From Gemmatimonadaceae bacterium (GTDB lineage Bacteria; Gemmatimonadota; Gemmatimonadetes; Gemmatimonadales; Gemmatimonadaceae), in the NCBI GenBank assembly GCA_020853635.1, contig JADYYN010000040.1, positions 1 to 52,963 on the forward strand: 52,963 nucleotides of DNA, given 5' to 3'. The first letter of the stretch is position 1. Every line of letters begins with the position of its first letter. A program made the translations under genes and the position numbers. The notes under the pieces were generated by a model. That model was not told the origin of the DNA and searched no databases. It worked only from the letters and a program-made list of their open reading frames with translations. Of this stretch, positions 1-52,963 are shown one piece after another.

Positions 1-1
1 G

Positions 2-2671
2 CGCAACTCGACCACTCCCGTGGCGGCCGTGAACACCGAGGAACTCAACCGCACGCCGTCGCGCTCGATCGAGAACTCGCTGTCGGGCAAGGTGCTCGGC
101 GCGCGTATCTTCGAGAACAACGGAGCCCCGGGCGGCGGCGCGCAGATCCAGATCCGCGGCGCCACCTCCATCCTCGGGCAGGGCGATCCGCTCTACGTGA
201 TCGACGGCATCATCGTCTCGAACGCGTCCATCCCCAATGCGATGAACTCCGTCTCGCGCGCTGGCGGCGGCGTCGGCGGCGCGCAGGACAACGCGGTGAA
301 CCGTCTCGCCGACATCAATCCGCAGGACATCGAGAGCGTCGAAGTGCTCAAGTCCGCCGCGGCCTCGGCCATCTACGGCTCGCGCGCGACGAACGGCGTG
401 GTGGTGATCACGACCAAGCGCGGCCGCGCCGGTGCGCCGAGCTGGAACGTGACGCAGCGTGTGGGCGTCGCCTCGCTGTACCGGAAGATCGGGTTCCGTG
501 AGTGGGGCACGATCAACGATCTCGTCCCGGCGGGAACGGCGGCGGACTCGATCCAGTGGGTCGGCAACCGCGCCGCGATCCCGATCGCCCAGCAGCTCTG
601 CAACCCGAACTGCACCAACTACGACTACGAGCAGCAGCTCTACGGCCGCACCGATCCGACCTTCGAGACGATCCTCAGCACTCGTGGCGGCGCGGGCAAC
701 ACGAAGTACTTCGCCTCGGTGAGCGACAAGCAGGAAGCCGGCATCATGCTCCGCACCGGCGCGCGCCGCACCTCCGGCCGCCTCAACATCGACCAGACGA
801 TCGGCACCAACCTGACCGTCTCCGGCGGGCTGAACGTCACGCGCAACTTCCTGCAGCGCGGTATCTCGAACAACAACAACGCCGGCATCTCGCCGACGTA
901 CGACCTGGGCTACATCCCCCACGTCATCGATTTCCGTCGGCAAGCGGACGGCAGCTTCCCGGTCAACCCGTTCTACGCCGGTGGCTCCTCGGTGTCGAAC
1001 CCGTTCGCCAACCAGGAATACATCAAGAACAACGAAGAGACCTGGCGCCAGACCGGCAACATCCGCGTCGCATATCAGGCGTTCTCCAGCTCGCAGCATA
1101 ACGTGAACGTCTCCTATCAGGTCGGTGTCGACCGCTTCAACCAGGACGGCCTCGCGTTCTCGCCGCCGTTCCTGCAGTTCGAACCCGCCGACAACTTCGC
1201 CGGCACGTCGTCGGTGTCGACGTCGAACGTCTTCCAGATGAACCAGGGCATCAACATCGTCTGGACGTACACGCCGTCCATCTCGTGGATCGGCAACCTG
1301 ACGACGTCGTTCGGTGGCACGCAGGAAGAGCAGTCGCTGAAGACCTACCGCACCCGCGGTCGCGGCCTGCTCCCGACGGTCGGTCTCTCGGCCGGCGCGG
1401 CGGAGACGGTGGTCGAAGACCAGCGCAACGCAACCAAGGACCAGTCGATCTACCTGAACGAGCAGGCGCTGTTCCTTGACGAGAAGCTCTCGGTGAACGC
1501 CGGCTTCCGCATGGACCGCTCGTCGGTGAACGGCGATCGCGAGAAGTACTATCTCTTCCCGAAGTACTCGGCCGCGTACCGCTTCGAGCAGCCCTCGTGG
1601 GCTTCGGAGTACACCGACGAGATCAAGCTCCGCGCCTCGTGGGGCCAGTCGGGCAACCGTCCGCGCTTCGGTGACCGCGACATCCTGGTCGCCAATGCCG
1701 GCATCATCGACGGCCGCGGTGCGCTCGTGTCGGCCGGCACGCTCGGCAACACCAGCATCAAGCCGGAGATCCTGACCGAGACGGACATCGGCGTCGACCT
1801 GTCGTTCTTCGGTCAGCGGCTGAACATGGAGATCACGAACTACAGCCGGACGATCACCGACCTGCTGCTCACGTTCCCGCTCCCGCAGTCCTCGGGCCTG
1901 ACGCAGCAGATCATCAACGGCGGCCAGCTCTCCGTGAAGGGCTGGGAGTTCGGCATCACCGGCGTCCCGATCCAGCGTGGCAACTTCACCTGGACCAGCC
2001 GGATGAACTTCACGAACAATGAGCAGATGGTCGATGAGATCCCGGTGCCGAACTTCAACGTCCTCGGCTCCTTCGGCGCGACCTACGGCCGAAACCGCAT
2101 CGTGAGCGGTCAGCGCTCGACGCTCGTGTGGGCGAACGCCCCGCTCGGCGCGGGCGGCGCGGTCCGCGACACCATCGTCGGTGACGCCAACCCGTATCAC
2201 CAGACGCAGTTCGTCAACGACTTCTCCTACAAGAGCTGGACCCTCTCCACGCTGCTCGACTGGCGTAACGGCGGTCTCGTCTCGAACATGACGAACAACC
2301 TGTGGGACGAGGGCGGCAACTCACGCGACTTCGACGAACCGTTCCGCGGCACCACGAAGGGCCTCTACCGCTACTACGACACCTTCTCGGCCGGCGACAG
2401 CCGCGTGTACATGCAGCCGGGCACGTTCCTGAAGCTCCGTGAGATCACGCTGTCGTACGCGGCCCCGGCCGCCTTCACGGCGAAGTATCTGCGTGGCGCC
2501 AAGGACCTCCGCGTCAGCCTCAGCGGCCGTAACCTCTGGGTGAAGACCGATTACTGGTCCTATGATCCGGAGTTCAACAACTTCGGCAACACGAACTTCA
2601 ACCGCTTCATCGACCTCGCGCCCTTCCCGACGAGCCGTCAGTTCTTCTTCAGCGTCGATGTCGGTTACTAA
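2..2671 (+). CDS. SusC/RagA-family TonB-linked outer-membrane receptor, 5'-truncated by window edge
   Basis: The reading frame is open from the left edge, so the signal peptide and any N-terminal carboxypeptidase-regulatory domain lie outside the window. What remains starts in the plug domain: IQIRGATS, then PLYVIDGIIV, then VEVLKSAAASAIYGSRATNG and VVITTKRG, which is the diagnostic SusC/RagA plug block. A long beta-barrel with alternating aromatic strands follows. The protein ends FFFSVDVGY, close to the aromatic C-terminus that BAM recognises. SusC proteins form TonB-driven outer-membrane channels for large substrates and dock a SusD lid; a SusD gene follows after 49 bases. The substrate cannot be read from the sequence; no glycoside hydrolase is nearby, so a peptide or other nutrient is as likely as a glycan. 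Confidence 0.93.
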   Translation, partial: RNSTTPVAAVNTEELNRTPSRSIENSLSGKVLGARIFENNGAPGGGAQIQIRGATSILGQGDPLYVIDGIIVSNASIPNAMNSVSRAGGGVGGAQDNAVNRLADINPQDIESVEVLKSAAASAIYGSRATNGVVVITTKRGRAGAPSWNVTQRVGVASLYRKIGFREWGTINDLVPAGTAADSIQWVGNRAAIPIAQQLCNPNCTNYDYEQQLYGRTDPTFETILSTRGGAGNTKYFASVSDKQEAGIMLRTGARRTSGRLNIDQTIGTNLTVSGGLNVTRNFLQRGISNNNNAGISPTYDLGYIPHVIDFRRQADGSFPVNPFYAGGSSVSNPFANQEYIKNNEETWRQTGNIRVAYQAFSSSQHNVNVSYQVGVDRFNQDGLAFSPPFLQFEPADNFAGTSSVSTSNVFQMNQGINIVWTYTPSISWIGNLTTSFGGTQEEQSLKTYRTRGRGLLPTVGLSAGAAETVVEDQRNATKDQSIYLNEQALFLDEKLSVNAGFRMDRSSVNGDREKYYLFPKYSAAYRFEQPSWASEYTDEIKLRASWGQSGNRPRFGDRDILVANAGIIDGRGALVSAGTLGNTSIKPEILTETDIGVDLSFFGQRLNMEITNYSRTITDLLLTFPLPQSSGLTQQIINGGQLSVKGWEFGITGVPIQRGNFTWTSRMNFTNNEQMVDEIPVPNFNVLGSFGATYGRNRIVSGQRSTLVWANAPLGAGGAVRDTIVGDANPYHQTQFVNDFSYKSWTLSTLLDWRNGGLVSNMTNNLWDEGGNSRDFDEPFRGTTKGLYRYYDTFSAGDSRVYMQPGTFLKLREITLSYAAPAAFTAKYLRGAKDLRVSLSGRNLWVKTDYWSYDPEFNNFGNTNFNRFIDLAPFPTSRQFFFSVDVGY

Positions 2672-2720
2672 GACCAACACGACACCCACTGACGACTCTT
2701 TGACTCTTATGAGGAATCCA

Positions 2721-4124
2721 ATGCAGAAGGGACTCTTGATGAGCCTCGCCGCAGCCGCCGTCCTGGTGACGGGGTGCTCCGCCGATGTGCTCAACGTGCC
2801 GAACCCGAACTCGCCGACGGTCGAAGGCGCGTCGGGTGATCCGGGCGCACTCCAGCTCCAGGCGACCGGCGTGCTCCGCCAGTTGCGTGGTGGCCTCGGT
2901 GCCTACATCACCGCGACGGCGCGCTTCGGTCGCGAGGGCTACATCTACTCGCCCAACGAAGGCCGCAACACGTCGCACTACCTGATCGGGCTCTCCGGTC
3001 AGAACCGCCTCGATCCGGCCGGCTTCGCCGTCGGCGTCTGGGCGGGCCCGTACGGCAACCTGCGCGACATCTTCAACCTCAAGAACGTCCTCACGAACAA
3101 CACGACGCTCTCCGCTGCCCAGCGCAGCGCCGGCCTCGGGTTCGCGAAGACCATCGAAGGGTTGGAGATGCTGTACGTCATCTCCACGCGCGACTCGCTC
3201 GGCGCGGTGACGCAGATCAACCAGAACGCCACCGACATCGCGCCGTTCGTGTCGCGCGACTCGGTGTCCCGTTTCATCCTCGGCCGGCTCGACGAGGGTG
3301 CGGCGGATCTGGCCGCCGGTGGCGCGGCGTTCCCGTTCACACTGCACGCCGGCTTCGCGGGCTTCAACACGCCGACGACGTTCGCGCAGTTCAATCGCGC
3401 GATCGCTGCTCGTGCGGCCGCGTACTGGGCGACCTCCGGTGGCGGTGCCACCGCGTGGACCCGGGCGCAGACCGCGATCGCCGCGTCGTTCCTCAACCGC
3501 ACACCGGCGAATGCGGCCGCGATGAACGTGGGTGTCTACCACGTGTACTCCACCGCGACCGGTGACGCGACCAACGGCGTGGGGCAGAACCAGGACTTCC
3601 TCGCCCACCCGTCGTTTGCGGTGGACGTCGAAGCTGGTGACCTGCGTGCCTCGAAGTGGTCCACGCTGGCCGTCGCGCGTAACGCGCCGCAGGGACTGGG
3701 CATCGCCACGAGCATCGCTGTGGCCCGTTACGCTGCGAACACCACGCCGGTACCGGTGATCCGCAACGAAGAGCTCCTGCTCCTCGATGCGGAGATCCGT
3801 CTCGCGAACGCGGACAGGGTGGGCGCGATCGCGAACATCGATGCGGTGCGTGCCGTCTCCGGCGGCCTCGCGGCCTCGGGACTCACCGGCGCCTCGCCGG
3901 ATGGTACGGTGCTTGACGAGATCCTCCGACAGAAGCGCTTCTCGCTCTTCGCCGAAGGCCATCGCTGGGTGGACATGCGCCGTTATGGCCGCTTGAACAC
4001 CCTGCCGCTCGACTTGACCACCGGCGTCAATGCGCACTTCATCGCGCGCGTGATGCCGATCCCGCAAGCCGAGTGCCTCGTCCGTGCCCGTGCGGATGTG
4101 TCGCTCGCCGGGCCGGGGTGCTAG
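2721..4124 (+). CDS. SusD/RagB-family outer-membrane lipoprotein
   Basis: 467 residues if started at the ATG preceded by GAGG (2711-2714, six-base spacer); an in-frame ATG at 2709 would remove that ribosome site. The N-terminus is a lipoprotein signal with lipobox LVTGC (Cys19). The mature part begins with the typical SusD phrase DVLNVPNPNSPTVE and ends with the SusD C-terminal pattern around ILRQKRFSLFAEGHRWVDMRRYGRL. SusD proteins are surface-exposed helical, TPR-like lids that bind substrate and open over the SusC barrel. It is directly downstream of the SusC gene and surely co-transcribed with it. It is shorter than many Bacteroidota SusD proteins (500 residues or more) but normal for relatives outside that phylum. 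Confidence 0.92.
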   Translation: MQKGLLMSLAAAAVLVTGCSADVLNVPNPNSPTVEGASGDPGALQLQATGVLRQLRGGLGAYITATARFGREGYIYSPNEGRNTSHYLIGLSGQNRLDPAGFAVGVWAGPYGNLRDIFNLKNVLTNNTTLSAAQRSAGLGFAKTIEGLEMLYVISTRDSLGAVTQINQNATDIAPFVSRDSVSRFILGRLDEGAADLAAGGAAFPFTLHAGFAGFNTPTTFAQFNRAIAARAAAYWATSGGGATAWTRAQTAIAASFLNRTPANAAAMNVGVYHVYSTATGDATNGVGQNQDFLAHPSFAVDVEAGDLRASKWSTLAVARNAPQGLGIATSIAVARYAANTTPVPVIRNEELLLLDAEIRLANADRVGAIANIDAVRAVSGGLAASGLTGASPDGTVLDEILRQKRFSLFAEGHRWVDMRRYGRLNTLPLDLTTGVNAHFIARVMPIPQAECLVRARADVSLAGPGC

Positions 4125-4134
4125 TACTGCAGAA

Positions 4135-4155
4135 GGGAGATGGGAGATGGGAGAA
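4135..4155 (+). repeat. Three tandem heptamers (GGGAGAT, GGGAGAT, GGGAGAA)
   Basis: Three adjacent 7-base units lie between the susD stop codon and the terminator stem. A second, unrelated-sequence heptamer triplet is found at 27788-27808, also in a gap after a stop codon. No function is evident. Confidence 0.6.
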
Positions 4156-4186
4156 GCGGGGCCCGGCGGTTGCCGGGCCCCGCTTT
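4156..4186 (+). terminator. Intrinsic terminator after the susCD pair
   Basis: An 11-bp perfect GC stem (4156-4166 with 4173-4183), six-base loop CGGTTG, then TTT. It sits 31 bases past the susD stop and 25 bases before the end of the convergent minus-strand gene. The opposite strand continues CTTCTCC after the stem, so it could also slow transcription coming from the right, more weakly. Confidence 0.8.
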
Positions 4187-4210
4187 GCATCCCGTCATCC
4201 GGTGGGCGGC

Positions 4211-7200
4211 CTAGCGGCCGGTCATCCACACGACCTTGAGGATCACATCGCCCTCGCGAGGAACCGACGGGCCGTTCCACAGCCGCTGGCGATCGTTCAC
4301 CACCAGATACACGAACGACAGCGGCGCGAACTCCCACTGTGCACGCGCATTGAGCGCACCGCGACCCGCCACCGTGTTGTACTGATAGAAGGCCGCGAGC
4401 TGCAGCCGCGGAGACCAAGCGAGCCGCAACTCGGGCGCGATGAGCTGCGTGGTGAGCGTGGTGTCGTTCACCCCGACCGCACGCAAGCGATTGATGGTGT
4501 AGTCGACGTTCATCGCGATGCGCGGACTCGGTGCCCAGCGCGCCGTGCCGACGACCTCCTCCATGCGCCCGTCGAAGAATCCGCCGGTGGAGACGTTCGT
4601 CGACAACACCCAAGACGCACTCTGGTCCGTGGTGCCGTACCAGCCGTAGCGCCAGTAGTCCTGTGTGCCGGCGGCGATCCCTACGCCGGGCAGGATATCG
4701 AACGCCTGCGTGGGACGCTGCAGGTGACGCTGCACGTACGGGTACCAGATCGCCCCGCTGCGATGGAGCACATCGATGTAGATGTCGACGAAGCCCTCCT
4801 GCAGGCGCAGCGTGGACGGCGTGTTGTAGAAGTACGTCACGATCGCCGGCTTGAAGAGCACGACGTCCTTTGGCCGCCAGGCGGGTTGCCACGTGCCGAC
4901 GATCGCGGGACTGCTCACAAGCACATCGTTCCGTGAGACGAAGCCCGTGCGCGGCGCATAGTCCTTGGAGACCAAGGCACCGAGGAAGCCGGTGTAGAGC
5001 CCTGGCGTATCGCGTCCGGCGAAGTAGCTCGCCGCCACGCCGGTCTTCCCGTCGATCGTCGACGTGGAGACCATGCCATTGATCTGGATCTGCTCGCCAA
5101 TGCGACCGAGTGCATCGAATGCCGTCACGACGTTCGTGCTGCCGGGCGTCACGCGACCGGGATCATCGTGCCGGATGGCGGTGAGCGCCCCCACCCGCGT
5201 GGACGCCCCGATGAACCGACTGCCGCGCAACACGCCGAACGTGCTCGCCCCATTGTCCCCCTGGGCACGCTGACGGGTCGCGAGCGCACCGAGTGAGAGC
5301 CGGGAGGATCGCAGCGCGTAGCGCGCCCCGGCATCGATGGGGATTGGCGTGCCGTCGTCCGCGAGCCCGATGCGGCGCGTGAAGAACGGCTGCAATGCAT
5401 AGCGCCCGTCGAGTCCGGTCACGCTCAACACATCGGCGTTCTCGAGGAAGAACTGCCGGCGCTCCGGGAAGAACACGGAGAACCGCTGCAGGTTCACCAC
5501 CTGCCGATCGACATCGGCCTGCGCGAAGTCGGTGCGCACGGTGAGATCCAGCGTGCTGTTGGCCCTCGGTGCCCACAACAACTCGCCGCCGGCCGCGCCC
5601 GTGGTGGTGAAGGCGCCCGCATCAGAAGTGTTCCGTCGCGATTCGCCCAGCACGAACGGTCGGTAGCGCAGTGCGGCACGACTCGGCGGCGGCTCGAGGC
5701 CGTCGACGGTGCCTGCGAACGTCAGCCGATACGAGGAGAACTGCCGCGGGAACGGTGCCCATGCGCTCGTCTCAAGTGCACGGCGTGCATTGCGCACGAA
5801 GTTCACTTCCCACTCGCCATCCCCGGGCGCATAGCGGACGGTCTGCCAGGGGATCGCGATCTCCGCGGTCCATCCGCTGTCGCTCACCTGCGTGCGCACG
5901 GTCCACTGTCCATCCCAGTTCTCGTTCTGTGTATCGCCACCATCGAACGCCTGCACGTCGCGCTGCGACCCGTACGGGGTGACCGAGAACTGGTACGCGG
6001 TGCGTTTGTCTCCGAGCGGGCCGAACGTGACGGAGAAGTTCTCGTTCTCTGAGAAGTCGAACTCACGGCGGAGGTCTCGGACGCGCAGGCCCGTGCGCGC
6101 GTCGGGGTCACGCATGTAGGCGGCGACGTACAGGTGCCGCTCATCGAACAACACGCGCACCTCGGTCGGGTAGCGAACACTCGGTGCGTAGTCCTGTCGC
6201 ACTTGGTGGAACGCGCTGGCGATCGAGGCGGTGGACCAGCTGGCCTCGTCGAGCCTGCCGTCGATGCGAATGGGTGACGCCGTACGCGCCGCGCGAAGGC
6301 GAGGCCGCGGTGCCGTGAACGGATCCGCAGTCGTGTCTGCAGGCGCGGAACTCGGCGCGGCGGCCGCCGCACCGATCCAGCGACGCCACAGCATCACCAC
6401 GCCATCGGGCGCCGTGAACGCCGCATCACGGTCTGCGACATAGCGTGCATAGATCGGCGCTGCCGCGGCGATCAGCGCGCGGTCCGCTGCCGACTCCGGC
6501 GCGCCCTTCGGCACCGCATACACGAACGACGAGAGTGAGGGTGTCTCGCCTTCACGCGCCGGGAACTTGCGGAACGTCTCTACCCGGCGGAAGTCACGCG
6601 CGACAAACACGCCGCTGGAGTCCTGGGACTCGCCCGCCCGAACGAAGAAGTCCACGGCTTCGTCGGGATAACCGAACAGATAGCCGTACCCGCGCCAGCG
6701 CGGCGAGCGCGGTGCGCGCTCGACGGCATCGAGTACTGCGTCCACCGGAGTCTCCACGCGCACTCCGATCGATGACCAGAACTCCGGACGCGCGGCAATG
6801 GCGCGCGCGAGGGCATCCCTGTGCACGGCGTACACCGCCGTCACGCGATAGCGCGAGCTGTCTGCGCGAGTGTACGTAGCGGCGAACTCGGCGACGTGGA
6901 ACGACACCGGCCCACAGCGGAGCGCCGCGGTCGCTGACCGCACGCTCGCGATGGAGTCCAGCGCCACACGATCCAAGTCTGGTGCAACAGTGAGCGTGAT
7001 GCTCAAGAAGTCGGTACTGACAGGCTTGAGTCCGCCGCCGAGCGTGTAGAGCGCCTCGCCATCGCCCGCGTCGCGCAGCAGGCGCTCGGCGATGGCGCGT
7101 TCACGTGCAGCGAGGGAGGAGAGATCGAAGCACCCAGCCGACGGCGTTGCAGCTCGCGCGGGTGTCTGTGCAGACGTTTGCGCTGACACCGACGCGGGGG

Positions 7201-7681
7201 CGAACGCGAGGCCCAACACCAAGAGCCAGAGCGCACCTCGCTTGGCGACATTCGAGCCGCGCATGGTCGATCCGGCCGCTGCACGGCAGCTGAGGTTCCG
7301 AAGGTGCGCTGCGACGATCAAGGTGGCACCGACCACCACGAACGGAAGTTCGCCGCGCTCATCGAGGACCCACTCAAGGCGAGAGATCACGAGGGTGGCG
7401 AGCCCCAGTGCGAAGAGCACAAACGGGAGCGCCCGTCGGTGCTGCCGCCAACCCGCGCCGACGATGGCGATGCCGCCGAGCACCGAACTGATCGCGAGCA
7501 AGCCCCATTCGATCCATGGCGACTCGAGCCAAGGGAGCACCACAGCCGGCAGCAGGAGCACGAGCAAAGCCGGGCCGAGACAGTGGATTGCGCACAGCAC
7601 CGCCACGGCGATGCCGCTGACGTCGAGTCGACGCTTGAGCGAGTCTTCAATGCGTTGCTGGTCGAGCGATGCGGCGGACAC
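4211..7681 (-). CDS. MerC-like membrane domain fused in frame to secreted DUF5916 (CBM9-like + barrel) protein
   Basis: 1,156 codons open from a GTG at 7681 (GGGAG four bases upstream on the minus strand). Residues 1-139 are a complete MerC-like protein: the CAIHCLGPALL signature near residue 35, four hydrophobic helices, and the family's usual end HLRNLSCR. The stop codon expected there is absent. Residue 140 is a Met (codon at 7264) that begins a classic signal peptide (ALWLLVLGLAFAPASVSAQ). Then come an unrecognised domain (about 170-430, containing YLFGYPDEAVDFFV), a CBM9-like domain (RLDEASWSTAS, ENFSVTFG) and the DUF5916 barrel (hallmark FFPERRQFFLENADV). MerC proteins move mercuric or other metal ions; DUF5916 proteins are predicted outer-membrane proteins of unknown role. 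The two may be made as one chain, or the second from its own start at 7264 (1,017 residues). Confidence 0.8.
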   Translation of the reverse strand: MSAASLDQQRIEDSLKRRLDVSGIAVAVLCAIHCLGPALLVLLLPAVVLPWLESPWIEWGLLAISSVLGGIAIVGAGWRQHRRALPFVLFALGLATLVISRLEWVLDERGELPFVVVGATLIVAAHLRNLSCRAAAGSTMRGSNVAKRGALWLLVLGLAFAPASVSAQTSAQTPARAATPSAGCFDLSSLAARERAIAERLLRDAGDGEALYTLGGGLKPVSTDFLSITLTVAPDLDRVALDSIASVRSATAALRCGPVSFHVAEFAATYTRADSSRYRVTAVYAVHRDALARAIAARPEFWSSIGVRVETPVDAVLDAVERAPRSPRWRGYGYLFGYPDEAVDFFVRAGESQDSSGVFVARDFRRVETFRKFPAREGETPSLSSFVYAVPKGAPESAADRALIAAAAPIYARYVADRDAAFTAPDGVVMLWRRWIGAAAAAPSSAPADTTADPFTAPRPRLRAARTASPIRIDGRLDEASWSTASIASAFHQVRQDYAPSVRYPTEVRVLFDERHLYVAAYMRDPDARTGLRVRDLRREFDFSENENFSVTFGPLGDKRTAYQFSVTPYGSQRDVQAFDGGDTQNENWDGQWTVRTQVSDSGWTAEIAIPWQTVRYAPGDGEWEVNFVRNARRALETSAWAPFPRQFSSYRLTFAGTVDGLEPPPSRAALRYRPFVLGESRRNTSDAGAFTTTGAAGGELLWAPRANSTLDLTVRTDFAQADVDRQVVNLQRFSVFFPERRQFFLENADVLSVTGLDGRYALQPFFTRRIGLADDGTPIPIDAGARYALRSSRLSLGALATRQRAQGDNGASTFGVLRGSRFIGASTRVGALTAIRHDDPGRVTPGSTNVVTAFDALGRIGEQIQINGMVSTSTIDGKTGVAASYFAGRDTPGLYTGFLGALVSKDYAPRTGFVSRNDVLVSSPAIVGTWQPAWRPKDVVLFKPAIVTYFYNTPSTLRLQEGFVDIYIDVLHRSGAIWYPYVQRHLQRPTQAFDILPGVGIAAGTQDYWRYGWYGTTDQSASWVLSTNVSTGGFFDGRMEEVVGTARWAPSPRIAMNVDYTINRLRAVGVNDTTLTTQLIAPELRLAWSPRLQLAAFYQYNTVAGRGALNARAQWEFAPLSFVYLVVNDRQRLWNGPSVPREGDVILKVVWMTGR

Positions 7682-7789
7682 GGGACTCCCGGATTCATAT
7701 GATTGGCTCCGTCAGTCTACGGGTGTCTCGACCTGCGGTTCGGGGGCGCTGGCTGGACGGTTGCTCTGCACCACCGAACGGGCGACTCG

Positions 7790-7844
7790 AGCCGTTGAAC
7801 GGCAGCGCACGACCGTTCAACGGGCTGAGGCGGCCGTTGCCTGC
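7790..7844 (+). promoter_or_regulatory. Three LytTR-type boxes upstream of the kinase gene
   Basis: Boxes at 7790-7802 (AGCCGTTGAACGG), 7811-7823 (GACCGTTCAACGG) and 7832-7844 (GGCCGTTGCCTGC). Their GTT cores fall at 7794, 7815 and 7836, exactly 21 bp apart, two helical turns. LytTR regulators are known to bind imperfect 9-bp direct repeats with a GTT core separated by about 12 bp. The gap is shared with the divergent MerC/DUF5916 gene (start 7681), so either or both sides may be controlled. Outside the boxes the 226-base gap (7682-7907) shows nothing else clear. Confidence 0.7.
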
Positions 7845-7907
7845 GAGCACGTGGAGCCCCGTCGCTGGGACGCTAACTTTCGCAGGTCGCTCCCCTGCCG
7901 CCCGCCC

Positions 7908-9776
7908 ATGCTCGCACCCAACCTGAACTCCATCATCCATCTCGCCGGATTCGGCGCGGGTATCGCCCTCTACGGGCTGCTCGCGGTGATGACGCGCTCG
8001 GGAGCGCGGGGCGGAGAGCGGCTGTCGTTCGCGACGGCACTCCTCGGGCTCGCGTGGAATGCGGGTGCACTGGTGGTGTTCGGCACCGAGGACCTCGGCG
8101 CCGCCGCGGCCCCGGCAGGCGTGTCGTTCATCGCGTATTCGGCGCTGGGTTTCCTCCCGGCCGTGGCCGTGCATGCCGCGGTCGGATATCACGGGCTCGG
8201 TACGCGCCGCCTGTTGGTGGGCGCGGCTTACGGGCTGGCGGCGGTGGCGACGCTCTGGCAGCTCGGCGCGCTCGTTCAGGCAGCCGAGGTGCCCGCGCGC
8301 AACGCGATGCTGATGCTCACGGTGGGCAACCTCACTCTCGTCGCTGCGCTGGCTCTCAGCGCGCGCGGCGACCGCGGCCCACGCGACGTCTCGTCCGTGG
8401 CGCTTGCTGTGTTCGCGGTGATGGCACTGCACCTGAGCCATCACGCCGACGCCCCGGAGTCGTGGGTGGTCGCGGTACTCGGGCACCATGCCTCGCTGCC
8501 GTTGGCGCTCGCGATCCTGTATCAGGACTATCGGTTCGCATTGGCCGATGTGTTCCTCAAGCGCGCGCTCACCATCCTCGCGGTGATCATCCTCGCCGCG
8601 GGTCTGTTGTGGGGCATCGGTGTGCCGTGGATCTCTCCCGGCCCGTCGCAGACAGTGAATCCCGCGGGACTGTTCGTGGTGCTGCTGCTCTGGGTCGCGA
8701 CGGCGCTGGCGACGCCCTGGATCGCCGCGCGGAGTTCCGACATCGTCGATCGCCTGCTACTGCGCCGTCAGGCCCCGCGCGCCATGGCGGAGTCGCTGGC
8801 GGTGCAGGTGAGCACCATCGAAACGCCGGACGAGGTGTTGGACGCAGGCTGTCGTGCGGTCGCGGACGCGTTGGCCGCGGGACGTGTCGCGTGGCGCGAG
8901 ATCACCGAGTGGCCCGAGCGCACGGCGATGATCCTGCACGATCGCGGACAGTCGGCCACCGTCCACATCCCGACGACGACCGGGCCGGATTGGGCGATCG
9001 ACGTGCGCGAGCTCGCGGGCGGGCGGCGCCTGCTGTCCGGCGACGGCACCATGCTCGAAGCGGCCGCGATCGTGCTCGGGCGACGGATCGACGCGCTCCG
9101 GCTGGCGCGTGAGCGGCTCTCGCGTGACCTGCGCGAGGAGTCGTTGCTGCGACTGTCGTCGGAGGCGGAGTTGCAGGCGTTGCGCGCGCAGTTGAACCCG
9201 CACTTCCTGTTCAACGCGCTCACCACGCTCGGCTTCCTGATGACCAGTGCGCCCGCGCGAGCGCAGGAGACCTTGTACAGTCTCACCGCGCTGCTGCGCG
9301 CCGTGCTCACGCGCACCGCTCGTGAGCAGAACACGCTGCACGAGGAGATGTCGCTGGTGCGCGACTATCTGTCGATCGAGCAGGCGCGGTTCGAGGAGCG
9401 CTTGAGCGTGCATCTCGACATGCCCGAGGCGGTCGCGAACGCGCGCGTGCCATCCCTGTTGCTGCAGCCGCTGGTGGAGAACGCGATCAAGCACGGGATC
9501 TCGCCCATCGCCCGCGGTGGTCGCGTGGAAGTGACGGCACAGTTGGACGGTGCGCAACTCGTGCTCGCCGTGCGGGACACCGGACGCGGCATCGCGGCGC
9601 GCGATGCGATCACGGGGTTCGGAGTGGGCTTGAGCAATCTCGAACGGCGGTTGGAACGGCTCTATGGAAGCGAGGCGACGTTGACGTTCGAGAGTGTCCC
9701 GGATCAGGGGACTACCGTGGTGGTGCGCTTGCCGTTCCGCGCGGCGGGTCCCGAAGCGTTGCGGGCCGCCTCATGA
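7908..9776 (+). CDS. LytS/YehU-type membrane sensor histidine kinase
   Basis: 622 residues. The N-terminal ~270 residues hold about eight membrane helices; a soluble GAF-like stretch follows (about 290-400), then the LytS-family histidine block LRAQLNPHFLFNAL with His432 as phospho-acceptor, and a HATPase_c domain (N-box PLVENAIKHG with Asn525, then DTGRGI and GFGVGLSNLERRL). The frame is open much further upstream, but that part overlaps the divergent gene and is low-complexity shadow; the ATG at 7908 gives the first hydrophobic helix. Its TGA overlaps the next gene's ATG (ATGA), so kinase and regulator are translationally coupled. The many-helix sensor resembles 7TM-type input domains; the signal is unknown, probably in the membrane or periplasm. 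Confidence 0.92.
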   Translation: MLAPNLNSIIHLAGFGAGIALYGLLAVMTRSGARGGERLSFATALLGLAWNAGALVVFGTEDLGAAAAPAGVSFIAYSALGFLPAVAVHAAVGYHGLGTRRLLVGAAYGLAAVATLWQLGALVQAAEVPARNAMLMLTVGNLTLVAALALSARGDRGPRDVSSVALAVFAVMALHLSHHADAPESWVVAVLGHHASLPLALAILYQDYRFALADVFLKRALTILAVIILAAGLLWGIGVPWISPGPSQTVNPAGLFVVLLLWVATALATPWIAARSSDIVDRLLLRRQAPRAMAESLAVQVSTIETPDEVLDAGCRAVADALAAGRVAWREITEWPERTAMILHDRGQSATVHIPTTTGPDWAIDVRELAGGRRLLSGDGTMLEAAAIVLGRRIDALRLARERLSRDLREESLLRLSSEAELQALRAQLNPHFLFNALTTLGFLMTSAPARAQETLYSLTALLRAVLTRTAREQNTLHEEMSLVRDYLSIEQARFEERLSVHLDMPEAVANARVPSLLLQPLVENAIKHGISPIARGGRVEVTAQLDGAQLVLAVRDTGRGIAARDAITGFGVGLSNLERRLERLYGSEATLTFESVPDQGTTVVVRLPFRAAGPEALRAAS

Positions 9777-10591
9777 CGCGCCGTCCCACGCCGCAGTCGA
9801 CCGCCGAGGTGCCCCCGCTGCGTGTGGTCATCGCCGACGACGAACGTCCCGCGCGCTCGTTCCTCGCCGCGATGCTGCGCTCACACGAGGAGATCGTGGT
9901 GGTCGGCGAGGCCGCGGACGGTGCCGCGGCGGTGCAGTTGATCGAGCGCGAGCGACCCGACATCGCGTTCCTCGACCTGCAGATGCCGGAGCTCGACGGC
10001 CTGGAAGTGGTGCGACTGCTCCGCCGCGACGCGACCCCGCTCGTGATCTTCGTGACGGCGCATGATCAGTACGCCGTGCGCGCGTTCGAGGCGCATGCGG
10101 TGGACTATCTGCTCAAGCCCGTGGAACCCACCCGAATCACCGAAGCGCTGGCGCGTGCGCAGGAACGACTCGAGCGGCGTGAGTCGAAGCCCGAAGTCCG
10201 TGCGGCGCGACTCGCGCGCGCGGCGGATGCCATCGAGGGACCGGCGGCGAGCGCGCCGCTGCGGCGGATCCCGGCACGCCATCACGAGGATGTGGTGCTC
10301 GTGCCTGTGGAGCACGTGGCGCTGCTCGAGGCCGACGGCGAGACGGTGCGGTTGGTGACCGCGAACAACGAGCGGTTCACGGTCCCGGCGCGGCTGAAGG
10401 ACCTCGAGGAGCGGCTCGACCCCGTGCGCTTCATCCGCTTATCGCGCGCTCAGGTGTGCAATGCGGAGATGATCGTGCGGGTGAGCCCGCAGCCGGGCGG
10501 GCTGCTGCAGCTCACGCTGTCCAACGGACTCCGGCTCACGGCGTCGCGGTTGCGGTCGCGGGAGCTGAGGGAGTCACTGCTCGCGCTCTGA
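9773..10591 (+). CDS. LytTR-family response regulator
   Basis: 272 residues. The receiver domain (about 14-130) has the acidic pocket IADDE, phospho-acceptor Asp68 in FLDLQMPELDG, VTAHDQ and the conserved Lys in LLKPVEP. An Arg/Ala-rich linker leads to a C-terminal LytTR DNA-binding domain (about 165-272: VEHVALLEADGETVRLVT, FIRLSRAQVCNAEMI). The LytTR fold binds pairs of direct repeats with a GTT core, and such repeats with 21-bp spacing are present before the kinase gene, right after this gene and before the ABC operon. It overlaps the kinase gene by four bases. It is very likely the protein that reads those boxes, which would include control of its own operon. Confidence 0.93.
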   Translation: MTRRPTPQSTAEVPPLRVVIADDERPARSFLAAMLRSHEEIVVVGEAADGAAAVQLIERERPDIAFLDLQMPELDGLEVVRLLRRDATPLVIFVTAHDQYAVRAFEAHAVDYLLKPVEPTRITEALARAQERLERRESKPEVRAARLARAADAIEGPAASAPLRRIPARHHEDVVLVPVEHVALLEADGETVRLVTANNERFTVPARLKDLEERLDPVRFIRLSRAQVCNAEMIVRVSPQPGGLLQLTLSNGLRLTASRLRSRELRESLLAL

Positions 10592-10602
10592 CCACCCGGC
10601 GC

Positions 10603-10636
10603 GACCATTCGACGGGTTGAATCGACCGTTCGCCGG
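10603..10636 (+). promoter_or_regulatory. Pair of LytTR-type boxes upstream of the TonB receptor gene
   Basis: Boxes GACCATTCGACGG (10603-10615) and GACCGTTCGCCGG (10624-10636) start exactly 21 bp apart. They lie 12 bases after the response-regulator stop and about 66 bases before the receptor ATG, as expected for an activator site. The first box has ATT in place of the GTT core. A separate TCGTTCGAGG at 10661 is out of phase and probably not part of the site. Confidence 0.7.
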
Positions 10637-10702
10637 TCTCTGCGGTCGCCCGATGCGTATTCGTTCGAGGTTGCGGGGCCGTTTCCCTCAACCGAACGCC
10701 TC

Positions 10703-12949
10703 ATGTACCGTCCGTTGCTCCGTCTGGCGAGCCGTGCGCTCACCGTGCTCGCCTTCATCTCTGCTCCACTCTCCGCCCAGAGCGCTAGCACCCCCACTGT
10801 CTCCGGACGTGTGCTCGACGCCGCGAATACCGCGATCGCGGGCGCCGTGATCACCGTCGCTGACGTCGGCGGGCGCCAGCAGTCCGTGCGCTCGAGCGCG
10901 GAAGGTACGTTCACACTGCGCGTCCCCGGGCGCGGTGTCTACACGCTGTCCGTCGTCGCGATCGGTCATGTGCGCCATGCGGAGACCGTCGACGTCGGCG
11001 CGGCCGGACGCGAACTGACCATCCGGCTCGATCGCGTGAAGCGACTCTCACCCGTGGCGGTGGTCGGCACCGCGGTCGTCCCGTCGACCGCGACCGCCGA
11101 GCAGTCCACGCCGACGTCGGTGCTCGGCGCGGACCAGATCGCGCGCGAGCAGGTCGCGTTCTCGCAGGAGATCCTGCGCAAGATGCCCGGCGTATACCGG
11201 GCGGAGTTCAATCAGGGCATCATCTCCGGCGACATCGGCATCCGCGGCTTCAACGCCGAGAGCGATATCGCCAGCACTCGACTGCTCATCGACGGGATCC
11301 CGTCGAACCTCAACAGCGGTGTGGGTGAGATGAATGCCATCTTCCCGCTCGAGATCGGACGCATCGAGGTCGTGCGCGGCACCAGCGACGCGCGCTTCGG
11401 ACAGTTCAATCTCGCCGGCAACGTGCAGCTCTCCACGCGCGAAGGCGGCAACCACCTCACCTCGCGACTGACCACCGGCTCCTTCGGCACCAACGAAGCG
11501 CAGCTCCTCGCGGCGGTGTCACGGCGTGGCTTCTCGCAGACGCTGTTCGGTGGCTTCCGGAAGAGCGACGGCTACCGCGACAACTCCGCGCTCGACAAGT
11601 GGAGTGCGAGCGGCAAGTGGTCGTATGCGCCCACCGACTCCCGTTGGCGCGTGGCGCTCATCGTGCGACAGGCGGCACTCGACACGGATGCGCCGGGCTA
11701 TCTCACGCGCGACACCGCGCGCAGCACCCCGCGGGTCTCTCCGGCCTACAGCGCCACCGACGGCGGCACCATCGACCACCGCCACACGAGTCTGCACCTC
11801 GACGGCCCGCTCGGCAGCGCGACCTGGTCGCTGAAGGCCTACGACCAGCGGTTCGAACGGACGCGGTACGTGCGGTTCACGGCGGCCGGCGCGCAGCAGG
11901 AGCGCGTGGAGGATGAGACCCAGCGCGGCGCGATTGCGCAGCTCACGTGGCGGCCGTCGGTGCTGGGCTCGCGCGACGCGGTGCTGAGCGCGGGACTCGA
12001 CGTGCAGGACCAGGACAACATCCAGCAGCGCTTCCGCACGGTCGACCGCGTGCGGCAGACCACGCTGCGCGATTTCGACTTCACGCTCAAGAACCACGGT
12101 GGCTTCGTCCAGCTCGCCGCCGACGCGACGTCGCGCCTCCGACTCACCGCCGCACTCCGCGGCGATGCATTCGAGGGCGACTTCACCAACGTGCTCACCG
12201 CGGCCGAGTCGCCGATCCTCGACCTGGGATTCATCGCGCAGCCGAAGTTCGGCGCGGTGTTCCAAATCTCCGACGCACTCAGCGCGTACGCGAACCACGG
12301 CCGCAGCTTCCAGATCGGCACCGGGCCGGCGGCGTACGGTACCGCACCGCTCTCCTGGTCGAAGAACGACGGCACGGAACTCGGCATGACCACGCGCCCG
12401 AGCACCAACTCAACACTGCGCTTCGGTGTGTGGCAGCAGATCGCATCGGATGAGGTGCGACTCAAGTTCGACAACTCCGGTGACTCGGAGAACATCGGAC
12501 GGACGCGTCGGCGCGGCATCGACATCGAAGGGACCTGGCAGGCGACCTCGCGCATCGGGTTCTGGGCGACCGGGACGACGCAGCGCGCGATCCTCGTCGA
12601 GCCCGGCTTGTTGAACCCCACCGCGAAGGGCAAGCGCCTCAACCATGTGCCCGACTGGACCGCGAAGTTCGGTGTGGATGTCATCCCGGCCTTTGGGTGG
12701 AACGTGGGCGTGTGGGCGTATGCGCAGGGCGAGTACCATCTCACCGACGTCAACGACCGCGGCACGTTCGGCGCGCAGCAGACGGTCAACCTCGACGTCT
12801 CGTATCGCTGGCGCGGCGTCGCGCTCGGTCTTGGTGCGACCAACCTGCTGGACCGTTACAACGAGTACGTGTGGTGGGACGGCGCGCAGACGCTGCACTC
12901 GCCGGCCACGGCGCGTGCGCTCTTCCTTTCGGTGACGCTCGACCGATGA
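10703..12949 (+). CDS. TonB-dependent outer-membrane receptor with carboxypeptidase-regulatory-like N-terminus
   Basis: 748 residues. Signal peptide ending near ISAPLSAQS; an Ig-like carboxypeptidase-regulatory-type domain (about 30-110: VSGRVLDAANTAIAGAVITV); a plug domain (about 135-240: KMPGVYRAEFNQG, IRGFNAESD, RLLIDGIPSN, IEVVRGTSDARFGQFNLAG); then a 22-strand-type barrel with TonB-box-III-like IDIEGTWQ and GLGATNLLDRYNEYVWW near the end. Single-component TonB receptors of this shape import siderophores, cobalamin or metal complexes. It follows the two-component genes and carries its own LytTR box pair. The stop overlaps the next ATG (ATGA). Substrate unknown; the neighbouring CobW GTPase, MerC-like domain and ABC genes hint at a metal, but that is inference. 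Confidence 0.9.
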   Translation: MYRPLLRLASRALTVLAFISAPLSAQSASTPTVSGRVLDAANTAIAGAVITVADVGGRQQSVRSSAEGTFTLRVPGRGVYTLSVVAIGHVRHAETVDVGAAGRELTIRLDRVKRLSPVAVVGTAVVPSTATAEQSTPTSVLGADQIAREQVAFSQEILRKMPGVYRAEFNQGIISGDIGIRGFNAESDIASTRLLIDGIPSNLNSGVGEMNAIFPLEIGRIEVVRGTSDARFGQFNLAGNVQLSTREGGNHLTSRLTTGSFGTNEAQLLAAVSRRGFSQTLFGGFRKSDGYRDNSALDKWSASGKWSYAPTDSRWRVALIVRQAALDTDAPGYLTRDTARSTPRVSPAYSATDGGTIDHRHTSLHLDGPLGSATWSLKAYDQRFERTRYVRFTAAGAQQERVEDETQRGAIAQLTWRPSVLGSRDAVLSAGLDVQDQDNIQQRFRTVDRVRQTTLRDFDFTLKNHGGFVQLAADATSRLRLTAALRGDAFEGDFTNVLTAAESPILDLGFIAQPKFGAVFQISDALSAYANHGRSFQIGTGPAAYGTAPLSWSKNDGTELGMTTRPSTNSTLRFGVWQQIASDEVRLKFDNSGDSENIGRTRRRGIDIEGTWQATSRIGFWATGTTQRAILVEPGLLNPTAKGKRLNHVPDWTAKFGVDVIPAFGWNVGVWAYAQGEYHLTDVNDRGTFGAQQTVNLDVSYRWRGVALGLGATNLLDRYNEYVWWDGAQTLHSPATARALFLSVTLDR

Positions 12950-14121
12950 GCACGGCCACGACCTCACAGCGCATCGAGAGCATCGATGCGCTGCGAGGGC
13001 TCATCATCGTGCTGATGGTGGCGGACCACGCGCGGGACTACGCGGTCGGCTTTCCCGCTGTGACTGATCCGATGACGCTCGACAGCACGGCGCCGCTGAT
13101 ATTCTGGTTGCGCTGTCTCGCGCATTTCTGCGCGCCCGTGTTCACGCTGCTGGCCGGTGTGTCCGCCGGGTTCCAGTCGGTACGCATGGAGCGCGACGCA
13201 CTCGCCAAGCACCTCGCCGTCCGCGGGCTCGTGCTCATCGCGCTCGAGTTCACGATCGTCCACCTCTCGTGGACGTTCTCGCTGGTCTGGCCGCGCTTCT
13301 ACATGCAGGTCATCTGGGCGCTCGGCCTCTCGATGCTGTTCCTCGCCGCGACGCTCCGGTTGCCCGTGATCGCGCGCGTCATCCTCGGCGTCGCAGTCGC
13401 GGCGGGGCATCATCTCGTGGAGCCGTTCAGCCCGCAGGAGCCACTCTGGCTCAGGTGGGTCTGGGCGATCCTGCACGACCGCCAAGTGCTCGCACTGCCG
13501 TTCGGCTACGAAGTGCGCACGTCGTATCCTGTGCTGCCGATGCTCGGACTCATCCTGCTCGGCGATGCCCTCGGTCGCTGGTTCATGCGCGCCACACCGG
13601 AGCTCCGAACGCGGGTGCTCGCGCGGGCGGGTGCGATGCTTATCCTCGTGTTCATCGCGCTGCGGTGGACGAACGTCTACGGCGATCCGACGCCCGCGGA
13701 ACAGGACGTGGCCTGGGGGCGCCGGGTGATGTCGATGCTCAACGTCACCAAATACCCGATGTCGCTCAGCTTCCAGTTGATGACCGTCGGGCCCGCCTTG
13801 CTGCTGCTTGCGTGGTGGCAACGCGGGGTCCCGAAGCTGTTCGCGCCGTTCGTCCTGTTCGGGAAGGTGCCGATGTTCCTCTATATCGCGCACTTGTACT
13901 TGCTGCACATCGGAGCCGTTCTTGGGGCGCTGCTCATGGGGTATGCGTGGGCCGACTTCGATTTCCGGGCACGGATCACCGGTCTGCCGGCCGGGGTGGG
14001 GTTCCCGGTGGAGTGGACCATCCCGGTGACGGTCGCGGTGGTACTCGCGCTCTACCCCGCGGCGCGCTGGTACGCTGCGCAGCGCGCGTCGGGGCGGTAT
14101 CGCTGGATGCGGTACGTTTGA
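12946..14121 (+). CDS. DUF1624 / HGSNAT-like multi-pass membrane acyltransferase-family protein
   Basis: 391 residues, about ten membrane helices. The family signature is at the start: RIESIDALRGLIIVLMVADH followed by CAPVFTLLAGVSAG, and later NVTKYPMSLSFQLMTVGP and FGKVPMFLYIAHLYLLH. These match the bacterial DUF1624 group related to the catalytic domain of heparan-alpha-glucosaminide N-acetyltransferase, which moves an acetyl group across the membrane; the bacterial substrate is generally unknown. The ATG overlaps the TonB-receptor stop, so the two are translationally coupled, suggesting a joint role such as modification of an imported compound. The long frame upstream of 12946 is a shadow of the receptor gene. 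Confidence 0.85.
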   Translation: MSTATTSQRIESIDALRGLIIVLMVADHARDYAVGFPAVTDPMTLDSTAPLIFWLRCLAHFCAPVFTLLAGVSAGFQSVRMERDALAKHLAVRGLVLIALEFTIVHLSWTFSLVWPRFYMQVIWALGLSMLFLAATLRLPVIARVILGVAVAAGHHLVEPFSPQEPLWLRWVWAILHDRQVLALPFGYEVRTSYPVLPMLGLILLGDALGRWFMRATPELRTRVLARAGAMLILVFIALRWTNVYGDPTPAEQDVAWGRRVMSMLNVTKYPMSLSFQLMTVGPALLLLAWWQRGVPKLFAPFVLFGKVPMFLYIAHLYLLHIGAVLGALLMGYAWADFDFRARITGLPAGVGFPVEWTIPVTVAVVLALYPAARWYAAQRASGRYRWMRYV

Positions 14122-14239
14122 GCGCGGAATCCCCTCCCGGGGCGAGCGAGAACTGCACATCTTCTTGCGCAGAGACTCTTGCTGCCGTGCTCGAACGACG
14201 CGGCGCAGGTCCGCGAACTCACACCGACCCGAGGCCGTG

Positions 14240-14914
14240 TTGTCACACGAAAAGGCCCCCGGAGCACTCAGCCTCCAGGACATTCTGTCGTTCGGATATC
14301 TGTACCTGCTGGCTCTCGGGATCGTGAGCGACTCGATCTACTACGCGTTGCTCGACATCAGTTTCATGGATTACGCCGACGTGCTGGACGTGCTCTTGAC
14401 ACCGTTGCGCTATCTGGAGCGTGAACCGCGATTCACGGTGATCATGATCCTGATCACCGGAGGGTCGTACGTGAGCATCCGGTGGCTTCAGCAACGTCAC
14501 ACACGACGTGCTCGTTCGGATGAGGCATATCGCGAACGCCTCGGCGAAGACGGACTCAAGGAAGTCCCTCATCGGCTGCGGATACTGAAATTCCTGATTC
14601 CCGCGATCGGCGTGTTCGCGGGGTACGTCGGTTTTGCGACAGGCTCCGGCGTGCGGATCAGAGAGGGTCTGCGCGAGGGAACACTGCGCTCTGATCACCG
14701 GGTTGTGTTCGTCAACGGAGAGGAGGCCGAAGTCCGGATCGTGGGACTGACGGGGAACTACCTCCTGTATGTCCCTGCGAACGGACGGACCGTTCTCGTG
14801 GCTCCGGTGCAAGCCGTCGTGCGTAGCATCGAGCACCTGCAGCGCGAACAGGGTGAGCGCGCACGATCTGACGACCCGCCGCCGGCCGCCCACGACCGTT
14901 CACCCGATCGATAA
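14240..14914 (+). CDS. Unrecognised three-helix membrane protein
   Basis: About 224 residues from a TTG at 14240 (GAGG at 14231-14234, five-base spacer); GTG at 14237 or an ATG further up are alternatives, but the extra residues are Arg-rich and uncharacteristic. Predicted helices: LSFGYLYLLALGIVSDSIYY, FTVIMILITGGSYVSIRWL and KFLIPAIGVFAGYVGFATG. The C-terminal ~70 residues form a soluble domain (VVFVNGEEAEVRIVGLTGNY, then LLYVPANGRTVLVAP) that looks like a small beta domain, ending in a charged tail. Codon use is visibly less GC-rich than the neighbours, hinting at separate ancestry. The last codons overlap LytTR boxes for the downstream ABC operon. I do not recognise the family. Confidence 0.65.
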   Translation: MSHEKAPGALSLQDILSFGYLYLLALGIVSDSIYYALLDISFMDYADVLDVLLTPLRYLEREPRFTVIMILITGGSYVSIRWLQQRHTRRARSDEAYRERLGEDGLKEVPHRLRILKFLIPAIGVFAGYVGFATGSGVRIREGLREGTLRSDHRVVFVNGEEAEVRIVGLTGNYLLYVPANGRTVLVAPVQAVVRSIEHLQREQGERARSDDPPPAAHDRSPDR

Positions 14915-14927
14915 GACCGTTCGACGG
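14894..14927 (+). promoter_or_regulatory. Pair of LytTR-type boxes upstream of the ABC operon
   Basis: GACCGTTCACCCG (14894-14906) and GACCGTTCGACGG (14915-14927), starting exactly 21 bp apart; the eight-base core GACCGTTC is identical in both. They straddle the stop codon of the preceding gene (TAA 14912-14914) and end 43 bases before the ATPase ATG. This is the best-conserved pair of the three sets. Confidence 0.75.
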
Positions 14928-14970
14928 CTGCGACGTCCACTAGAGGCGACTGTCGGGGAAGATTGGGCGG

Positions 14971-15693
14971 ATGGCCACCTCCTCCCCTCTGCTCAGCGCT
15001 GAAGGCCTCACCAAGCGCTACGGCGACACGCTCGCCCTCGACGCCCTCGACCTCTCGATCGCGCCGGGCGAGGTCTACTGCCTGCTCGGCGCCAACGGTG
15101 CGGGCAAGTCCACCACGATCAACTGCTTCCTCGACTTCGTCCGTCCGGACGGCGGGGTCGCGAAGATCGGTGGGCAGGTCGTCGCCCAACATCCGCTCGA
15201 GACGAAGAAGCGCCTCGCGTACATCCCGGAGACCGTGATGCTCTACGGCAACCTCTCCGGGCTCGAAAACCTCGAATACTTCGCGACCCTCGCGACCGGC
15301 GCGCGTCCCGCGACCGAGGAGCTCGTCGCGCATCTCATCACGGCGGGACTCCGCGACGACCAGATCCGCCAGCGCGTCGGCGGCTATTCCAAGGGCATGC
15401 GCCAGAAGGTCGGGATCGCGATCGCACTCGCCAAGCGCGCCGACGTGCTCTTGCTCGACGAGCCCACCTCCGGCCTCGACCCGAAGGCCTCCAACGAGTT
15501 CCATCGCCTGCTCGGTCTGCTGCGTGAGCGTGGCGCCGCCGTGCTCATGGCGACACACGATCTCTTCCGCGCGAAGGAATCGGGGACGCGCATCGGCATC
15601 ATGAAAGCGGGCCGCAAGGTCGCCGAGCTGCGCGCGGATGAGATCGGCCACGCCGATCTGGAGAAGCTGTACCTCACCCACATGCACGACTGA
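14971..15693 (+). CDS. ABC transporter ATP-binding protein
   Basis: 240 residues. Walker A GANGAGKSTT, Q-loop region RLAYIPETVMLYGNL, signature YSKGMRQKVGIA, Walker B VLLLDEPTSGLDP and H-loop MATHD are all present, so it should be an active ATPase. The type is the single-domain ATPase that works with ABC-2/NosY-like permeases, and two such permeases follow, eight bases and then three bases apart. Together they form an export or protein-maturation type transporter rather than a binding-protein importer, since no substrate-binding protein gene is present. LytTR boxes lie just upstream. Confidence 0.92.
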   Translation: MATSSPLLSAEGLTKRYGDTLALDALDLSIAPGEVYCLLGANGAGKSTTINCFLDFVRPDGGVAKIGGQVVAQHPLETKKRLAYIPETVMLYGNLSGLENLEYFATLATGARPATEELVAHLITAGLRDDQIRQRVGGYSKGMRQKVGIAIALAKRADVLLLDEPTSGLDPKASNEFHRLLGLLRERGAAVLMATHDLFRAKESGTRIGIMKAGRKVAELRADEIGHADLEKLYLTHMHD

Positions 15694-15700
15694 GGCGCCG

Positions 15701-17110
15701 ATGATCCGCGAGATCGCTCGGAAGGAGTTCCGTGAACTGACCCGCGACGGTCGCTTCCGCCTCTCGGCGGGCATCGTCGGTGGCTTGCTCCTGGTAGCGT
15801 CGCTCGCCGGCTTCACTGCGTGGCGCGAGCAGGCCGCACAGCGTGACGCCGCACAGAACTCCATGCAGGCCCTCTGGTTCGGCCAACCCGCCAAGAACCC
15901 GCACTCGGCGGCGCACTACGGGCTGTGGGCGTTCAAGCCGCAGTTGCCGCTCTCGTTCATCGACCGCGGCGTCGATCCCTACGTGGGCACCGCGAGTTGG
16001 CTCGAGGCGCATCGCCAGAACGAGTTCCGCTTCCGTCCGGCGATGGACGCCACGGCGGCCCAGCGCTTCGGCGATTGGACCGCCGCCGCAGTGCTGCAGC
16101 ATCTCGTCCCCCTGCTCATCATCGTGCTCGCATTCGGCGCCTTCGCCGGCGAGCGCGAACGCGGCACACTGCGCCAACTCGCCTCACTCGGTGTGCCGAC
16201 GCGGGCCCTCATGACCGGCAAGGCGCTGGGCGTGGCCGCAGCGCTGGCGTTGTTGCTCATCCCGGTCGCGGTGGTGGGCTCCGCACTGGTGCTCAACGCG
16301 ATGGGCGCCGATGGTCTGCTGCGGTTGGCAGCGATGACCGCGGTGTACCTCGCGTACTTCGGCGTCGTACTCGGCGCGACCCTGCTGGTCTCGGCGAAGG
16401 CACGCACGGCGCGCGCCGCACTCGTGGTGCTTCTGGCAGCCTGGGCCGTGAACGGGATCGTCGCGCCGCGCCTTGCGGCGGACGTCGCGCGCATGGCACA
16501 CCCCACGCCCACTGCGCGGGAGTTCACCGCCGAGGTGCAGACGGCGCTGGCGAACGGGATCGACGGGCACTCGCCAGCCAGTGCACGTGGCAAGACGCTG
16601 GAGGACTCGCTGCTCAAGGCGTACAACGTGGCCAAGGTCGAGGAACTGCCGTTCAACTTCAACGGCTTCGCCATGCAGCGCGGCGAGGAACACGGGAACG
16701 AAGTGTTCGATCACTACTTCGACGAGCTCTGGTCCACCTACGCCGCGCAGGACCGCAGCCAGCTGTTGGGTGCGGTCGCGTCACCGCTCATCGCAGTGCG
16801 GTTCCTCTCCATGGGCATCGCGGGCACGGACGCGGCACAGCATCGCGCGTTCGCGACCAGCGCGGAGAACTACCGCCGCGAGCTCAACAAGAAGATGAAC
16901 GACGCCATCGCGGAGAATGCGGGCGCCGGCCAGGCGTTCACGTATCAGGCCGATGAGACGCTCTGGCGTTCGCTGGAACCGTTCACATACGAAGCGCCGG
17001 GGCTGGGCAGTGTGTGGCGCACACATCTCGTGAGCGCGGTGGTGTTGCTGCTGTGGATGGGACTCGTCGCGGTGCTCACGCGGCGCTCGACCTCGCTCGC
17101 GGTGGTCTGA
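15701..17110 (+). CDS. ABC-2 type permease, DUF3526-like, first subunit
   Basis: 469 residues from the ATG at 15701; the frame continues upstream into the ATPase gene but that part is shadow. Pattern: one N-terminal helix (IVGGLLLVASLAGFTAW), a ~130-residue extracytoplasmic segment, then a helix cluster (VPLLIIVLAFGAFAGERERGTL and following), another long extracytoplasmic segment (about 260-435) and a last helix (VVLLLWMGLVAVLT). The GERERGTLRQLAS motif after the second helix is the hallmark of NosY/ABC-2 permeases. It pairs with the next gene, which has the same layout, so the transporter is likely a heterodimer of permeases on an ATPase dimer. Substrate unknown. Confidence 0.85.
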   Translation: MIREIARKEFRELTRDGRFRLSAGIVGGLLLVASLAGFTAWREQAAQRDAAQNSMQALWFGQPAKNPHSAAHYGLWAFKPQLPLSFIDRGVDPYVGTASWLEAHRQNEFRFRPAMDATAAQRFGDWTAAAVLQHLVPLLIIVLAFGAFAGERERGTLRQLASLGVPTRALMTGKALGVAAALALLLIPVAVVGSALVLNAMGADGLLRLAAMTAVYLAYFGVVLGATLLVSAKARTARAALVVLLAAWAVNGIVAPRLAADVARMAHPTPTAREFTAEVQTALANGIDGHSPASARGKTLEDSLLKAYNVAKVEELPFNFNGFAMQRGEEHGNEVFDHYFDELWSTYAAQDRSQLLGAVASPLIAVRFLSMGIAGTDAAQHRAFATSAENYRRELNKKMNDAIAENAGAGQAFTYQADETLWRSLEPFTYEAPGLGSVWRTHLVSAVVLLLWMGLVAVLTRRSTSLAVV

Positions 17111-17113
17111 GCG

Positions 17114-18550
17114 ATGCGTCTTTCGTTGTGGTCGTTCGAGTGGCGCTTGCTGCGCCGCGAACCGCTCATCGTGGTGCTGACCGCGCTGCTCGTGGTGCTG
17201 GGCGCTTACGCCAGCGTGACGGGGTCGCGCTTCGTGCGGGCGCAGGAACAGACCATCGAGGAGCTCGCGCTCGAGGAACGGTCGCGTCTCGATTCGCTTC
17301 GGACGCTCATGGCACGACTCGAGCGCGGGGAGTCGCTCGCGGTCTCGCCGTTCGCCGACCCACGGAGTCCCGCCGTCGCGGGGCGTCAGGTGGCGAGCCG
17401 GTACACCGTACTCCCGCCGGGTCCGCTGGCGCCGCTGGCGATCGGCCAGCGCGACGTGCAGCCGTTCTGGGCGCTGATCTCCACGCGCACCAAGCAGACC
17501 TTCTTCGTCAACGACGAGATCGACAATCCGGTCGCCCTGCTGGCGGGTCGCATCGACTTGGCGTTCGTGGTGCTCGTGCTCTACCCGCTGTTCATCCTCG
17601 CACTGACGTTCGACGTGGTGGCCGGGGAGCGCGAGCGTGGGACGTTGGGTCTCGTGCTCTCGCAGCCCGTCGCGCCGTCGCAGGTGCTCACGACCAAGTT
17701 GCTGGTGCGCGCGCTCGTCGCGGTGCTGCTCACCGTGGCACTCTCGGTCGCGGCGGCCCTCGCCACGGGCGTTGCATTGTCGGATCCGACGGTGTTGACT
17801 CGCTTTGCGTTGTGGTGCGGCATGCTGCTGCTCTACGGTGCGTTCTGGTTCGCGGCGGCTTTGGCCGTCAACGCACGTCGCCTCAGCTCGGCCGCGAGTG
17901 CGGTCACGCTACTCGGCGTGTGGCTCGTTGTCGTGGTGATCCTGCCCGCTGTGTCGGCGGCGATCATCTCGGTGACGTACCCCGCGCCGTCGCGCCTTGC
18001 GCTCACGACGCGTCTGCGCGAAGCCACCGACGCGGCAGCACAGCAGCGGCAGGATGCGCTCGCGGCATTCATGGCCGAGCACCCGACCTACGCGGCGGAT
18101 GCCGGCGCGGGGGCGCCCGATCCGAACGTGATGGCGGTCGCGCTGCAGGATGCCGCCGAACGCATGATGGCGCCGCGGTATGCTGAGTTCGATGCCGCGC
18201 TCGACGCACAGCGTGTGGCCGCTGACCGACTGCGTCTCATGAGCCCCGCGCTGGTGCTACAGGGAGCGCTGCTCGACCTCGCGGGCTCTGGTGAAGCACG
18301 GTTCCGCGACTACGAACGCCAGTTCGACCGCTTCCACAGCGAATGGCGCGCATTCTTCAATGACCGACTGCTGGGGCGTCAGGCGCTCACCGCGCAGGAC
18401 TACGCCAACATCCCGTCGTTCACGTATCGCGAACCGACGGTCGGCGCACTGGTGTCGCGTCTGCTGCCCGGTGTGCTCCTGTTGCTCGTACTCACCGTCG
18501 CACTGATCTGGAACGCTCGCGCACGGATGCATCGCGCGACGCTCGCCTGA
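17114..18550 (+). CDS. ABC-2 type permease, DUF3526-like, second subunit
   Basis: 478 residues with the same architecture as the previous gene: N-terminal helix (LIVVLTALLVVLGAYASV), extracytoplasmic segment, helix cluster with the motif AGERERGTLGLVLSQP, a second long extracytoplasmic part, and a final helix (LLPGVLLLLVLTVALIW). The segment LMSPALVLQGALLDLAGSGE before the last helix is typical of DUF3526 permeases. Starts three bases after the preceding stop. In other bacteria such permease pairs often stand beside TonB receptors, as they do here; their cargo is not established. Confidence 0.87.
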   Translation: MRLSLWSFEWRLLRREPLIVVLTALLVVLGAYASVTGSRFVRAQEQTIEELALEERSRLDSLRTLMARLERGESLAVSPFADPRSPAVAGRQVASRYTVLPPGPLAPLAIGQRDVQPFWALISTRTKQTFFVNDEIDNPVALLAGRIDLAFVVLVLYPLFILALTFDVVAGERERGTLGLVLSQPVAPSQVLTTKLLVRALVAVLLTVALSVAAALATGVALSDPTVLTRFALWCGMLLLYGAFWFAAALAVNARRLSSAASAVTLLGVWLVVVVILPAVSAAIISVTYPAPSRLALTTRLREATDAAAQQRQDALAAFMAEHPTYAADAGAGAPDPNVMAVALQDAAERMMAPRYAEFDAALDAQRVAADRLRLMSPALVLQGALLDLAGSGEARFRDYERQFDRFHSEWRAFFNDRLLGRQALTAQDYANIPSFTYREPTVGALVSRLLPGVLLLLVLTVALIWNARARMHRATLA

Positions 18551-18570
18551 CCCGCGCGAACCGTTCGCTC

Positions 18571-19137
18571 ATGTCGTCCCTCGTCTCTCCGCGCGCGGCC
18601 GCCGCGTTGCTCGACTTCCAGATGTGGTGCTGGGGGCAGGACATCGTGCGTCCGGAGGGGAACCTGCTCCTGGCGCACGCTGAGCGCTGGCGCCCTGACG
18701 GTGGCCGTGGCAGCTCGCACTATCGCGTGCGACTCGATGCGACGCGCGCACTGGTCCTCTGGGGATTCGCCGTCGCGATCGAATCACCGGACGCCCCGTA
18801 CGTGGTGCTGCGTCGCCATGGCTTCACGCCGCGCGTGCTGGACCGCGAGCGCGTGAAGTGGCCCATCGCACGGCCCGAGGCGTTGCCACGCGGTGATCGT
18901 CCGCGCTCGGCCGCAGAGGCTGCGCTGGTGCGTGACGCACTCGCGGCGGCTGTCGGCTGGATCGCGGCGTACGAACGCGGCGTGCGTGATGCGGTGGGTG
19001 CGGCCTGGCGACAGGAATGTCTCCGCCGCCGTCCGCGCGAACTCCGACGCAAGCTCCGCTGCGCACCCGATGCACTCGTGGAGGCCTGGGATGACCTGGC
19101 CGCGACGACTCTTCCTTCCCTTCTTCCGGTCTCCTGA
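18571..19137 (+). CDS. Conserved-looking cytoplasmic protein of unknown function
   Basis: 188 residues, no signal peptide or membrane helix. The N-terminal half is Trp-rich ([19 protein letters not shown]) and predicted alpha/beta; the C-terminal half is basic and helical ([18 protein letters not shown]). It is squeezed between the permease gene (20 bases) and the CobW gene (2 bases), with no ribosome site of its own visible, so it is translated from the same message. The close link to CobW suggests a partner or client of the metal GTPase, but no metal-binding motif is obvious beyond three scattered cysteines. Family not recognised. A single GTT box (AACCGTTCG) just upstream has no 21-bp partner. 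Confidence 0.7.
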
Positions 19138-19139
19138 CG

Positions 19140-20339
19140 ATGTCCACTCCCACGACCCGCCGACTGCCTGTCACGGTCCTCAGCGGCTTCCTCGGCGCGG
19201 GCAAGACCACGCTGCTCAATCATGTGCTCGCCAACCGCGAGGGTCGCCGCGTGGCGGTGATCGTGAACGACATGAGCGAGGTGAACATCGACGCGCAACT
19301 CGTGCGCGAGGGCGGCGCGTCGCTCGACCGAGTGGACGAGCGCCTGGTGGAGATGAGCAACGGGTGCATCTGCTGCACGCTGCGCGAGGACCTGATGGTC
19401 GAGGTGCGACGCCTGGCCGACGAAGGGCGCTTCGACTACCTGCTCATCGAGAGCACGGGGATCGGTGAGCCCATGCCGGTGGCGGCGACCTTCTCGTTCC
19501 GTGACGAAGAGGGGCGTGCGCTCGAGGACGTGGCGCAGCTCGATACCATGCTGACCGTGGTCGATGCCTCGGCGTTCCGTCGTGATCTCGATCAGGCTGA
19601 TGCGCTCGCCGAGCGCGGGATCGCGGCGGGTGAAGGCGACGAACGCACCATCGCGGATCTGCTGATCGACCAGGTGGAGTTCGCGAACGTGATCGTGCTC
19701 AACAAGACCGACCTCGTAACGCCCGAGGCGTTGCGCGAACTGGAGGCGATCATCGCGCACCTGAACCCGGACGCGCGCATCGTGCGCGCCGAGCGCGGGC
19801 GCGTGGCGCTCACCAACATCTTCGACACCGGGCTGTACGACGTGGAGAAGGCCGCCGAGATGCCCGGCTGGATCAAGGAGCTCCGTGGGGAACACATCCC
19901 CGAGACGTTGGAGTACGGCATCTCGAGTTTCGTCTACAAAGCGCCGCGTCCCTTCCATCCCAGCCGACTCATGCCGGCGGTGGTGCGTGGCTTCCCCGGC
20001 GTGGTGCGGTCCAAGGGCTGGCTGTGGTTGGCGACGCGACCGGACATCGCGGGCAACTGGTCACTCGCCGGTGGATCGCTCGACATCACGCCGGCCGGTT
20101 TCTGGGCGGAAGGTGCCACGCGCCAGCAGACGCTGGTGTTCATCGGCATCGGCATGGACGAGCCGGCGATCAGGGCCGCACTCGACGAGGCGTTGCTGAC
20201 GGACGAGGAGTTCGCGGCGGGGCCCGCGGTGTGGTCGGTGTTCGCGGATCCGTTCCCGGCGTGGCCGGTGATCGAGGCCGATCACGCGCACGAGGACGGC
20301 GAGGCGGATGACGAGGGGGCGGATCGGCCGTGGTCGTGA
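19140..20339 (+). CDS. CobW/COG0523-family GTP-dependent metal chaperone
   Basis: 399 residues. Walker [10 protein letters not shown] (residues 16-24), the metal-binding CICC motif at 76-79 in NGCICCTLR, Walker B-like [12 protein letters not shown] guanine specificity motif, then a CobW_C domain (from about 260). The C-terminus is acidic with a few histidines ([15 protein letters not shown]), a common metal-sensing tail. COG0523 proteins hand zinc, cobalt or other metals to client enzymes using GTP; many are induced by zinc shortage. Subgroup cannot be assigned by eye. It is the last gene of the LytTR-box ABC operon, which gives that operon a metal theme. Confidence 0.92.
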
Positions 20340-20348
20340 CCCGAGGGG

Positions 20349-20840
20349 CTACCGCCGCACCTCGCGCAACGCATGCCCCGCCTCGGCGAGGATGATCCGC
20401 GTCATCGCCAGCTCCACCGCCGCGCGCGACCCCGGCAGCGAGAACACCAGCGTCCCGCGCGCTGCACCCGCGGTGGCGCGCGAGAGGATGGCCGCTGTGC
20501 CGACCTGCTCCTGGTAGGACAGCAGCCGGAAGAGCTCCCCGAACCCCGGCAGCTCCTTCTCGAAGAGCGGCCGGACCGCCTCGATGGTCCGATCCCGGGA
20601 GCCCAACCCGGTCCCTCCGGTGATCACGATGACGTCCAGCGTCCCGAGGGCCAGCCACTCGGACACCAGGGCCCGGACCCGGGACTCGTCGTTCGGGAGG
20701 AGGGCGTGGTGGCGGACGTCGTGCCCCGCCGCCGCGAACAAGGCTCGGACCTTGGGACCCGATTCGTCGGTTTCGAGCGTTCGTAGGTCGGAGACCGTGA
20801 GCACCGCACAGCGCCAGGCGGTGACACGTTGTGACTCCAT
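20349..20840 (-). CDS. moaB: MoaB/Mog-family molybdenum-cofactor biosynthesis protein
   Basis: 163 residues from the ATG at 20840; an upstream in-frame ATG at 20918 would add 26 residues not seen in the family. The MoCF-binding fold is clear: AVLTVSDLRTLETDESGP, then VITGGTGLGSRDRTIEAVRPLFEKELPGFGELFR, LSYQEQVGTAAILSRA and VFSLPGSRAAVELAM. MoaB/MogA proteins adenylylate molybdopterin before metal insertion; some MoaB copies are inactive paralogues. No other moa genes are in the window. It is convergent with the CobW gene (nine bases between stops) and divergent from the cytochrome gene. Confidence 0.9.
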   Translation of the reverse strand: MESQRVTAWRCAVLTVSDLRTLETDESGPKVRALFAAAGHDVRHHALLPNDESRVRALVSEWLALGTLDVIVITGGTGLGSRDRTIEAVRPLFEKELPGFGELFRLLSYQEQVGTAAILSRATAGAARGTLVFSLPGSRAAVELAMTRIILAEAGHALREVRR

Positions 20841-20981
20841 GCGGTGGCTAGCCGTCCCCTCGGGAATACCGCTGGGAACATCGCCGGGGACTTGAGACTT
20901 AGGCGGGTTCGAGTGCATACATTAATGTCGCGAGCATTCTCTGCCCGCGCACCCCACACAACCTTTCGGAGGTTTCTCGCA

Positions 20982-21518
20982 ATGTCGTCGGCCAAGACCC
21001 TTCTCTTCACTCTCTCCGCTGTCGCCGTGACCGCGGTCGCCGCGTGCGGCGGTGGCGCCGACAAGGCTCCGGCTTCCGACGCCATGGCGACGCCTGCTGC
21101 GGCTCCGGCTGCTGAGCCCGCTGCGGTCGCCTCCGTGAACATGGATTCGATCGGCAAGGAAGTCTACGTCACCTGCACCACCTGCCATCAGGCCAACGGC
21201 CAGGGCGTGCCGAACACGTATCCGCCGCTCGCCGGCTCCGACATCGTCGCGGGTGACGCGAACCGCGTGATCGCGATCGTGCTGCACGGCCTCATGGGCC
21301 CGGTGAAGGTGAACGGCAAGGAGTACAACAACGTCATGTCGCCCTGGGGCGCGGCGTTCAACGACACGCAGGTCGCCGCGGTCGTGACCTACGTTCGTAC
21401 GCAGTGGGGCAACACCGCGTCGGCCGTGACGGCCGCCGATGTCGCCAAGGTCCGTGCCGCGACCAGCTCGCGCGCGACCATGTGGACCTGGGACGAACTG
21501 ACCAAGGCCACGTTCTAA
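20982..21518 (+). CDS. Lipoprotein c-type cytochrome
   Basis: 178 residues from an ATG with a clear GGAGG (20968-20972, nine-base spacer); the frame is open upstream but without a signal peptide. Lipobox VAAC (Cys22), an Ala/Pro-rich flexible tether (about 25-50), then one class I cytochrome c domain with heme motif CTTCH (Cys65, Cys68, His69) and a likely axial Met in NNVMSPWG. It would be anchored on the outside of the cytoplasmic membrane or in the outer membrane and shuttle electrons. A weak promoter (TTGAGA at 20892 with CATACA 18 bases on) may serve it. It overlaps the following CcmH-like gene (TAATG). Confidence 0.9.
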   Translation: MSSAKTLLFTLSAVAVTAVAACGGGADKAPASDAMATPAAAPAAEPAAVASVNMDSIGKEVYVTCTTCHQANGQGVPNTYPPLAGSDIVAGDANRVIAIVLHGLMGPVKVNGKEYNNVMSPWGAAFNDTQVAAVVTYVRTQWGNTASAVTAADVAKVRAATSSRATMWTWDELTKATF

Positions 21519-22060
21519 TGCGTTTCGCCGTGCGCTTCCTCGCACGGCGACTGCTGCTGTGCTGCGCGCTCGTCGCCCCGGGGGTCTCCCCGTCGGCGGC
21601 GGGCGCGCAGGCCGTTTCTCCCGCCGAAGCTCCCGCGACCGCGCAATCCGCGTACACGCCCGAGATCGAGCGTGAAGCCCGCGCCATCTTCGCGGACGTC
21701 CTGAGCCCGTACTGCCCTGGGCTCACGCTCACGGCGTGCCCGAGCCAGGGCGCGTTCGTCCTCAAGGATTCCATCCGCAAGCAGCTCGCGGTCGGCATGA
21801 CCACCGAGCAGGTGTGGGCGGAACTCGAGGCACGGTTCGGCGAGAGCATCTACGCGAAGCCCAAGGCACGCGGTGTGGGCCTGCTCGCCTGGATCGGTCC
21901 CTACCTCGCCATCGCATTCGCGGGACTGCTGCTCACATGGTGGCTGCGCCGCGCGTCCGCGCGTGGCCGAGAGAAGGCACCACTGGTGCTCGCCAGCGAG
22001 CCGTCGCTCAGCGACGAACGTCGTGCGGCGCTCGACGCCGCGCTTCGTCGCGACGCCTGA
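21518..22060 (+). CDS. CcmH/NrfF-like cytochrome c maturation protein with unusual cysteine spacing
   Basis: 180 residues. Signal peptide (LLLCCALVAPGVSPSAAGAQ), a ~90-residue helical domain, one membrane helix (GPYLAIAFAGLLLTWWL) and a short cytoplasmic tail. The block DSIRKQLAVGMTTEQVWAEL followed by RFGESIYAKPKARGVGLLAWI is the CcmH three-helix pattern. CcmH normally has an LRCxxC redox pair that reduces apocytochrome c; here the cysteines are Cys66 and Cys74 in SPYCPGLTLTACPS, a C-x7-C arrangement. The ATG overlaps the cytochrome stop by one base, so it is coupled to a probable client. Either a divergent thiol-redox CcmH or a protein that lost that chemistry. Confidence 0.8.
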   Translation: MRFAVRFLARRLLLCCALVAPGVSPSAAGAQAVSPAEAPATAQSAYTPEIEREARAIFADVLSPYCPGLTLTACPSQGAFVLKDSIRKQLAVGMTTEQVWAELEARFGESIYAKPKARGVGLLAWIGPYLAIAFAGLLLTWWLRRASARGREKAPLVLASEPSLSDERRAALDAALRRDA

Positions 22061-22068
22061 TCACGCGC

Positions 22069-22088
22069 CGCCGAGCGACTGCTCGGCG
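22069..22088. terminator. Hairpin between convergent genes, probable terminator
   Basis: Perfect 8-bp stem CGCCGAGC/GCTCGGCG with loop GACT, eight bases past the CcmH-like stop and eleven bases past the anti-sigma stop from the other side. There is no T-tract on either strand, so termination may need Rho or be weak. Confidence 0.45.
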
Positions 22089-22099
22089 TGGTTCGACCG

Positions 22100-22366
22100 C
22101 TAGCGCCCGAGACCCTCGGCGCTCAACGCCTGCATCACGCGCGACCGCAACTCCTCCGGGCAGCCCTGCGCCTTCCGTGACGCACACACCGCCGCCTTGA
22201 ACCGACGCTCGAACTCCGCGCGATCGAAGCAGGACTTGCAGTGCTGCACATGCGCGAGCAGCGCCTGCTCGGTGGCGGCATCGAGCTCCTTGTCGAGGAA
22301 GTCGAAGAGCCGCTGGAACGCGCCATCACAGTCGAGTGGGCGCACGGGTTCAGATGATTGCGTCAT
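22100..22366 (-). CDS. Zinc-finger anti-sigma factor (RsrA-like)
   Basis: 88 residues from an ATG with a strong GGAGGGGAGA just upstream. The zinc-binding anti-sigma motif HxxxCxxC is His39, Cys43, Cys46 (in LLAHVQHCKSCFDRAEFE); further cysteines at 13, 61 and 69 could complete a redox switch as in RsrA/ChrR-type proteins. Soluble, no membrane helix, so it senses a cytoplasmic signal, likely thiol oxidation. The start overlaps the sigma-factor stop (ATGA), the usual sigma/anti-sigma coupling. The longer frame upstream is shadow of the sigma gene. Confidence 0.9.
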   Translation of the reverse strand: MTQSSEPVRPLDCDGAFQRLFDFLDKELDAATEQALLAHVQHCKSCFDRAEFERRFKAAVCASRKAQGCPEELRSRVMQALSAEGLGR

Positions 22367-22968
22367 TCTCCCCTCCCTGCATCGCCGTCCGGGATGATGC
22401 CGGCGTCGCGCGCATGCTGCGCGAGCCGTTGCTGCAGGAGCTTGCGACCGCGGAATAACCGCGAGCGCACCGTCCCCACCGGGATGCCAAGGACCTCGGC
22501 TGCGGCTTCGTACGGTTGGTCTTCGAGATCGACCAGCACGACCGCGCTGCGATAGACCTCGGGCAACTCGGCCAGCGCCGCCGTGATCGCGGGTCCCAAG
22601 TCGGTCCGGTCGAGGATCGGGTCGAGCCCGCCACGCACCCAAGCTTCCTGTGCCTGCTCCGCATCGGCCGCTGCGGCGCCCTCGTCATCGAGGATGACCT
22701 CACGCTGCCCACGCTCGCGCGAGCGGAGGAACGCATTGCGCGCGATGGTGAAGAGCCAACGACGGACATCGGTGCCTGCCTGAAAGGTCTTCCACGACCG
22801 GAACGCACGGAGATACGTCTCCTGCACCACGTCCTCCGCGTCGCTCGGATCGCGCGTGAGCGATCGAGCGAAGCGGTAGACGTCATCGAGCGCCGTGAGC
22901 GCCAGCGCGCTGAAGGCATCGTGGTCGAGTGCGGCAGCGGCCGGAGTCGCTGTGTCGGTGTCGGTCAT
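22363..22968 (-). CDS. ECF sigma factor, SigR/RpoE-type
   Basis: 201 residues from the ATG at 22968; a TTG at 22983 is possible. Sigma region 2 (VYRFARSLTRDPSDAEDVVQ, then TYLRAFRSW and DVRRWLFTIARNAF) and region 4 (LAELPEVYRSAVVLVDLEDQ, then EVLGIPVGTVRSRLFRGR) are complete. The HxxxCxxC anti-sigma encoded directly after, overlapping by four bases, marks it as a redox-type ECF system like SigR/RsrA. A probable autoregulatory promoter (GGAACC) lies close upstream, giving a nearly leaderless message. Targets elsewhere cannot be seen here. Confidence 0.92.
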   Translation of the reverse strand: MTDTDTATPAAAALDHDAFSALALTALDDVYRFARSLTRDPSDAEDVVQETYLRAFRSWKTFQAGTDVRRWLFTIARNAFLRSRERGQREVILDDEGAAAADAEQAQEAWVRGGLDPILDRTDLGPAITAALAELPEVYRSAVVLVDLEDQPYEAAAEVLGIPVGTVRSRLFRGRKLLQQRLAQHARDAGIIPDGDAGRGE

Positions 22969-22980
22969 CACGGGAACATT

Positions 22981-23010
22981 CAACCAATCGCGGTCAAACG
23001 CAAAGGTTCC
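22981..23010 (-). promoter_or_regulatory. Possible ECF-sigma promoter for the sigma/anti-sigma operon
   Basis: On the minus strand GGAACCTTTG (23010-23001) followed by GATTGGTTG (22989-22981). GGAAC is the usual -35 core of ECF promoters. The distance from GGAAC to GTT is 21 bases, two or three longer than in SigR promoters, so this is tentative. Confidence 0.35.
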
Positions 23011-23097
23011 GAGCGCGGTCGAGGGTCAGGGGATCTCCGGGCGATCTTCGGGCGACGCCGGACTTGCCCGACACCCGGTGACCACGGACTATTCGGC

Positions 23098-23733
23098 ATG
23101 AGCATCGCCCATCTCCGCGAGGAATACCGTCGCGCCACACTCGACGAGTCCGACGCCGCCGCCGACCCTCTCGCGCAGTTCCATCAGTGGTTCGAACAGG
23201 CCCGTAGCACCGAGGTGCACGAACCCAATGCGATGGCACTGGGCACGGCCGATGCGAGTGGGGCCCCGAACTGCCGCATGGTGCTGCTCAAGGAGGCCGA
23301 CGCCCGTGGCTTCGTGTTCTACACCGACTACCGCAGCGTGAAAGGCGGCGAGCTCGGGGTGAACGCCCGTGCCGCGCTCTGCTTCTGGTGGGGTCCGCTG
23401 GAACGGCAGGTGCGCATCGTCGGTCGCGTGGAGCGCGTGAGTGCGGAGGAATCCGCGGCGTACTATCGGCAGCGGCCGCGTGGGAGCCGACTCGGTGCGT
23501 GGGCGTCAGCGCAGTCGTCGGTGATCTCCTCACGCGAAGGGCTCGAAGCGAAACACGCGGAACTCGACGCGCAGTACCCGGGCGAGGATGTCCCGCTGCC
23601 GCCGCACTGGGGCGGCTTTCGCGTGATCCCGGAGTCGTACGAGTTCTGGCAGGGCCGGCCGAGTCGCTTGCACGACCGACTCCGTTACCGGCCGCAGCCG
23701 GGCGGCTGGCGCGTGGAGCGGCTCAGTCCGTGA
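23098..23733 (+). CDS. pdxH: Pyridoxamine 5'-phosphate oxidase
   Basis: 211 residues. Starts MSIAHLREEYRRATLDESDA as typical for PdxH; FMN-binding segment RMVLLKEADARGFVFYTDYR followed by SVKGGEL; substrate segment AAYYRQRPRGSRLGAWASAQ; C-terminal PESYEFWQGRPSRLHDRLRY and WRVERLSP match the family end. It oxidises pyridoxine or pyridoxamine 5'-phosphate to pyridoxal phosphate with FMN in the last step of vitamin B6 salvage. The frame is open a long way upstream as shadow of the sigma gene; the 5' edge of the family fixes the ATG at 23098. Stand-alone gene, divergent from the sigma operon. Confidence 0.95.
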   Translation: MSIAHLREEYRRATLDESDAAADPLAQFHQWFEQARSTEVHEPNAMALGTADASGAPNCRMVLLKEADARGFVFYTDYRSVKGGELGVNARAALCFWWGPLERQVRIVGRVERVSAEESAAYYRQRPRGSRLGAWASAQSSVISSREGLEAKHAELDAQYPGEDVPLPPHWGGFRVIPESYEFWQGRPSRLHDRLRYRPQPGGWRVERLSP

Positions 23734-23794
23734 GCACTGGACGGAGGGCAGGCGCCGTGCGTGCGCGCGGCGCGTGCGCCTCTTGTTTCTCCCG

Positions 23795-24673
23795 CTATTT
23801 CAGTGCGGCCAACGCGTCCTTCGCCACCTTGAGCTGCGGGTCGAGCGTGACCGCCGTCTGATACGAGGCCTTCGCCTCCGGCTTCTTCCCCGACTTCTCG
23901 AGGATCATGCCAAGGCGATAGTGCACCGCCGCCTTCGACGGCCGACTGCGCTCCACCACCCAATCGGGTTCGGCGAGCAAGGCGCGCAGCATGGTCTCAC
24001 CGCGCGCGAGTTCGGTCCCGGTGGACGCAGCCAAGCGCCCCCACTGGAATCGGATGGCGATGTCCGTCGGATGCCGCGCGAGGAAGCCGTTGAGCGTCGC
24101 GAACGCCGCACTCGTGCGGCCCCAGGCGGCCTGCCGCTGCGCGAGCGCGATCACGGTGTTCACGCGGTCGGGCGCCGCGGCCACGGCGGCCTTCAGCTCG
24201 CGCTCGGTGCCGACGGTGTCCCGTCCGTGCCACGCGATCGTCGCCGCCGAGAGGTGTCCGCGCACCGCATCACGCTGGGCGATCTCGCGCTGCTGTTCAC
24301 GCGCCTTCGCCGGACTGCCGCCCATGAAGCCGGGCGCCTGCAGATAGAATTGGATCAGCCCATCACGTGCGTCGAGCAGCGAAGGATCGAGAGCGATGGC
24401 TTTCTCGAACTCCGCCTTGATGCGCCGGGCCATGAACGGCTGCTTGATGGTGCTCGCCGTGCTGGCTTGCTGCCCGACGGCATTGCCGAGCCACATGTGA
24501 TAGAGCCCGACCTTGGGCTCCGCCGCGATGGCCTTCTCGAACTGCGACTCGGCCTTGTCGGGCTTGCCGTCGCGCATGAGGCGGATGCCTTCATCGAGGA
24601 ACTTCTGTCCGGCCTGCGCCGACGCGTCGCCGGAAATGCAGAGGCAGAGGATCGCTACGAGCAGCACGCGCAT
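23795..24673 (-). CDS. Secreted TPR-repeat protein
   Basis: 292 residues from the ATG at 24673, which begins a signal peptide (MRVLLVAILCLCISGDASAQ); an ATG at 24703 is the alternative. The rest is helical with tetratricopeptide repeats: GIRLMRDGKPDKAESQFEKA, AEFEKAIALDPSLLDAR, AFATLNGFLARHPTDIAIRF and EKSGKKPEAKASYQTAVTLD. TPR proteins are protein-protein scaffolds; this one would act in the periplasm. The final GKKPEAKASYQ-type repeat is the best formed. It lies 70 bases after rsgA and may be read from the same message. Partner unknown. Confidence 0.82.
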   Translation of the reverse strand: MRVLLVAILCLCISGDASAQAGQKFLDEGIRLMRDGKPDKAESQFEKAIAAEPKVGLYHMWLGNAVGQQASTASTIKQPFMARRIKAEFEKAIALDPSLLDARDGLIQFYLQAPGFMGGSPAKAREQQREIAQRDAVRGHLSAATIAWHGRDTVGTERELKAAVAAAPDRVNTVIALAQRQAAWGRTSAAFATLNGFLARHPTDIAIRFQWGRLAASTGTELARGETMLRALLAEPDWVVERSRPSKAAVHYRLGMILEKSGKKPEAKASYQTAVTLDPQLKVAKDALAALK

Positions 24674-24743
24674 TCGTTCACCGACTCCGGTTGAGCGGTC
24701 CATCGTCGTCATGCCGACCGACAGGGTGCCGGTACGGCGCGGT

Positions 24744-25679
24744 TCACCACACATTCTCCGAGGCGACGAGCTCGCCCCGCAACTTGAGATAGCTCTCGTA
24801 GCGTGAGGGTTTGATGCGCCCACCCGCCAACGCGTCCCGCACGGCGCAGCCCGGTTCGGTGTCGTGCTTGCAGTCCTGGAACCGGCACTCCCCGAGGAAC
24901 GGCGCGAACTCCGGGAAACACTGATCCAGCGAGCCAGAGGGCAATCCCCACATTCCGACTTCACGCAGCCCCGGCGTGTCCACAAGGAATCCGTCGGGGT
25001 CACCGGGCAGCGGGATGAGTTTGGAGCCGACGGTGGTATGTCGACCCTTGTTCACCGACTGCGAGATCTCCTGCGTCCGCAGCCCGAGCTCCGGATGTAA
25101 CGCATTGAGCAGCGAACTCTTTCCCACACCCGACGGTCCGGTGACGGCCGTGACCCGTCCGTGCAGCTCACGGCGCATCTCCTCGAGCCCATCGCCGCGC
25201 TTGGCACTCGTGCGATGTACCGGATACCCCGCGGCGAGATACGGTTCCGCGATCGCATCGACGGTGGCCGGACTGGTGGCGAGGTCGATCTTGTTGAGCA
25301 CCACGTGTGCCTTGAGGTCGTTGGCCTCCGCGATCACGAGGAACCGATCGATCATGCGTACGTGCGGCTCGGGCTGCGCCACCGAGAACACCACGAGCAC
25401 CGCGTCGACGTTCGCGGCGAGGATGCGCTCACCGTGTCGCCCACCTGGCTCGCGTCGCGCGAGTACACTCTTCCGCTCGGCGATCGACGTGATGCGCCAG
25501 CCGCTGCCACGTTCATCCGGCTCGACGGTGACGTGATCGCCGACAGCGAGTTTGCGATTGCCGCGGTCCTCCTGCTTGAGCCGGCCCGCGAGCGCGGCGT
25601 CGCGCTCTTCCCCGTCGCGCGAACGTACGCGCCACACGCCACCGGTGCCTTCGACGATGATGCCCGCGACTGCGCTCAC
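24744..25679 (-). CDS. rsgA: Ribosome small-subunit-dependent GTPase A
   Basis: 311 residues from a GTG at 25679 that overlaps the preceding stop (GTGA). OB-fold at the N-terminus (VEGTGGVWRVRSRDGEE), then the circularly permuted GTPase order that identifies RsgA: G4 NKIDL first, then SAKRGDG, G1 GPSGVGKSSLLNAL, switch region TTVG and G3 DTPG. The zinc finger CRFQDCKHDTEPGC closes the protein. RsgA checks late maturation of the 30S ribosomal subunit and releases RbfA. A longer upstream frame is shadow of the neighbouring gene. Confidence 0.95.
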   Translation of the reverse strand: MSAVAGIIVEGTGGVWRVRSRDGEERDAALAGRLKQEDRGNRKLAVGDHVTVEPDERGSGWRITSIAERKSVLARREPGGRHGERILAANVDAVLVVFSVAQPEPHVRMIDRFLVIAEANDLKAHVVLNKIDLATSPATVDAIAEPYLAAGYPVHRTSAKRGDGLEEMRRELHGRVTAVTGPSGVGKSSLLNALHPELGLRTQEISQSVNKGRHTTVGSKLIPLPGDPDGFLVDTPGLREVGMWGLPSGSLDQCFPEFAPFLGECRFQDCKHDTEPGCAVRDALAGGRIKPSRYESYLKLRGELVASENVW

Positions 25680-26017
25680 TCGCGGGCCGCGCAGAGCGCA
25701 TCGAGGTGTCGCTGCACCTCTTCCACCGGCATCGCGCCGAGTGCCGCCTTGGCTTCGGCCGGCGTGGCACCGAAGGTCAGGAACTCCGTCTCGAGATGGC
25801 CCTGCACACCCTGCTCGCCCATGCGCTTCCACTGCACGAACAACAGGAACGCACCGATGGGGTTGGTGGGATCATCGGTTCGATCGGCGAGGATCTCGAC
25901 GCTGTACGAGAACCCATCGGGCCCTTCGAACGCGGCCGGACGCGCGTGCACCGCGGCGTACCCCCCGATGGTGCGCTCATCTCCCTTGGAGTGATCCGCT
26001 GGAAGGAAGCGACTCAT
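25676..26017 (-). CDS. Small conserved-type protein of unknown function
   Basis: 113 residues from the ATG at 26017; no good ribosome site, but it starts 13 bases after the M14 stop and overlaps rsgA by four bases, so it is surely translated as part of this operon. No signal peptide. Segments: GPDGFSYSVEILADRTDDPT, AFLLFVQWKRMGEQGVQGHL, ETEFLTFGATPAEAKAALGA; predicted beta strands followed by a C-terminal helix (PVEEVQRHLDALCAARE). Family not recognised. The layout suggests a housekeeping role, but this is a guess from position only. Confidence 0.75.
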   Translation of the reverse strand: MSRFLPADHSKGDERTIGGYAAVHARPAAFEGPDGFSYSVEILADRTDDPTNPIGAFLLFVQWKRMGEQGVQGHLETEFLTFGATPAEAKAALGAMPVEEVQRHLDALCAARE

Positions 26018-26030
26018 CGGGGGGACCGGT

Positions 26031-27710
26031 TCAACGGCTGCTCGGCAGTGGGGCCAGTACGCGACGCACGGGATGCGGCTTGCCCACCGCGAGCGCGTCG
26101 TCGAACGCATTCCATGTGGTGAGGCCATCGTCACTCTGCGGCTCGAGCATCATGAGCGCCACGAGTGCGGTCGCCTGCTTGGCCGAGATGATCCAGGTCC
26201 CGGCCGGCAGCGTGATCGACTCGGCGTTCCACTTGCCCTCGAGCCGCACTTCGGCGTGGCCTTGGAACGGCCGCGGGCTCTTGATGAGCGAGTCCACCGT
26301 GAACTGTTCCCCGTTGCCGGTCCACGCACTGCGCAGCTGCGTGGCGATGATACCGTGCGCGCGCAGGCGATCGATGATCGGCTGCATGGACGCATCGAGC
26401 GCCCACGCGGTGGGCAGCGTCTGCGTGAGCGTGGACTCGAAGCGATCGTACACCGGCATGGTGACGGCCGTGAACGTGCGGGTGCGCTTGTACCCGCGAC
26501 GCACGCCGGCCTCGTGTCGCAGGGTGTCGCCCATCGCCTGCAGCGGTTCGACCAGCACCGGTGCATCGAATGGTGTGGTGGTCATGCGGGCGCGGATCGG
26601 CACGGGCGCGGCGTTGCCGCGCACGAGCCCGGCACTGCCTGCGCGAGTGCGCGCGACGACCGTGCGTCCCTTCTCACCCACATACGTGAGCAGTTCGGTG
26701 ACGAAGGCGGTGGTGGCTTTCACGCGGCGCTCGAACGGATCGTGCGAGTACGCCTCGCTGAGGATGCTCACGCGGCCGCGCAGGCCGTAGTAGTTGGTGC
26801 CGAAGCGCGGCTTGTGCTCATACGTGGACCAGCCGCCCTTCTGCAGCGACGTAGGATCCTCACGTGTGCCGTTGGGGCCGCCGGTGAAGTTGCCGTAGTC
26901 GAAGGTCTCGACCTTCTGTTTCGCGCGCACGCGGGCGCGCAACTCGGGCAGCAGCGTGTCGCGGGTCCACGGGCCGGCCGGCGCGAGGGCGCCGGTCATC
27001 GCCGCGGGGTGCAGCGACGGCGAATACGTGAGTGCGTAGCCGTGATACGAGCCGTCGGTGGTGTGCAGGTCGACGAACACGTCCGGGTCCCACGCGACGA
27101 ACATCGCGAGCGAAGCCTTGGACTCCGGCGCCTCGTTCTTGATGTAGTCGCGGTTGAGATCGAGCTGCATGCCGTTGGGACGCTGACCGACCTGTGCCGG
27201 ACCGTCCTGCTCGGAGCGTTGCCGTTCCTGCGGACCCCACACTTCGTTGCCGTCGGCGTTGTAGATCGGCACCGCGATGAGCACGATGGAGTCGAGCGCG
27301 TTGGGCTTGGGGTCGATCATGAGATCGCGCAGCAACGCTTGCACGGACTCCTTCCCTTCGACTTCACCACCGTGAATGTTGCCCTGCACGTAGACGATCG
27401 GTTTCCCCGTGCGCTTGGCCTCGGCCGGCGTACGGACGAGCGGGCGCGACACCACGACGAACGGCACGTCGCGTCCCTGCGAGGTCTTGCCGATAACGCC
27501 GCGGAACCACTGCCCCGGCACACGCTTCTCGAGCGAGTCGAGGAACGCGATGACGTCCGCATAGCTGGACGTCTCGGTGTAGTTGGAGACCTCCGCCCGC
27601 GTGAGCTGTGCCGACACCGCGCGCGGCGCGGCGAACGCGACACCGAGCATCGCGACCGTTGCCATCCACATCGCCCACACCGAAACCAACACCCGAGTCC
27701 CACGCCGCAT
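26031..27710 (-). CDS. Secreted M14-family zinc carboxypeptidase
   Basis: 559 residues from the ATG at 27710, preceded by GAGGG with a six-base spacer. Signal peptide through AFAAPRAVSAQ. Metal ligands: HxxE in QGNIHGGEVEGKES and a later His in VFVDLHTTDGSYHGY; the catalytic Glu is probably in VSILSEAYSHDPFE. Other family marks: LNRDYIKNEAPES and AVPIYNADGNEVWG. M14 peptidases remove C-terminal residues from peptides. The C-terminal ~200 residues beyond the catalytic domain look like an all-beta accessory part. It lies 101 bases after fadJ and 13 bases before the small unknown gene, and fits the secreted-peptidase, peptide-scavenging profile of this window. Confidence 0.9.
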   Translation of the reverse strand: MRRGTRVLVSVWAMWMATVAMLGVAFAAPRAVSAQLTRAEVSNYTETSSYADVIAFLDSLEKRVPGQWFRGVIGKTSQGRDVPFVVVSRPLVRTPAEAKRTGKPIVYVQGNIHGGEVEGKESVQALLRDLMIDPKPNALDSIVLIAVPIYNADGNEVWGPQERQRSEQDGPAQVGQRPNGMQLDLNRDYIKNEAPESKASLAMFVAWDPDVFVDLHTTDGSYHGYALTYSPSLHPAAMTGALAPAGPWTRDTLLPELRARVRAKQKVETFDYGNFTGGPNGTREDPTSLQKGGWSTYEHKPRFGTNYYGLRGRVSILSEAYSHDPFERRVKATTAFVTELLTYVGEKGRTVVARTRAGSAGLVRGNAAPVPIRARMTTTPFDAPVLVEPLQAMGDTLRHEAGVRRGYKRTRTFTAVTMPVYDRFESTLTQTLPTAWALDASMQPIIDRLRAHGIIATQLRSAWTGNGEQFTVDSLIKSPRPFQGHAEVRLEGKWNAESITLPAGTWIISAKQATALVALMMLEPQSDDGLTTWNAFDDALAVGKPHPVRRVLAPLPSSR

Positions 27711-27787
27711 TGAAGCCCTCTGGCGATCCGCCAAGCATGATTGAATCAACGTCCTGCAGTAGGCGCGCCTGCACAGGCGTGCCCCTT

Positions 27788-27808
27788 ACACCTCACACCT
27801 CACACCTG
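27788..27808 (-). repeat. Three tandem heptamers (ACACCTC, ACACCTC, ACACCTG on + strand)
   Basis: Located immediately beyond the fadJ stop in the 101-base gap before the M14 gene. Nearby, an inverted repeat GGCGCGCC/GGCGTGCC (one wobble) can form a hairpin without a T-tract. Same unit length as the repeat at 4135-4155, different sequence. Confidence 0.55.
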
Positions 27809-27811
27809 CCG

Positions 27812-29962
27812 TTACACCGGTTTCCCCACAGCCGGATAGAACCGCCCCCCTCGCCGCAGTCCCGCCGCCGCCGTGTACCGCCCCACGTGCACCGCATCCA
27901 GCGCGTCGAGCTGCTTCACGATCTCCGCCGCACCCACCGCATCGATGTGCCGGAACGGCCCGCCGCGGAACGGCGGAAATCCGATCCCGAACACCGCACC
28001 GATATCGCCATCACGCGCCGACCCGATGATGCCTTCATCGAGGCAATGCACCGCCTCGTTCAGCATCGCGAGCGAGAGGCGCCGCTGGATCTCCTCCTTC
28101 GGCATCTCCTTGCGACGCGTGCCCCCGGTGTAGAGCGCGTACACACTCTCGTCCACACCCTCGCGCTTGCCCTTCTCGTCGTACGCGTAGAAACCCTGCC
28201 TACCCTTGCGACCGAGGCGGCCCGCCGTGAGCACCTTCTGCAGCGCCTCACTCGGCTGCATGCGACCGCCGAGCGCTTCGGCCATCACCGCGCCCGACTT
28301 GCCGGCCACGTCGAGGCCGACCTCGTCGATGAGTTGGATCGGTCCCACGGGGAACCCGAACGCCGTCATCGCACGGTCGATCGCATCGACGGCCACGCCT
28401 TCGTCGAGCAACCGCCCCGCTTCGTTGATGTACGGCGCGAGTATGCGATTGACGTAGAAGCCCGGCGAGTCGTTGACGATGATCACCGTCTTGCCGATGC
28501 GGCGCCCGTACTCGACCACCGTCGCCGTCACCTCTGGCGCCGTCTGCTTGGTCACGATGACCTCGAGCAGCGGCATCTTGTGCACCGGCGAGAAGAAATG
28601 CATGCCGATCACGCGCTCGGGGCGCTTGCTCGCGGCCGCGATCTTCGTGATGGGGATGGTGCTCGTGTTCGTCGCGAAGATCGCGGTCGGCGCGAGGACG
28701 GCTTCAGTCTCCTTGAGTACGGCATGCTTCACGCCGAGTTCTTCGAACACCGCTTCGATCACCAGCGGCACGCGGCCGAAGCCGGTATACTCGACGGTCC
28801 CCGAGACGAGGCCCACCTGGTCCTCGAACTGCTGGCGTGTGATGCGGCGCTTGGTGAGCCCGTCCTTGATCACGTCCCGCACCGCCGCGATACCCTTGGC
28901 GACGCGCTCGGGCGCGGTGTCCTTGAAGCGCACCGGCACCTCCTGCATCGCACTCACGGCCGCGATGCCCGCGCCCATGAAGCCCGTGCCCAGCACCGCG
29001 ATGCGCGACACCGGCAGCGCCAGCACGCCGGCCGGTACGCCGCTGTCCTTCTTCAGTGCGGTCGTCGCGTAGAAGAGGAACATGAGCTCCTTGCACACCG
29101 GCGTCATGGCCATCTCGCCGAACAAGCGCGCTTCTTCGGCGTAGCCGTGCGCTTCGTTGCTGGCCGAGTAGCCGGCGGCCACGGCATCGATTGCCGCCAT
29201 CACCGCGGGATAGTGCCCACCCGATTTCTTGAGCGACTGCTCGCGCGCCGTGCGGAACACCACCGCGCGTCCGATCGGGTTGTCGTCGAGCAGGATCTCC
29301 TTGGCGCCGTGTTTCCGATTGTCGCGTTGGCGCGGGAGGGTCCCCGCAGCGAGCTCACGTGCCCGCTCCACCGCGATGCGGCGCAGGACGCTCGGATGTA
29401 CCGTCTCATCGACCAGCCCGATCTGCATGGCCTTCTTCGCGCGGACGTTCTTGCCCGTGAGGATCATGTCGAGCGCCGCTTGCAGACCGACCTGCTTGGG
29501 CAGGCGCTGCGTGCCGCCGGCACCGGGGATGAGACCGAGCTTCACCTCAGGCAACGCGAACAATGTCTTCGGTGATTCCGCCGCGATGCGGTACGCGCAG
29601 GCCAACGCCAGCTCCAGTCCGCCCCCGAGGCAGGCACCGTCCACCGCCGCGACCACCGGGATGCGCCCCTTCTCGATACGATGGAACATCGTGTGGCCGA
29701 ACGCGCTCGCCTTCGCGGCGTCGGCCGCCGTCTTGAACTCGAGGAACTGATCGATATCGGCGCCGGCGATGAAGTTTCCGGCTTTGCCGCTGATCACCAC
29801 CGCACCGCGGACGCTCGCGTCCTTGTCGATGCGGTCGAGCAACACCGTGAACTCTTCGATCACCTGCGGGGAGAATGTGTTCACCGACGCGCCGGACACG
29901 TCGAGTGTGAGCACCGCAATGCCATCGTCGACCACGAGGGTCACAGCTGGTTGAGTGCTCAT
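27812..29962 (-). CDS. fadJ: Fatty-acid oxidation complex alpha subunit: enoyl-CoA hydratase / 3-hydroxyacyl-CoA dehydrogenase
   Basis: 716 residues. Enoyl-CoA hydratase domain (about 1-190) with oxyanion-hole segments KAGNFIAGADI and CLGGGLELALACAYR, catalytic Glu in FALPEVKLGLIPGAGGTQRL. NAD-binding dehydrogenase domain from about 310 (AVLGTGFMGAGIAAVSAMQ), with IGMHFFSPVHKMPLLEVI carrying the catalytic His and GFYVNRILAPYINEAG; a dehydrogenase C-terminal domain completes the protein. It does the hydration and dehydrogenation steps of beta-oxidation. Starts within the fadI stop (ATGA), so the two subunits are coupled and made in step. The fadJ rather than fadB name is chosen on pairing with a FadI-like thiolase. 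Confidence 0.94.
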   Translation of the reverse strand: MSTQPAVTLVVDDGIAVLTLDVSGASVNTFSPQVIEEFTVLLDRIDKDASVRGAVVISGKAGNFIAGADIDQFLEFKTAADAAKASAFGHTMFHRIEKGRIPVVAAVDGACLGGGLELALACAYRIAAESPKTLFALPEVKLGLIPGAGGTQRLPKQVGLQAALDMILTGKNVRAKKAMQIGLVDETVHPSVLRRIAVERARELAAGTLPRQRDNRKHGAKEILLDDNPIGRAVVFRTAREQSLKKSGGHYPAVMAAIDAVAAGYSASNEAHGYAEEARLFGEMAMTPVCKELMFLFYATTALKKDSGVPAGVLALPVSRIAVLGTGFMGAGIAAVSAMQEVPVRFKDTAPERVAKGIAAVRDVIKDGLTKRRITRQQFEDQVGLVSGTVEYTGFGRVPLVIEAVFEELGVKHAVLKETEAVLAPTAIFATNTSTIPITKIAAASKRPERVIGMHFFSPVHKMPLLEVIVTKQTAPEVTATVVEYGRRIGKTVIIVNDSPGFYVNRILAPYINEAGRLLDEGVAVDAIDRAMTAFGFPVGPIQLIDEVGLDVAGKSGAVMAEALGGRMQPSEALQKVLTAGRLGRKGRQGFYAYDEKGKREGVDESVYALYTGGTRRKEMPKEEIQRRLSLAMLNEAVHCLDEGIIGSARDGDIGAVFGIGFPPFRGGPFRHIDAVGAAEIVKQLDALDAVHVGRYTAAAGLRRGGRFYPAVGKPV

Positions 29963-31254
29963 ACGCGCTCCACCACCATCGAGAAGCCGAGTCCGCCGGC
30001 CGCGCAGACGGTCATGAGACCGTATTGCCCACCACGTCGTGCGAGTTCGTTCACCAGCGTGGTCGTCACGCGGGCACCGGTCGCACCGAACGGGTGTCCG
30101 ATGGAGATCGATCCGCCCATCACATTCAGCTTCGCACGATCCACCGCACCCACGGGCGAGGAGAAGCCGGCGCGTTCGGCCCAGTACTGCGATTCGAAGC
30201 CGCGGAGGTTCGACAACACCTGTGCCGCGAACGCTTCGTGCATCTCCACGAGATCGATGTCCTTGAGCGTGAGTCCCGCACGCTTGAGTGCGACCGGCGC
30301 CGCGAGCACGGGCGCCTGCAGCAGTTGCTCGCCCGGATCGAGTGCGGCGTACGCATACGAACGGATGTACGCCTTCGCCTGATACCCGAGTGCCTTGGCG
30401 ACATCTTCGCGCATGAGCAGTACTGCGGCGCCACCGTCGGTGAGCGGCGAGGCGTTGCCCGCCGTCACACTGCCATAGCGGCGATCGAACACGGGCTTGA
30501 GGCCCGCGAGCTGCTCGGCCGTGGTGTCGGAGCGGATGCCGTTGTCACTGGTCATCGCCTGCTCGAATCGCGGCGGGATGGAGACCGGTACGATCTCCGC
30601 GGTGAGGCGCCCGTCGGCCGTGCCTTTGTGCGCATTCTGATGCGAAGCGAGTGCGAGCACGTCCTGCTCTTCGCGCGTCACACCGTTGAGCTTCGCCATT
30701 TTCTCCGCCGACTGGCCCATCGTCTCACCCGTGGTGGGTTCGGCGATGGCGGGCGTGATGGGAATGAAGTCCTTGGCGCGGATGCCGGAGAACGCCTGCA
30801 TCCGTTGGCCGATGGTCTTGGCCTTCGACGCCGCCACGAGTGCATCGGAGAAACCGCGCGAGTGCAGGATAGGCACGTTGGACAGCGATTCTGCACCGCC
30901 CGCGATGGCGATCTGCGCGTGGCCGAGTGCAATCTGGTCGGCGGCGTCGGTGATGGCTTGGTTGGCCGACGCACAGGCGCGCGAGACACTCCAGGCATCG
31001 ATCCGCTTGGGCAGCAGCGGCATGAGCGCGATCTCGCGCGCGATGTTGGGCGCAAGGACGGAGGGCAGGACCGTGCCGAACGTCAGCAGGTCGACACTCG
31101 CGGGATCGAGGTCGGTCCGATGCACCAGTTCACTGACGGCGATCTTGCCGAGCTCGATCGCACTGAGTGATTTCAACGTGGTGCCGGCCTTGGCGAAGGG
31201 CGTGCGGACTCCCGCGATGATCGCGATCCGCTTCCCCGGCTCGTAGATGGGCAT
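29959..31254 (-). CDS. fadI: Acetyl-CoA C-acyltransferase (3-ketoacyl-CoA thiolase)
   Basis: 431 residues from the ATG at 31254, where the family N-terminus begins (PGKRIAIIAGVRTPFAKAG). Active-site Cys94 in SRACASANQA, then EMHEAFAAQVL, GGSISIGHPFGATGAR with the catalytic His, and the second Cys in CAAGGLGFSMV: all thiolase residues are in place. It cleaves 3-ketoacyl-CoA to acetyl-CoA in the last step of beta-oxidation. It is the first gene of the minus-strand run and overlaps fadJ by four bases. Its promoter must lie in or near the 60-base gap shared with the divergent glpD. Confidence 0.94.
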   Translation of the reverse strand: MPIYEPGKRIAIIAGVRTPFAKAGTTLKSLSAIELGKIAVSELVHRTDLDPASVDLLTFGTVLPSVLAPNIAREIALMPLLPKRIDAWSVSRACASANQAITDAADQIALGHAQIAIAGGAESLSNVPILHSRGFSDALVAASKAKTIGQRMQAFSGIRAKDFIPITPAIAEPTTGETMGQSAEKMAKLNGVTREEQDVLALASHQNAHKGTADGRLTAEIVPVSIPPRFEQAMTSDNGIRSDTTAEQLAGLKPVFDRRYGSVTAGNASPLTDGGAAVLLMREDVAKALGYQAKAYIRSYAYAALDPGEQLLQAPVLAAPVALKRAGLTLKDIDLVEMHEAFAAQVLSNLRGFESQYWAERAGFSSPVGAVDRAKLNVMGGSISIGHPFGATGARVTTTLVNELARRGGQYGLMTVCAAGGLGFSMVVERV

Positions 31255-31314
31255 GCCGAAAGCTAGTCCGCGCCGAGACTCGCGGCAGGGCGCGCGACGG
31301 GGTATCTCTCCCCC

Positions 31315-32838
31315 ATGTCCTCCCCGGCCATTCCGCGGCGCGCCCAACGGCTCGCCGAACTCGCCGACCGCCGATTCGACCTGCTCGTGATCGGCGGGGG
31401 CATCACCGGCGCCGGGATCGCGCGGGATGCTGCACGGCGCGGCCTCGCCGTGGCGCTGGTGGAGCGCGAGGACTTCGCCTCCGGCACCTCGAGCCGCTCC
31501 TCGCGCCTCATCCACGGCGGCGTGCGGTACCTCGAACACGGCTACCTGCATCTGGTGTTCGAGGCCAGCCGCGAACGCCGACGGCTGCTCGACCTCGCTC
31601 CGCACTTGGTGCGCCCGCTGCGCTTCACGTGGCCAGTGTACCGCGGCGCGCGGGTGCCGCGGTGGAAGCTCGCTGCAGGGCTCACGCTCTACGACGCACT
31701 CGCGCTCTTCAAGAACGTCGGGCGGCACAAACGCCTGGGGCCGGACGACGTCGCCGCGCTGGAGCCCGCCCTCGAGCGCCGGGATCTCCGAGGCGGCGCG
31801 TCGTATTGGGACGCCGCCACCGACGACGCGCGACTCACCCTCGCCAATGCCATCGACGCGGCGCATGCGAGTGCGACGGTGCTCAACCACGTGGAAGTCA
31901 CCGCGCTCACGTTCAGCTCTGCGCACGGGCCCGCCGACGGCGCCATCGTGCGCGACCGGATCGGCGGGCAGGAGCTGCGCGTACAGGCGCGTGTGGTGCT
32001 CAACGCGGCGGGGCCGTGGACTGACGAGATCTCGCGCATGGAGGACGGCGCCGCGCGTCCTGCGGTGCGCGGCACCAAGGGTGTGCACATCGCCGTGCCC
32101 GCTGCGCGGGTGGGTAACAGCGCCGCCGTGACGATGCTCTCGCCCGACGACGGGCGCGTGATGTTCACGTTGCCGTCGGGCACGCACACCATCATCGGCA
32201 CCACCGACACCGCGACCACCGAACACCCGCACGAGGTCCGCGCCGCGCGCGCCGACGTGCGCTATCTCCTCAGTGCCTGCAACCGCTTCTTCCCCGCTGC
32301 GCGACTCGGCGAGGACGACGTCGTCTCGGCGTGGGCGGGCATCCGACCGCTCGTCGCGCGCGGCAATAGCGGCGACCCGTCGTCGGCGTCGCGCGAACAT
32401 GCCATCACGCACTCGCCACGCGGCGTGCTCACGATCACCGGGGGCAAGCTCACCACGTACCGCGCGATGGCGGAACAATGCGTGGACGAAGCCGTACGGC
32501 ACCTGGGCATCCGCACGCGACCCTGCGACACGTACAAGGTCCCGCTGCCTGGGGCCCGACCGCCCGCGCGTCCCGACGACCGCTTGCTGCTCGCCGGACT
32601 CCCGTGGCGGGAGCAGGATGTGCTGCATGCCGTGCAGGAGGAGATGGCGGAGTCGGTGAGCGATGTGCTCATCCGCCGCACCACGCTGGCGTTCGAGACG
32701 CGGGACTACGGTCGCACGGTGGCCCCGCATGTGGCATCATTGATGGCGAAGCACTTGAAGTGGACCGACGCCGGCGAGCGTACCTCGGTGGAGGAGTTCG
32801 CTCGCGAGACCGACCGGATCTTTTCGATCACCCCCTGA
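31315..32838 (+). CDS. glpD: Aerobic glycerol-3-phosphate dehydrogenase
   Basis: 507 residues. FAD-binding GGGITGAGIARDAARRG near residue 27, then SGTSSRSSRLIHGGVRYLEH, the GlpD signature; a DAO domain and a C-terminal helical domain (ADVRYLLSACNRFFPAARL, ITHSPRGVLTITGGKLTTYR). It oxidises sn-glycerol-3-phosphate to dihydroxyacetone phosphate and passes electrons to quinone at the membrane. Divergent from fadI, which places glycerol-backbone and acyl-chain breakdown side by side: together they would degrade lipid. Ten bases separate it from the sialidase-like gene. Confidence 0.94.
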   Translation: MSSPAIPRRAQRLAELADRRFDLLVIGGGITGAGIARDAARRGLAVALVEREDFASGTSSRSSRLIHGGVRYLEHGYLHLVFEASRERRRLLDLAPHLVRPLRFTWPVYRGARVPRWKLAAGLTLYDALALFKNVGRHKRLGPDDVAALEPALERRDLRGGASYWDAATDDARLTLANAIDAAHASATVLNHVEVTALTFSSAHGPADGAIVRDRIGGQELRVQARVVLNAAGPWTDEISRMEDGAARPAVRGTKGVHIAVPAARVGNSAAVTMLSPDDGRVMFTLPSGTHTIIGTTDTATTEHPHEVRAARADVRYLLSACNRFFPAARLGEDDVVSAWAGIRPLVARGNSGDPSSASREHAITHSPRGVLTITGGKLTTYRAMAEQCVDEAVRHLGIRTRPCDTYKVPLPGARPPARPDDRLLLAGLPWREQDVLHAVQEEMAESVSDVLIRRTTLAFETRDYGRTVAPHVASLMAKHLKWTDAGERTSVEEFARETDRIFSITP

Positions 32839-32848
32839 TGGCCCCCCG

Positions 32849-34174
32849 ATGATCAAGTCCGTTCCGCTGCCCCGTGTGCTGTTGCGCCTGCCACTCCTCT
32901 TCGCGATCGGCGTGCTGCTGGTCGCCGCGGAGCGCCGTGCCGCGGGCCCCGACGATGACGTCGCGCTCGCCGAGCAGCAGCCGCGCGCGCTCACGCTCGA
33001 GTCGTTGCCTTCACCGGCTGGTAACGACGCGGCCGAACCGTTCGTCGCAGTCGACGACAACGGCACCGCGTACCTCAGCTGGCTCGAGCGGCAAGCCGAC
33101 TCCAGTTACGCACTCCGCGTCGCCACACTGCGCGCCGGAACCTCCGCGTGGTCCGCGCCGCGCGAGGTGATGCGTCGCAAGGACCTGTTCGTGAACTGGG
33201 CCGATTTCCCGTCGGTGGTGCCGATCGGCAACGAACGACTGCTTGCCCATTGGCTGCAGCGCAACGGTTCCGGCACCTACGCGTACGACGTGCGCGTCGC
33301 CGAATCGCGCGACGGTGGCGCGACCTGGGCGCCGAGTGTCGTCCCACACGCGCCCAACGTGCAGGCCGAACACGGATTCGTGTCCATCCTCCCCACCGGC
33401 AAGGGCTCGGCCAGCATCGTGCTGCTCGACGGCACCGCCGGTGCGCTCGCGGCGGCGAAAGCTAAGACCGCTGGTGCGGCGGCCGGCCACGGTGGCGAAC
33501 ACGGCGCGGCGATGCAGCTCGCACACGCCGCGTGGCGCGACGGAAAAGTGGTGAGCACACAGACGCTCGACGTCCGCACCTGTGATTGCTGTCAGACGGC
33601 CACGGCCATGACGTCCAAAGGCCCGGTGGCGGTGTACCGCGATCGCAGCCCCGAGGAGATCCGCGACATGTCGATCGTGCGTCTGATCAACGGCAAGTGG
33701 ACCGAGCCGATGCCGGTGCACCGGGACGGATGGAAGATCGCCTCGTGTCCGGTGAACGGTCCCGCTATCGCGGCAGTTGGCGACACGCTTGCCACCGCCT
33801 GGTTCACCGCACCAGGTGACTCGGCTCGGGTGCACGTCGCGTTCTCGACCGACGCCGGCGTACGGTTCGCTGCGCCGGTACGCGTCGATGCGGGCTCACC
33901 CACCGGTCGCGTCGACATCGAGATGCTCGATGGCCTCACCGCACTCGTGAGTTGGCTCGAGCGCACAGGCGGCGATTCCGCGGAGGTGCGTGCGCGCGTG
34001 GTGCGTCGCGATGGGACGATGGAACCACACCTCGTGGTGAGTCCGTCGAGCCGGGCGCGCTCGAGCGGGTTTCCGCGCATGGCGCGCACGCCGGATGGCG
34101 TCGTGCTGGCCTGGACCCTCGCGGGACGACCGAGTGTGGTGAAGGTGGCGCGCATCCGCGAGAAGGCGAAGTGA
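32849..34174 (+). CDS. Secreted sialidase-fold (BNR-type propeller) protein with CDCC motif
   Basis: 441 residues. N-terminal hydrophobic segment (VLLRLPLLFAIGVLLVAAE) as signal or anchor. The body shows propeller-type repeats: EPFVAVDDNGTAYLSWLER, then VRVAESRDGGATWAPSVV (an Asp-box SxDGGxTW), VHVAFSTDAGVRFAAPVRVD and IEMLDGLTALVSWLER. A conspicuous TCDCCQTATAM followed by VAVYRDRSPEEIRDM lies mid-protein. Sialidase-superfamily annotation describes the fold; nothing shows true sialidase activity, as the arginine triad is not evident. The gene overlaps a TlpA-type thioredoxin (GTGA), suggesting the CDCC thiols need reduction or carry a metal; that link is inference. Confidence 0.75.
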   Translation: MIKSVPLPRVLLRLPLLFAIGVLLVAAERRAAGPDDDVALAEQQPRALTLESLPSPAGNDAAEPFVAVDDNGTAYLSWLERQADSSYALRVATLRAGTSAWSAPREVMRRKDLFVNWADFPSVVPIGNERLLAHWLQRNGSGTYAYDVRVAESRDGGATWAPSVVPHAPNVQAEHGFVSILPTGKGSASIVLLDGTAGALAAAKAKTAGAAAGHGGEHGAAMQLAHAAWRDGKVVSTQTLDVRTCDCCQTATAMTSKGPVAVYRDRSPEEIRDMSIVRLINGKWTEPMPVHRDGWKIASCPVNGPAIAAVGDTLATAWFTAPGDSARVHVAFSTDAGVRFAAPVRVDAGSPTGRVDIEMLDGLTALVSWLERTGGDSAEVRARVVRRDGTMEPHLVVSPSSRARSSGFPRMARTPDGVVLAWTLAGRPSVVKVARIREKAK

Positions 34175-34719
34175 CGCTGCGTCTCGTGCGGCGCCGCTCT
34201 GCGATGGCCGTCGCGGCGATCATCGTGATGGCCCTCGGAGGATGCACCACCGAGGGCGGCACGTCACGCACCGCGGTGAAAGTCGGGCAACCCGCGCCGG
34301 CGTACGCGGCGCGGGTGCTCTCGGGACCAGACATCGCGCTCGACAGCCTGCGCGGGGATGTGGTGCTGCTCAATGTGTGGGCGACCTGGTGCAAGCCCTG
34401 CCGTCAGGAGATCCCGGCGCTCGACTCGCTGCATCGCGCGTTCGCTCCGCAGGGCCTGCGCGTGGTGGGCGTCAGCATCGACCTCGAGGGCGAGGAACAG
34501 CGCATCGCCGAGTTCGCGAAAGAGTTGGGCGCGAGCTACGCGCTCTGGCATGACCCCGACGACAACGTCTCGAGCACCTTCCTGGCCATCGGCGTGCCAG
34601 CGACGTTCTTGATCGATCGTGATGGAGTCCTGCGGTGGCGTCATCACGGCCCCGTCACCTACGCCGATTCGTCCCTGAACGCCGCACTCGCGACGGCGCT
34701 CGCCGCGCCGCGCCCCTAG
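34171..34719 (+). CDS. TlpA-like membrane-anchored thioredoxin (lipoprotein)
   Basis: 182 residues from a GTG overlapping the previous stop (GTGA). Lipobox MALGGC (Cys25), then a thioredoxin fold of the AhpC-TSA/TlpA type: VKVGQPAPAYAARVL, NVWATWCKPCRQEIP with redox pair Cys74/Cys77, VVGVSIDLEGEEQRIAEFAK and GVPATFLIDRDGVLRWRHHG with the cis-Pro. It would act as a thiol reductant in the periplasm, as for cytochrome or copper-site assembly. The most likely client by position is the CDCC protein encoded just before. Its TAG stop shares bases with the stop of convergent greA. Confidence 0.9.
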   Translation: MTLRLVRRRSAMAVAAIIVMALGGCTTEGGTSRTAVKVGQPAPAYAARVLSGPDIALDSLRGDVVLLNVWATWCKPCRQEIPALDSLHRAFAPQGLRVVGVSIDLEGEEQRIAEFAKELGASYALWHDPDDNVSSTFLAIGVPATFLIDRDGVLRWRHHGPVTYADSSLNAALATALAAPRP

Positions 34720-35195
34720 GTCAGATCCGGCTCGTCGTGGATGGTCGTGAGCTTCACGAGCTTCAGCTTGCGCGTCATCGTCGGCAGCTTGAGCAGCACC
34801 AGCTCTCCGACCTTCTTGCCGAGCAGCGCGCGCCCGATCGGCGACGACATGGTCACCTGCCCCTCATCGAAGTCCTCGGCGTCACCGAAGATCATGTGGT
34901 AGTTCTCCTTCGCCTTCGTCGCGATGTCCTCGACGACGACCTTGGAGCCCATCCCCACGGCATCAGTGGCGATCTGCGACTCGTCGATCGACGAGAGCTT
35001 GGAGAGGCGCTGCGTGAGATGGCCCAGGCGTGCCTGCACGAACTGCTGACGCTCGAGCGCGGCCTTGTACTCCGAGTTCTCGCGCAGGTCCCCGAGTTCG
35101 ACCGCTTTACGGATCTCGTTGGGGAGCGTGACGTTCAGCTCGAACCGGAGCTTCTCCGCTTCGTCGGTGAGCTTCTGCTTGAGGGCCTCGATCAT
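34716..35195 (-). CDS. greA: Transcription elongation factor GreA
   Basis: 159 residues. N-terminal coiled coil with the acidic tip (LGDLRENSEYKAALERQQFV, Asp and Glu side chains that position Mg2+ in the RNA polymerase secondary channel) and C-terminal FKBP-like domain (SPIGRALLGKKVGELVLLKL). It restarts backtracked polymerase by stimulating transcript cleavage. The C-terminus is shorter in similarity than usual after VLLKLP, lacking the common GxxxxEILxI pattern. The stop is interleaved with the convergent tlpA stop: the four bases CTAG at 34716-34719 contain both. A promoter and a terminator-like hairpin lie upstream. Confidence 0.93.
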   Translation of the reverse strand: MIEALKQKLTDEAEKLRFELNVTLPNEIRKAVELGDLRENSEYKAALERQQFVQARLGHLTQRLSKLSSIDESQIATDAVGMGSKVVVEDIATKAKENYHMIFGDAEDFDEGQVTMSSPIGRALLGKKVGELVLLKLPTMTRKLKLVKLTTIHDEPDLT

Positions 35196-35216
35196 ACCGT
35201 GCCTCGCGGGGCGTAG

Positions 35217-35250
35217 AAAAATCCGACGCCCGACCGTGGTTGGCCGGGCG
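35217..35250 (-). terminator. Terminator-like hairpin in the greA leader (possible attenuator)
   Basis: On the minus strand: a 9-bp stem (35250-35242 with 35235-35227, one G-U pair), six-base loop AACCAC, then five bases and a T5 run (35221-35217). The start codon is at 35195, 21 bases further on. No minus-strand gene lies upstream that it could terminate, so it must act on greA's own leader. Confidence 0.6.
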
Positions 35251-35273
35251 CCGGGGGAGCATTCGGATAGCTC

Positions 35274-35302
35274 AGTATAGCGAGCGGTCCGCTATCGTAC
35301 AA
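35274..35302 (-). promoter_or_regulatory. Predicted sigma-70-type promoter of greA
   Basis: Minus strand -35 TTGTAC (35302-35297), 17-base spacer, -10 TATACT (35279-35274). The start point would be near 35267, about 72 bases before the greA ATG and 17 bases before the leader hairpin. The spacer carries overlapping inverted repeats (ATAGCG/CGCTAT at 35277-35282 and 35290-35295), a possible operator. The -35 box touches the ATG of the divergent MBL gene at 35305. Confidence 0.55.
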
Positions 35303-35304
35303 GA

Positions 35305-36135
35305 ATGCTGCGCGCGATCCACCACGGCGACGTCCTCCAGCTCCACGGCTCCACCCGGGTCAGTCGGCTCATCGACTACGCGGTGAGTGCGTACGTGGTG
35401 CGCGGCGTGATGATCGATACGAGTTTCCCCTACCTCCGCGGCGAGCTCGATGCGTGGCTTGCGCACAATCGCGTGGAGGGTGCGCTCGTCACGCACCGGC
35501 ACGAGGATCACGCCGGCAACATCGCGCTGCTCGCTGCACGCGGCATCCCCGTGGGTATGGCCACCGAGACCTTGGCCAGCGTGCGCTCACCGCGTTCGAT
35601 CGGGATGTATCGGCGCGTCACCTGGGGCAGCGCGGCGCCGCTCCCACAAGACCCGGCACCATTCGCACATTCGGCGCTTGCACTGCTGCCGACGCCCGGC
35701 CACACATCCGACCACCACGTCGTGTGGGACGCCGAGCGCGAGACCCTGTTCTGCGGTGACCTGTTCATCGGCGTGAAGGTGCGGATCGCGCACCCGCGCG
35801 AGGATGTGCGCGGCACCGTGAGTTCGCTGCGGGCGATGGTCGCACTGCGCCCCGCGCGCGTGTTCGATGCACACCGCGGACTGCTCACCAATCCGGTGGG
35901 ATCGTTGACCGCGAAAGCGGACTGGATGGAGGAGATGTTCGGCCGGATCGAGTCCCACGCCGACCGTGGCTGGCCGGCGCCGCGCATTCGCGACGCCGTG
36001 CTCGGCCGCGAGGACCTCACGGGCTGGGCCAGTGCCGGGGACTACTCCCGTCTCAACTTCGTCGAGAGTGTGCTGGCGTCGCGCGCTGCCCTCGGGACCG
36101 TCCCGGGCTCAACGGCAGGGCCGCCGGGAGAGTAA
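35305..36135 (+). CDS. Metallo-beta-lactamase-fold hydrolase
   Basis: 276 residues, no signal peptide, cytoplasmic. The metal site is complete: HRHEDH in LVTHRHEDHAGNIALLAARG, then His in LPTPGHTSDHHVVWD, Asp in LFCGDLFIGVKV and His in VFDAHRGLL. Such proteins hydrolyse thioesters, lactones, phosphodiesters and others; the C-terminal helical part (from about 200: ADWMEEMFGRIESHADRGWP) resembles that of MBL enzymes of the broad glyoxalase-II-like group. The gene starts inside greA's divergent promoter and appears almost leaderless, with no ribosome site. It lies 54 bases before the DUF3299 operon; a link is unproven. Confidence 0.88.
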   Translation: MLRAIHHGDVLQLHGSTRVSRLIDYAVSAYVVRGVMIDTSFPYLRGELDAWLAHNRVEGALVTHRHEDHAGNIALLAARGIPVGMATETLASVRSPRSIGMYRRVTWGSAAPLPQDPAPFAHSALALLPTPGHTSDHHVVWDAERETLFCGDLFIGVKVRIAHPREDVRGTVSSLRAMVALRPARVFDAHRGLLTNPVGSLTAKADWMEEMFGRIESHADRGWPAPRIRDAVLGREDLTGWASAGDYSRLNFVESVLASRAALGTVPGSTAGPPGE

Positions 36136-36189
36136 ATTGCGCGTGGGCTCCTCCGGGGCCCGTTCGCCGTCCTCAGGGGTACCAACGAC

Positions 36190-36690
36190 ATGACCATCTC
36201 GCGTACATCCCGCTCCGTCGCCGCCGTGCTCGGCGTCGCCATCATCGCCACGACCGCGCCGCTCGGTGCCCAGCAGAAGCCGGGTTCCGCGGCCGCCACG
36301 CCGGCCGCCAGCGCCACGACTGTGACCAACGTCGACTGGCGCATGCTCGCCGGGCTCGACTACGAGACGGGCAAGATGTCCGACACGCTGCGTAAGCTCG
36401 ACGGCAAGCGCGTGCGCGTGCCGGGCTTCATCGTGCCGCTCGACGACGCCGACGAAGAGGGCGCGGAGTTCCTGCTCGTGCCGTACTACGGCGCGTGTGT
36501 GCACACGCCGCCGCCGCCGCCCAACCAGATGGCGTTCGTGCAGATGATGTCGAAAAAGCCGGTGAAGCTCGCGCTGTTCGATGCGATCTGGATGGAAGGC
36601 ACGCTCCGAGTCACCAACTACGACTCGCCCTACGGCCAGGTCGGCTTCCAGATCGAAGGGCTGACGATGAAGCCCTACACAGGCAAGTGA
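36190..36690 (+). CDS. Periplasmic DUF3299 protein
   Basis: 166 residues with a signal peptide (AVLGVAIIATTAPLGAQQ). The family block is unmistakable: GFIVPLDDADEEGAEFLLVP followed by YYGACVHTPPPPPNQM, then VTNYDSPYGQVGFQIEG. DUF3299 genes are typically encoded with a LolD-like ATPase and an FtsX-type permease, as here, in operons that respond to zinc (the Vibrio cholerae zrg and Pseudomonas aeruginosa PA4063-PA4066 loci, from memory). The usual His-rich DUF2796 partner is not present in this window. AGGGG ten bases before the ATG is a plausible ribosome site; the stop overlaps the ATPase GTG. Confidence 0.88.
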   Translation: MTISRTSRSVAAVLGVAIIATTAPLGAQQKPGSAAATPAASATTVTNVDWRMLAGLDYETGKMSDTLRKLDGKRVRVPGFIVPLDDADEEGAEFLLVPYYGACVHTPPPPPNQMAFVQMMSKKPVKLALFDAIWMEGTLRVTNYDSPYGQVGFQIEGLTMKPYTGK

Positions 36691-37430
36691 GTTCGCCCTC
36701 GACCGCCGCACCGGCGGTCGCGCTCAAGGACGTCCGCTTCGCGTATCGCGCGGGGCGCGACGTCCTCGACATTCCTGCCCTCTCCATCGCGCGCGGCGAG
36801 CACCTGTTCCTGCACGGACCGTCCGGCAGCGGCAAGACCACGTTGCTCGGACTCCTCGCCGGCGTGCTCGTACCGACCGCCGGGCGGGTCGAGATCCTCG
36901 GCCGCGACCTCGGCACGATGAAGAGCGGCGTGCGCGACCACTTCCGCGCTGAGCATCTCGGGTACGTGTTCCAGATGTTCAACCTCATCCCGTACCTGTC
37001 GGTGCGGGACAACATCACGCTGCCGTGTCGGCTCTCCGCAGCGCGGCGCGCGCGACTCGGCGGGGTGGACGCCGCCGTGCAGGCGGAGCAGCTCGCCGAA
37101 CGGCTCGAGATCGCCGGACTGCTCGACGAACCGGTCACCGCGCTGAGCGTCGGACAACAGCAGCGCGTGGCCGTCGCGCGCGCGCTGCTCGGCGCACCCG
37201 AGATCGTCGTGTGCGACGAACCCACGAGCGCGCTCGACGCCGACCGTCGCGATCGCTTCCTCGAGTTGCTGTTCGCACGCTGCACCGAGGCCAAGAGCAC
37301 ACTGGTGTTCGTGAGCCACGACCTCTCGCTTGCGTCGCGCTTCTCACGCACGGTGGCGCTCGGCTCGCTCAATCGCGCCGCGATCGCCACCGGTGCCGGT
37401 GACCCCGAAGCCGTGAGTGCGCGCCGATGA
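36687..37430 (+). CDS. ABC ATPase, LolD/MacB-like, of the DUF3299 operon
   Basis: 247 residues from a GTG overlapping the DUF3299 stop (GTGA); the longer upstream frame is shadow. Walker A GPSGSGKTTL, Q-loop YVFQMFNLIPYLSV, signature LSVGQQQRVAVARAL, Walker B IVVCDEPTSALD and H-loop FVSHD are intact. The YVFQMFNLIPYL form places it with the LolD/FtsE group that drives FtsX-type permeases, one of which follows with a four-base overlap. Such ATPases power movement in the periplasm (mechanotransmission) rather than classic import. Confidence 0.92.
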   Translation: MSSPSTAAPAVALKDVRFAYRAGRDVLDIPALSIARGEHLFLHGPSGSGKTTLLGLLAGVLVPTAGRVEILGRDLGTMKSGVRDHFRAEHLGYVFQMFNLIPYLSVRDNITLPCRLSAARRARLGGVDAAVQAEQLAERLEIAGLLDEPVTALSVGQQQRVAVARALLGAPEIVVCDEPTSALDADRRDRFLELLFARCTEAKSTLVFVSHDLSLASRFSRTVALGSLNRAAIATGAGDPEAVSARR

Positions 37431-38674
37431 TGACCATGCTCTCGCTCGCGTGGGCCTCGCTGCGCAATCGCCGATTGATCTCGACGCTCACCATCGCGAG
37501 CGTGGCGCTGTCGGTGGCGCTGCTCGTGGGCATCGAACATGTGCGCGTGGGCGTGCGCGAGAGCTTCGCGGGGACCATCAAGGGCACCGACCTCATCGTC
37601 GGTGCGCGCGGCGGCACGTCGCAGGTACTGCTCTCCACCGTGTTCGGGATGAGCACACCCTCGGGTACGGTCTCATGGGCGACGTACCAGAAGTGGGCAC
37701 AGCATCCCGCGGTGAAGTGGACCATCCCGTATGCGTTGGGTGACGCGCACAAGGGCCACCGCGTGATCGGCACCACGGCGGACTTCTTCACGCGCTATCG
37801 CTTCCGCGACGATTCCGTGCGGTTCGCCTCCGGCGTGGCGCCGACCGACGAACACGCCATCGCCATCGGCTCCGACGTGGCCGAACGACTCGGCTACAGC
37901 GTGGGCGATTCGATCGTGTTGTCGCACGGTGTCGCAGCGATCTCGTTCGCCGAGCACGAGGCGCATCCGTTCATCGTAAGCGGCGTGATCGCGCGCACGT
38001 TCACGCCGATCGACCGCTCGCTCTACGTCACGCTCGAGGGACTCGAAGCGATGCACGAGGAGGAGGAAGGCGCCGGCGGACTGCCGATGGGTCCGCCGGA
38101 ACAGGCGCACGCACCTGGTGAAGCGCCGATCACTTCCTTCCTCGTCGGCACCAAGAACCGGTTCGAGACCCTGACCTTGCAGCGCGAGATGAACGAGGAC
38201 CGCAGCGAGCCGCTGACGGCGGTGATCCCCGGCGTCGCGCTCGGTCAGCTTTGGCAGACGATCGGCAGCGCCGAGGTGGGGCTGCGCGTGGTGGCGCTGT
38301 TCACCGTGTTGGTGGGACTGATCGGCATGTGTGTGGCGCTCTACGCCTCGCTCGAATCGCGTCGGCGCGAGATGGCGATCCTGCGCGCGGTGGGCGCGGG
38401 CCCGCGCACCATCGTGTCGCTGCTGGTGCTCGAGTCCGGTTTGCTGGCGCTGCTCGGCGCCGTGACCGGCGTCGCGGTGGTCTACGCGGGGCTCGCGCTT
38501 GCGCGCGGGGCGGTGGAGTCGCGGTTCGGGCTCGCGCTCACTCTGCACGCGCTCGGCCCCGCGGAGTGGGGGTATCTGGCGCTCGTCGTGAGCGCTGGGA
38601 CGTTGGTGGGCGTACTTCCGGCATGGCGGGCGTATCGCTCGTCGCTGGCGGACGGGTTGTCGCCCAAGTTGTAG
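37427..38674 (+). CDS. FtsX/MacB-type ABC permease of the DUF3299 operon
   Basis: 415 residues with the four-helix FtsX layout: first helix near the N-terminus (RLISTLTIASVALSVALLVG), a ~220-residue periplasmic domain (KGTDLIVGARGGTSQVLLST and following), then three helices at the C-terminus (LRVVALFTVLVGLIGMCVAL, VLESGLLALLGAVTGVAVVY, GYLALVVSAGTLVGVLPAW). The cytoplasmic loop SLESRRREMAILRAVGAGPR is the ATPase-coupling motif of this class. A short His/Glu-bearing stretch (MHEEEEGAGGLPMGPPEQAH) sits in the periplasmic domain. The ATG overlaps the ATPase stop (ATGA). With the DUF3299 protein it makes a three-gene unit tentatively assigned to zinc handling. Confidence 0.9.
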   Translation: MMTMLSLAWASLRNRRLISTLTIASVALSVALLVGIEHVRVGVRESFAGTIKGTDLIVGARGGTSQVLLSTVFGMSTPSGTVSWATYQKWAQHPAVKWTIPYALGDAHKGHRVIGTTADFFTRYRFRDDSVRFASGVAPTDEHAIAIGSDVAERLGYSVGDSIVLSHGVAAISFAEHEAHPFIVSGVIARTFTPIDRSLYVTLEGLEAMHEEEEGAGGLPMGPPEQAHAPGEAPITSFLVGTKNRFETLTLQREMNEDRSEPLTAVIPGVALGQLWQTIGSAEVGLRVVALFTVLVGLIGMCVALYASLESRRREMAILRAVGAGPRTIVSLLVLESGLLALLGAVTGVAVVYAGLALARGAVESRFGLALTLHALGPAEWGYLALVVSAGTLVGVLPAWRAYRSSLADGLSPKL

Positions 38675-38724
38675 TCGTGCGGTCAGTGGCAGTTTCGTCG
38701 TTCAACTTTCTCGAGGAGTCGCTC

Positions 38725-40380
38725 GTGTCCCTCCGTCCCACGCTCGCCGCGGTCATCCTTGCGGCGTCGGCGCTGTCCGCGCCCGTACTCGCGCAGCCCG
38801 GCCGCCCCGCCGCGCCCGTCATGCGCGATCGTTCCGCCGATCCCATCCCGCCCGCGGAGTATCCGGCGTACATCCGCACCAGCGCACCCACCAATCCCAC
38901 CGTCCAGAAGATCTGGGACGAGGGCATGAACCGATCGCAGGCGATGACGCTCGCGCAGGTGCTGCTCGACCAGCTCGGCCAACGTCTCACCGGCTCGCCG
39001 GAATCCGATGCCGCGCAGGACTGGGCGGTGAAGACGTACAGCGGCTGGGGCATCAGCGCGCGCAAGGAACGTTATGGCACGTGGCTCGGCTGGAGCCGCG
39101 GCGTCACGCATGTCGATCTCATCGCGCCGCGCGTGCGGTCGCTCGAAGCCACCACGATGGCCTGGTCGCCGAGCACCGGCGGCAGGCCGATCGAGGGTGA
39201 AGTGATCGCATACCCCACCGGCATCACCACGCCCGAGCAGTTCGAAGCCTGGGTGCCGGCCGTGAAGGGCAAGATCTTCCTCATGAACGCGCCGCGCCTC
39301 TCGTGCCGCTCGCCGCAGCAGTGGCGTGAGTTCGGCACCGAGGAGGAGATCGCCCGCGTGAACGCCGAGCAGACGGCGATGAACGCCGAGTGGAACCAGC
39401 TCAACACCGCGATGGGCGGCCCGCGCGGCATGTTCGATAAGCTGCAGAAGGCCGGCGCGATCGGCGTGTTCAGCTTCCAGTTCTCCAACTACCCCGGCGT
39501 CGCCAAGATCTTCGGCTCGCCCAACCAGACGTTGCCCACGTTCGCGATCGGCTGCGAGGACTACGGTCTCCTCGTGCGCATGGCGCGCAACAACCAGGCG
39601 GCGAAGGTCCGCGCGTTCACCGACAGCAAGCTCCTCGGCGAGCGCCCGGTGTTCAACGTGATCGCCGAGATCAAGGGCAGCGAGAAGCCGAATGAGTACG
39701 TGGTGCTCTCCGCGCACTTCGACTCGTGGTCGGCCGCCTCGGGTGCGACCGACAACGGCACCGGCACGATCACCATGATGGAAGCGCTGCGCATCCTCAA
39801 GCAGGTGTATCCGAACCCCAAGCGCACGATCGTTGTGGGCCACTGGAACGGTGAGGAGCAGGGTCTCAACGGCTCGCGCGCGTTCAGCGAGGATCATCCC
39901 GAGATCGTGAACGGCCTGCAGGCGCTGTTCAATCAGGACAACGGCACGGGGCGCATCACCGGACTCTCGGGCGGCCCGATCGCCGGTGCCGGTGCGCGCC
40001 TCGAGGGCTATCTCAAGGAGATCCCCAACGAGATCACCCGCTGGATCCGCTTCCAGCCCACGGGCGGACAGGCGACCGGTGGTTCCGACCACGCGAGCTT
40101 CGTGTGCTACAAGGCGCCGGCGTTCTCGCTCGGTGCGCTCGGCTGGGACTACTCGTCGACCACGTGGCACACCGATCGCGACACGTACGACAAGGTCGTG
40201 GAGTCCGATCTCAAGAACAATGCGACGCTGACGGCGATGCTCGCGTACCTCGCCAGTGAGGATCCGACCTTCCAGCCGCATCAGGTGATCGACCCGCTAC
40301 CCACGGGCTTCGGCGGCCAGCCGGCGCAGTGGCGCGACTGCGCGAAGGCGCAGCGGTCGTCGCCGGCGATCCCGCGGTAA
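38725..40380 (+). CDS. Secreted M28-family zinc peptidase
   Basis: 551 residues from a GTG with GAGGAG and a six-base spacer (38713-38718). Signal peptide ending near SAPVLAQPG. A PA-type insert domain (about 130-300) precedes the catalytic core. Metal ligands and catalytic residues: His and Asp in VVLSAHFDSWSAASGATDNG, Glu-Glu in GHWNGEEQGLNGS, Asp in LFNQDNGTG, His in STTWHTDRDTYDK. M28 enzymes are aminopeptidases or dipeptidases (carboxypeptidase Q group has the same layout). It is a single-gene unit closed by a large hairpin. The frame upstream of 38725 is shadow of the permease. Confidence 0.92.
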   Translation: MSLRPTLAAVILAASALSAPVLAQPGRPAAPVMRDRSADPIPPAEYPAYIRTSAPTNPTVQKIWDEGMNRSQAMTLAQVLLDQLGQRLTGSPESDAAQDWAVKTYSGWGISARKERYGTWLGWSRGVTHVDLIAPRVRSLEATTMAWSPSTGGRPIEGEVIAYPTGITTPEQFEAWVPAVKGKIFLMNAPRLSCRSPQQWREFGTEEEIARVNAEQTAMNAEWNQLNTAMGGPRGMFDKLQKAGAIGVFSFQFSNYPGVAKIFGSPNQTLPTFAIGCEDYGLLVRMARNNQAAKVRAFTDSKLLGERPVFNVIAEIKGSEKPNEYVVLSAHFDSWSAASGATDNGTGTITMMEALRILKQVYPNPKRTIVVGHWNGEEQGLNGSRAFSEDHPEIVNGLQALFNQDNGTGRITGLSGGPIAGAGARLEGYLKEIPNEITRWIRFQPTGGQATGGSDHASFVCYKAPAFSLGALGWDYSSTTWHTDRDTYDKVVESDLKNNATLTAMLAYLASEDPTFQPHQVIDPLPTGFGGQPAQWRDCAKAQRSSPAIPR

Positions 40381-40422
40381 GGGAATCACCGCGGTTCCGA
40401 ACGAAAACCGAATGTCAGGTAA

Positions 40423-40456
40423 CGAGGGCCGGAGCGCGATCGCGCTCCGGCCCTCG
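40423..40456. terminator. 34-bp perfect palindrome after the M28 gene, probable terminator
   Basis: Two 17-base arms meet without a loop (centre at 40439/40440), rich in G+C, 42 bases after the M28 stop. In RNA the innermost bases would open to make a loop. No T-tract follows (TGGC), so it may stop transcription only with help, protect the message 3' end, or be a protein site. It ends 60 bases before the next gene. Confidence 0.6.
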
Positions 40457-40515
40457 TGGCATGCGGGATGCACATCCTTGTTAAGAGGACCTGTCGCACC
40501 CTACCTTCGTGCCCG

Positions 40516-43500
40516 ATGCCAACGCTCCGTCGCTTGCCCAGCCGATCGCGTCGAGTCCTCGCGGCGATCGCCACGCTCGGTCTCTCATTGCTCTCCTGCG
40601 GCCGTGATGTCACCGGACCCGGCGAGGGTCTGCGGTATGCGACGGGCTTGTCGTTCCTGGCGGAGTTCCCTGCCCCGCTCGCCGACGTCGCGGATGGCGC
40701 GGGGTCCGTGGTGCCGTTCGAGCGGGTGCGCGTCGTCTTCCGTCGCGGTGATGAGTCCGTGGCGCTGGATACGTCGATCGTGTTCCCGGCGAACGTCGAT
40801 TCGATGGCGCTCGATCTCCGTGTGGCGCTGTCGCCCGGCGCACCGGCGAGCGGGGAGCCGATGGCGCTCTCGCTCGACTATGTGAACGCGGCAGGTGACA
40901 CGGTCTTCCGTGGCGGCCCGGTGCCGGTGGTCGCCGTGCCGCGCGCCGCGGGGTCGCCCCCGCCCGAGCCCGCGCCGGTCCCGCTCACCTATACCGGCCC
41001 CGGTGCGACGGCGACTTCGCTCGACGTTACGCCAGAGACGCTGACGGTCGTCGCGGGTGATCCGTTCAGCTTCACCGCGACCGCGCTTGACGGTCAGGGC
41101 GCGCCGGTCGCCAACGCGCCGATCGTGTTCACTTCGCTCGATCCCGCGCGCGCGACGTTGACCGCGCGCAACGCGGGTGCGGGCGCTACCACCACACTGC
41201 GCGGTTCCGCGCGTGTGCTCGCGCAGCTCGTCACCGGCGCCGCCGACGACACCGTAGCGCTGGTCGTACTGCCGCGGCCGGGCTCCCTCGCGCTGGTGTC
41301 CGGAGGCACGCAGTCCGCCGCCCCCAACACCGCGCTCGCGACGCCGATCACCGTGCGCCTGCTCGCCACCGACGGACAGCCGCTCGCCGACGCGCCGGTG
41401 TCCGTGACGCCCGCCGTCGGGAGTGGCGCGACCGTTCCGTCGAGTCCGTTCACCGACGCCAACGGGCTCTACACGTTCACGTGGACACTCGGCGCGGCGG
41501 CAGGCGCACAGACCGCGACGATCCAGAGCCCAGGTGCGACCGACCTGGTGGTGACCGCGACGGCCGTGGTCGCCAACGCGACGCAACTCGTGATCACACA
41601 GGAGATCCCGGCGTCGCCGTACGCGGCGGGTGACAGTCTTCCTGCCCTTGTCGTCGAAGCGCGCACGGCTGGCAATGCACGCGACAGCACGTTCGCCGAC
41701 TCGGTGTTCCTGAGCTTCGACGCGGGCAGCCCCGCGGGTGCGACGTTCACCGGCACCACTCGTGTGCAGGCCGTGGCGGGTATCGCACGATTCGACAACT
41801 TCCGACTCACGCGCGCCGGCATCACCTATCGTCTCGCCGTGAACGCTGCGGGTCTCACGCCCGACACTTCGACCACCATCGCGATCACACCGCGCGCCGC
41901 GAGCGTGATCGCGCTCAGCACCGGCGGCGGACAGGCCGCTGCGCCTGACGCCGCCCTGCCGCAACCCGTGGTGGTGCGCGCGGCGGACCCGTACGACAAC
42001 CCCGTCGCCGGTGTGATCGTCGGTTTCAGTGTCGCCAGCGGTAGCGTCGGGGCGACCGTCGATACGACCGACGTGAACGGGTTGGCGAGCACATCATGGA
42101 CGCTCGGCACGACAACGGGCGGACAGACCCTCACCGCGACCGCCGATGGGCTCACGGGGTCACCGATCAGTGTGAGCGCGACCGCGACCAGCGGCGTCGC
42201 GACGACGACACTCGCACCGCAGTTCGACACGCTCACGGCGATCGGGGCCAACCGGCTGCTCGTCGCCACGGCACGCGACGGCGCGAACGCCGTCGTGCCG
42301 GGGGCATTCACGTGGCTCTCCCGCGATCCCGCCATCGCCACCGTGAACGATACCGGTCGCGTGGTTGCCGTGACGAACGGTGAGACCTGGGTGGTCGCCA
42401 CCGAGGCGGGCGGCACGCGCGACTCCGCGCGCATCGTCGTGCAGCAGCGCCTGGCGTCGATCACGGTCACGCCGGGCAATCGCAACATCTATCTCGGCGC
42501 GCAGTTCACGTTCACGGCCAGCGCCGTGGACGGACTCGGCGTGCCACTCGCCTCGCAGCCCGCCTTCGTGTGGAGCTCGGGCACACCCGCCGTCGCGACG
42601 CTCGACTCGCTCGGTGTCGCACGCGGTGTCGGACTCGGTGCGGCGCAGGTGCGTGCAACGGCGCTGAGTGTGACCGGCACCGCCAATCTGTCCGTCCTCA
42701 CGCCCATCACGCGTATCGCGGTGGTGCGTGACTCCATCGGCTTCGTCGCCACCGACACGTTCACGCTGAGCGCCTTGCAACAGTCGCGCAGCTACCGCGC
42801 GGTCGCGTACGACACGCTCGATGTCGCGATGACGGGCATCACATTCGCGTGGGCGTCGTCCAACCCGTCGGTGGCGACCATCGACTCGAGCGGCGCGACC
42901 ACGGCGCGCGCGCGCGCCGCGGCCAACGGCTTCACGGCCGTGCGTGCGACCGCACAGGGCATCACCGGTGCCGCAGCACTCAACGTGGCGCAGGTGATGA
43001 CGGCGATCGATCTCACGCCGGCGAACGTGACCGTCGCGGTGGGTGGGCAAACGGTCCTGACGCCGCGTCGTCTCGACGCCAACGGATTCTTCATTCCCGG
43101 CGGATCGTTCACGTTCGCGAGTGTGAACCCGGCGATCGCGACCGTGAGTGGCGCGGGCGTGGTGAGCGGTGTGGAGCTCGGCACCACCACCGTGACTGCG
43201 AGCAGCGGCGCGACGACCTCCAACGCGATCACGGTGAACGTGAGCGCGAGCGCACCGGCGGTACTCTCGTGGGGTCGTGACACGCTCGCGATCGGCCGTT
43301 CGGCGACGAACGTCGGATTCCCCGTGTACCTGAGCCGCCCGAGTGGCACCGCGGTGACGGTCAACCTCGCGGTCGTCGATACGTTCGCCTTCTTCTCGCC
43401 GACCTCAGTCACCATCCCGCAGGGTGCGACATCGGGCACCGCGTTCCTGAACGGACGCAACGCCGGCACCACGCAGATCATCGCGACCGACGCCGCGAGC

Positions 43501-46500
43501 ACCTACGCCCCCGACACCGCGGTGCTCGCGGTGCAGGCGTCCGTGCGTTTCAGCACCACGAGCTACTCGACGATCGTCACGCAGGAGATCCCGACCCAGA
43601 TCCTGCTCACCGATCCGGCGCCGAGTGGCGGCACGTTCATCACGTACAGCTTCGGGACTGCTGGGCGCGCGAGTGTCTCGCCGGATCCGGCCTTCATCCC
43701 GGCGGGTCAGCTCTCGGCGAACGTGGTGATCCGCGGGCTCGCGGCGGGCACGACGACCATCACGCCGGCGGCGACGGGGGTCAGCGGGCAGGCGACGAAC
43801 GTCACCATCTCGCCCGCATCGCTCACGTACACCACGTCGAACACACGTCTTGGCGCGGGGCAGTACCAGGACGGCAACTACGTCTACGCACCACAGAACC
43901 TCACCGCGCCGCTGACCGTCACGGTCACCAGCTCCGACACGACGATCGTCACCGCGCCGACCAGCGTCGTGATCCCGGCGGGCATCAACTACGCCTACGT
44001 GCGCTTCGATGGGCGCACGGCGGGCGCCGCCACACTCACGTTCTCCGCGCCGGGCTGGACGCCGTTCGTGACGAACGTCGTCGTGACGACGCCGAACCTC
44101 GTCGTCTCAGGCGGCGGGGCGTACAACACCACGCAGCCGCCGATCAATGTGACCGTGGCGACAGCCGACTCCACGCGGAACGGCTACTACCGGACCAGCG
44201 GTCTCGCGGTGCAGCTGAGCTCGAGCGACACGACCGTGCTGCGCATCGTGACGCAGAACGTCACCGTCGGCGCCGGACAGTATTTCGTGACCGGCCAAGT
44301 GGCGCCGGGCGGGAACCCCGGCACGGCGCGACTCTACGCGACGGCGAGCGGACATCGGACGGATTCGGTGAGCTACTCGTTCACCGGTCCGAAGCTGCAG
44401 TTCAGCTGGAACGCGCTGCGACTCGGCGCGCGGCAGTTCGAGCAGAACGTGTACGTGTATGCGCCGAACAACCCGACCTCGCCGCTCACGGTGACACTCA
44501 CGGCAACGACACCGGCCGTGGGGTCTGCGCCCGCCTCGGTGACCATCCCCACGACGCAGAACTTCCAGTATTTCAACGTGAACGCGCTGACGCCGGGCAC
44601 GACAACGTTCATCGCCACGGCGCCTGGCTACGAGCCGGACACCGCGACGCTCGTCGTCACGTCGCCGCAGATCCATCTGTTCGGTGGCGGAATTCTCGAC
44701 AACTTCGCTGCAGCTGTCGGCATCACCACGTACATCGGTGACTCCACCACGAACTCGGGGCACTATTCGCTCGACACGGTGATCGTGAGTTACACGTCGT
44801 CCGACCCAGCGGTGCTGACGGTGACCGCGGCCGACACCATCCTGCCCAACGAGTTCAGTACGACCGCCGCGCGCGTGACACCCGTGGGCGAGGGGACGGC
44901 ACTCATCATCGTCACGTCGCCGGGTCGCGGCGCGGACACCATCTCGTACACGGTACGGACGCCCAAGCTCAACTTCTCCTTCGCCACGTATCGCATCGGC
45001 CTGCGGCAGTACCGCCCGCCGGCCGAGAACTACGTGTACACGCCGACGGCGCGCAGCGTGTCCGTGCCAGTGACGATCACCAGGAGCAATCCGGTCATCG
45101 ACTCACTGTCGGCGACGTCGTTCACGATTCCGGCGAACAACAATCTCGTGAACCTGGGCTTCGCGGGCATGACCCGTGGTGTCGATACGTTGATCGCCAG
45201 CGCGCCGGGCTATCTGCCCGACACGGCGGTCATCATCGTGACGTCGCCGCGCTTCATCCTGAACGGCATCGCGGGCACGGCCACGACAACCTCGCCTTCG
45301 ACCACGGCTTTCGTGCAGGCGGCGGACAGCGTCGGCAACGCGCACTACGTGCTCGACTCGGTGCGCGTCGGCCTACTCTCCAGCAACATCGGCGTGGTGC
45401 AGTTCGATAGCACGGCCGTGATGATCCCGCGTGGCAACTATTTCGCACAACCGCGCTATCGGTACACCGGACCGGGCACAGCCACGATCTCGGTGGTCGA
45501 CTCGTCGGGTCTTGGGTACAGCGGCGCGACGAGCAACGCAGTCACGGTCACCGGACCGTCGCTCACGATGTCCAACCCGCGGCCCACGCTCGGCATGCGC
45601 CAGACTGGCCTCTTGAGCTCGTCGTACGTGCAGATCCCGAACCCGATCGGCACTCCGCTCGTCGTCACGCTCGTGTCGACGGACTCGATGGTCGCGCGTG
45701 TGCAGCCGTCAGTGACGATCCCGGCCGGTCAGACCTTCGCGTACTTCCGCATCGACGCGCAAGATCAGACCGGCACCGTCCAGATCCAGGCGTCCGCGCC
45801 AGGGTACGGACCGGCCTCGTTCAATCAACAGGTGACGGTGCCGCGGTTCTTGATCTTCGCCTCGACGCCCACCACGACTACGGCGCTACCGCAGGCCACC
45901 ACTGTGCAGGCGGCCGATGCCGCAGGCACCGCGCACTACGTCAGCGAGAACGTCACCATCACGTTGACGTCGTCCAACCCGGCGGCGGGCACCATCGACT
46001 CCGCCAGCGTGGTCATCGTGGCCGGCGACTACTTCAACAATCGCGCGCGGTTCGTGCCGGGCGCGGTGGGCTCCACCACCATCACCGCGTCGGATCCGCG
46101 AGGCACCAGCTACAGCTACACGAGCGCGTCCACCACCATCGCGGTGAACCAGCCGAATCTCGCCTTCAGCTGGGGCTCCCCGATGTCGCTCGGCGTGGGG
46201 CAGTACATCGACCAGAGCGTCTCCGTACCGAACACACGACTCACACCGCTGGAGATCGCACTCGCACACCGCACCACCGCGTCCGCCACGCCAGCGACGG
46301 TGACGATGAACGTCGGGACGAATTCCTCGACCGTGCGCCTGTCCGGCGTGAGCGTGGGCGCCGACACACTGGTGGCCACCGCGACGGGTCACAACAGCAC
46401 CACGGCCCCGATCGCTGTGGGACTGGGCCGACTGGATTTCATCAGTGGCTTGCCGACCACCGTGACGACCGACTCGGTGCTCGTCACGGTCTTCGCGCGC

Positions 46501-46740
46501 AGTCCGGACACCGGCGTGCGGAACGTGCTGGCCGCGACCACGCTCACGCTCGGCGTGAGCGGCAGCGGGTTCGAGCTCCGGAGCGGCGGTGTCGCCGTGT
46601 CGAGTGTCACCATCCCAGCGAACGGAAGCTCGGTCTCGTTCTACATCCGACGACTCGCCGGAGGCGGCAGCGGCACGTTCACGGTCTCACATCCGGACTA
46701 CACGACCTACACGACACCGACCATCACGGTGAATCCATAG
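40516..46740 (+). CDS. Giant Ig-repeat (Big-domain) surface lipoprotein
   Basis: 2,074 residues from the ATG at 40516, which starts a lipoprotein signal with lipobox LLSC (Cys28); the frame is open 20 codons further up without a signal. After the N-terminal domain (about 35-150) come a series of bacterial Ig-like domains, including Big_2 units recognisable by WLSRDPAIATVNDTGRVVAV, VWSSGTPAVATLDSLGVARG and FTFASVNPAIATVSGAGVVS. Residues ~1100-2074 are five copies of a ~195-residue unit (separate entry). The protein has almost no cysteine or lysine and is Thr/Ser/Ala/Val-rich, as for long extracellular stalks. A surface adhesin or scaffold is likely; no catalytic domain is visible. It begins its own transcription unit after the 34-bp palindrome. 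Confidence 0.9.
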   Translation: MPTLRRLPSRSRRVLAAIATLGLSLLSCGRDVTGPGEGLRYATGLSFLAEFPAPLADVADGAGSVVPFERVRVVFRRGDESVALDTSIVFPANVDSMALDLRVALSPGAPASGEPMALSLDYVNAAGDTVFRGGPVPVVAVPRAAGSPPPEPAPVPLTYTGPGATATSLDVTPETLTVVAGDPFSFTATALDGQGAPVANAPIVFTSLDPARATLTARNAGAGATTTLRGSARVLAQLVTGAADDTVALVVLPRPGSLALVSGGTQSAAPNTALATPITVRLLATDGQPLADAPVSVTPAVGSGATVPSSPFTDANGLYTFTWTLGAAAGAQTATIQSPGATDLVVTATAVVANATQLVITQEIPASPYAAGDSLPALVVEARTAGNARDSTFADSVFLSFDAGSPAGATFTGTTRVQAVAGIARFDNFRLTRAGITYRLAVNAAGLTPDTSTTIAITPRAASVIALSTGGGQAAAPDAALPQPVVVRAADPYDNPVAGVIVGFSVASGSVGATVDTTDVNGLASTSWTLGTTTGGQTLTATADGLTGSPISVSATATSGVATTTLAPQFDTLTAIGANRLLVATARDGANAVVPGAFTWLSRDPAIATVNDTGRVVAVTNGETWVVATEAGGTRDSARIVVQQRLASITVTPGNRNIYLGAQFTFTASAVDGLGVPLASQPAFVWSSGTPAVATLDSLGVARGVGLGAAQVRATALSVTGTANLSVLTPITRIAVVRDSIGFVATDTFTLSALQQSRSYRAVAYDTLDVAMTGITFAWASSNPSVATIDSSGATTARARAAANGFTAVRATAQGITGAAALNVAQVMTAIDLTPANVTVAVGGQTVLTPRRLDANGFFIPGGSFTFASVNPAIATVSGAGVVSGVELGTTTVTASSGATTSNAITVNVSASAPAVLSWGRDTLAIGRSATNVGFPVYLSRPSGTAVTVNLAVVDTFAFFSPTSVTIPQGATSGTAFLNGRNAGTTQIIATDAASTYAPDTAVLAVQASVRFSTTSYSTIVTQEIPTQILLTDPAPSGGTFITYSFGTAGRASVSPDPAFIPAGQLSANVVIRGLAAGTTTITPAATGVSGQATNVTISPASLTYTTSNTRLGAGQYQDGNYVYAPQNLTAPLTVTVTSSDTTIVTAPTSVVIPAGINYAYVRFDGRTAGAATLTFSAPGWTPFVTNVVVTTPNLVVSGGGAYNTTQPPINVTVATADSTRNGYYRTSGLAVQLSSSDTTVLRIVTQNVTVGAGQYFVTGQVAPGGNPGTARLYATASGHRTDSVSYSFTGPKLQFSWNALRLGARQFEQNVYVYAPNNPTSPLTVTLTATTPAVGSAPASVTIPTTQNFQYFNVNALTPGTTTFIATAPGYEPDTATLVVTSPQIHLFGGGILDNFAAAVGITTYIGDSTTNSGHYSLDTVIVSYTSSDPAVLTVTAADTILPNEFSTTAARVTPVGEGTALIIVTSPGRGADTISYTVRTPKLNFSFATYRIGLRQYRPPAENYVYTPTARSVSVPVTITRSNPVIDSLSATSFTIPANNNLVNLGFAGMTRGVDTLIASAPGYLPDTAVIIVTSPRFILNGIAGTATTTSPSTTAFVQAADSVGNAHYVLDSVRVGLLSSNIGVVQFDSTAVMIPRGNYFAQPRYRYTGPGTATISVVDSSGLGYSGATSNAVTVTGPSLTMSNPRPTLGMRQTGLLSSSYVQIPNPIGTPLVVTLVSTDSMVARVQPSVTIPAGQTFAYFRIDAQDQTGTVQIQASAPGYGPASFNQQVTVPRFLIFASTPTTTTALPQATTVQAADAAGTAHYVSENVTITLTSSNPAAGTIDSASVVIVAGDYFNNRARFVPGAVGSTTITASDPRGTSYSYTSASTTIAVNQPNLAFSWGSPMSLGVGQYIDQSVSVPNTRLTPLEIALAHRTTASATPATVTMNVGTNSSTVRLSGVSVGADTLVATATGHNSTTAPIAVGLGRLDFISGLPTTVTTDSVLVTVFARSPDTGVRNVLAATTLTLGVSGSGFELRSGGVAVSSVTIPANGSSVSFYIRRLAGGGSGTFTVSHPDYTTYTTPTITVNP
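43819..46740 (+). repeat. Five tandem ~195-residue units in the Ig-repeat protein
   Basis: Units begin near 43819, 44391, 44964, 45559 and 46156 (spacing 570-597 bases). Each opens with a short strand and an LGxxQY-like turn (TRLGAGQYQDGNYVYAP, LRLGARQFEQNVYVYAPN, YRIGLRQYRPPAENYVYTP, TLGMRQTGLLSSSYVQIPN, MSLGVGQYIDQSVSVPN), followed by a VTIPA-type strand and an APGY-type ending, then a second subdomain. Copies are well diverged, so the duplication is old and copy number should be stable. Confidence 0.8.
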
Positions 46741-46742
46741 CG

Positions 46743-46798
46743 GGTGTCAGGCGGGTGGCCGCACCGCCCGACGAGCGCCGCGCGGCGCGCCTGACACC
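46743..46798. repeat. Inverted repeat after the Ig-repeat gene
   Basis: Perfect 11-bp arms GGTGTCAGGCG (46743-46753) and CGCCTGACACC (46788-46798) around a 34-base GC-rich interior that can fold further. It starts two bases after the stop codon. It may act as a terminator, though no T-tract follows, or as a transcript-end structure. Confidence 0.6.
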
Positions 46799-46845
46799 GC
46801 TCCCGTGATCCCGCCGTACGGTCTCCACTACCCCAACCCACGCAC

Positions 46846-47412
46846 GTGAACTATCGCCGACTCCTGACATATCTCTGGGTTGCCGTCGTCGGCGGCGTAC
46901 TGGTGCTCTGGCTCTTGAATCCGAGCGCCCTCTCCAAGGAGTCGTTCGAGGCGCTGCTCACACGCATGGGCCCGTGGGCCTTCGCGGGGTTCGTGTTGAT
47001 CTCGTTGGTTCGGGGGGCCCTGCTGATCCCCAGCACCCCGGTGGTCCTCGCGGGAGGTGCCTTTTTCCCGAATGCCATCCCCCTCGTGCTCCTCGTGTCA
47101 ATGGCCGGAATCGTCGCCTCGGCCACCCTCCTCTATCGCTTTCCGGGGTTTGCGGGATACGATTCAATGTTGGCGGCGAAGTACCCGGAGCAGTTGGGCC
47201 GGCTGCAGCGCAATCTGGTGAAGCCTGGGGCGGTCTGGCTCGTCGCTGCCTGGTCGTTCTTCCCGGCCGTGCCGACGGATCTCATCTGCTACGCCGCCGG
47301 ACTCGTCGGGATGCCGTATCGTCGTATGATCCTCGGTCTGGTGATCGGGGAGCTACCGCTGGTGACCGCGTACGTCCTGCTCGGCACGAAGGTCGCCGAG
47401 TTCCTTCCCTGA
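46846..47412 (+). CDS. VTT (DedA/TVP38)-domain membrane protein
   Basis: 188 residues from a GTG at 46846 without a clear ribosome site. Five or six hydrophobic segments: LTYLWVAVVGGVLVLWLL, WAFAGFVLISLVRGALLIP, NAIPLVLLVSMAGIVASATL, GAVWLVAAWSFFPAVPTDLI and LGLVIGELPLVTAYVLLGTK. The pattern of a re-entrant loop with PSTPVVLAGGAFFP and FFPAVPTDLICYAAGL is that of the VTT/SNARE-associated family. These proteins are membrane-lipid flippases or scramblases (DedA-type undecaprenyl phosphate, PopT/UptA) or of unknown role. The methyltransferase after it, ten bases on, is a lipid-type enzyme, which fits a membrane-lipid unit. Confidence 0.85.
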   Translation: MNYRRLLTYLWVAVVGGVLVLWLLNPSALSKESFEALLTRMGPWAFAGFVLISLVRGALLIPSTPVVLAGGAFFPNAIPLVLLVSMAGIVASATLLYRFPGFAGYDSMLAAKYPEQLGRLQRNLVKPGAVWLVAAWSFFPAVPTDLICYAAGLVGMPYRRMILGLVIGELPLVTAYVLLGTKVAEFLP

Positions 47413-47422
47413 GGGCGCTGCC

Positions 47423-47983
47423 TTGATCGCACACATCAAGCACATCAAGACGTCCGGGACGATTGTGCGCAGTTCGCCATTCCTCATCCGGCGGCTGTTG
47501 CGCGCGATGAACTTCCGCCGTGCGCGCACCGTGGTGCAGTTCGGCGTCGGCACCGGATGCATCACCCGTGCCCTGCTGGGGAAGATGCGGCCGGACGCCC
47601 GCCTCATCTCGTTGGAGCTCAATCCGGTGTTCGTGGGCGAGTGCCGCGAGGAGATCCACGATCCGCGCCTCACCTTGCGCCAGGCCTGTGCGGGCTCGCT
47701 GCCCGCCTTGGTGGAAGAGCTCGGGCTGGGCCGCATCGACTACATCGTGTCGAGCCTGCCGCTCGCCATCATGGATCACGAGCTCGTCGAGCGCATCATC
47801 GCCGCGAGTGACGACCTCCTCGCGCCCGACGGGCTCTTTCTGCAGTACCAGTACAGCCTCAGTCAGCGCGCCATGCTCGAGCGCCGCTTCAGCGATGTGC
47901 GGGTGGGATTCACACTCGCCAACATCCCACCCGCGTTCGTGTACGAGTGCACGCCCGCGATCTCTGCGGCCGGCGGGCTCTGA
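47423..47983 (+). CDS. PmtA-like phospholipid N-methyltransferase-type SAM enzyme
   Basis: 186 residues from a TTG with GAGGG seven bases upstream. The N-terminus HIKTSGTIVRSSPFLIRRLL is the amphipathic start seen in PmtA-type enzymes. SAM motif I is VVQFGVGTGCITRALL, close to the family's ELGPGTGxxTxxLL but with Gln-Phe for Glu-Leu; motif LISLELNPVFVGEC supplies the acidic ribose ligand. The phrase VSSLPLAIM replaces the NLPF/NPPY motif, and the end NIPPAFVYEC is the PmtA-like C-terminus. It would methylate phosphatidylethanolamine or a similar amine at the membrane. Pairing with the VTT protein supports a lipid role; the exact acceptor is unknown. Confidence 0.8.
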   Translation: MIAHIKHIKTSGTIVRSSPFLIRRLLRAMNFRRARTVVQFGVGTGCITRALLGKMRPDARLISLELNPVFVGECREEIHDPRLTLRQACAGSLPALVEELGLGRIDYIVSSLPLAIMDHELVERIIAASDDLLAPDGLFLQYQYSLSQRAMLERRFSDVRVGFTLANIPPAFVYECTPAISAAGGL

Positions 47984-47989
47984 GCGAGT

Positions 47990-49435
47990 TCAGGGTTTCG
48001 GTAGCGCCACACGGATCGCGCGTGGCGTCGCGATCCACTCCACCGTGAACCCGCGCGCACGCAGCCGCGCGATGATCGCATCCTGCTCGGCTTTCGCTGC
48101 CGGGCGCCCGATCACGTTCATGCCGTAGATCCACTTGAGCGTGGGCGAGTAGACGACCATCGCGCCGTGACCGTCTGGCGTATCGACGCGTTCGAGCCAG
48201 AGCGAGTCGCTGCCGACCTTCACCCAGCGCGACGCGTCCACCACGCTGATCCGCGGCATCGCCGTGGCGCCGACGACTTGCCGGAGCACGGGCACCGCGC
48301 CGGGCGCCGCGTACACGGGCTTCTTCTGCGCGGCGAACCACTTGGCGCCCCCGTTGCTCGGGCCGAGGTTGGTCACGACGGCGGCCGCGAGCGGCGACTC
48401 GGGCGTGTTGCGCGCGAACCACTGCGCGACCTTCGCGGCCGCGCCGTCGCGTTGGCCGGACTCGAGCAGGACCCACTGCCCGCCCACACGCACCGCACCG
48501 CTCACACCGAGGAACGGTGGGATCATCGCGAAGTCGTTCTCGATGAGCTTCGCCGAATCGAGTGGCGCATCCCACATGGGGCGCTGTTCGGTCGCGAGGT
48601 ACTTGCTCACGATGGAGTCGGCGATGGCGAACGAGTCGGCCGGCGCAGGCGCATTCGCGGCCATGGTGAGGATCGTCATGCGCTTGTACGGACGCCCCAC
48701 GCGTCGCACGTCGCGCTGCCGCGGGATCAACGCGCCTTGCGGCGTGGGTGCCCACGCGGAGAACCACGTCTCGACGTCCATCGGGCCCCACATGGCGAGG
48801 CCGAAGTCGTTGGTCTCGTCGGCGCGGAAGCGCACCATGGTGAGCAGACCATCGCTGCGTCGGAGGAACCACGTCGTAGGGAATCCATCGACCGTTCCGC
48901 GCACACGCGCGTGGGCGAGGCCCCCGATACTGGTGTCCGCAAGCAACGTGAGTCCGCCTGCATCGCGCGCGAGCAGCAGCGTGCGCTCGGGCGCGAACGC
49001 GAAGAGTTCGCGACGCTCATCGACGTACGCGAGGTTGAGCGGCATGAGCATCGCGCCGCCGTTAGGCAGCGCGATGCTGCGGCCACCGACCGTATCGCGC
49101 ACGATGTCCACCGTCGATCCGTTCGGGATGAAGCTGCGTGTGTTGCGCCAGGCGTTGGTGCTGTAGTCGCGCAGGTCGACGTGCCGTTCGAACGACGGTT
49201 GGTCGGCGTAGGGATGGTCCGCGAAGTGCGTGCGCTGCCACTGCGTGAGCACATCCATGCGCAGCGTGCGGATGCTCCGCAGCGCGGCCTCGCCACCCAT
49301 GCGCGTGATGGCGCGGTCGAGCACGGCGACGGCGCGTGGGTCGTTGGGGGCGGACTGTGCGGGGAGTGTCGCGGCAGCGGCGAAGAGCGCGCAGGTCGCC
49401 GCGAGGCGCCGGAGTACGGCTGGTGTGATACGCAT
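47990..49435 (-). CDS. Secreted protein with a degenerate metallo-beta-lactamase-like fold
   Basis: 481 residues from the ATG at 49435, with a signal peptide (LRRLAATCALFAAAATLPAQ). The N-terminal half starts AVAVLDRAITRMGGEAALRS, the head seen in secreted proteins that precede a beta-lactamase-like domain. In the C-terminal half the order of elements mimics that fold: QWVLLESGQRDGAAAKVAQW, then AAVVTNLGPSNGGAKWFAAQ where THxHxDHxGG is expected (near 352-367), and GHGAMVVYSPTLKWIYGMNV where the GD motif is expected. None of the zinc-binding His/Asp residues is kept. It is probably a non-catalytic relative; role unknown. It is convergent with the methyltransferase gene. Confidence 0.7.
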   Translation of the reverse strand: MRITPAVLRRLAATCALFAAAATLPAQSAPNDPRAVAVLDRAITRMGGEAALRSIRTLRMDVLTQWQRTHFADHPYADQPSFERHVDLRDYSTNAWRNTRSFIPNGSTVDIVRDTVGGRSIALPNGGAMLMPLNLAYVDERRELFAFAPERTLLLARDAGGLTLLADTSIGGLAHARVRGTVDGFPTTWFLRRSDGLLTMVRFRADETNDFGLAMWGPMDVETWFSAWAPTPQGALIPRQRDVRRVGRPYKRMTILTMAANAPAPADSFAIADSIVSKYLATEQRPMWDAPLDSAKLIENDFAMIPPFLGVSGAVRVGGQWVLLESGQRDGAAAKVAQWFARNTPESPLAAAVVTNLGPSNGGAKWFAAQKKPVYAAPGAVPVLRQVVGATAMPRISVVDASRWVKVGSDSLWLERVDTPDGHGAMVVYSPTLKWIYGMNVIGRPAAKAEQDAIIARLRARGFTVEWIATPRAIRVALPKP

Positions 49436-49442
49436 GTCGAGT

Positions 49443-49480
49443 CGTGTGTGGGAAGTGGGATACGGGCGGTCCCACACACG
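49443..49480 (-). repeat. Inverted repeat in the 5' leader of the degenerate-MBL gene
   Basis: Perfect 11-bp arms CGTGTGTGGGA (49443-49453) and TCCCACACACG (49470-49480) with a 16-base spacer, ending seven bases before the ATG at 49435 on the minus strand. As DNA it has the look of an operator; as RNA it would fold over the ribosome-binding region, where no Shine-Dalgarno is otherwise visible. The rest of the 214-base gap (49436-49649) shows nothing recognisable. Confidence 0.55.
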
Positions 49481-49649
49481 GACTTTGAGGGCAGGCGGTT
49501 TGTTGCAGCTGGTGGTAGGCGAAGTGGCGAATCGAGCCGAGGGTGGGGCGACACGTGTAAACTGGCATGTGTGGAATCATGTTCCGACACCGATTGACGC
49601 CCGCCGTGCCAGTCGCCCAACTTCACCCGATGCTGATTCCCCGCTCCGC

Positions 49650-52600
49650 GTGACCCTCGAACTCCCGTCCCCTAAGGACGTCGCGCCCAAGCTCCGCGCA
49701 CTGGCCGAAGCGTGGAAGAACGTCGCCGCCAACGAGCGCGCGTCCTTCCAGACTTGGTTTCTCCAGCTCTGCGACGCACTCGGTGTGCCGGGTCCGACGA
49801 CACCGACCGACGCCTACCGGTTCGAACTCCCCGTGAAGGTCGTGGACCGCGAAGGCGAGCTAGCCACGAACTTCATCGATGCCTGGCACTCCGGGCACTT
49901 TGCGATGGAAGCGAAGATGTCGGAGACGGGAAGGCAGAACGACACCTTGCTCCGCAAAGCGTACGGCCAAGTCCGCAACTACGCCTCGCACGTTTCTGGT
50001 ACGCCAGTCCCGTATCTGATAGTGGTCGACGTCCCCCGCACCCTCATGATCTGGGATCGGTGGAGCGGGAGCTATGGGGACTTCGGCGCGGGCAAACGTG
50101 TCGCACTGGCGTCACTGCACGAGCGCGAGGACGATATCGCGCTTCTGCAGGACATCTTCGCGCGCCCGGCGGCTCGGGACCCGCGCGGACGGGCGCAGAT
50201 CGTGACGACGGAGATCGCCGCCCGACTTGCGGAGCTGGCCGCCGCTCTGGAAGACCGTGGACTCGACCAAGAGCGAGTGGCGCGCTTCCTCATGCGCTGT
50301 GTCTTCTCCTGCTTCGCCGAAGATGTCGGGCTGCTCCCGGAGCAGTTGTTCCGAAAGACGCTTGAGGCTGCGAAGAGTTCGGGTGACCCGGCACGGCTCA
50401 AGGCTGCGCTGGAGTTGCTGTGGAAGACGATGGACGAAGGCGGCATGTTCGGCGCCGAGATGCTGCATCGCTTCAACGGGCACTTCTTCAAAACACGCGA
50501 AGCGCTGCCGTTGGAGCCGAACGACGTGACGCTGCTGATAGAGGCAACGGCCTTCGATTGGTCGCGCGTGGAACCGAGCATCTTCGGCACGCTGCTCGTG
50601 CGCGCGCTGGACCCGGAGGAGCGGCACAGGCTCGGTGCTGAGTACACGCCGCGGGAGTACATCGAACGTTTGGTAGAACCGACCGTGGTCGAGCCGATCC
50701 GCGAGAAGTGGGTGGCGGTGCAGGCGACGGTCGTGCAGCTAGAGGAGGCTGGGAAGCTCGGGGACAACAAGGAAGGCATCCGCAAGAAGGAACGCGATCA
50801 GGCTGTCAAGCAGCTCACCGATTTCCACGCGTGGATGCGCTCGCTGCGGTTCCTCGATCCGGCCTGCGGGAGCGGCAACTTCCTTTACGTAACGATGGCC
50901 GCGGTGAAGCGCGTCGAGCACGAAGTGCTGAACGAACTGGCCCGCGTGAGCGGCGGCCAGGGCGGTCTCGTGCTCGAAGAAGTGCACCCGAGACAGTTCT
51001 TTGGTATCGAAATCAAACCGTGGGCTCGTGAGATCGCCGAGCTGACTTTGTGGATCGGTTACCACCAGTTCTGGCGCGAGACGCATGGCGGTCGTACGCC
51101 GCCGGATCCGATTCTGGAGGACACAGGGACAATCGAGTGTCGGGACGCGATCCTAGCGTACGATGCTGTGGTGCACAGGCCGGAGAGGGACCGACCGGAT
51201 CCGTCGCCTCGGCTCGTCTCGCCTGTTACCGGTGAGCTGGTGCCGGATCCGGCGGCGAAGCTACCGTACTACGAGTACGTGGATGCACGGCCGGCAGAAT
51301 GGCCGGAGGCGGAGTTCATTGTGGGGAATCCGCCGTATCTTGGGGCGTCTCGAATGCGCGATTCATTAGGCGACGGCTACACCGAAGCACTGCGGTCGGC
51401 GTATCCCCAGATCGCAGCGAGCTCTGACGTCGTGGGTTGTTGGGTCGAGATCTCCGCGCAATCCGTGTCCTCTGGCTCGACGAACCGTGCTGGCCTTATC
51501 ACGACCTCCTCGATCACTCAGCGCCTGAACCGGGGAGTCATCGAGCGTGCTCAGGCGGCTGGCGCTCTCGTCATCTGGGCCGCGCCCGACCACCCATGGT
51601 CATCGGAGGCGGACGGTGCAGCCGTACGAGTCGCGATGACCGTTCTTGGCCGTGACGCTAGCACTCGCCGTCTCGTGCGCGTCGATGAAGCAGCTGCGGT
51701 TACCGAAGTGGAGATCGTGGCGCGCGTCAACTCCGATCTGACCGGACGCGCAGACATCGCGACTGCTTCAGCCGTGGCATTAAAGTCCAACGACGGCTTG
51801 GCGTTTGCAGGTCTCGAGCCGAACGGTGAGGGATTCGTCCTTAGTCCAGACGCCGCTCGCGATTTGATACGCGCCGATCCAAGACTCAGCGAGATTCTGA
51901 AGCCATACTTGAATGGTCGCGACGTTGCCGATCGGCCTCGTGGTGTCTATGCGATCGACTTCGGTGTCCTCGATGAAGCAGGCGCCCGTCGGTACCCACA
52001 GCTGTTTCAGATCGTCGCAGACCGGGTTCGTCCGGTGCGCGCAGCGAACCGAGATCGTCGACGACGCGAACTCTGGTGGCAGTTCGGCCGCAACAACGTC
52101 GAACTGCGCGAAGCAATTGGGGCACTTTCTCGGTTCATCGTAACCGTGAAGACATCTCGTCATCGACTGTTTTCATTTGTATCCGGTGTCGTACCGGACA
52201 GCAAACTGAACTGCATCGCATCTGAGCGCGGCGATATTCTCGCAGTCCTCAGTAGCTCCATTCACGTGCACTGGAGCATCGCGGCCGGGGGACGTCTCGG
52301 GATTGGCAACGATCCTACTTACAACAAGGAATCGAGCTTTGACGCGTTTCCGTTCCCGGACTCGCCTTCACAGTCTCGCGCACAACTTGCGGTGATCGGC
52401 GAGCGACTCGACTCACACAGGCAGGACGCGATCGCCCGCGACCCCCGTATCACGATGACAAAGATGTACAATGTCATCGAGAAGCTCCGCACCGGCGAGC
52501 CACTCACCCCCGCCGAGCGCACCATCCACGAGCTCGCCGCCTGCGGCATACTCCGCGACCTCCACGACCAGCTTGATCGGCTCGTTGCAGAGGCCTACGG

Positions 52601-52963
52601 CTGGGCTTGGCCGATGCAGAAGGATGAGATTCTCGAACGCCTTGTCGCCCTGCACGACGAACGGGCCGAAGAGGAGAAGCGCGGGCTGATTCGCTGGTTG
52701 CGACCGGACTACCAGATACCGAAGTTCGCACCGAAACAACTGCCTGCCACGCTAGACCTCCAGGACGAGCCAGCACCCAAGCCTAAACGCGGAAAGAAGG
52801 TCGGTGCTGACAAGGCTCCCGTCTCGACAGTTGCCGCGAAGATTCTCTGGCCCACGACGGTCGTGGACCAGATCACCGTCATATCTGGACTCGTCGCGCT
52901 TCGGCCGCTCGACGCGGCGGGTGTGACAGAGAGCTTTGTGTCGGCTCGCAGCGATGTTGTGCA
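49650..52963 (+). CDS. Type IIL (MmeI-like) restriction-modification protein, 3' end outside window
   Basis: The frame is open from a GTG at 49650 to the window edge (over 1,100 codons); an in-frame GTG at 49569 is another possible start. The N-terminal nuclease domain carries the MmeI-type motif D-x9-ExK exactly: Asp77, Glu87, Lys89 in FIDAWHSGHFAMEAK. A helical spacer follows, then the adenine methyltransferase: motif I FLDPACGSGNFL (Asp403) and motif IV GNPPYLG (Asn560 to Tyr563). The target-recognition region (about 720-900) and an MmeI-type C-terminal helical domain (to about 985) come next, then a Lys/Pro linker (APKPKRGKKVGADKAP) and further sequence. Type IIL enzymes cut and modify with one chain. 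Codon use in the middle part is less GC-rich, consistent with transfer. Confidence 0.9.
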   Translation, partial: MTLELPSPKDVAPKLRALAEAWKNVAANERASFQTWFLQLCDALGVPGPTTPTDAYRFELPVKVVDREGELATNFIDAWHSGHFAMEAKMSETGRQNDTLLRKAYGQVRNYASHVSGTPVPYLIVVDVPRTLMIWDRWSGSYGDFGAGKRVALASLHEREDDIALLQDIFARPAARDPRGRAQIVTTEIAARLAELAAALEDRGLDQERVARFLMRCVFSCFAEDVGLLPEQLFRKTLEAAKSSGDPARLKAALELLWKTMDEGGMFGAEMLHRFNGHFFKTREALPLEPNDVTLLIEATAFDWSRVEPSIFGTLLVRALDPEERHRLGAEYTPREYIERLVEPTVVEPIREKWVAVQATVVQLEEAGKLGDNKEGIRKKERDQAVKQLTDFHAWMRSLRFLDPACGSGNFLYVTMAAVKRVEHEVLNELARVSGGQGGLVLEEVHPRQFFGIEIKPWAREIAELTLWIGYHQFWRETHGGRTPPDPILEDTGTIECRDAILAYDAVVHRPERDRPDPSPRLVSPVTGELVPDPAAKLPYYEYVDARPAEWPEAEFIVGNPPYLGASRMRDSLGDGYTEALRSAYPQIAASSDVVGCWVEISAQSVSSGSTNRAGLITTSSITQRLNRGVIERAQAAGALVIWAAPDHPWSSEADGAAVRVAMTVLGRDASTRRLVRVDEAAAVTEVEIVARVNSDLTGRADIATASAVALKSNDGLAFAGLEPNGEGFVLSPDAARDLIRADPRLSEILKPYLNGRDVADRPRGVYAIDFGVLDEAGARRYPQLFQIVADRVRPVRAANRDRRRRELWWQFGRNNVELREAIGALSRFIVTVKTSRHRLFSFVSGVVPDSKLNCIASERGDILAVLSSSIHVHWSIAAGGRLGIGNDPTYNKESSFDAFPFPDSPSQSRAQLAVIGERLDSHRQDAIARDPRITMTKMYNVIEKLRTGEPLTPAERTIHELAACGILRDLHDQLDRLVAEAYGWAWPMQKDEILERLVALHDERAEEEKRGLIRWLRPDYQIPKFAPKQLPATLDLQDEPAPKPKRGKKVGADKAPVSTVAAKILWPTTVVDQITVISGLVALRPLDAAGVTESFVSARSDVV

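Follow-up and report, generated by a model that had tools for sequence, protein, structure and literature searches.

Phased 21-bp repeats as predicted operators of a LytTR response regulator in a Gemmatimonadaceae bacterium, and a putative operator swap in relatives without a detected kinase

What does a LytTR response regulator control when its gene is flanked by three sets of similar, evenly phased sequence boxes? The question is raised by a 52,963-nucleotide stretch of DNA (the window), which is contig C40 of a draft Gemmatimonadaceae genome (4.17 Mb, 295 contigs, 84% complete). Its gene order runs from a divergent ORF through set 1, kinase, LytTR regulator, set 2, TonB receptor and acyltransferase-like protein to an ORF without family. 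Beyond this lie set 3 and the ABC ATPase, followed by a pair of DUF3526 permeases, a 188-aa protein and, last, a CobW GTPase (Table 1). From the sequence, we consider it highly probable that the boxes are operators of the regulator encoded between them, through which it would activate its own operon, the receptor pair and the ABC-DUF3526-CobW operon; the regulatory reading as a whole is well supported by the sequence comparisons described here. As predicted, this is the sole LytTR regulator of the window, with no other LytTR match on the contig (six in the genome). Its two domains score above the Pfam cut-offs (PF00072, 97.4 bits against 30.2; PF04397, 60.3 bits against 22.6), and its gene adjoins that of the PF06580 kinase, the two overlapping at 9773-9776.

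Table 1. Features of the locus, with positions in the window.
Feature	Position	Strand	Remarks
Divergent ORF	4211..7681	-	MerC-like membrane domain in frame into CBM9/DUF5916 protein
Two weaker reverse-oriented boxes	7755..7783	-	same 21-bp phase; 3 mismatches
Set 1, box 1, AGCCGTTGAACGG	7790..7802	+	near-palindrome; motif scan
Set 1, box 2, GACCGTTCAACGG	7811..7823	+	motif scan
Set 1, box 3, GGCCGTTGCCTGC	7832..7844	+	weak; motif scan
Predicted -35, TGGAGC	7852..7857	+	10 bp past last 9-mer of set 1
Predicted -10, TAACTT	7874..7879	+	16 bp past predicted -35
LytS-class histidine kinase	7908..9776	+	PF06580 and HATPase_c; N-terminal multi-helix membrane sensor
Response regulator	9773..10591	+	receiver and LytTR DNA-binding domain
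Set 2, box 1, GACCATTCGACGG	10603..10615	+	motif scan
Set 2, box 2, GACCGTTCGCCGG	10624..10636	+	motif scan
TonB-dependent receptor	10703..12949	+	CarboxypepD_reg, Plug, barrel
Membrane acyltransferase-like protein	12946..14121	+	HGSNAT_cat; pairing with receptor conserved
Membrane-protein-like ORF without known family	14165..14914	+	possible more internal start; 3' end carries box 14894
Set 3, box 1, GACCGTTCACCCG	14894..14906	+	within preceding ORF; motif scan
Set 3, box 2, GACCGTTCGACGG	14915..14927	+	motif scan
ABC ATPase	14971..15693	+	
ABC-2 permease	15638..17110	+	with DUF3526
Second ABC-2 permease	17114..18550	+	with DUF3526
188-aa protein	18571..19137	+	no family match; same order in L080
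CobW-type GTPase	19140..20339	+	ZigA-like

Within each of the three sets the box starts lie exactly 21 bp apart, as originally described for all seven boxes; the common pattern ascribed to them proved looser, GACCGTTCRMCSG being matched exactly by four of the seven, with one mismatch at 10603, three at 7790 and five at 7832. Sets 1 and 2 are intergenic as stated, and the third is not wholly so because box 14894 sits within ORF 14165-14914, whose stop codon occupies 14912-14914. Because boxes 7790 and 7811 come close to being palindromes (CCGTTCAACGG), the strand is ambiguous at set 1. This set continues leftwards in the two weaker reversed boxes, in phase by box centre, so that five boxes face the divergent ORF, a possible reverse target.

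Pairs of the form GACCGTTC-N13-GACCGTTC with up to three mismatches number eight in the window against 1.2 expected, a count reached in none of 100 shuffles. Lone copies of GACCGTTC, with one mismatch allowed, show no enrichment there (71 against 76 expected), and the phased pair is therefore the signal. Across the 4.17-Mb draft, strict pairs, with one mismatch at most, are confined to these sites, so that the check on their frequency elsewhere in the genome does not refute the first reading: those of GACCGTTC occur only at 14894 and 10603, and CCRTTCRMCSG-N10-CCRTTCRMCSG occurs without mismatch only at 10605 and 14896 and with one mismatch only at 7792. At up to three mismatches, the strict 11-mer pair gives 32 matches genome-wide against three with the reversed pattern. 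A triple-box look-alike (G000:C14:3716-3768, two and three mismatches) was set aside on an ORF check alone, as it overlaps a 427-aa ORF and is probably coding.

The boxes are kept upstream of orthologous kinases, and this second check does not refute the reading either. A regulator search of GTDB genomes gave 174 relatives, 80 of which were kept and the 16 closest used (L080-L095, 45-66% identity). Tests on kinase upstream regions omit L083, L086 and L185, for which no kinase start was available; L174/L187 and L082 repeat L080, L081 and L179, and the kinase start of L184 is approximate. Using a matrix built from the seven window boxes only, 21 bp was the best of 30 spacings in 8 of 23 regions and no rival spacing came first in more than two (binomial 4.8e-7, with regions treated as independent, though related ones are not). 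When the matrix left out the clade under test, 21 bp was best of 30 in 14 of the 23 regions (other spacings in two at most), and 9 of 11 groups had at least one such region, the training boxes having been picked as 21-bp pairs and the groups defined by hand. The other nine regions favour a different spacing, and L175/L176 have no box pair upstream of the kinase.

Taken together, 26 loci and the window hold 50 pairs spaced by 21 bp, and 21 other spacings account for 0-9 each, with a matrix partly trained on the same sequences. In eight of nine Nitrospirales loci (L093 misses), a looser pattern shaped to those sites finds a GTT/ATT-core pair with 21-bp spacing some 100-120 bp upstream of the kinase start as aligned. 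Pairs at 21 bp thus accompany the regulator in Gemmatimonadota, in Nitrospirales and in L085, a contig labelled Acidobacteria; the neighbourhoods of other related regulators (12 loci) contain one pair at 21 bp and 0-3 at other spacings.

At most of the sites chosen for a promoter count, though not at most of those in the window, the boxes also stand at a set distance from a likely -10. A TANNNT -10 lies 32-34 or 53-55 nt past the second 9-mer in 14 of 21 sites, chosen after their layouts had been viewed, and 5000 shuffles of the downstream sequence gave a mean of 0.9 and a maximum of five sites with TANNNT at those distances. The two distances differ by 21 bp, and an optional third box adds 21 bp. 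With sliding offsets the count was 0-1 at most steps and 6, 5, 9 and 4 at -20, -2, +1 and +19, which overlap or nearly overlap the true -10 positions. Left out of the count are near-duplicate Nitrospira sites (L089, L091-L095), L178 3709, L080 7998, low-scoring pairs and the minus-strand pairs of L085, L181 and L183; the layout rows of L089 and L093 are out of register. In L090 the layout is CCCGTTCAT-10 bp-TTGCCG-17 bp-TATACT, which is the activator geometry described in PMC6193735, namely a 12-bp spacer, 10 bp to the -35 and then the -10. Of the three sites in the window, only that of the kinase carries a TANNNT -10 at the distance predicted; the receptor and ABC sites have none there. A sigma-70 consensus scan of 7600-15100 gave one match (7675-7703) against 0.6 expected, and none at the predicted promoters.

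Which genes the boxes precede varies among relatives. L080, L081 (cut by the contig end) and L184 have the kinase, regulator and ABC genes in one uninterrupted run; L180 has the receptor placed inside this run, with the receptor orthologue (52% identity) and ABC permeases downstream of the regulator, and the ABC genes of L084 are divergent. In L081 (10836) and L180 (8547) the ABC gene has a box pair ahead of it, and no pair above threshold was found upstream of the ABC gene in L080, which has the same ABC-CobW order. Other TonB receptors lie near the regulator in L175, L177 and L179, boxes preceding those of L175 and L179. The Nitrospirales contig L088 has box pairs at 11508 and 12383, which lie near one ORF and upstream of a secretin/TadE gene pair; reading of the sequence, rather than a family match, suggests that the ORF is Flp-pilin-like. 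With other TonB receptors near the regulator and Flp/Tad-pilus-like genes beside the boxes, the regulator therefore appears to keep its box and change its targets; the defined circuit of the original prediction is not fixed across lineages.

Genomes without the kinase provide a comparison for the same genes. Among 395 sampled Gemmatimonadota genomes, the kinase sensor is present in 14 (it is also found in Nitrospirales contigs), the permease in 61 (E 1e-20) and the receptor in nine (E 1e-60), eight of which have the permease too. The comparison set comprised 27 transporter/receptor neighbourhoods (361 kb) from 21 kinase-less genomes, none of which gave a match to the kinase query, against 14 of 395 for the identical query, some of the 21 being only 81-91% complete. 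These neighbourhoods contain six pairs at 21 bp and 0-6 at other spacings, which is background; L252 has one 21-bp pair of fair score (20.5) inside an ABC gene. That the boxes fall to background beside these transporter and receptor genes in genomes with no detected kinase agrees with the regulatory reading. The structural genes themselves often stay together: the acyltransferase accompanies the receptor at 54-56% identity in five of seven kinase-less receptor loci, and, of 20 kinase-less ABC loci, four have a CobW relative of 55-60% identity close to the ABC genes and four more have one of 32-34%. In L243 a MerC-like gene stands between the ABC genes and the CobW relative. Compared with PDB sequences, the receptor gave ten weak matches (YncD, PqqU, CntO and others), and no substrate can therefore be assigned from them.

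All six readable receptor upstream regions of kinase-less genomes show another hyphenated palindrome, a seventh being cut by the contig end. TGATA-N12-TATCA has exactly one copy in each of five of these genomes, always directly before the receptor; G255 has no exact match, its copy carrying one change, and the motif is missing from both kinase-bearing receptor holders, G000 and G166. As read from the DNA, one predicted operator has thus replaced another before the receptor, a regulatory swap that adds to the first reading of the locus. Among ten proteins tested that are encoded beside the receptor in kinase-less genomes, none showed a DNA-binding family; in three of the four such loci tested (L257-L259), the receptor adjoins a gene for a Ser/Thr protein kinase.

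A Pfam model for the LytS-type membrane sensor exists; in Pfam at E 0.001 the kinase of the window matches His_kinase and HATPase_c only, and no sensor family. H179, H193 and H194 of the sensor are invariant in an alignment of 15 orthologues, and in a set of 23 sequences (omitting L184, a mistranslated row) each is found in 22 and H11 in 21. These near-invariant histidines may bind metal or haem. A structure model of the sensor has ten helical segments with a mean pLDDT of 72, but most of residues 177-212 lie below pLDDT 50, too low for a histidine cluster to be claimed. Foldseek gave no match of the model to the PDB at E 0.001 or better, and weak likeness to generic seven-helix bundles only. 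The regulators have a mark of their own, with Ser or Gly in all 16 (window and 15 orthologues) where three aligned paralogues have His; two further paralogues did not align.

We propose that the membrane kinase would sense an envelope signal and phosphorylate the regulator, which would then bind CCRTTCRNCGG-like boxes in sets of two or three, spaced by 21 bp or about two helical turns and just upstream of the -35, and recruit sigma-70-type polymerase. In doing so it would activate its own kinase-regulator operon, giving positive feedback, as well as the TonB receptor/acyltransferase pair and the ABC-DUF3526-CobW operon. We infer in this scheme the binding, activation rather than repression, the signal and the handling of metal by the operons. 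A metal is our best guess for substrate and signal, and zinc would be the first candidate, given that the GTPase is ZigA-like and a MerC-like protein is linked.

Repression is conceivable, since a LytTR repressor, CoxC, is known (PMC11347149) and third boxes can approach the -35 region; the regulator would then occupy the boxes and block the promoters until a signal frees them. The CoxC operator, however, overlaps the -35, and most LytTR regulators are described in the same source as binding upstream of it and activating; as the -10 here lies at activator distance, or 21 bp further, we think repression unlikely. We give much less credence to the boxes being read by some other protein that recognises a CCGTT-AACGG palindrome, with the adjacency of the LytTR gene incidental. 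The near-palindromic boxes 7790 and 7811 would suit such a protein, but 21-bp pairs track the regulator in Gemmatimonadota, Nitrospirales and the Acidobacteria-labelled L085, are at background where the kinase is not detected, and have a form close to the BtsR site. Chance, or a compositional artefact of a GC-rich genome, would fit the lack of enrichment of lone boxes, yet the pair statistics, genome scan and orthologue tests make it very improbable.

We tentatively put forward a bolder proposal, which we hold to be possible and somewhat doubtful: a new membrane sensor may read metal or haem via H11, H179, H193 and H194 and, with its LytTR regulator, may have taken over a metal-uptake system that sister genera run through an operator of an unrelated kind, TGATA-N12-TATCA. 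If true, this would be a clean natural replacement of regulation, one set of structural genes being governed by two different switches. Kinase-bearing and kinase-less genomes together allow the control swap to be tested directly at the receptor gene that they share. For a sparse sensor-regulator family there are now a predicted operator, a promoter geometry and a small set of targets, and the operator could be used for finding targets elsewhere. The sensor, with histidines near-invariant across phyla, is a candidate for a new class of envelope metal/haem sensor.

In zinc uptake with ZigA-type GTPases, a TonB receptor is associated with a CobW-family GTPase. The CobW protein of the window scores 559.4 bits against the ZigA model and does not reach its cut-off of 600, and the known zinc systems have ZnuABC and Zur, whereas here the transporter is of the ABC-2/DUF3526 type and the predicted regulator a LytTR protein. 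Searches of titles and abstract openings, with most subscription journals outside their coverage, found no published description of the circuit, nor literature on DUF3526 or on a LytTR response regulator in Gemmatimonas; among the titles of the matches listed for LytTR, TonB-dependent receptors and Gemmatimonads no such circuit appeared.

LytTR operators are described as 9-bp direct repeats, mostly with 12-bp spacers and often 10 bp before the -35 (PMC6193735), and the window boxes, being 9-bp direct repeats with 12-bp spacers, bear out the LytTR-type format first proposed for them. The LytTR Regulatory Systems HdrRM and BrsRM are autoactivating and, in the account of PMC6193735, likewise have 9-bp repeats with mostly a 12-bp spacer and a marked preference for a position 10 bp ahead of the -35; the partner there is a membrane inhibitor (PMC11347149), whereas that in the window is a kinase. 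For AlgZ/AlgR of Pseudomonas aeruginosa, the AlgR core CCGTTCGTC is nearly identical to the window box, although AlgR sites, as described in PMC4064291, need not be direct repeats separated by 12 bp, unlike the window boxes. BtsS/BtsR (YehU/YehT), the pyruvate system of E. coli, likewise joins a LytS-type kinase to a LytTR regulator. In Table 1 of PMC4847170, the oligo for the yjiY YehT site contains ACCGCTTA and ACCACTCA exactly 21 bp apart, that is, two boxes of the window form with the same period, and a further GCCGCTCA 20, not 21, bp upstream. BtsR is the best NCBIfam model for the window regulator, yet at 175.8 bits against a cut-off of 246; the transporter gene yjiY is its sole target reported in PMC5431176, and the window sensor differs in matching no Pfam sensor family and in carrying near-invariant histidines. 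Because the box and the 21-bp period match the published BtsR pair, the mechanism would be of a known type. The claim that the combination is undescribed thus stands for the circuit and not for the operator, which is already known and close to the BtsR site: what is new here is the sensor, the target set and the operator swap, and the operator and mechanism are of known type.

The reverse-strand open frame divergent from the LytS-class kinase gene looks like two genes that have become fused without a stop between them, and in the related locus L081 MerC-like and DUF5916 matches are likewise divergent from the kinase. Searches of Pfam and NCBIfam gave no match for the 188-aa protein, whose position between the ABC-2/DUF3526 permeases and the CobW-type GTPase is retained in another related locus, L080. 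The SusC/SusD-type pair at the start of the window is separate.

Features of the window
Feature	Position	Strand
TonB plug protein, then SusD-like protein	20-4124	
MerC-like membrane domain, signal-peptide-like stretch and CBM9/DUF5916 protein in a single open frame	4211-7681	-
188-aa protein with 8 Trp	18571-19137	

In relatives without a detected kinase (L257-L261), the TonB receptor upstream regions carry TGATA-N12-TATCA, with a single exact copy per genome, immediately upstream of the receptor, in five genomes (G092, G181, G275, G343 and G356).

One LytTR-domain position of the regulator (9773-10591), Ser or Gly in the window protein and 15 orthologues but His in three aligned LytTR paralogues, is a possible signature of specificity for the 21-bp-phased boxes, its predicted operators. 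Such boxes lie at 11508-12416 in L088, a Nitrospirales contig, near Flp-pilin-like and secretin/TadE genes, and the same regulator family may therefore control Tad pili there.
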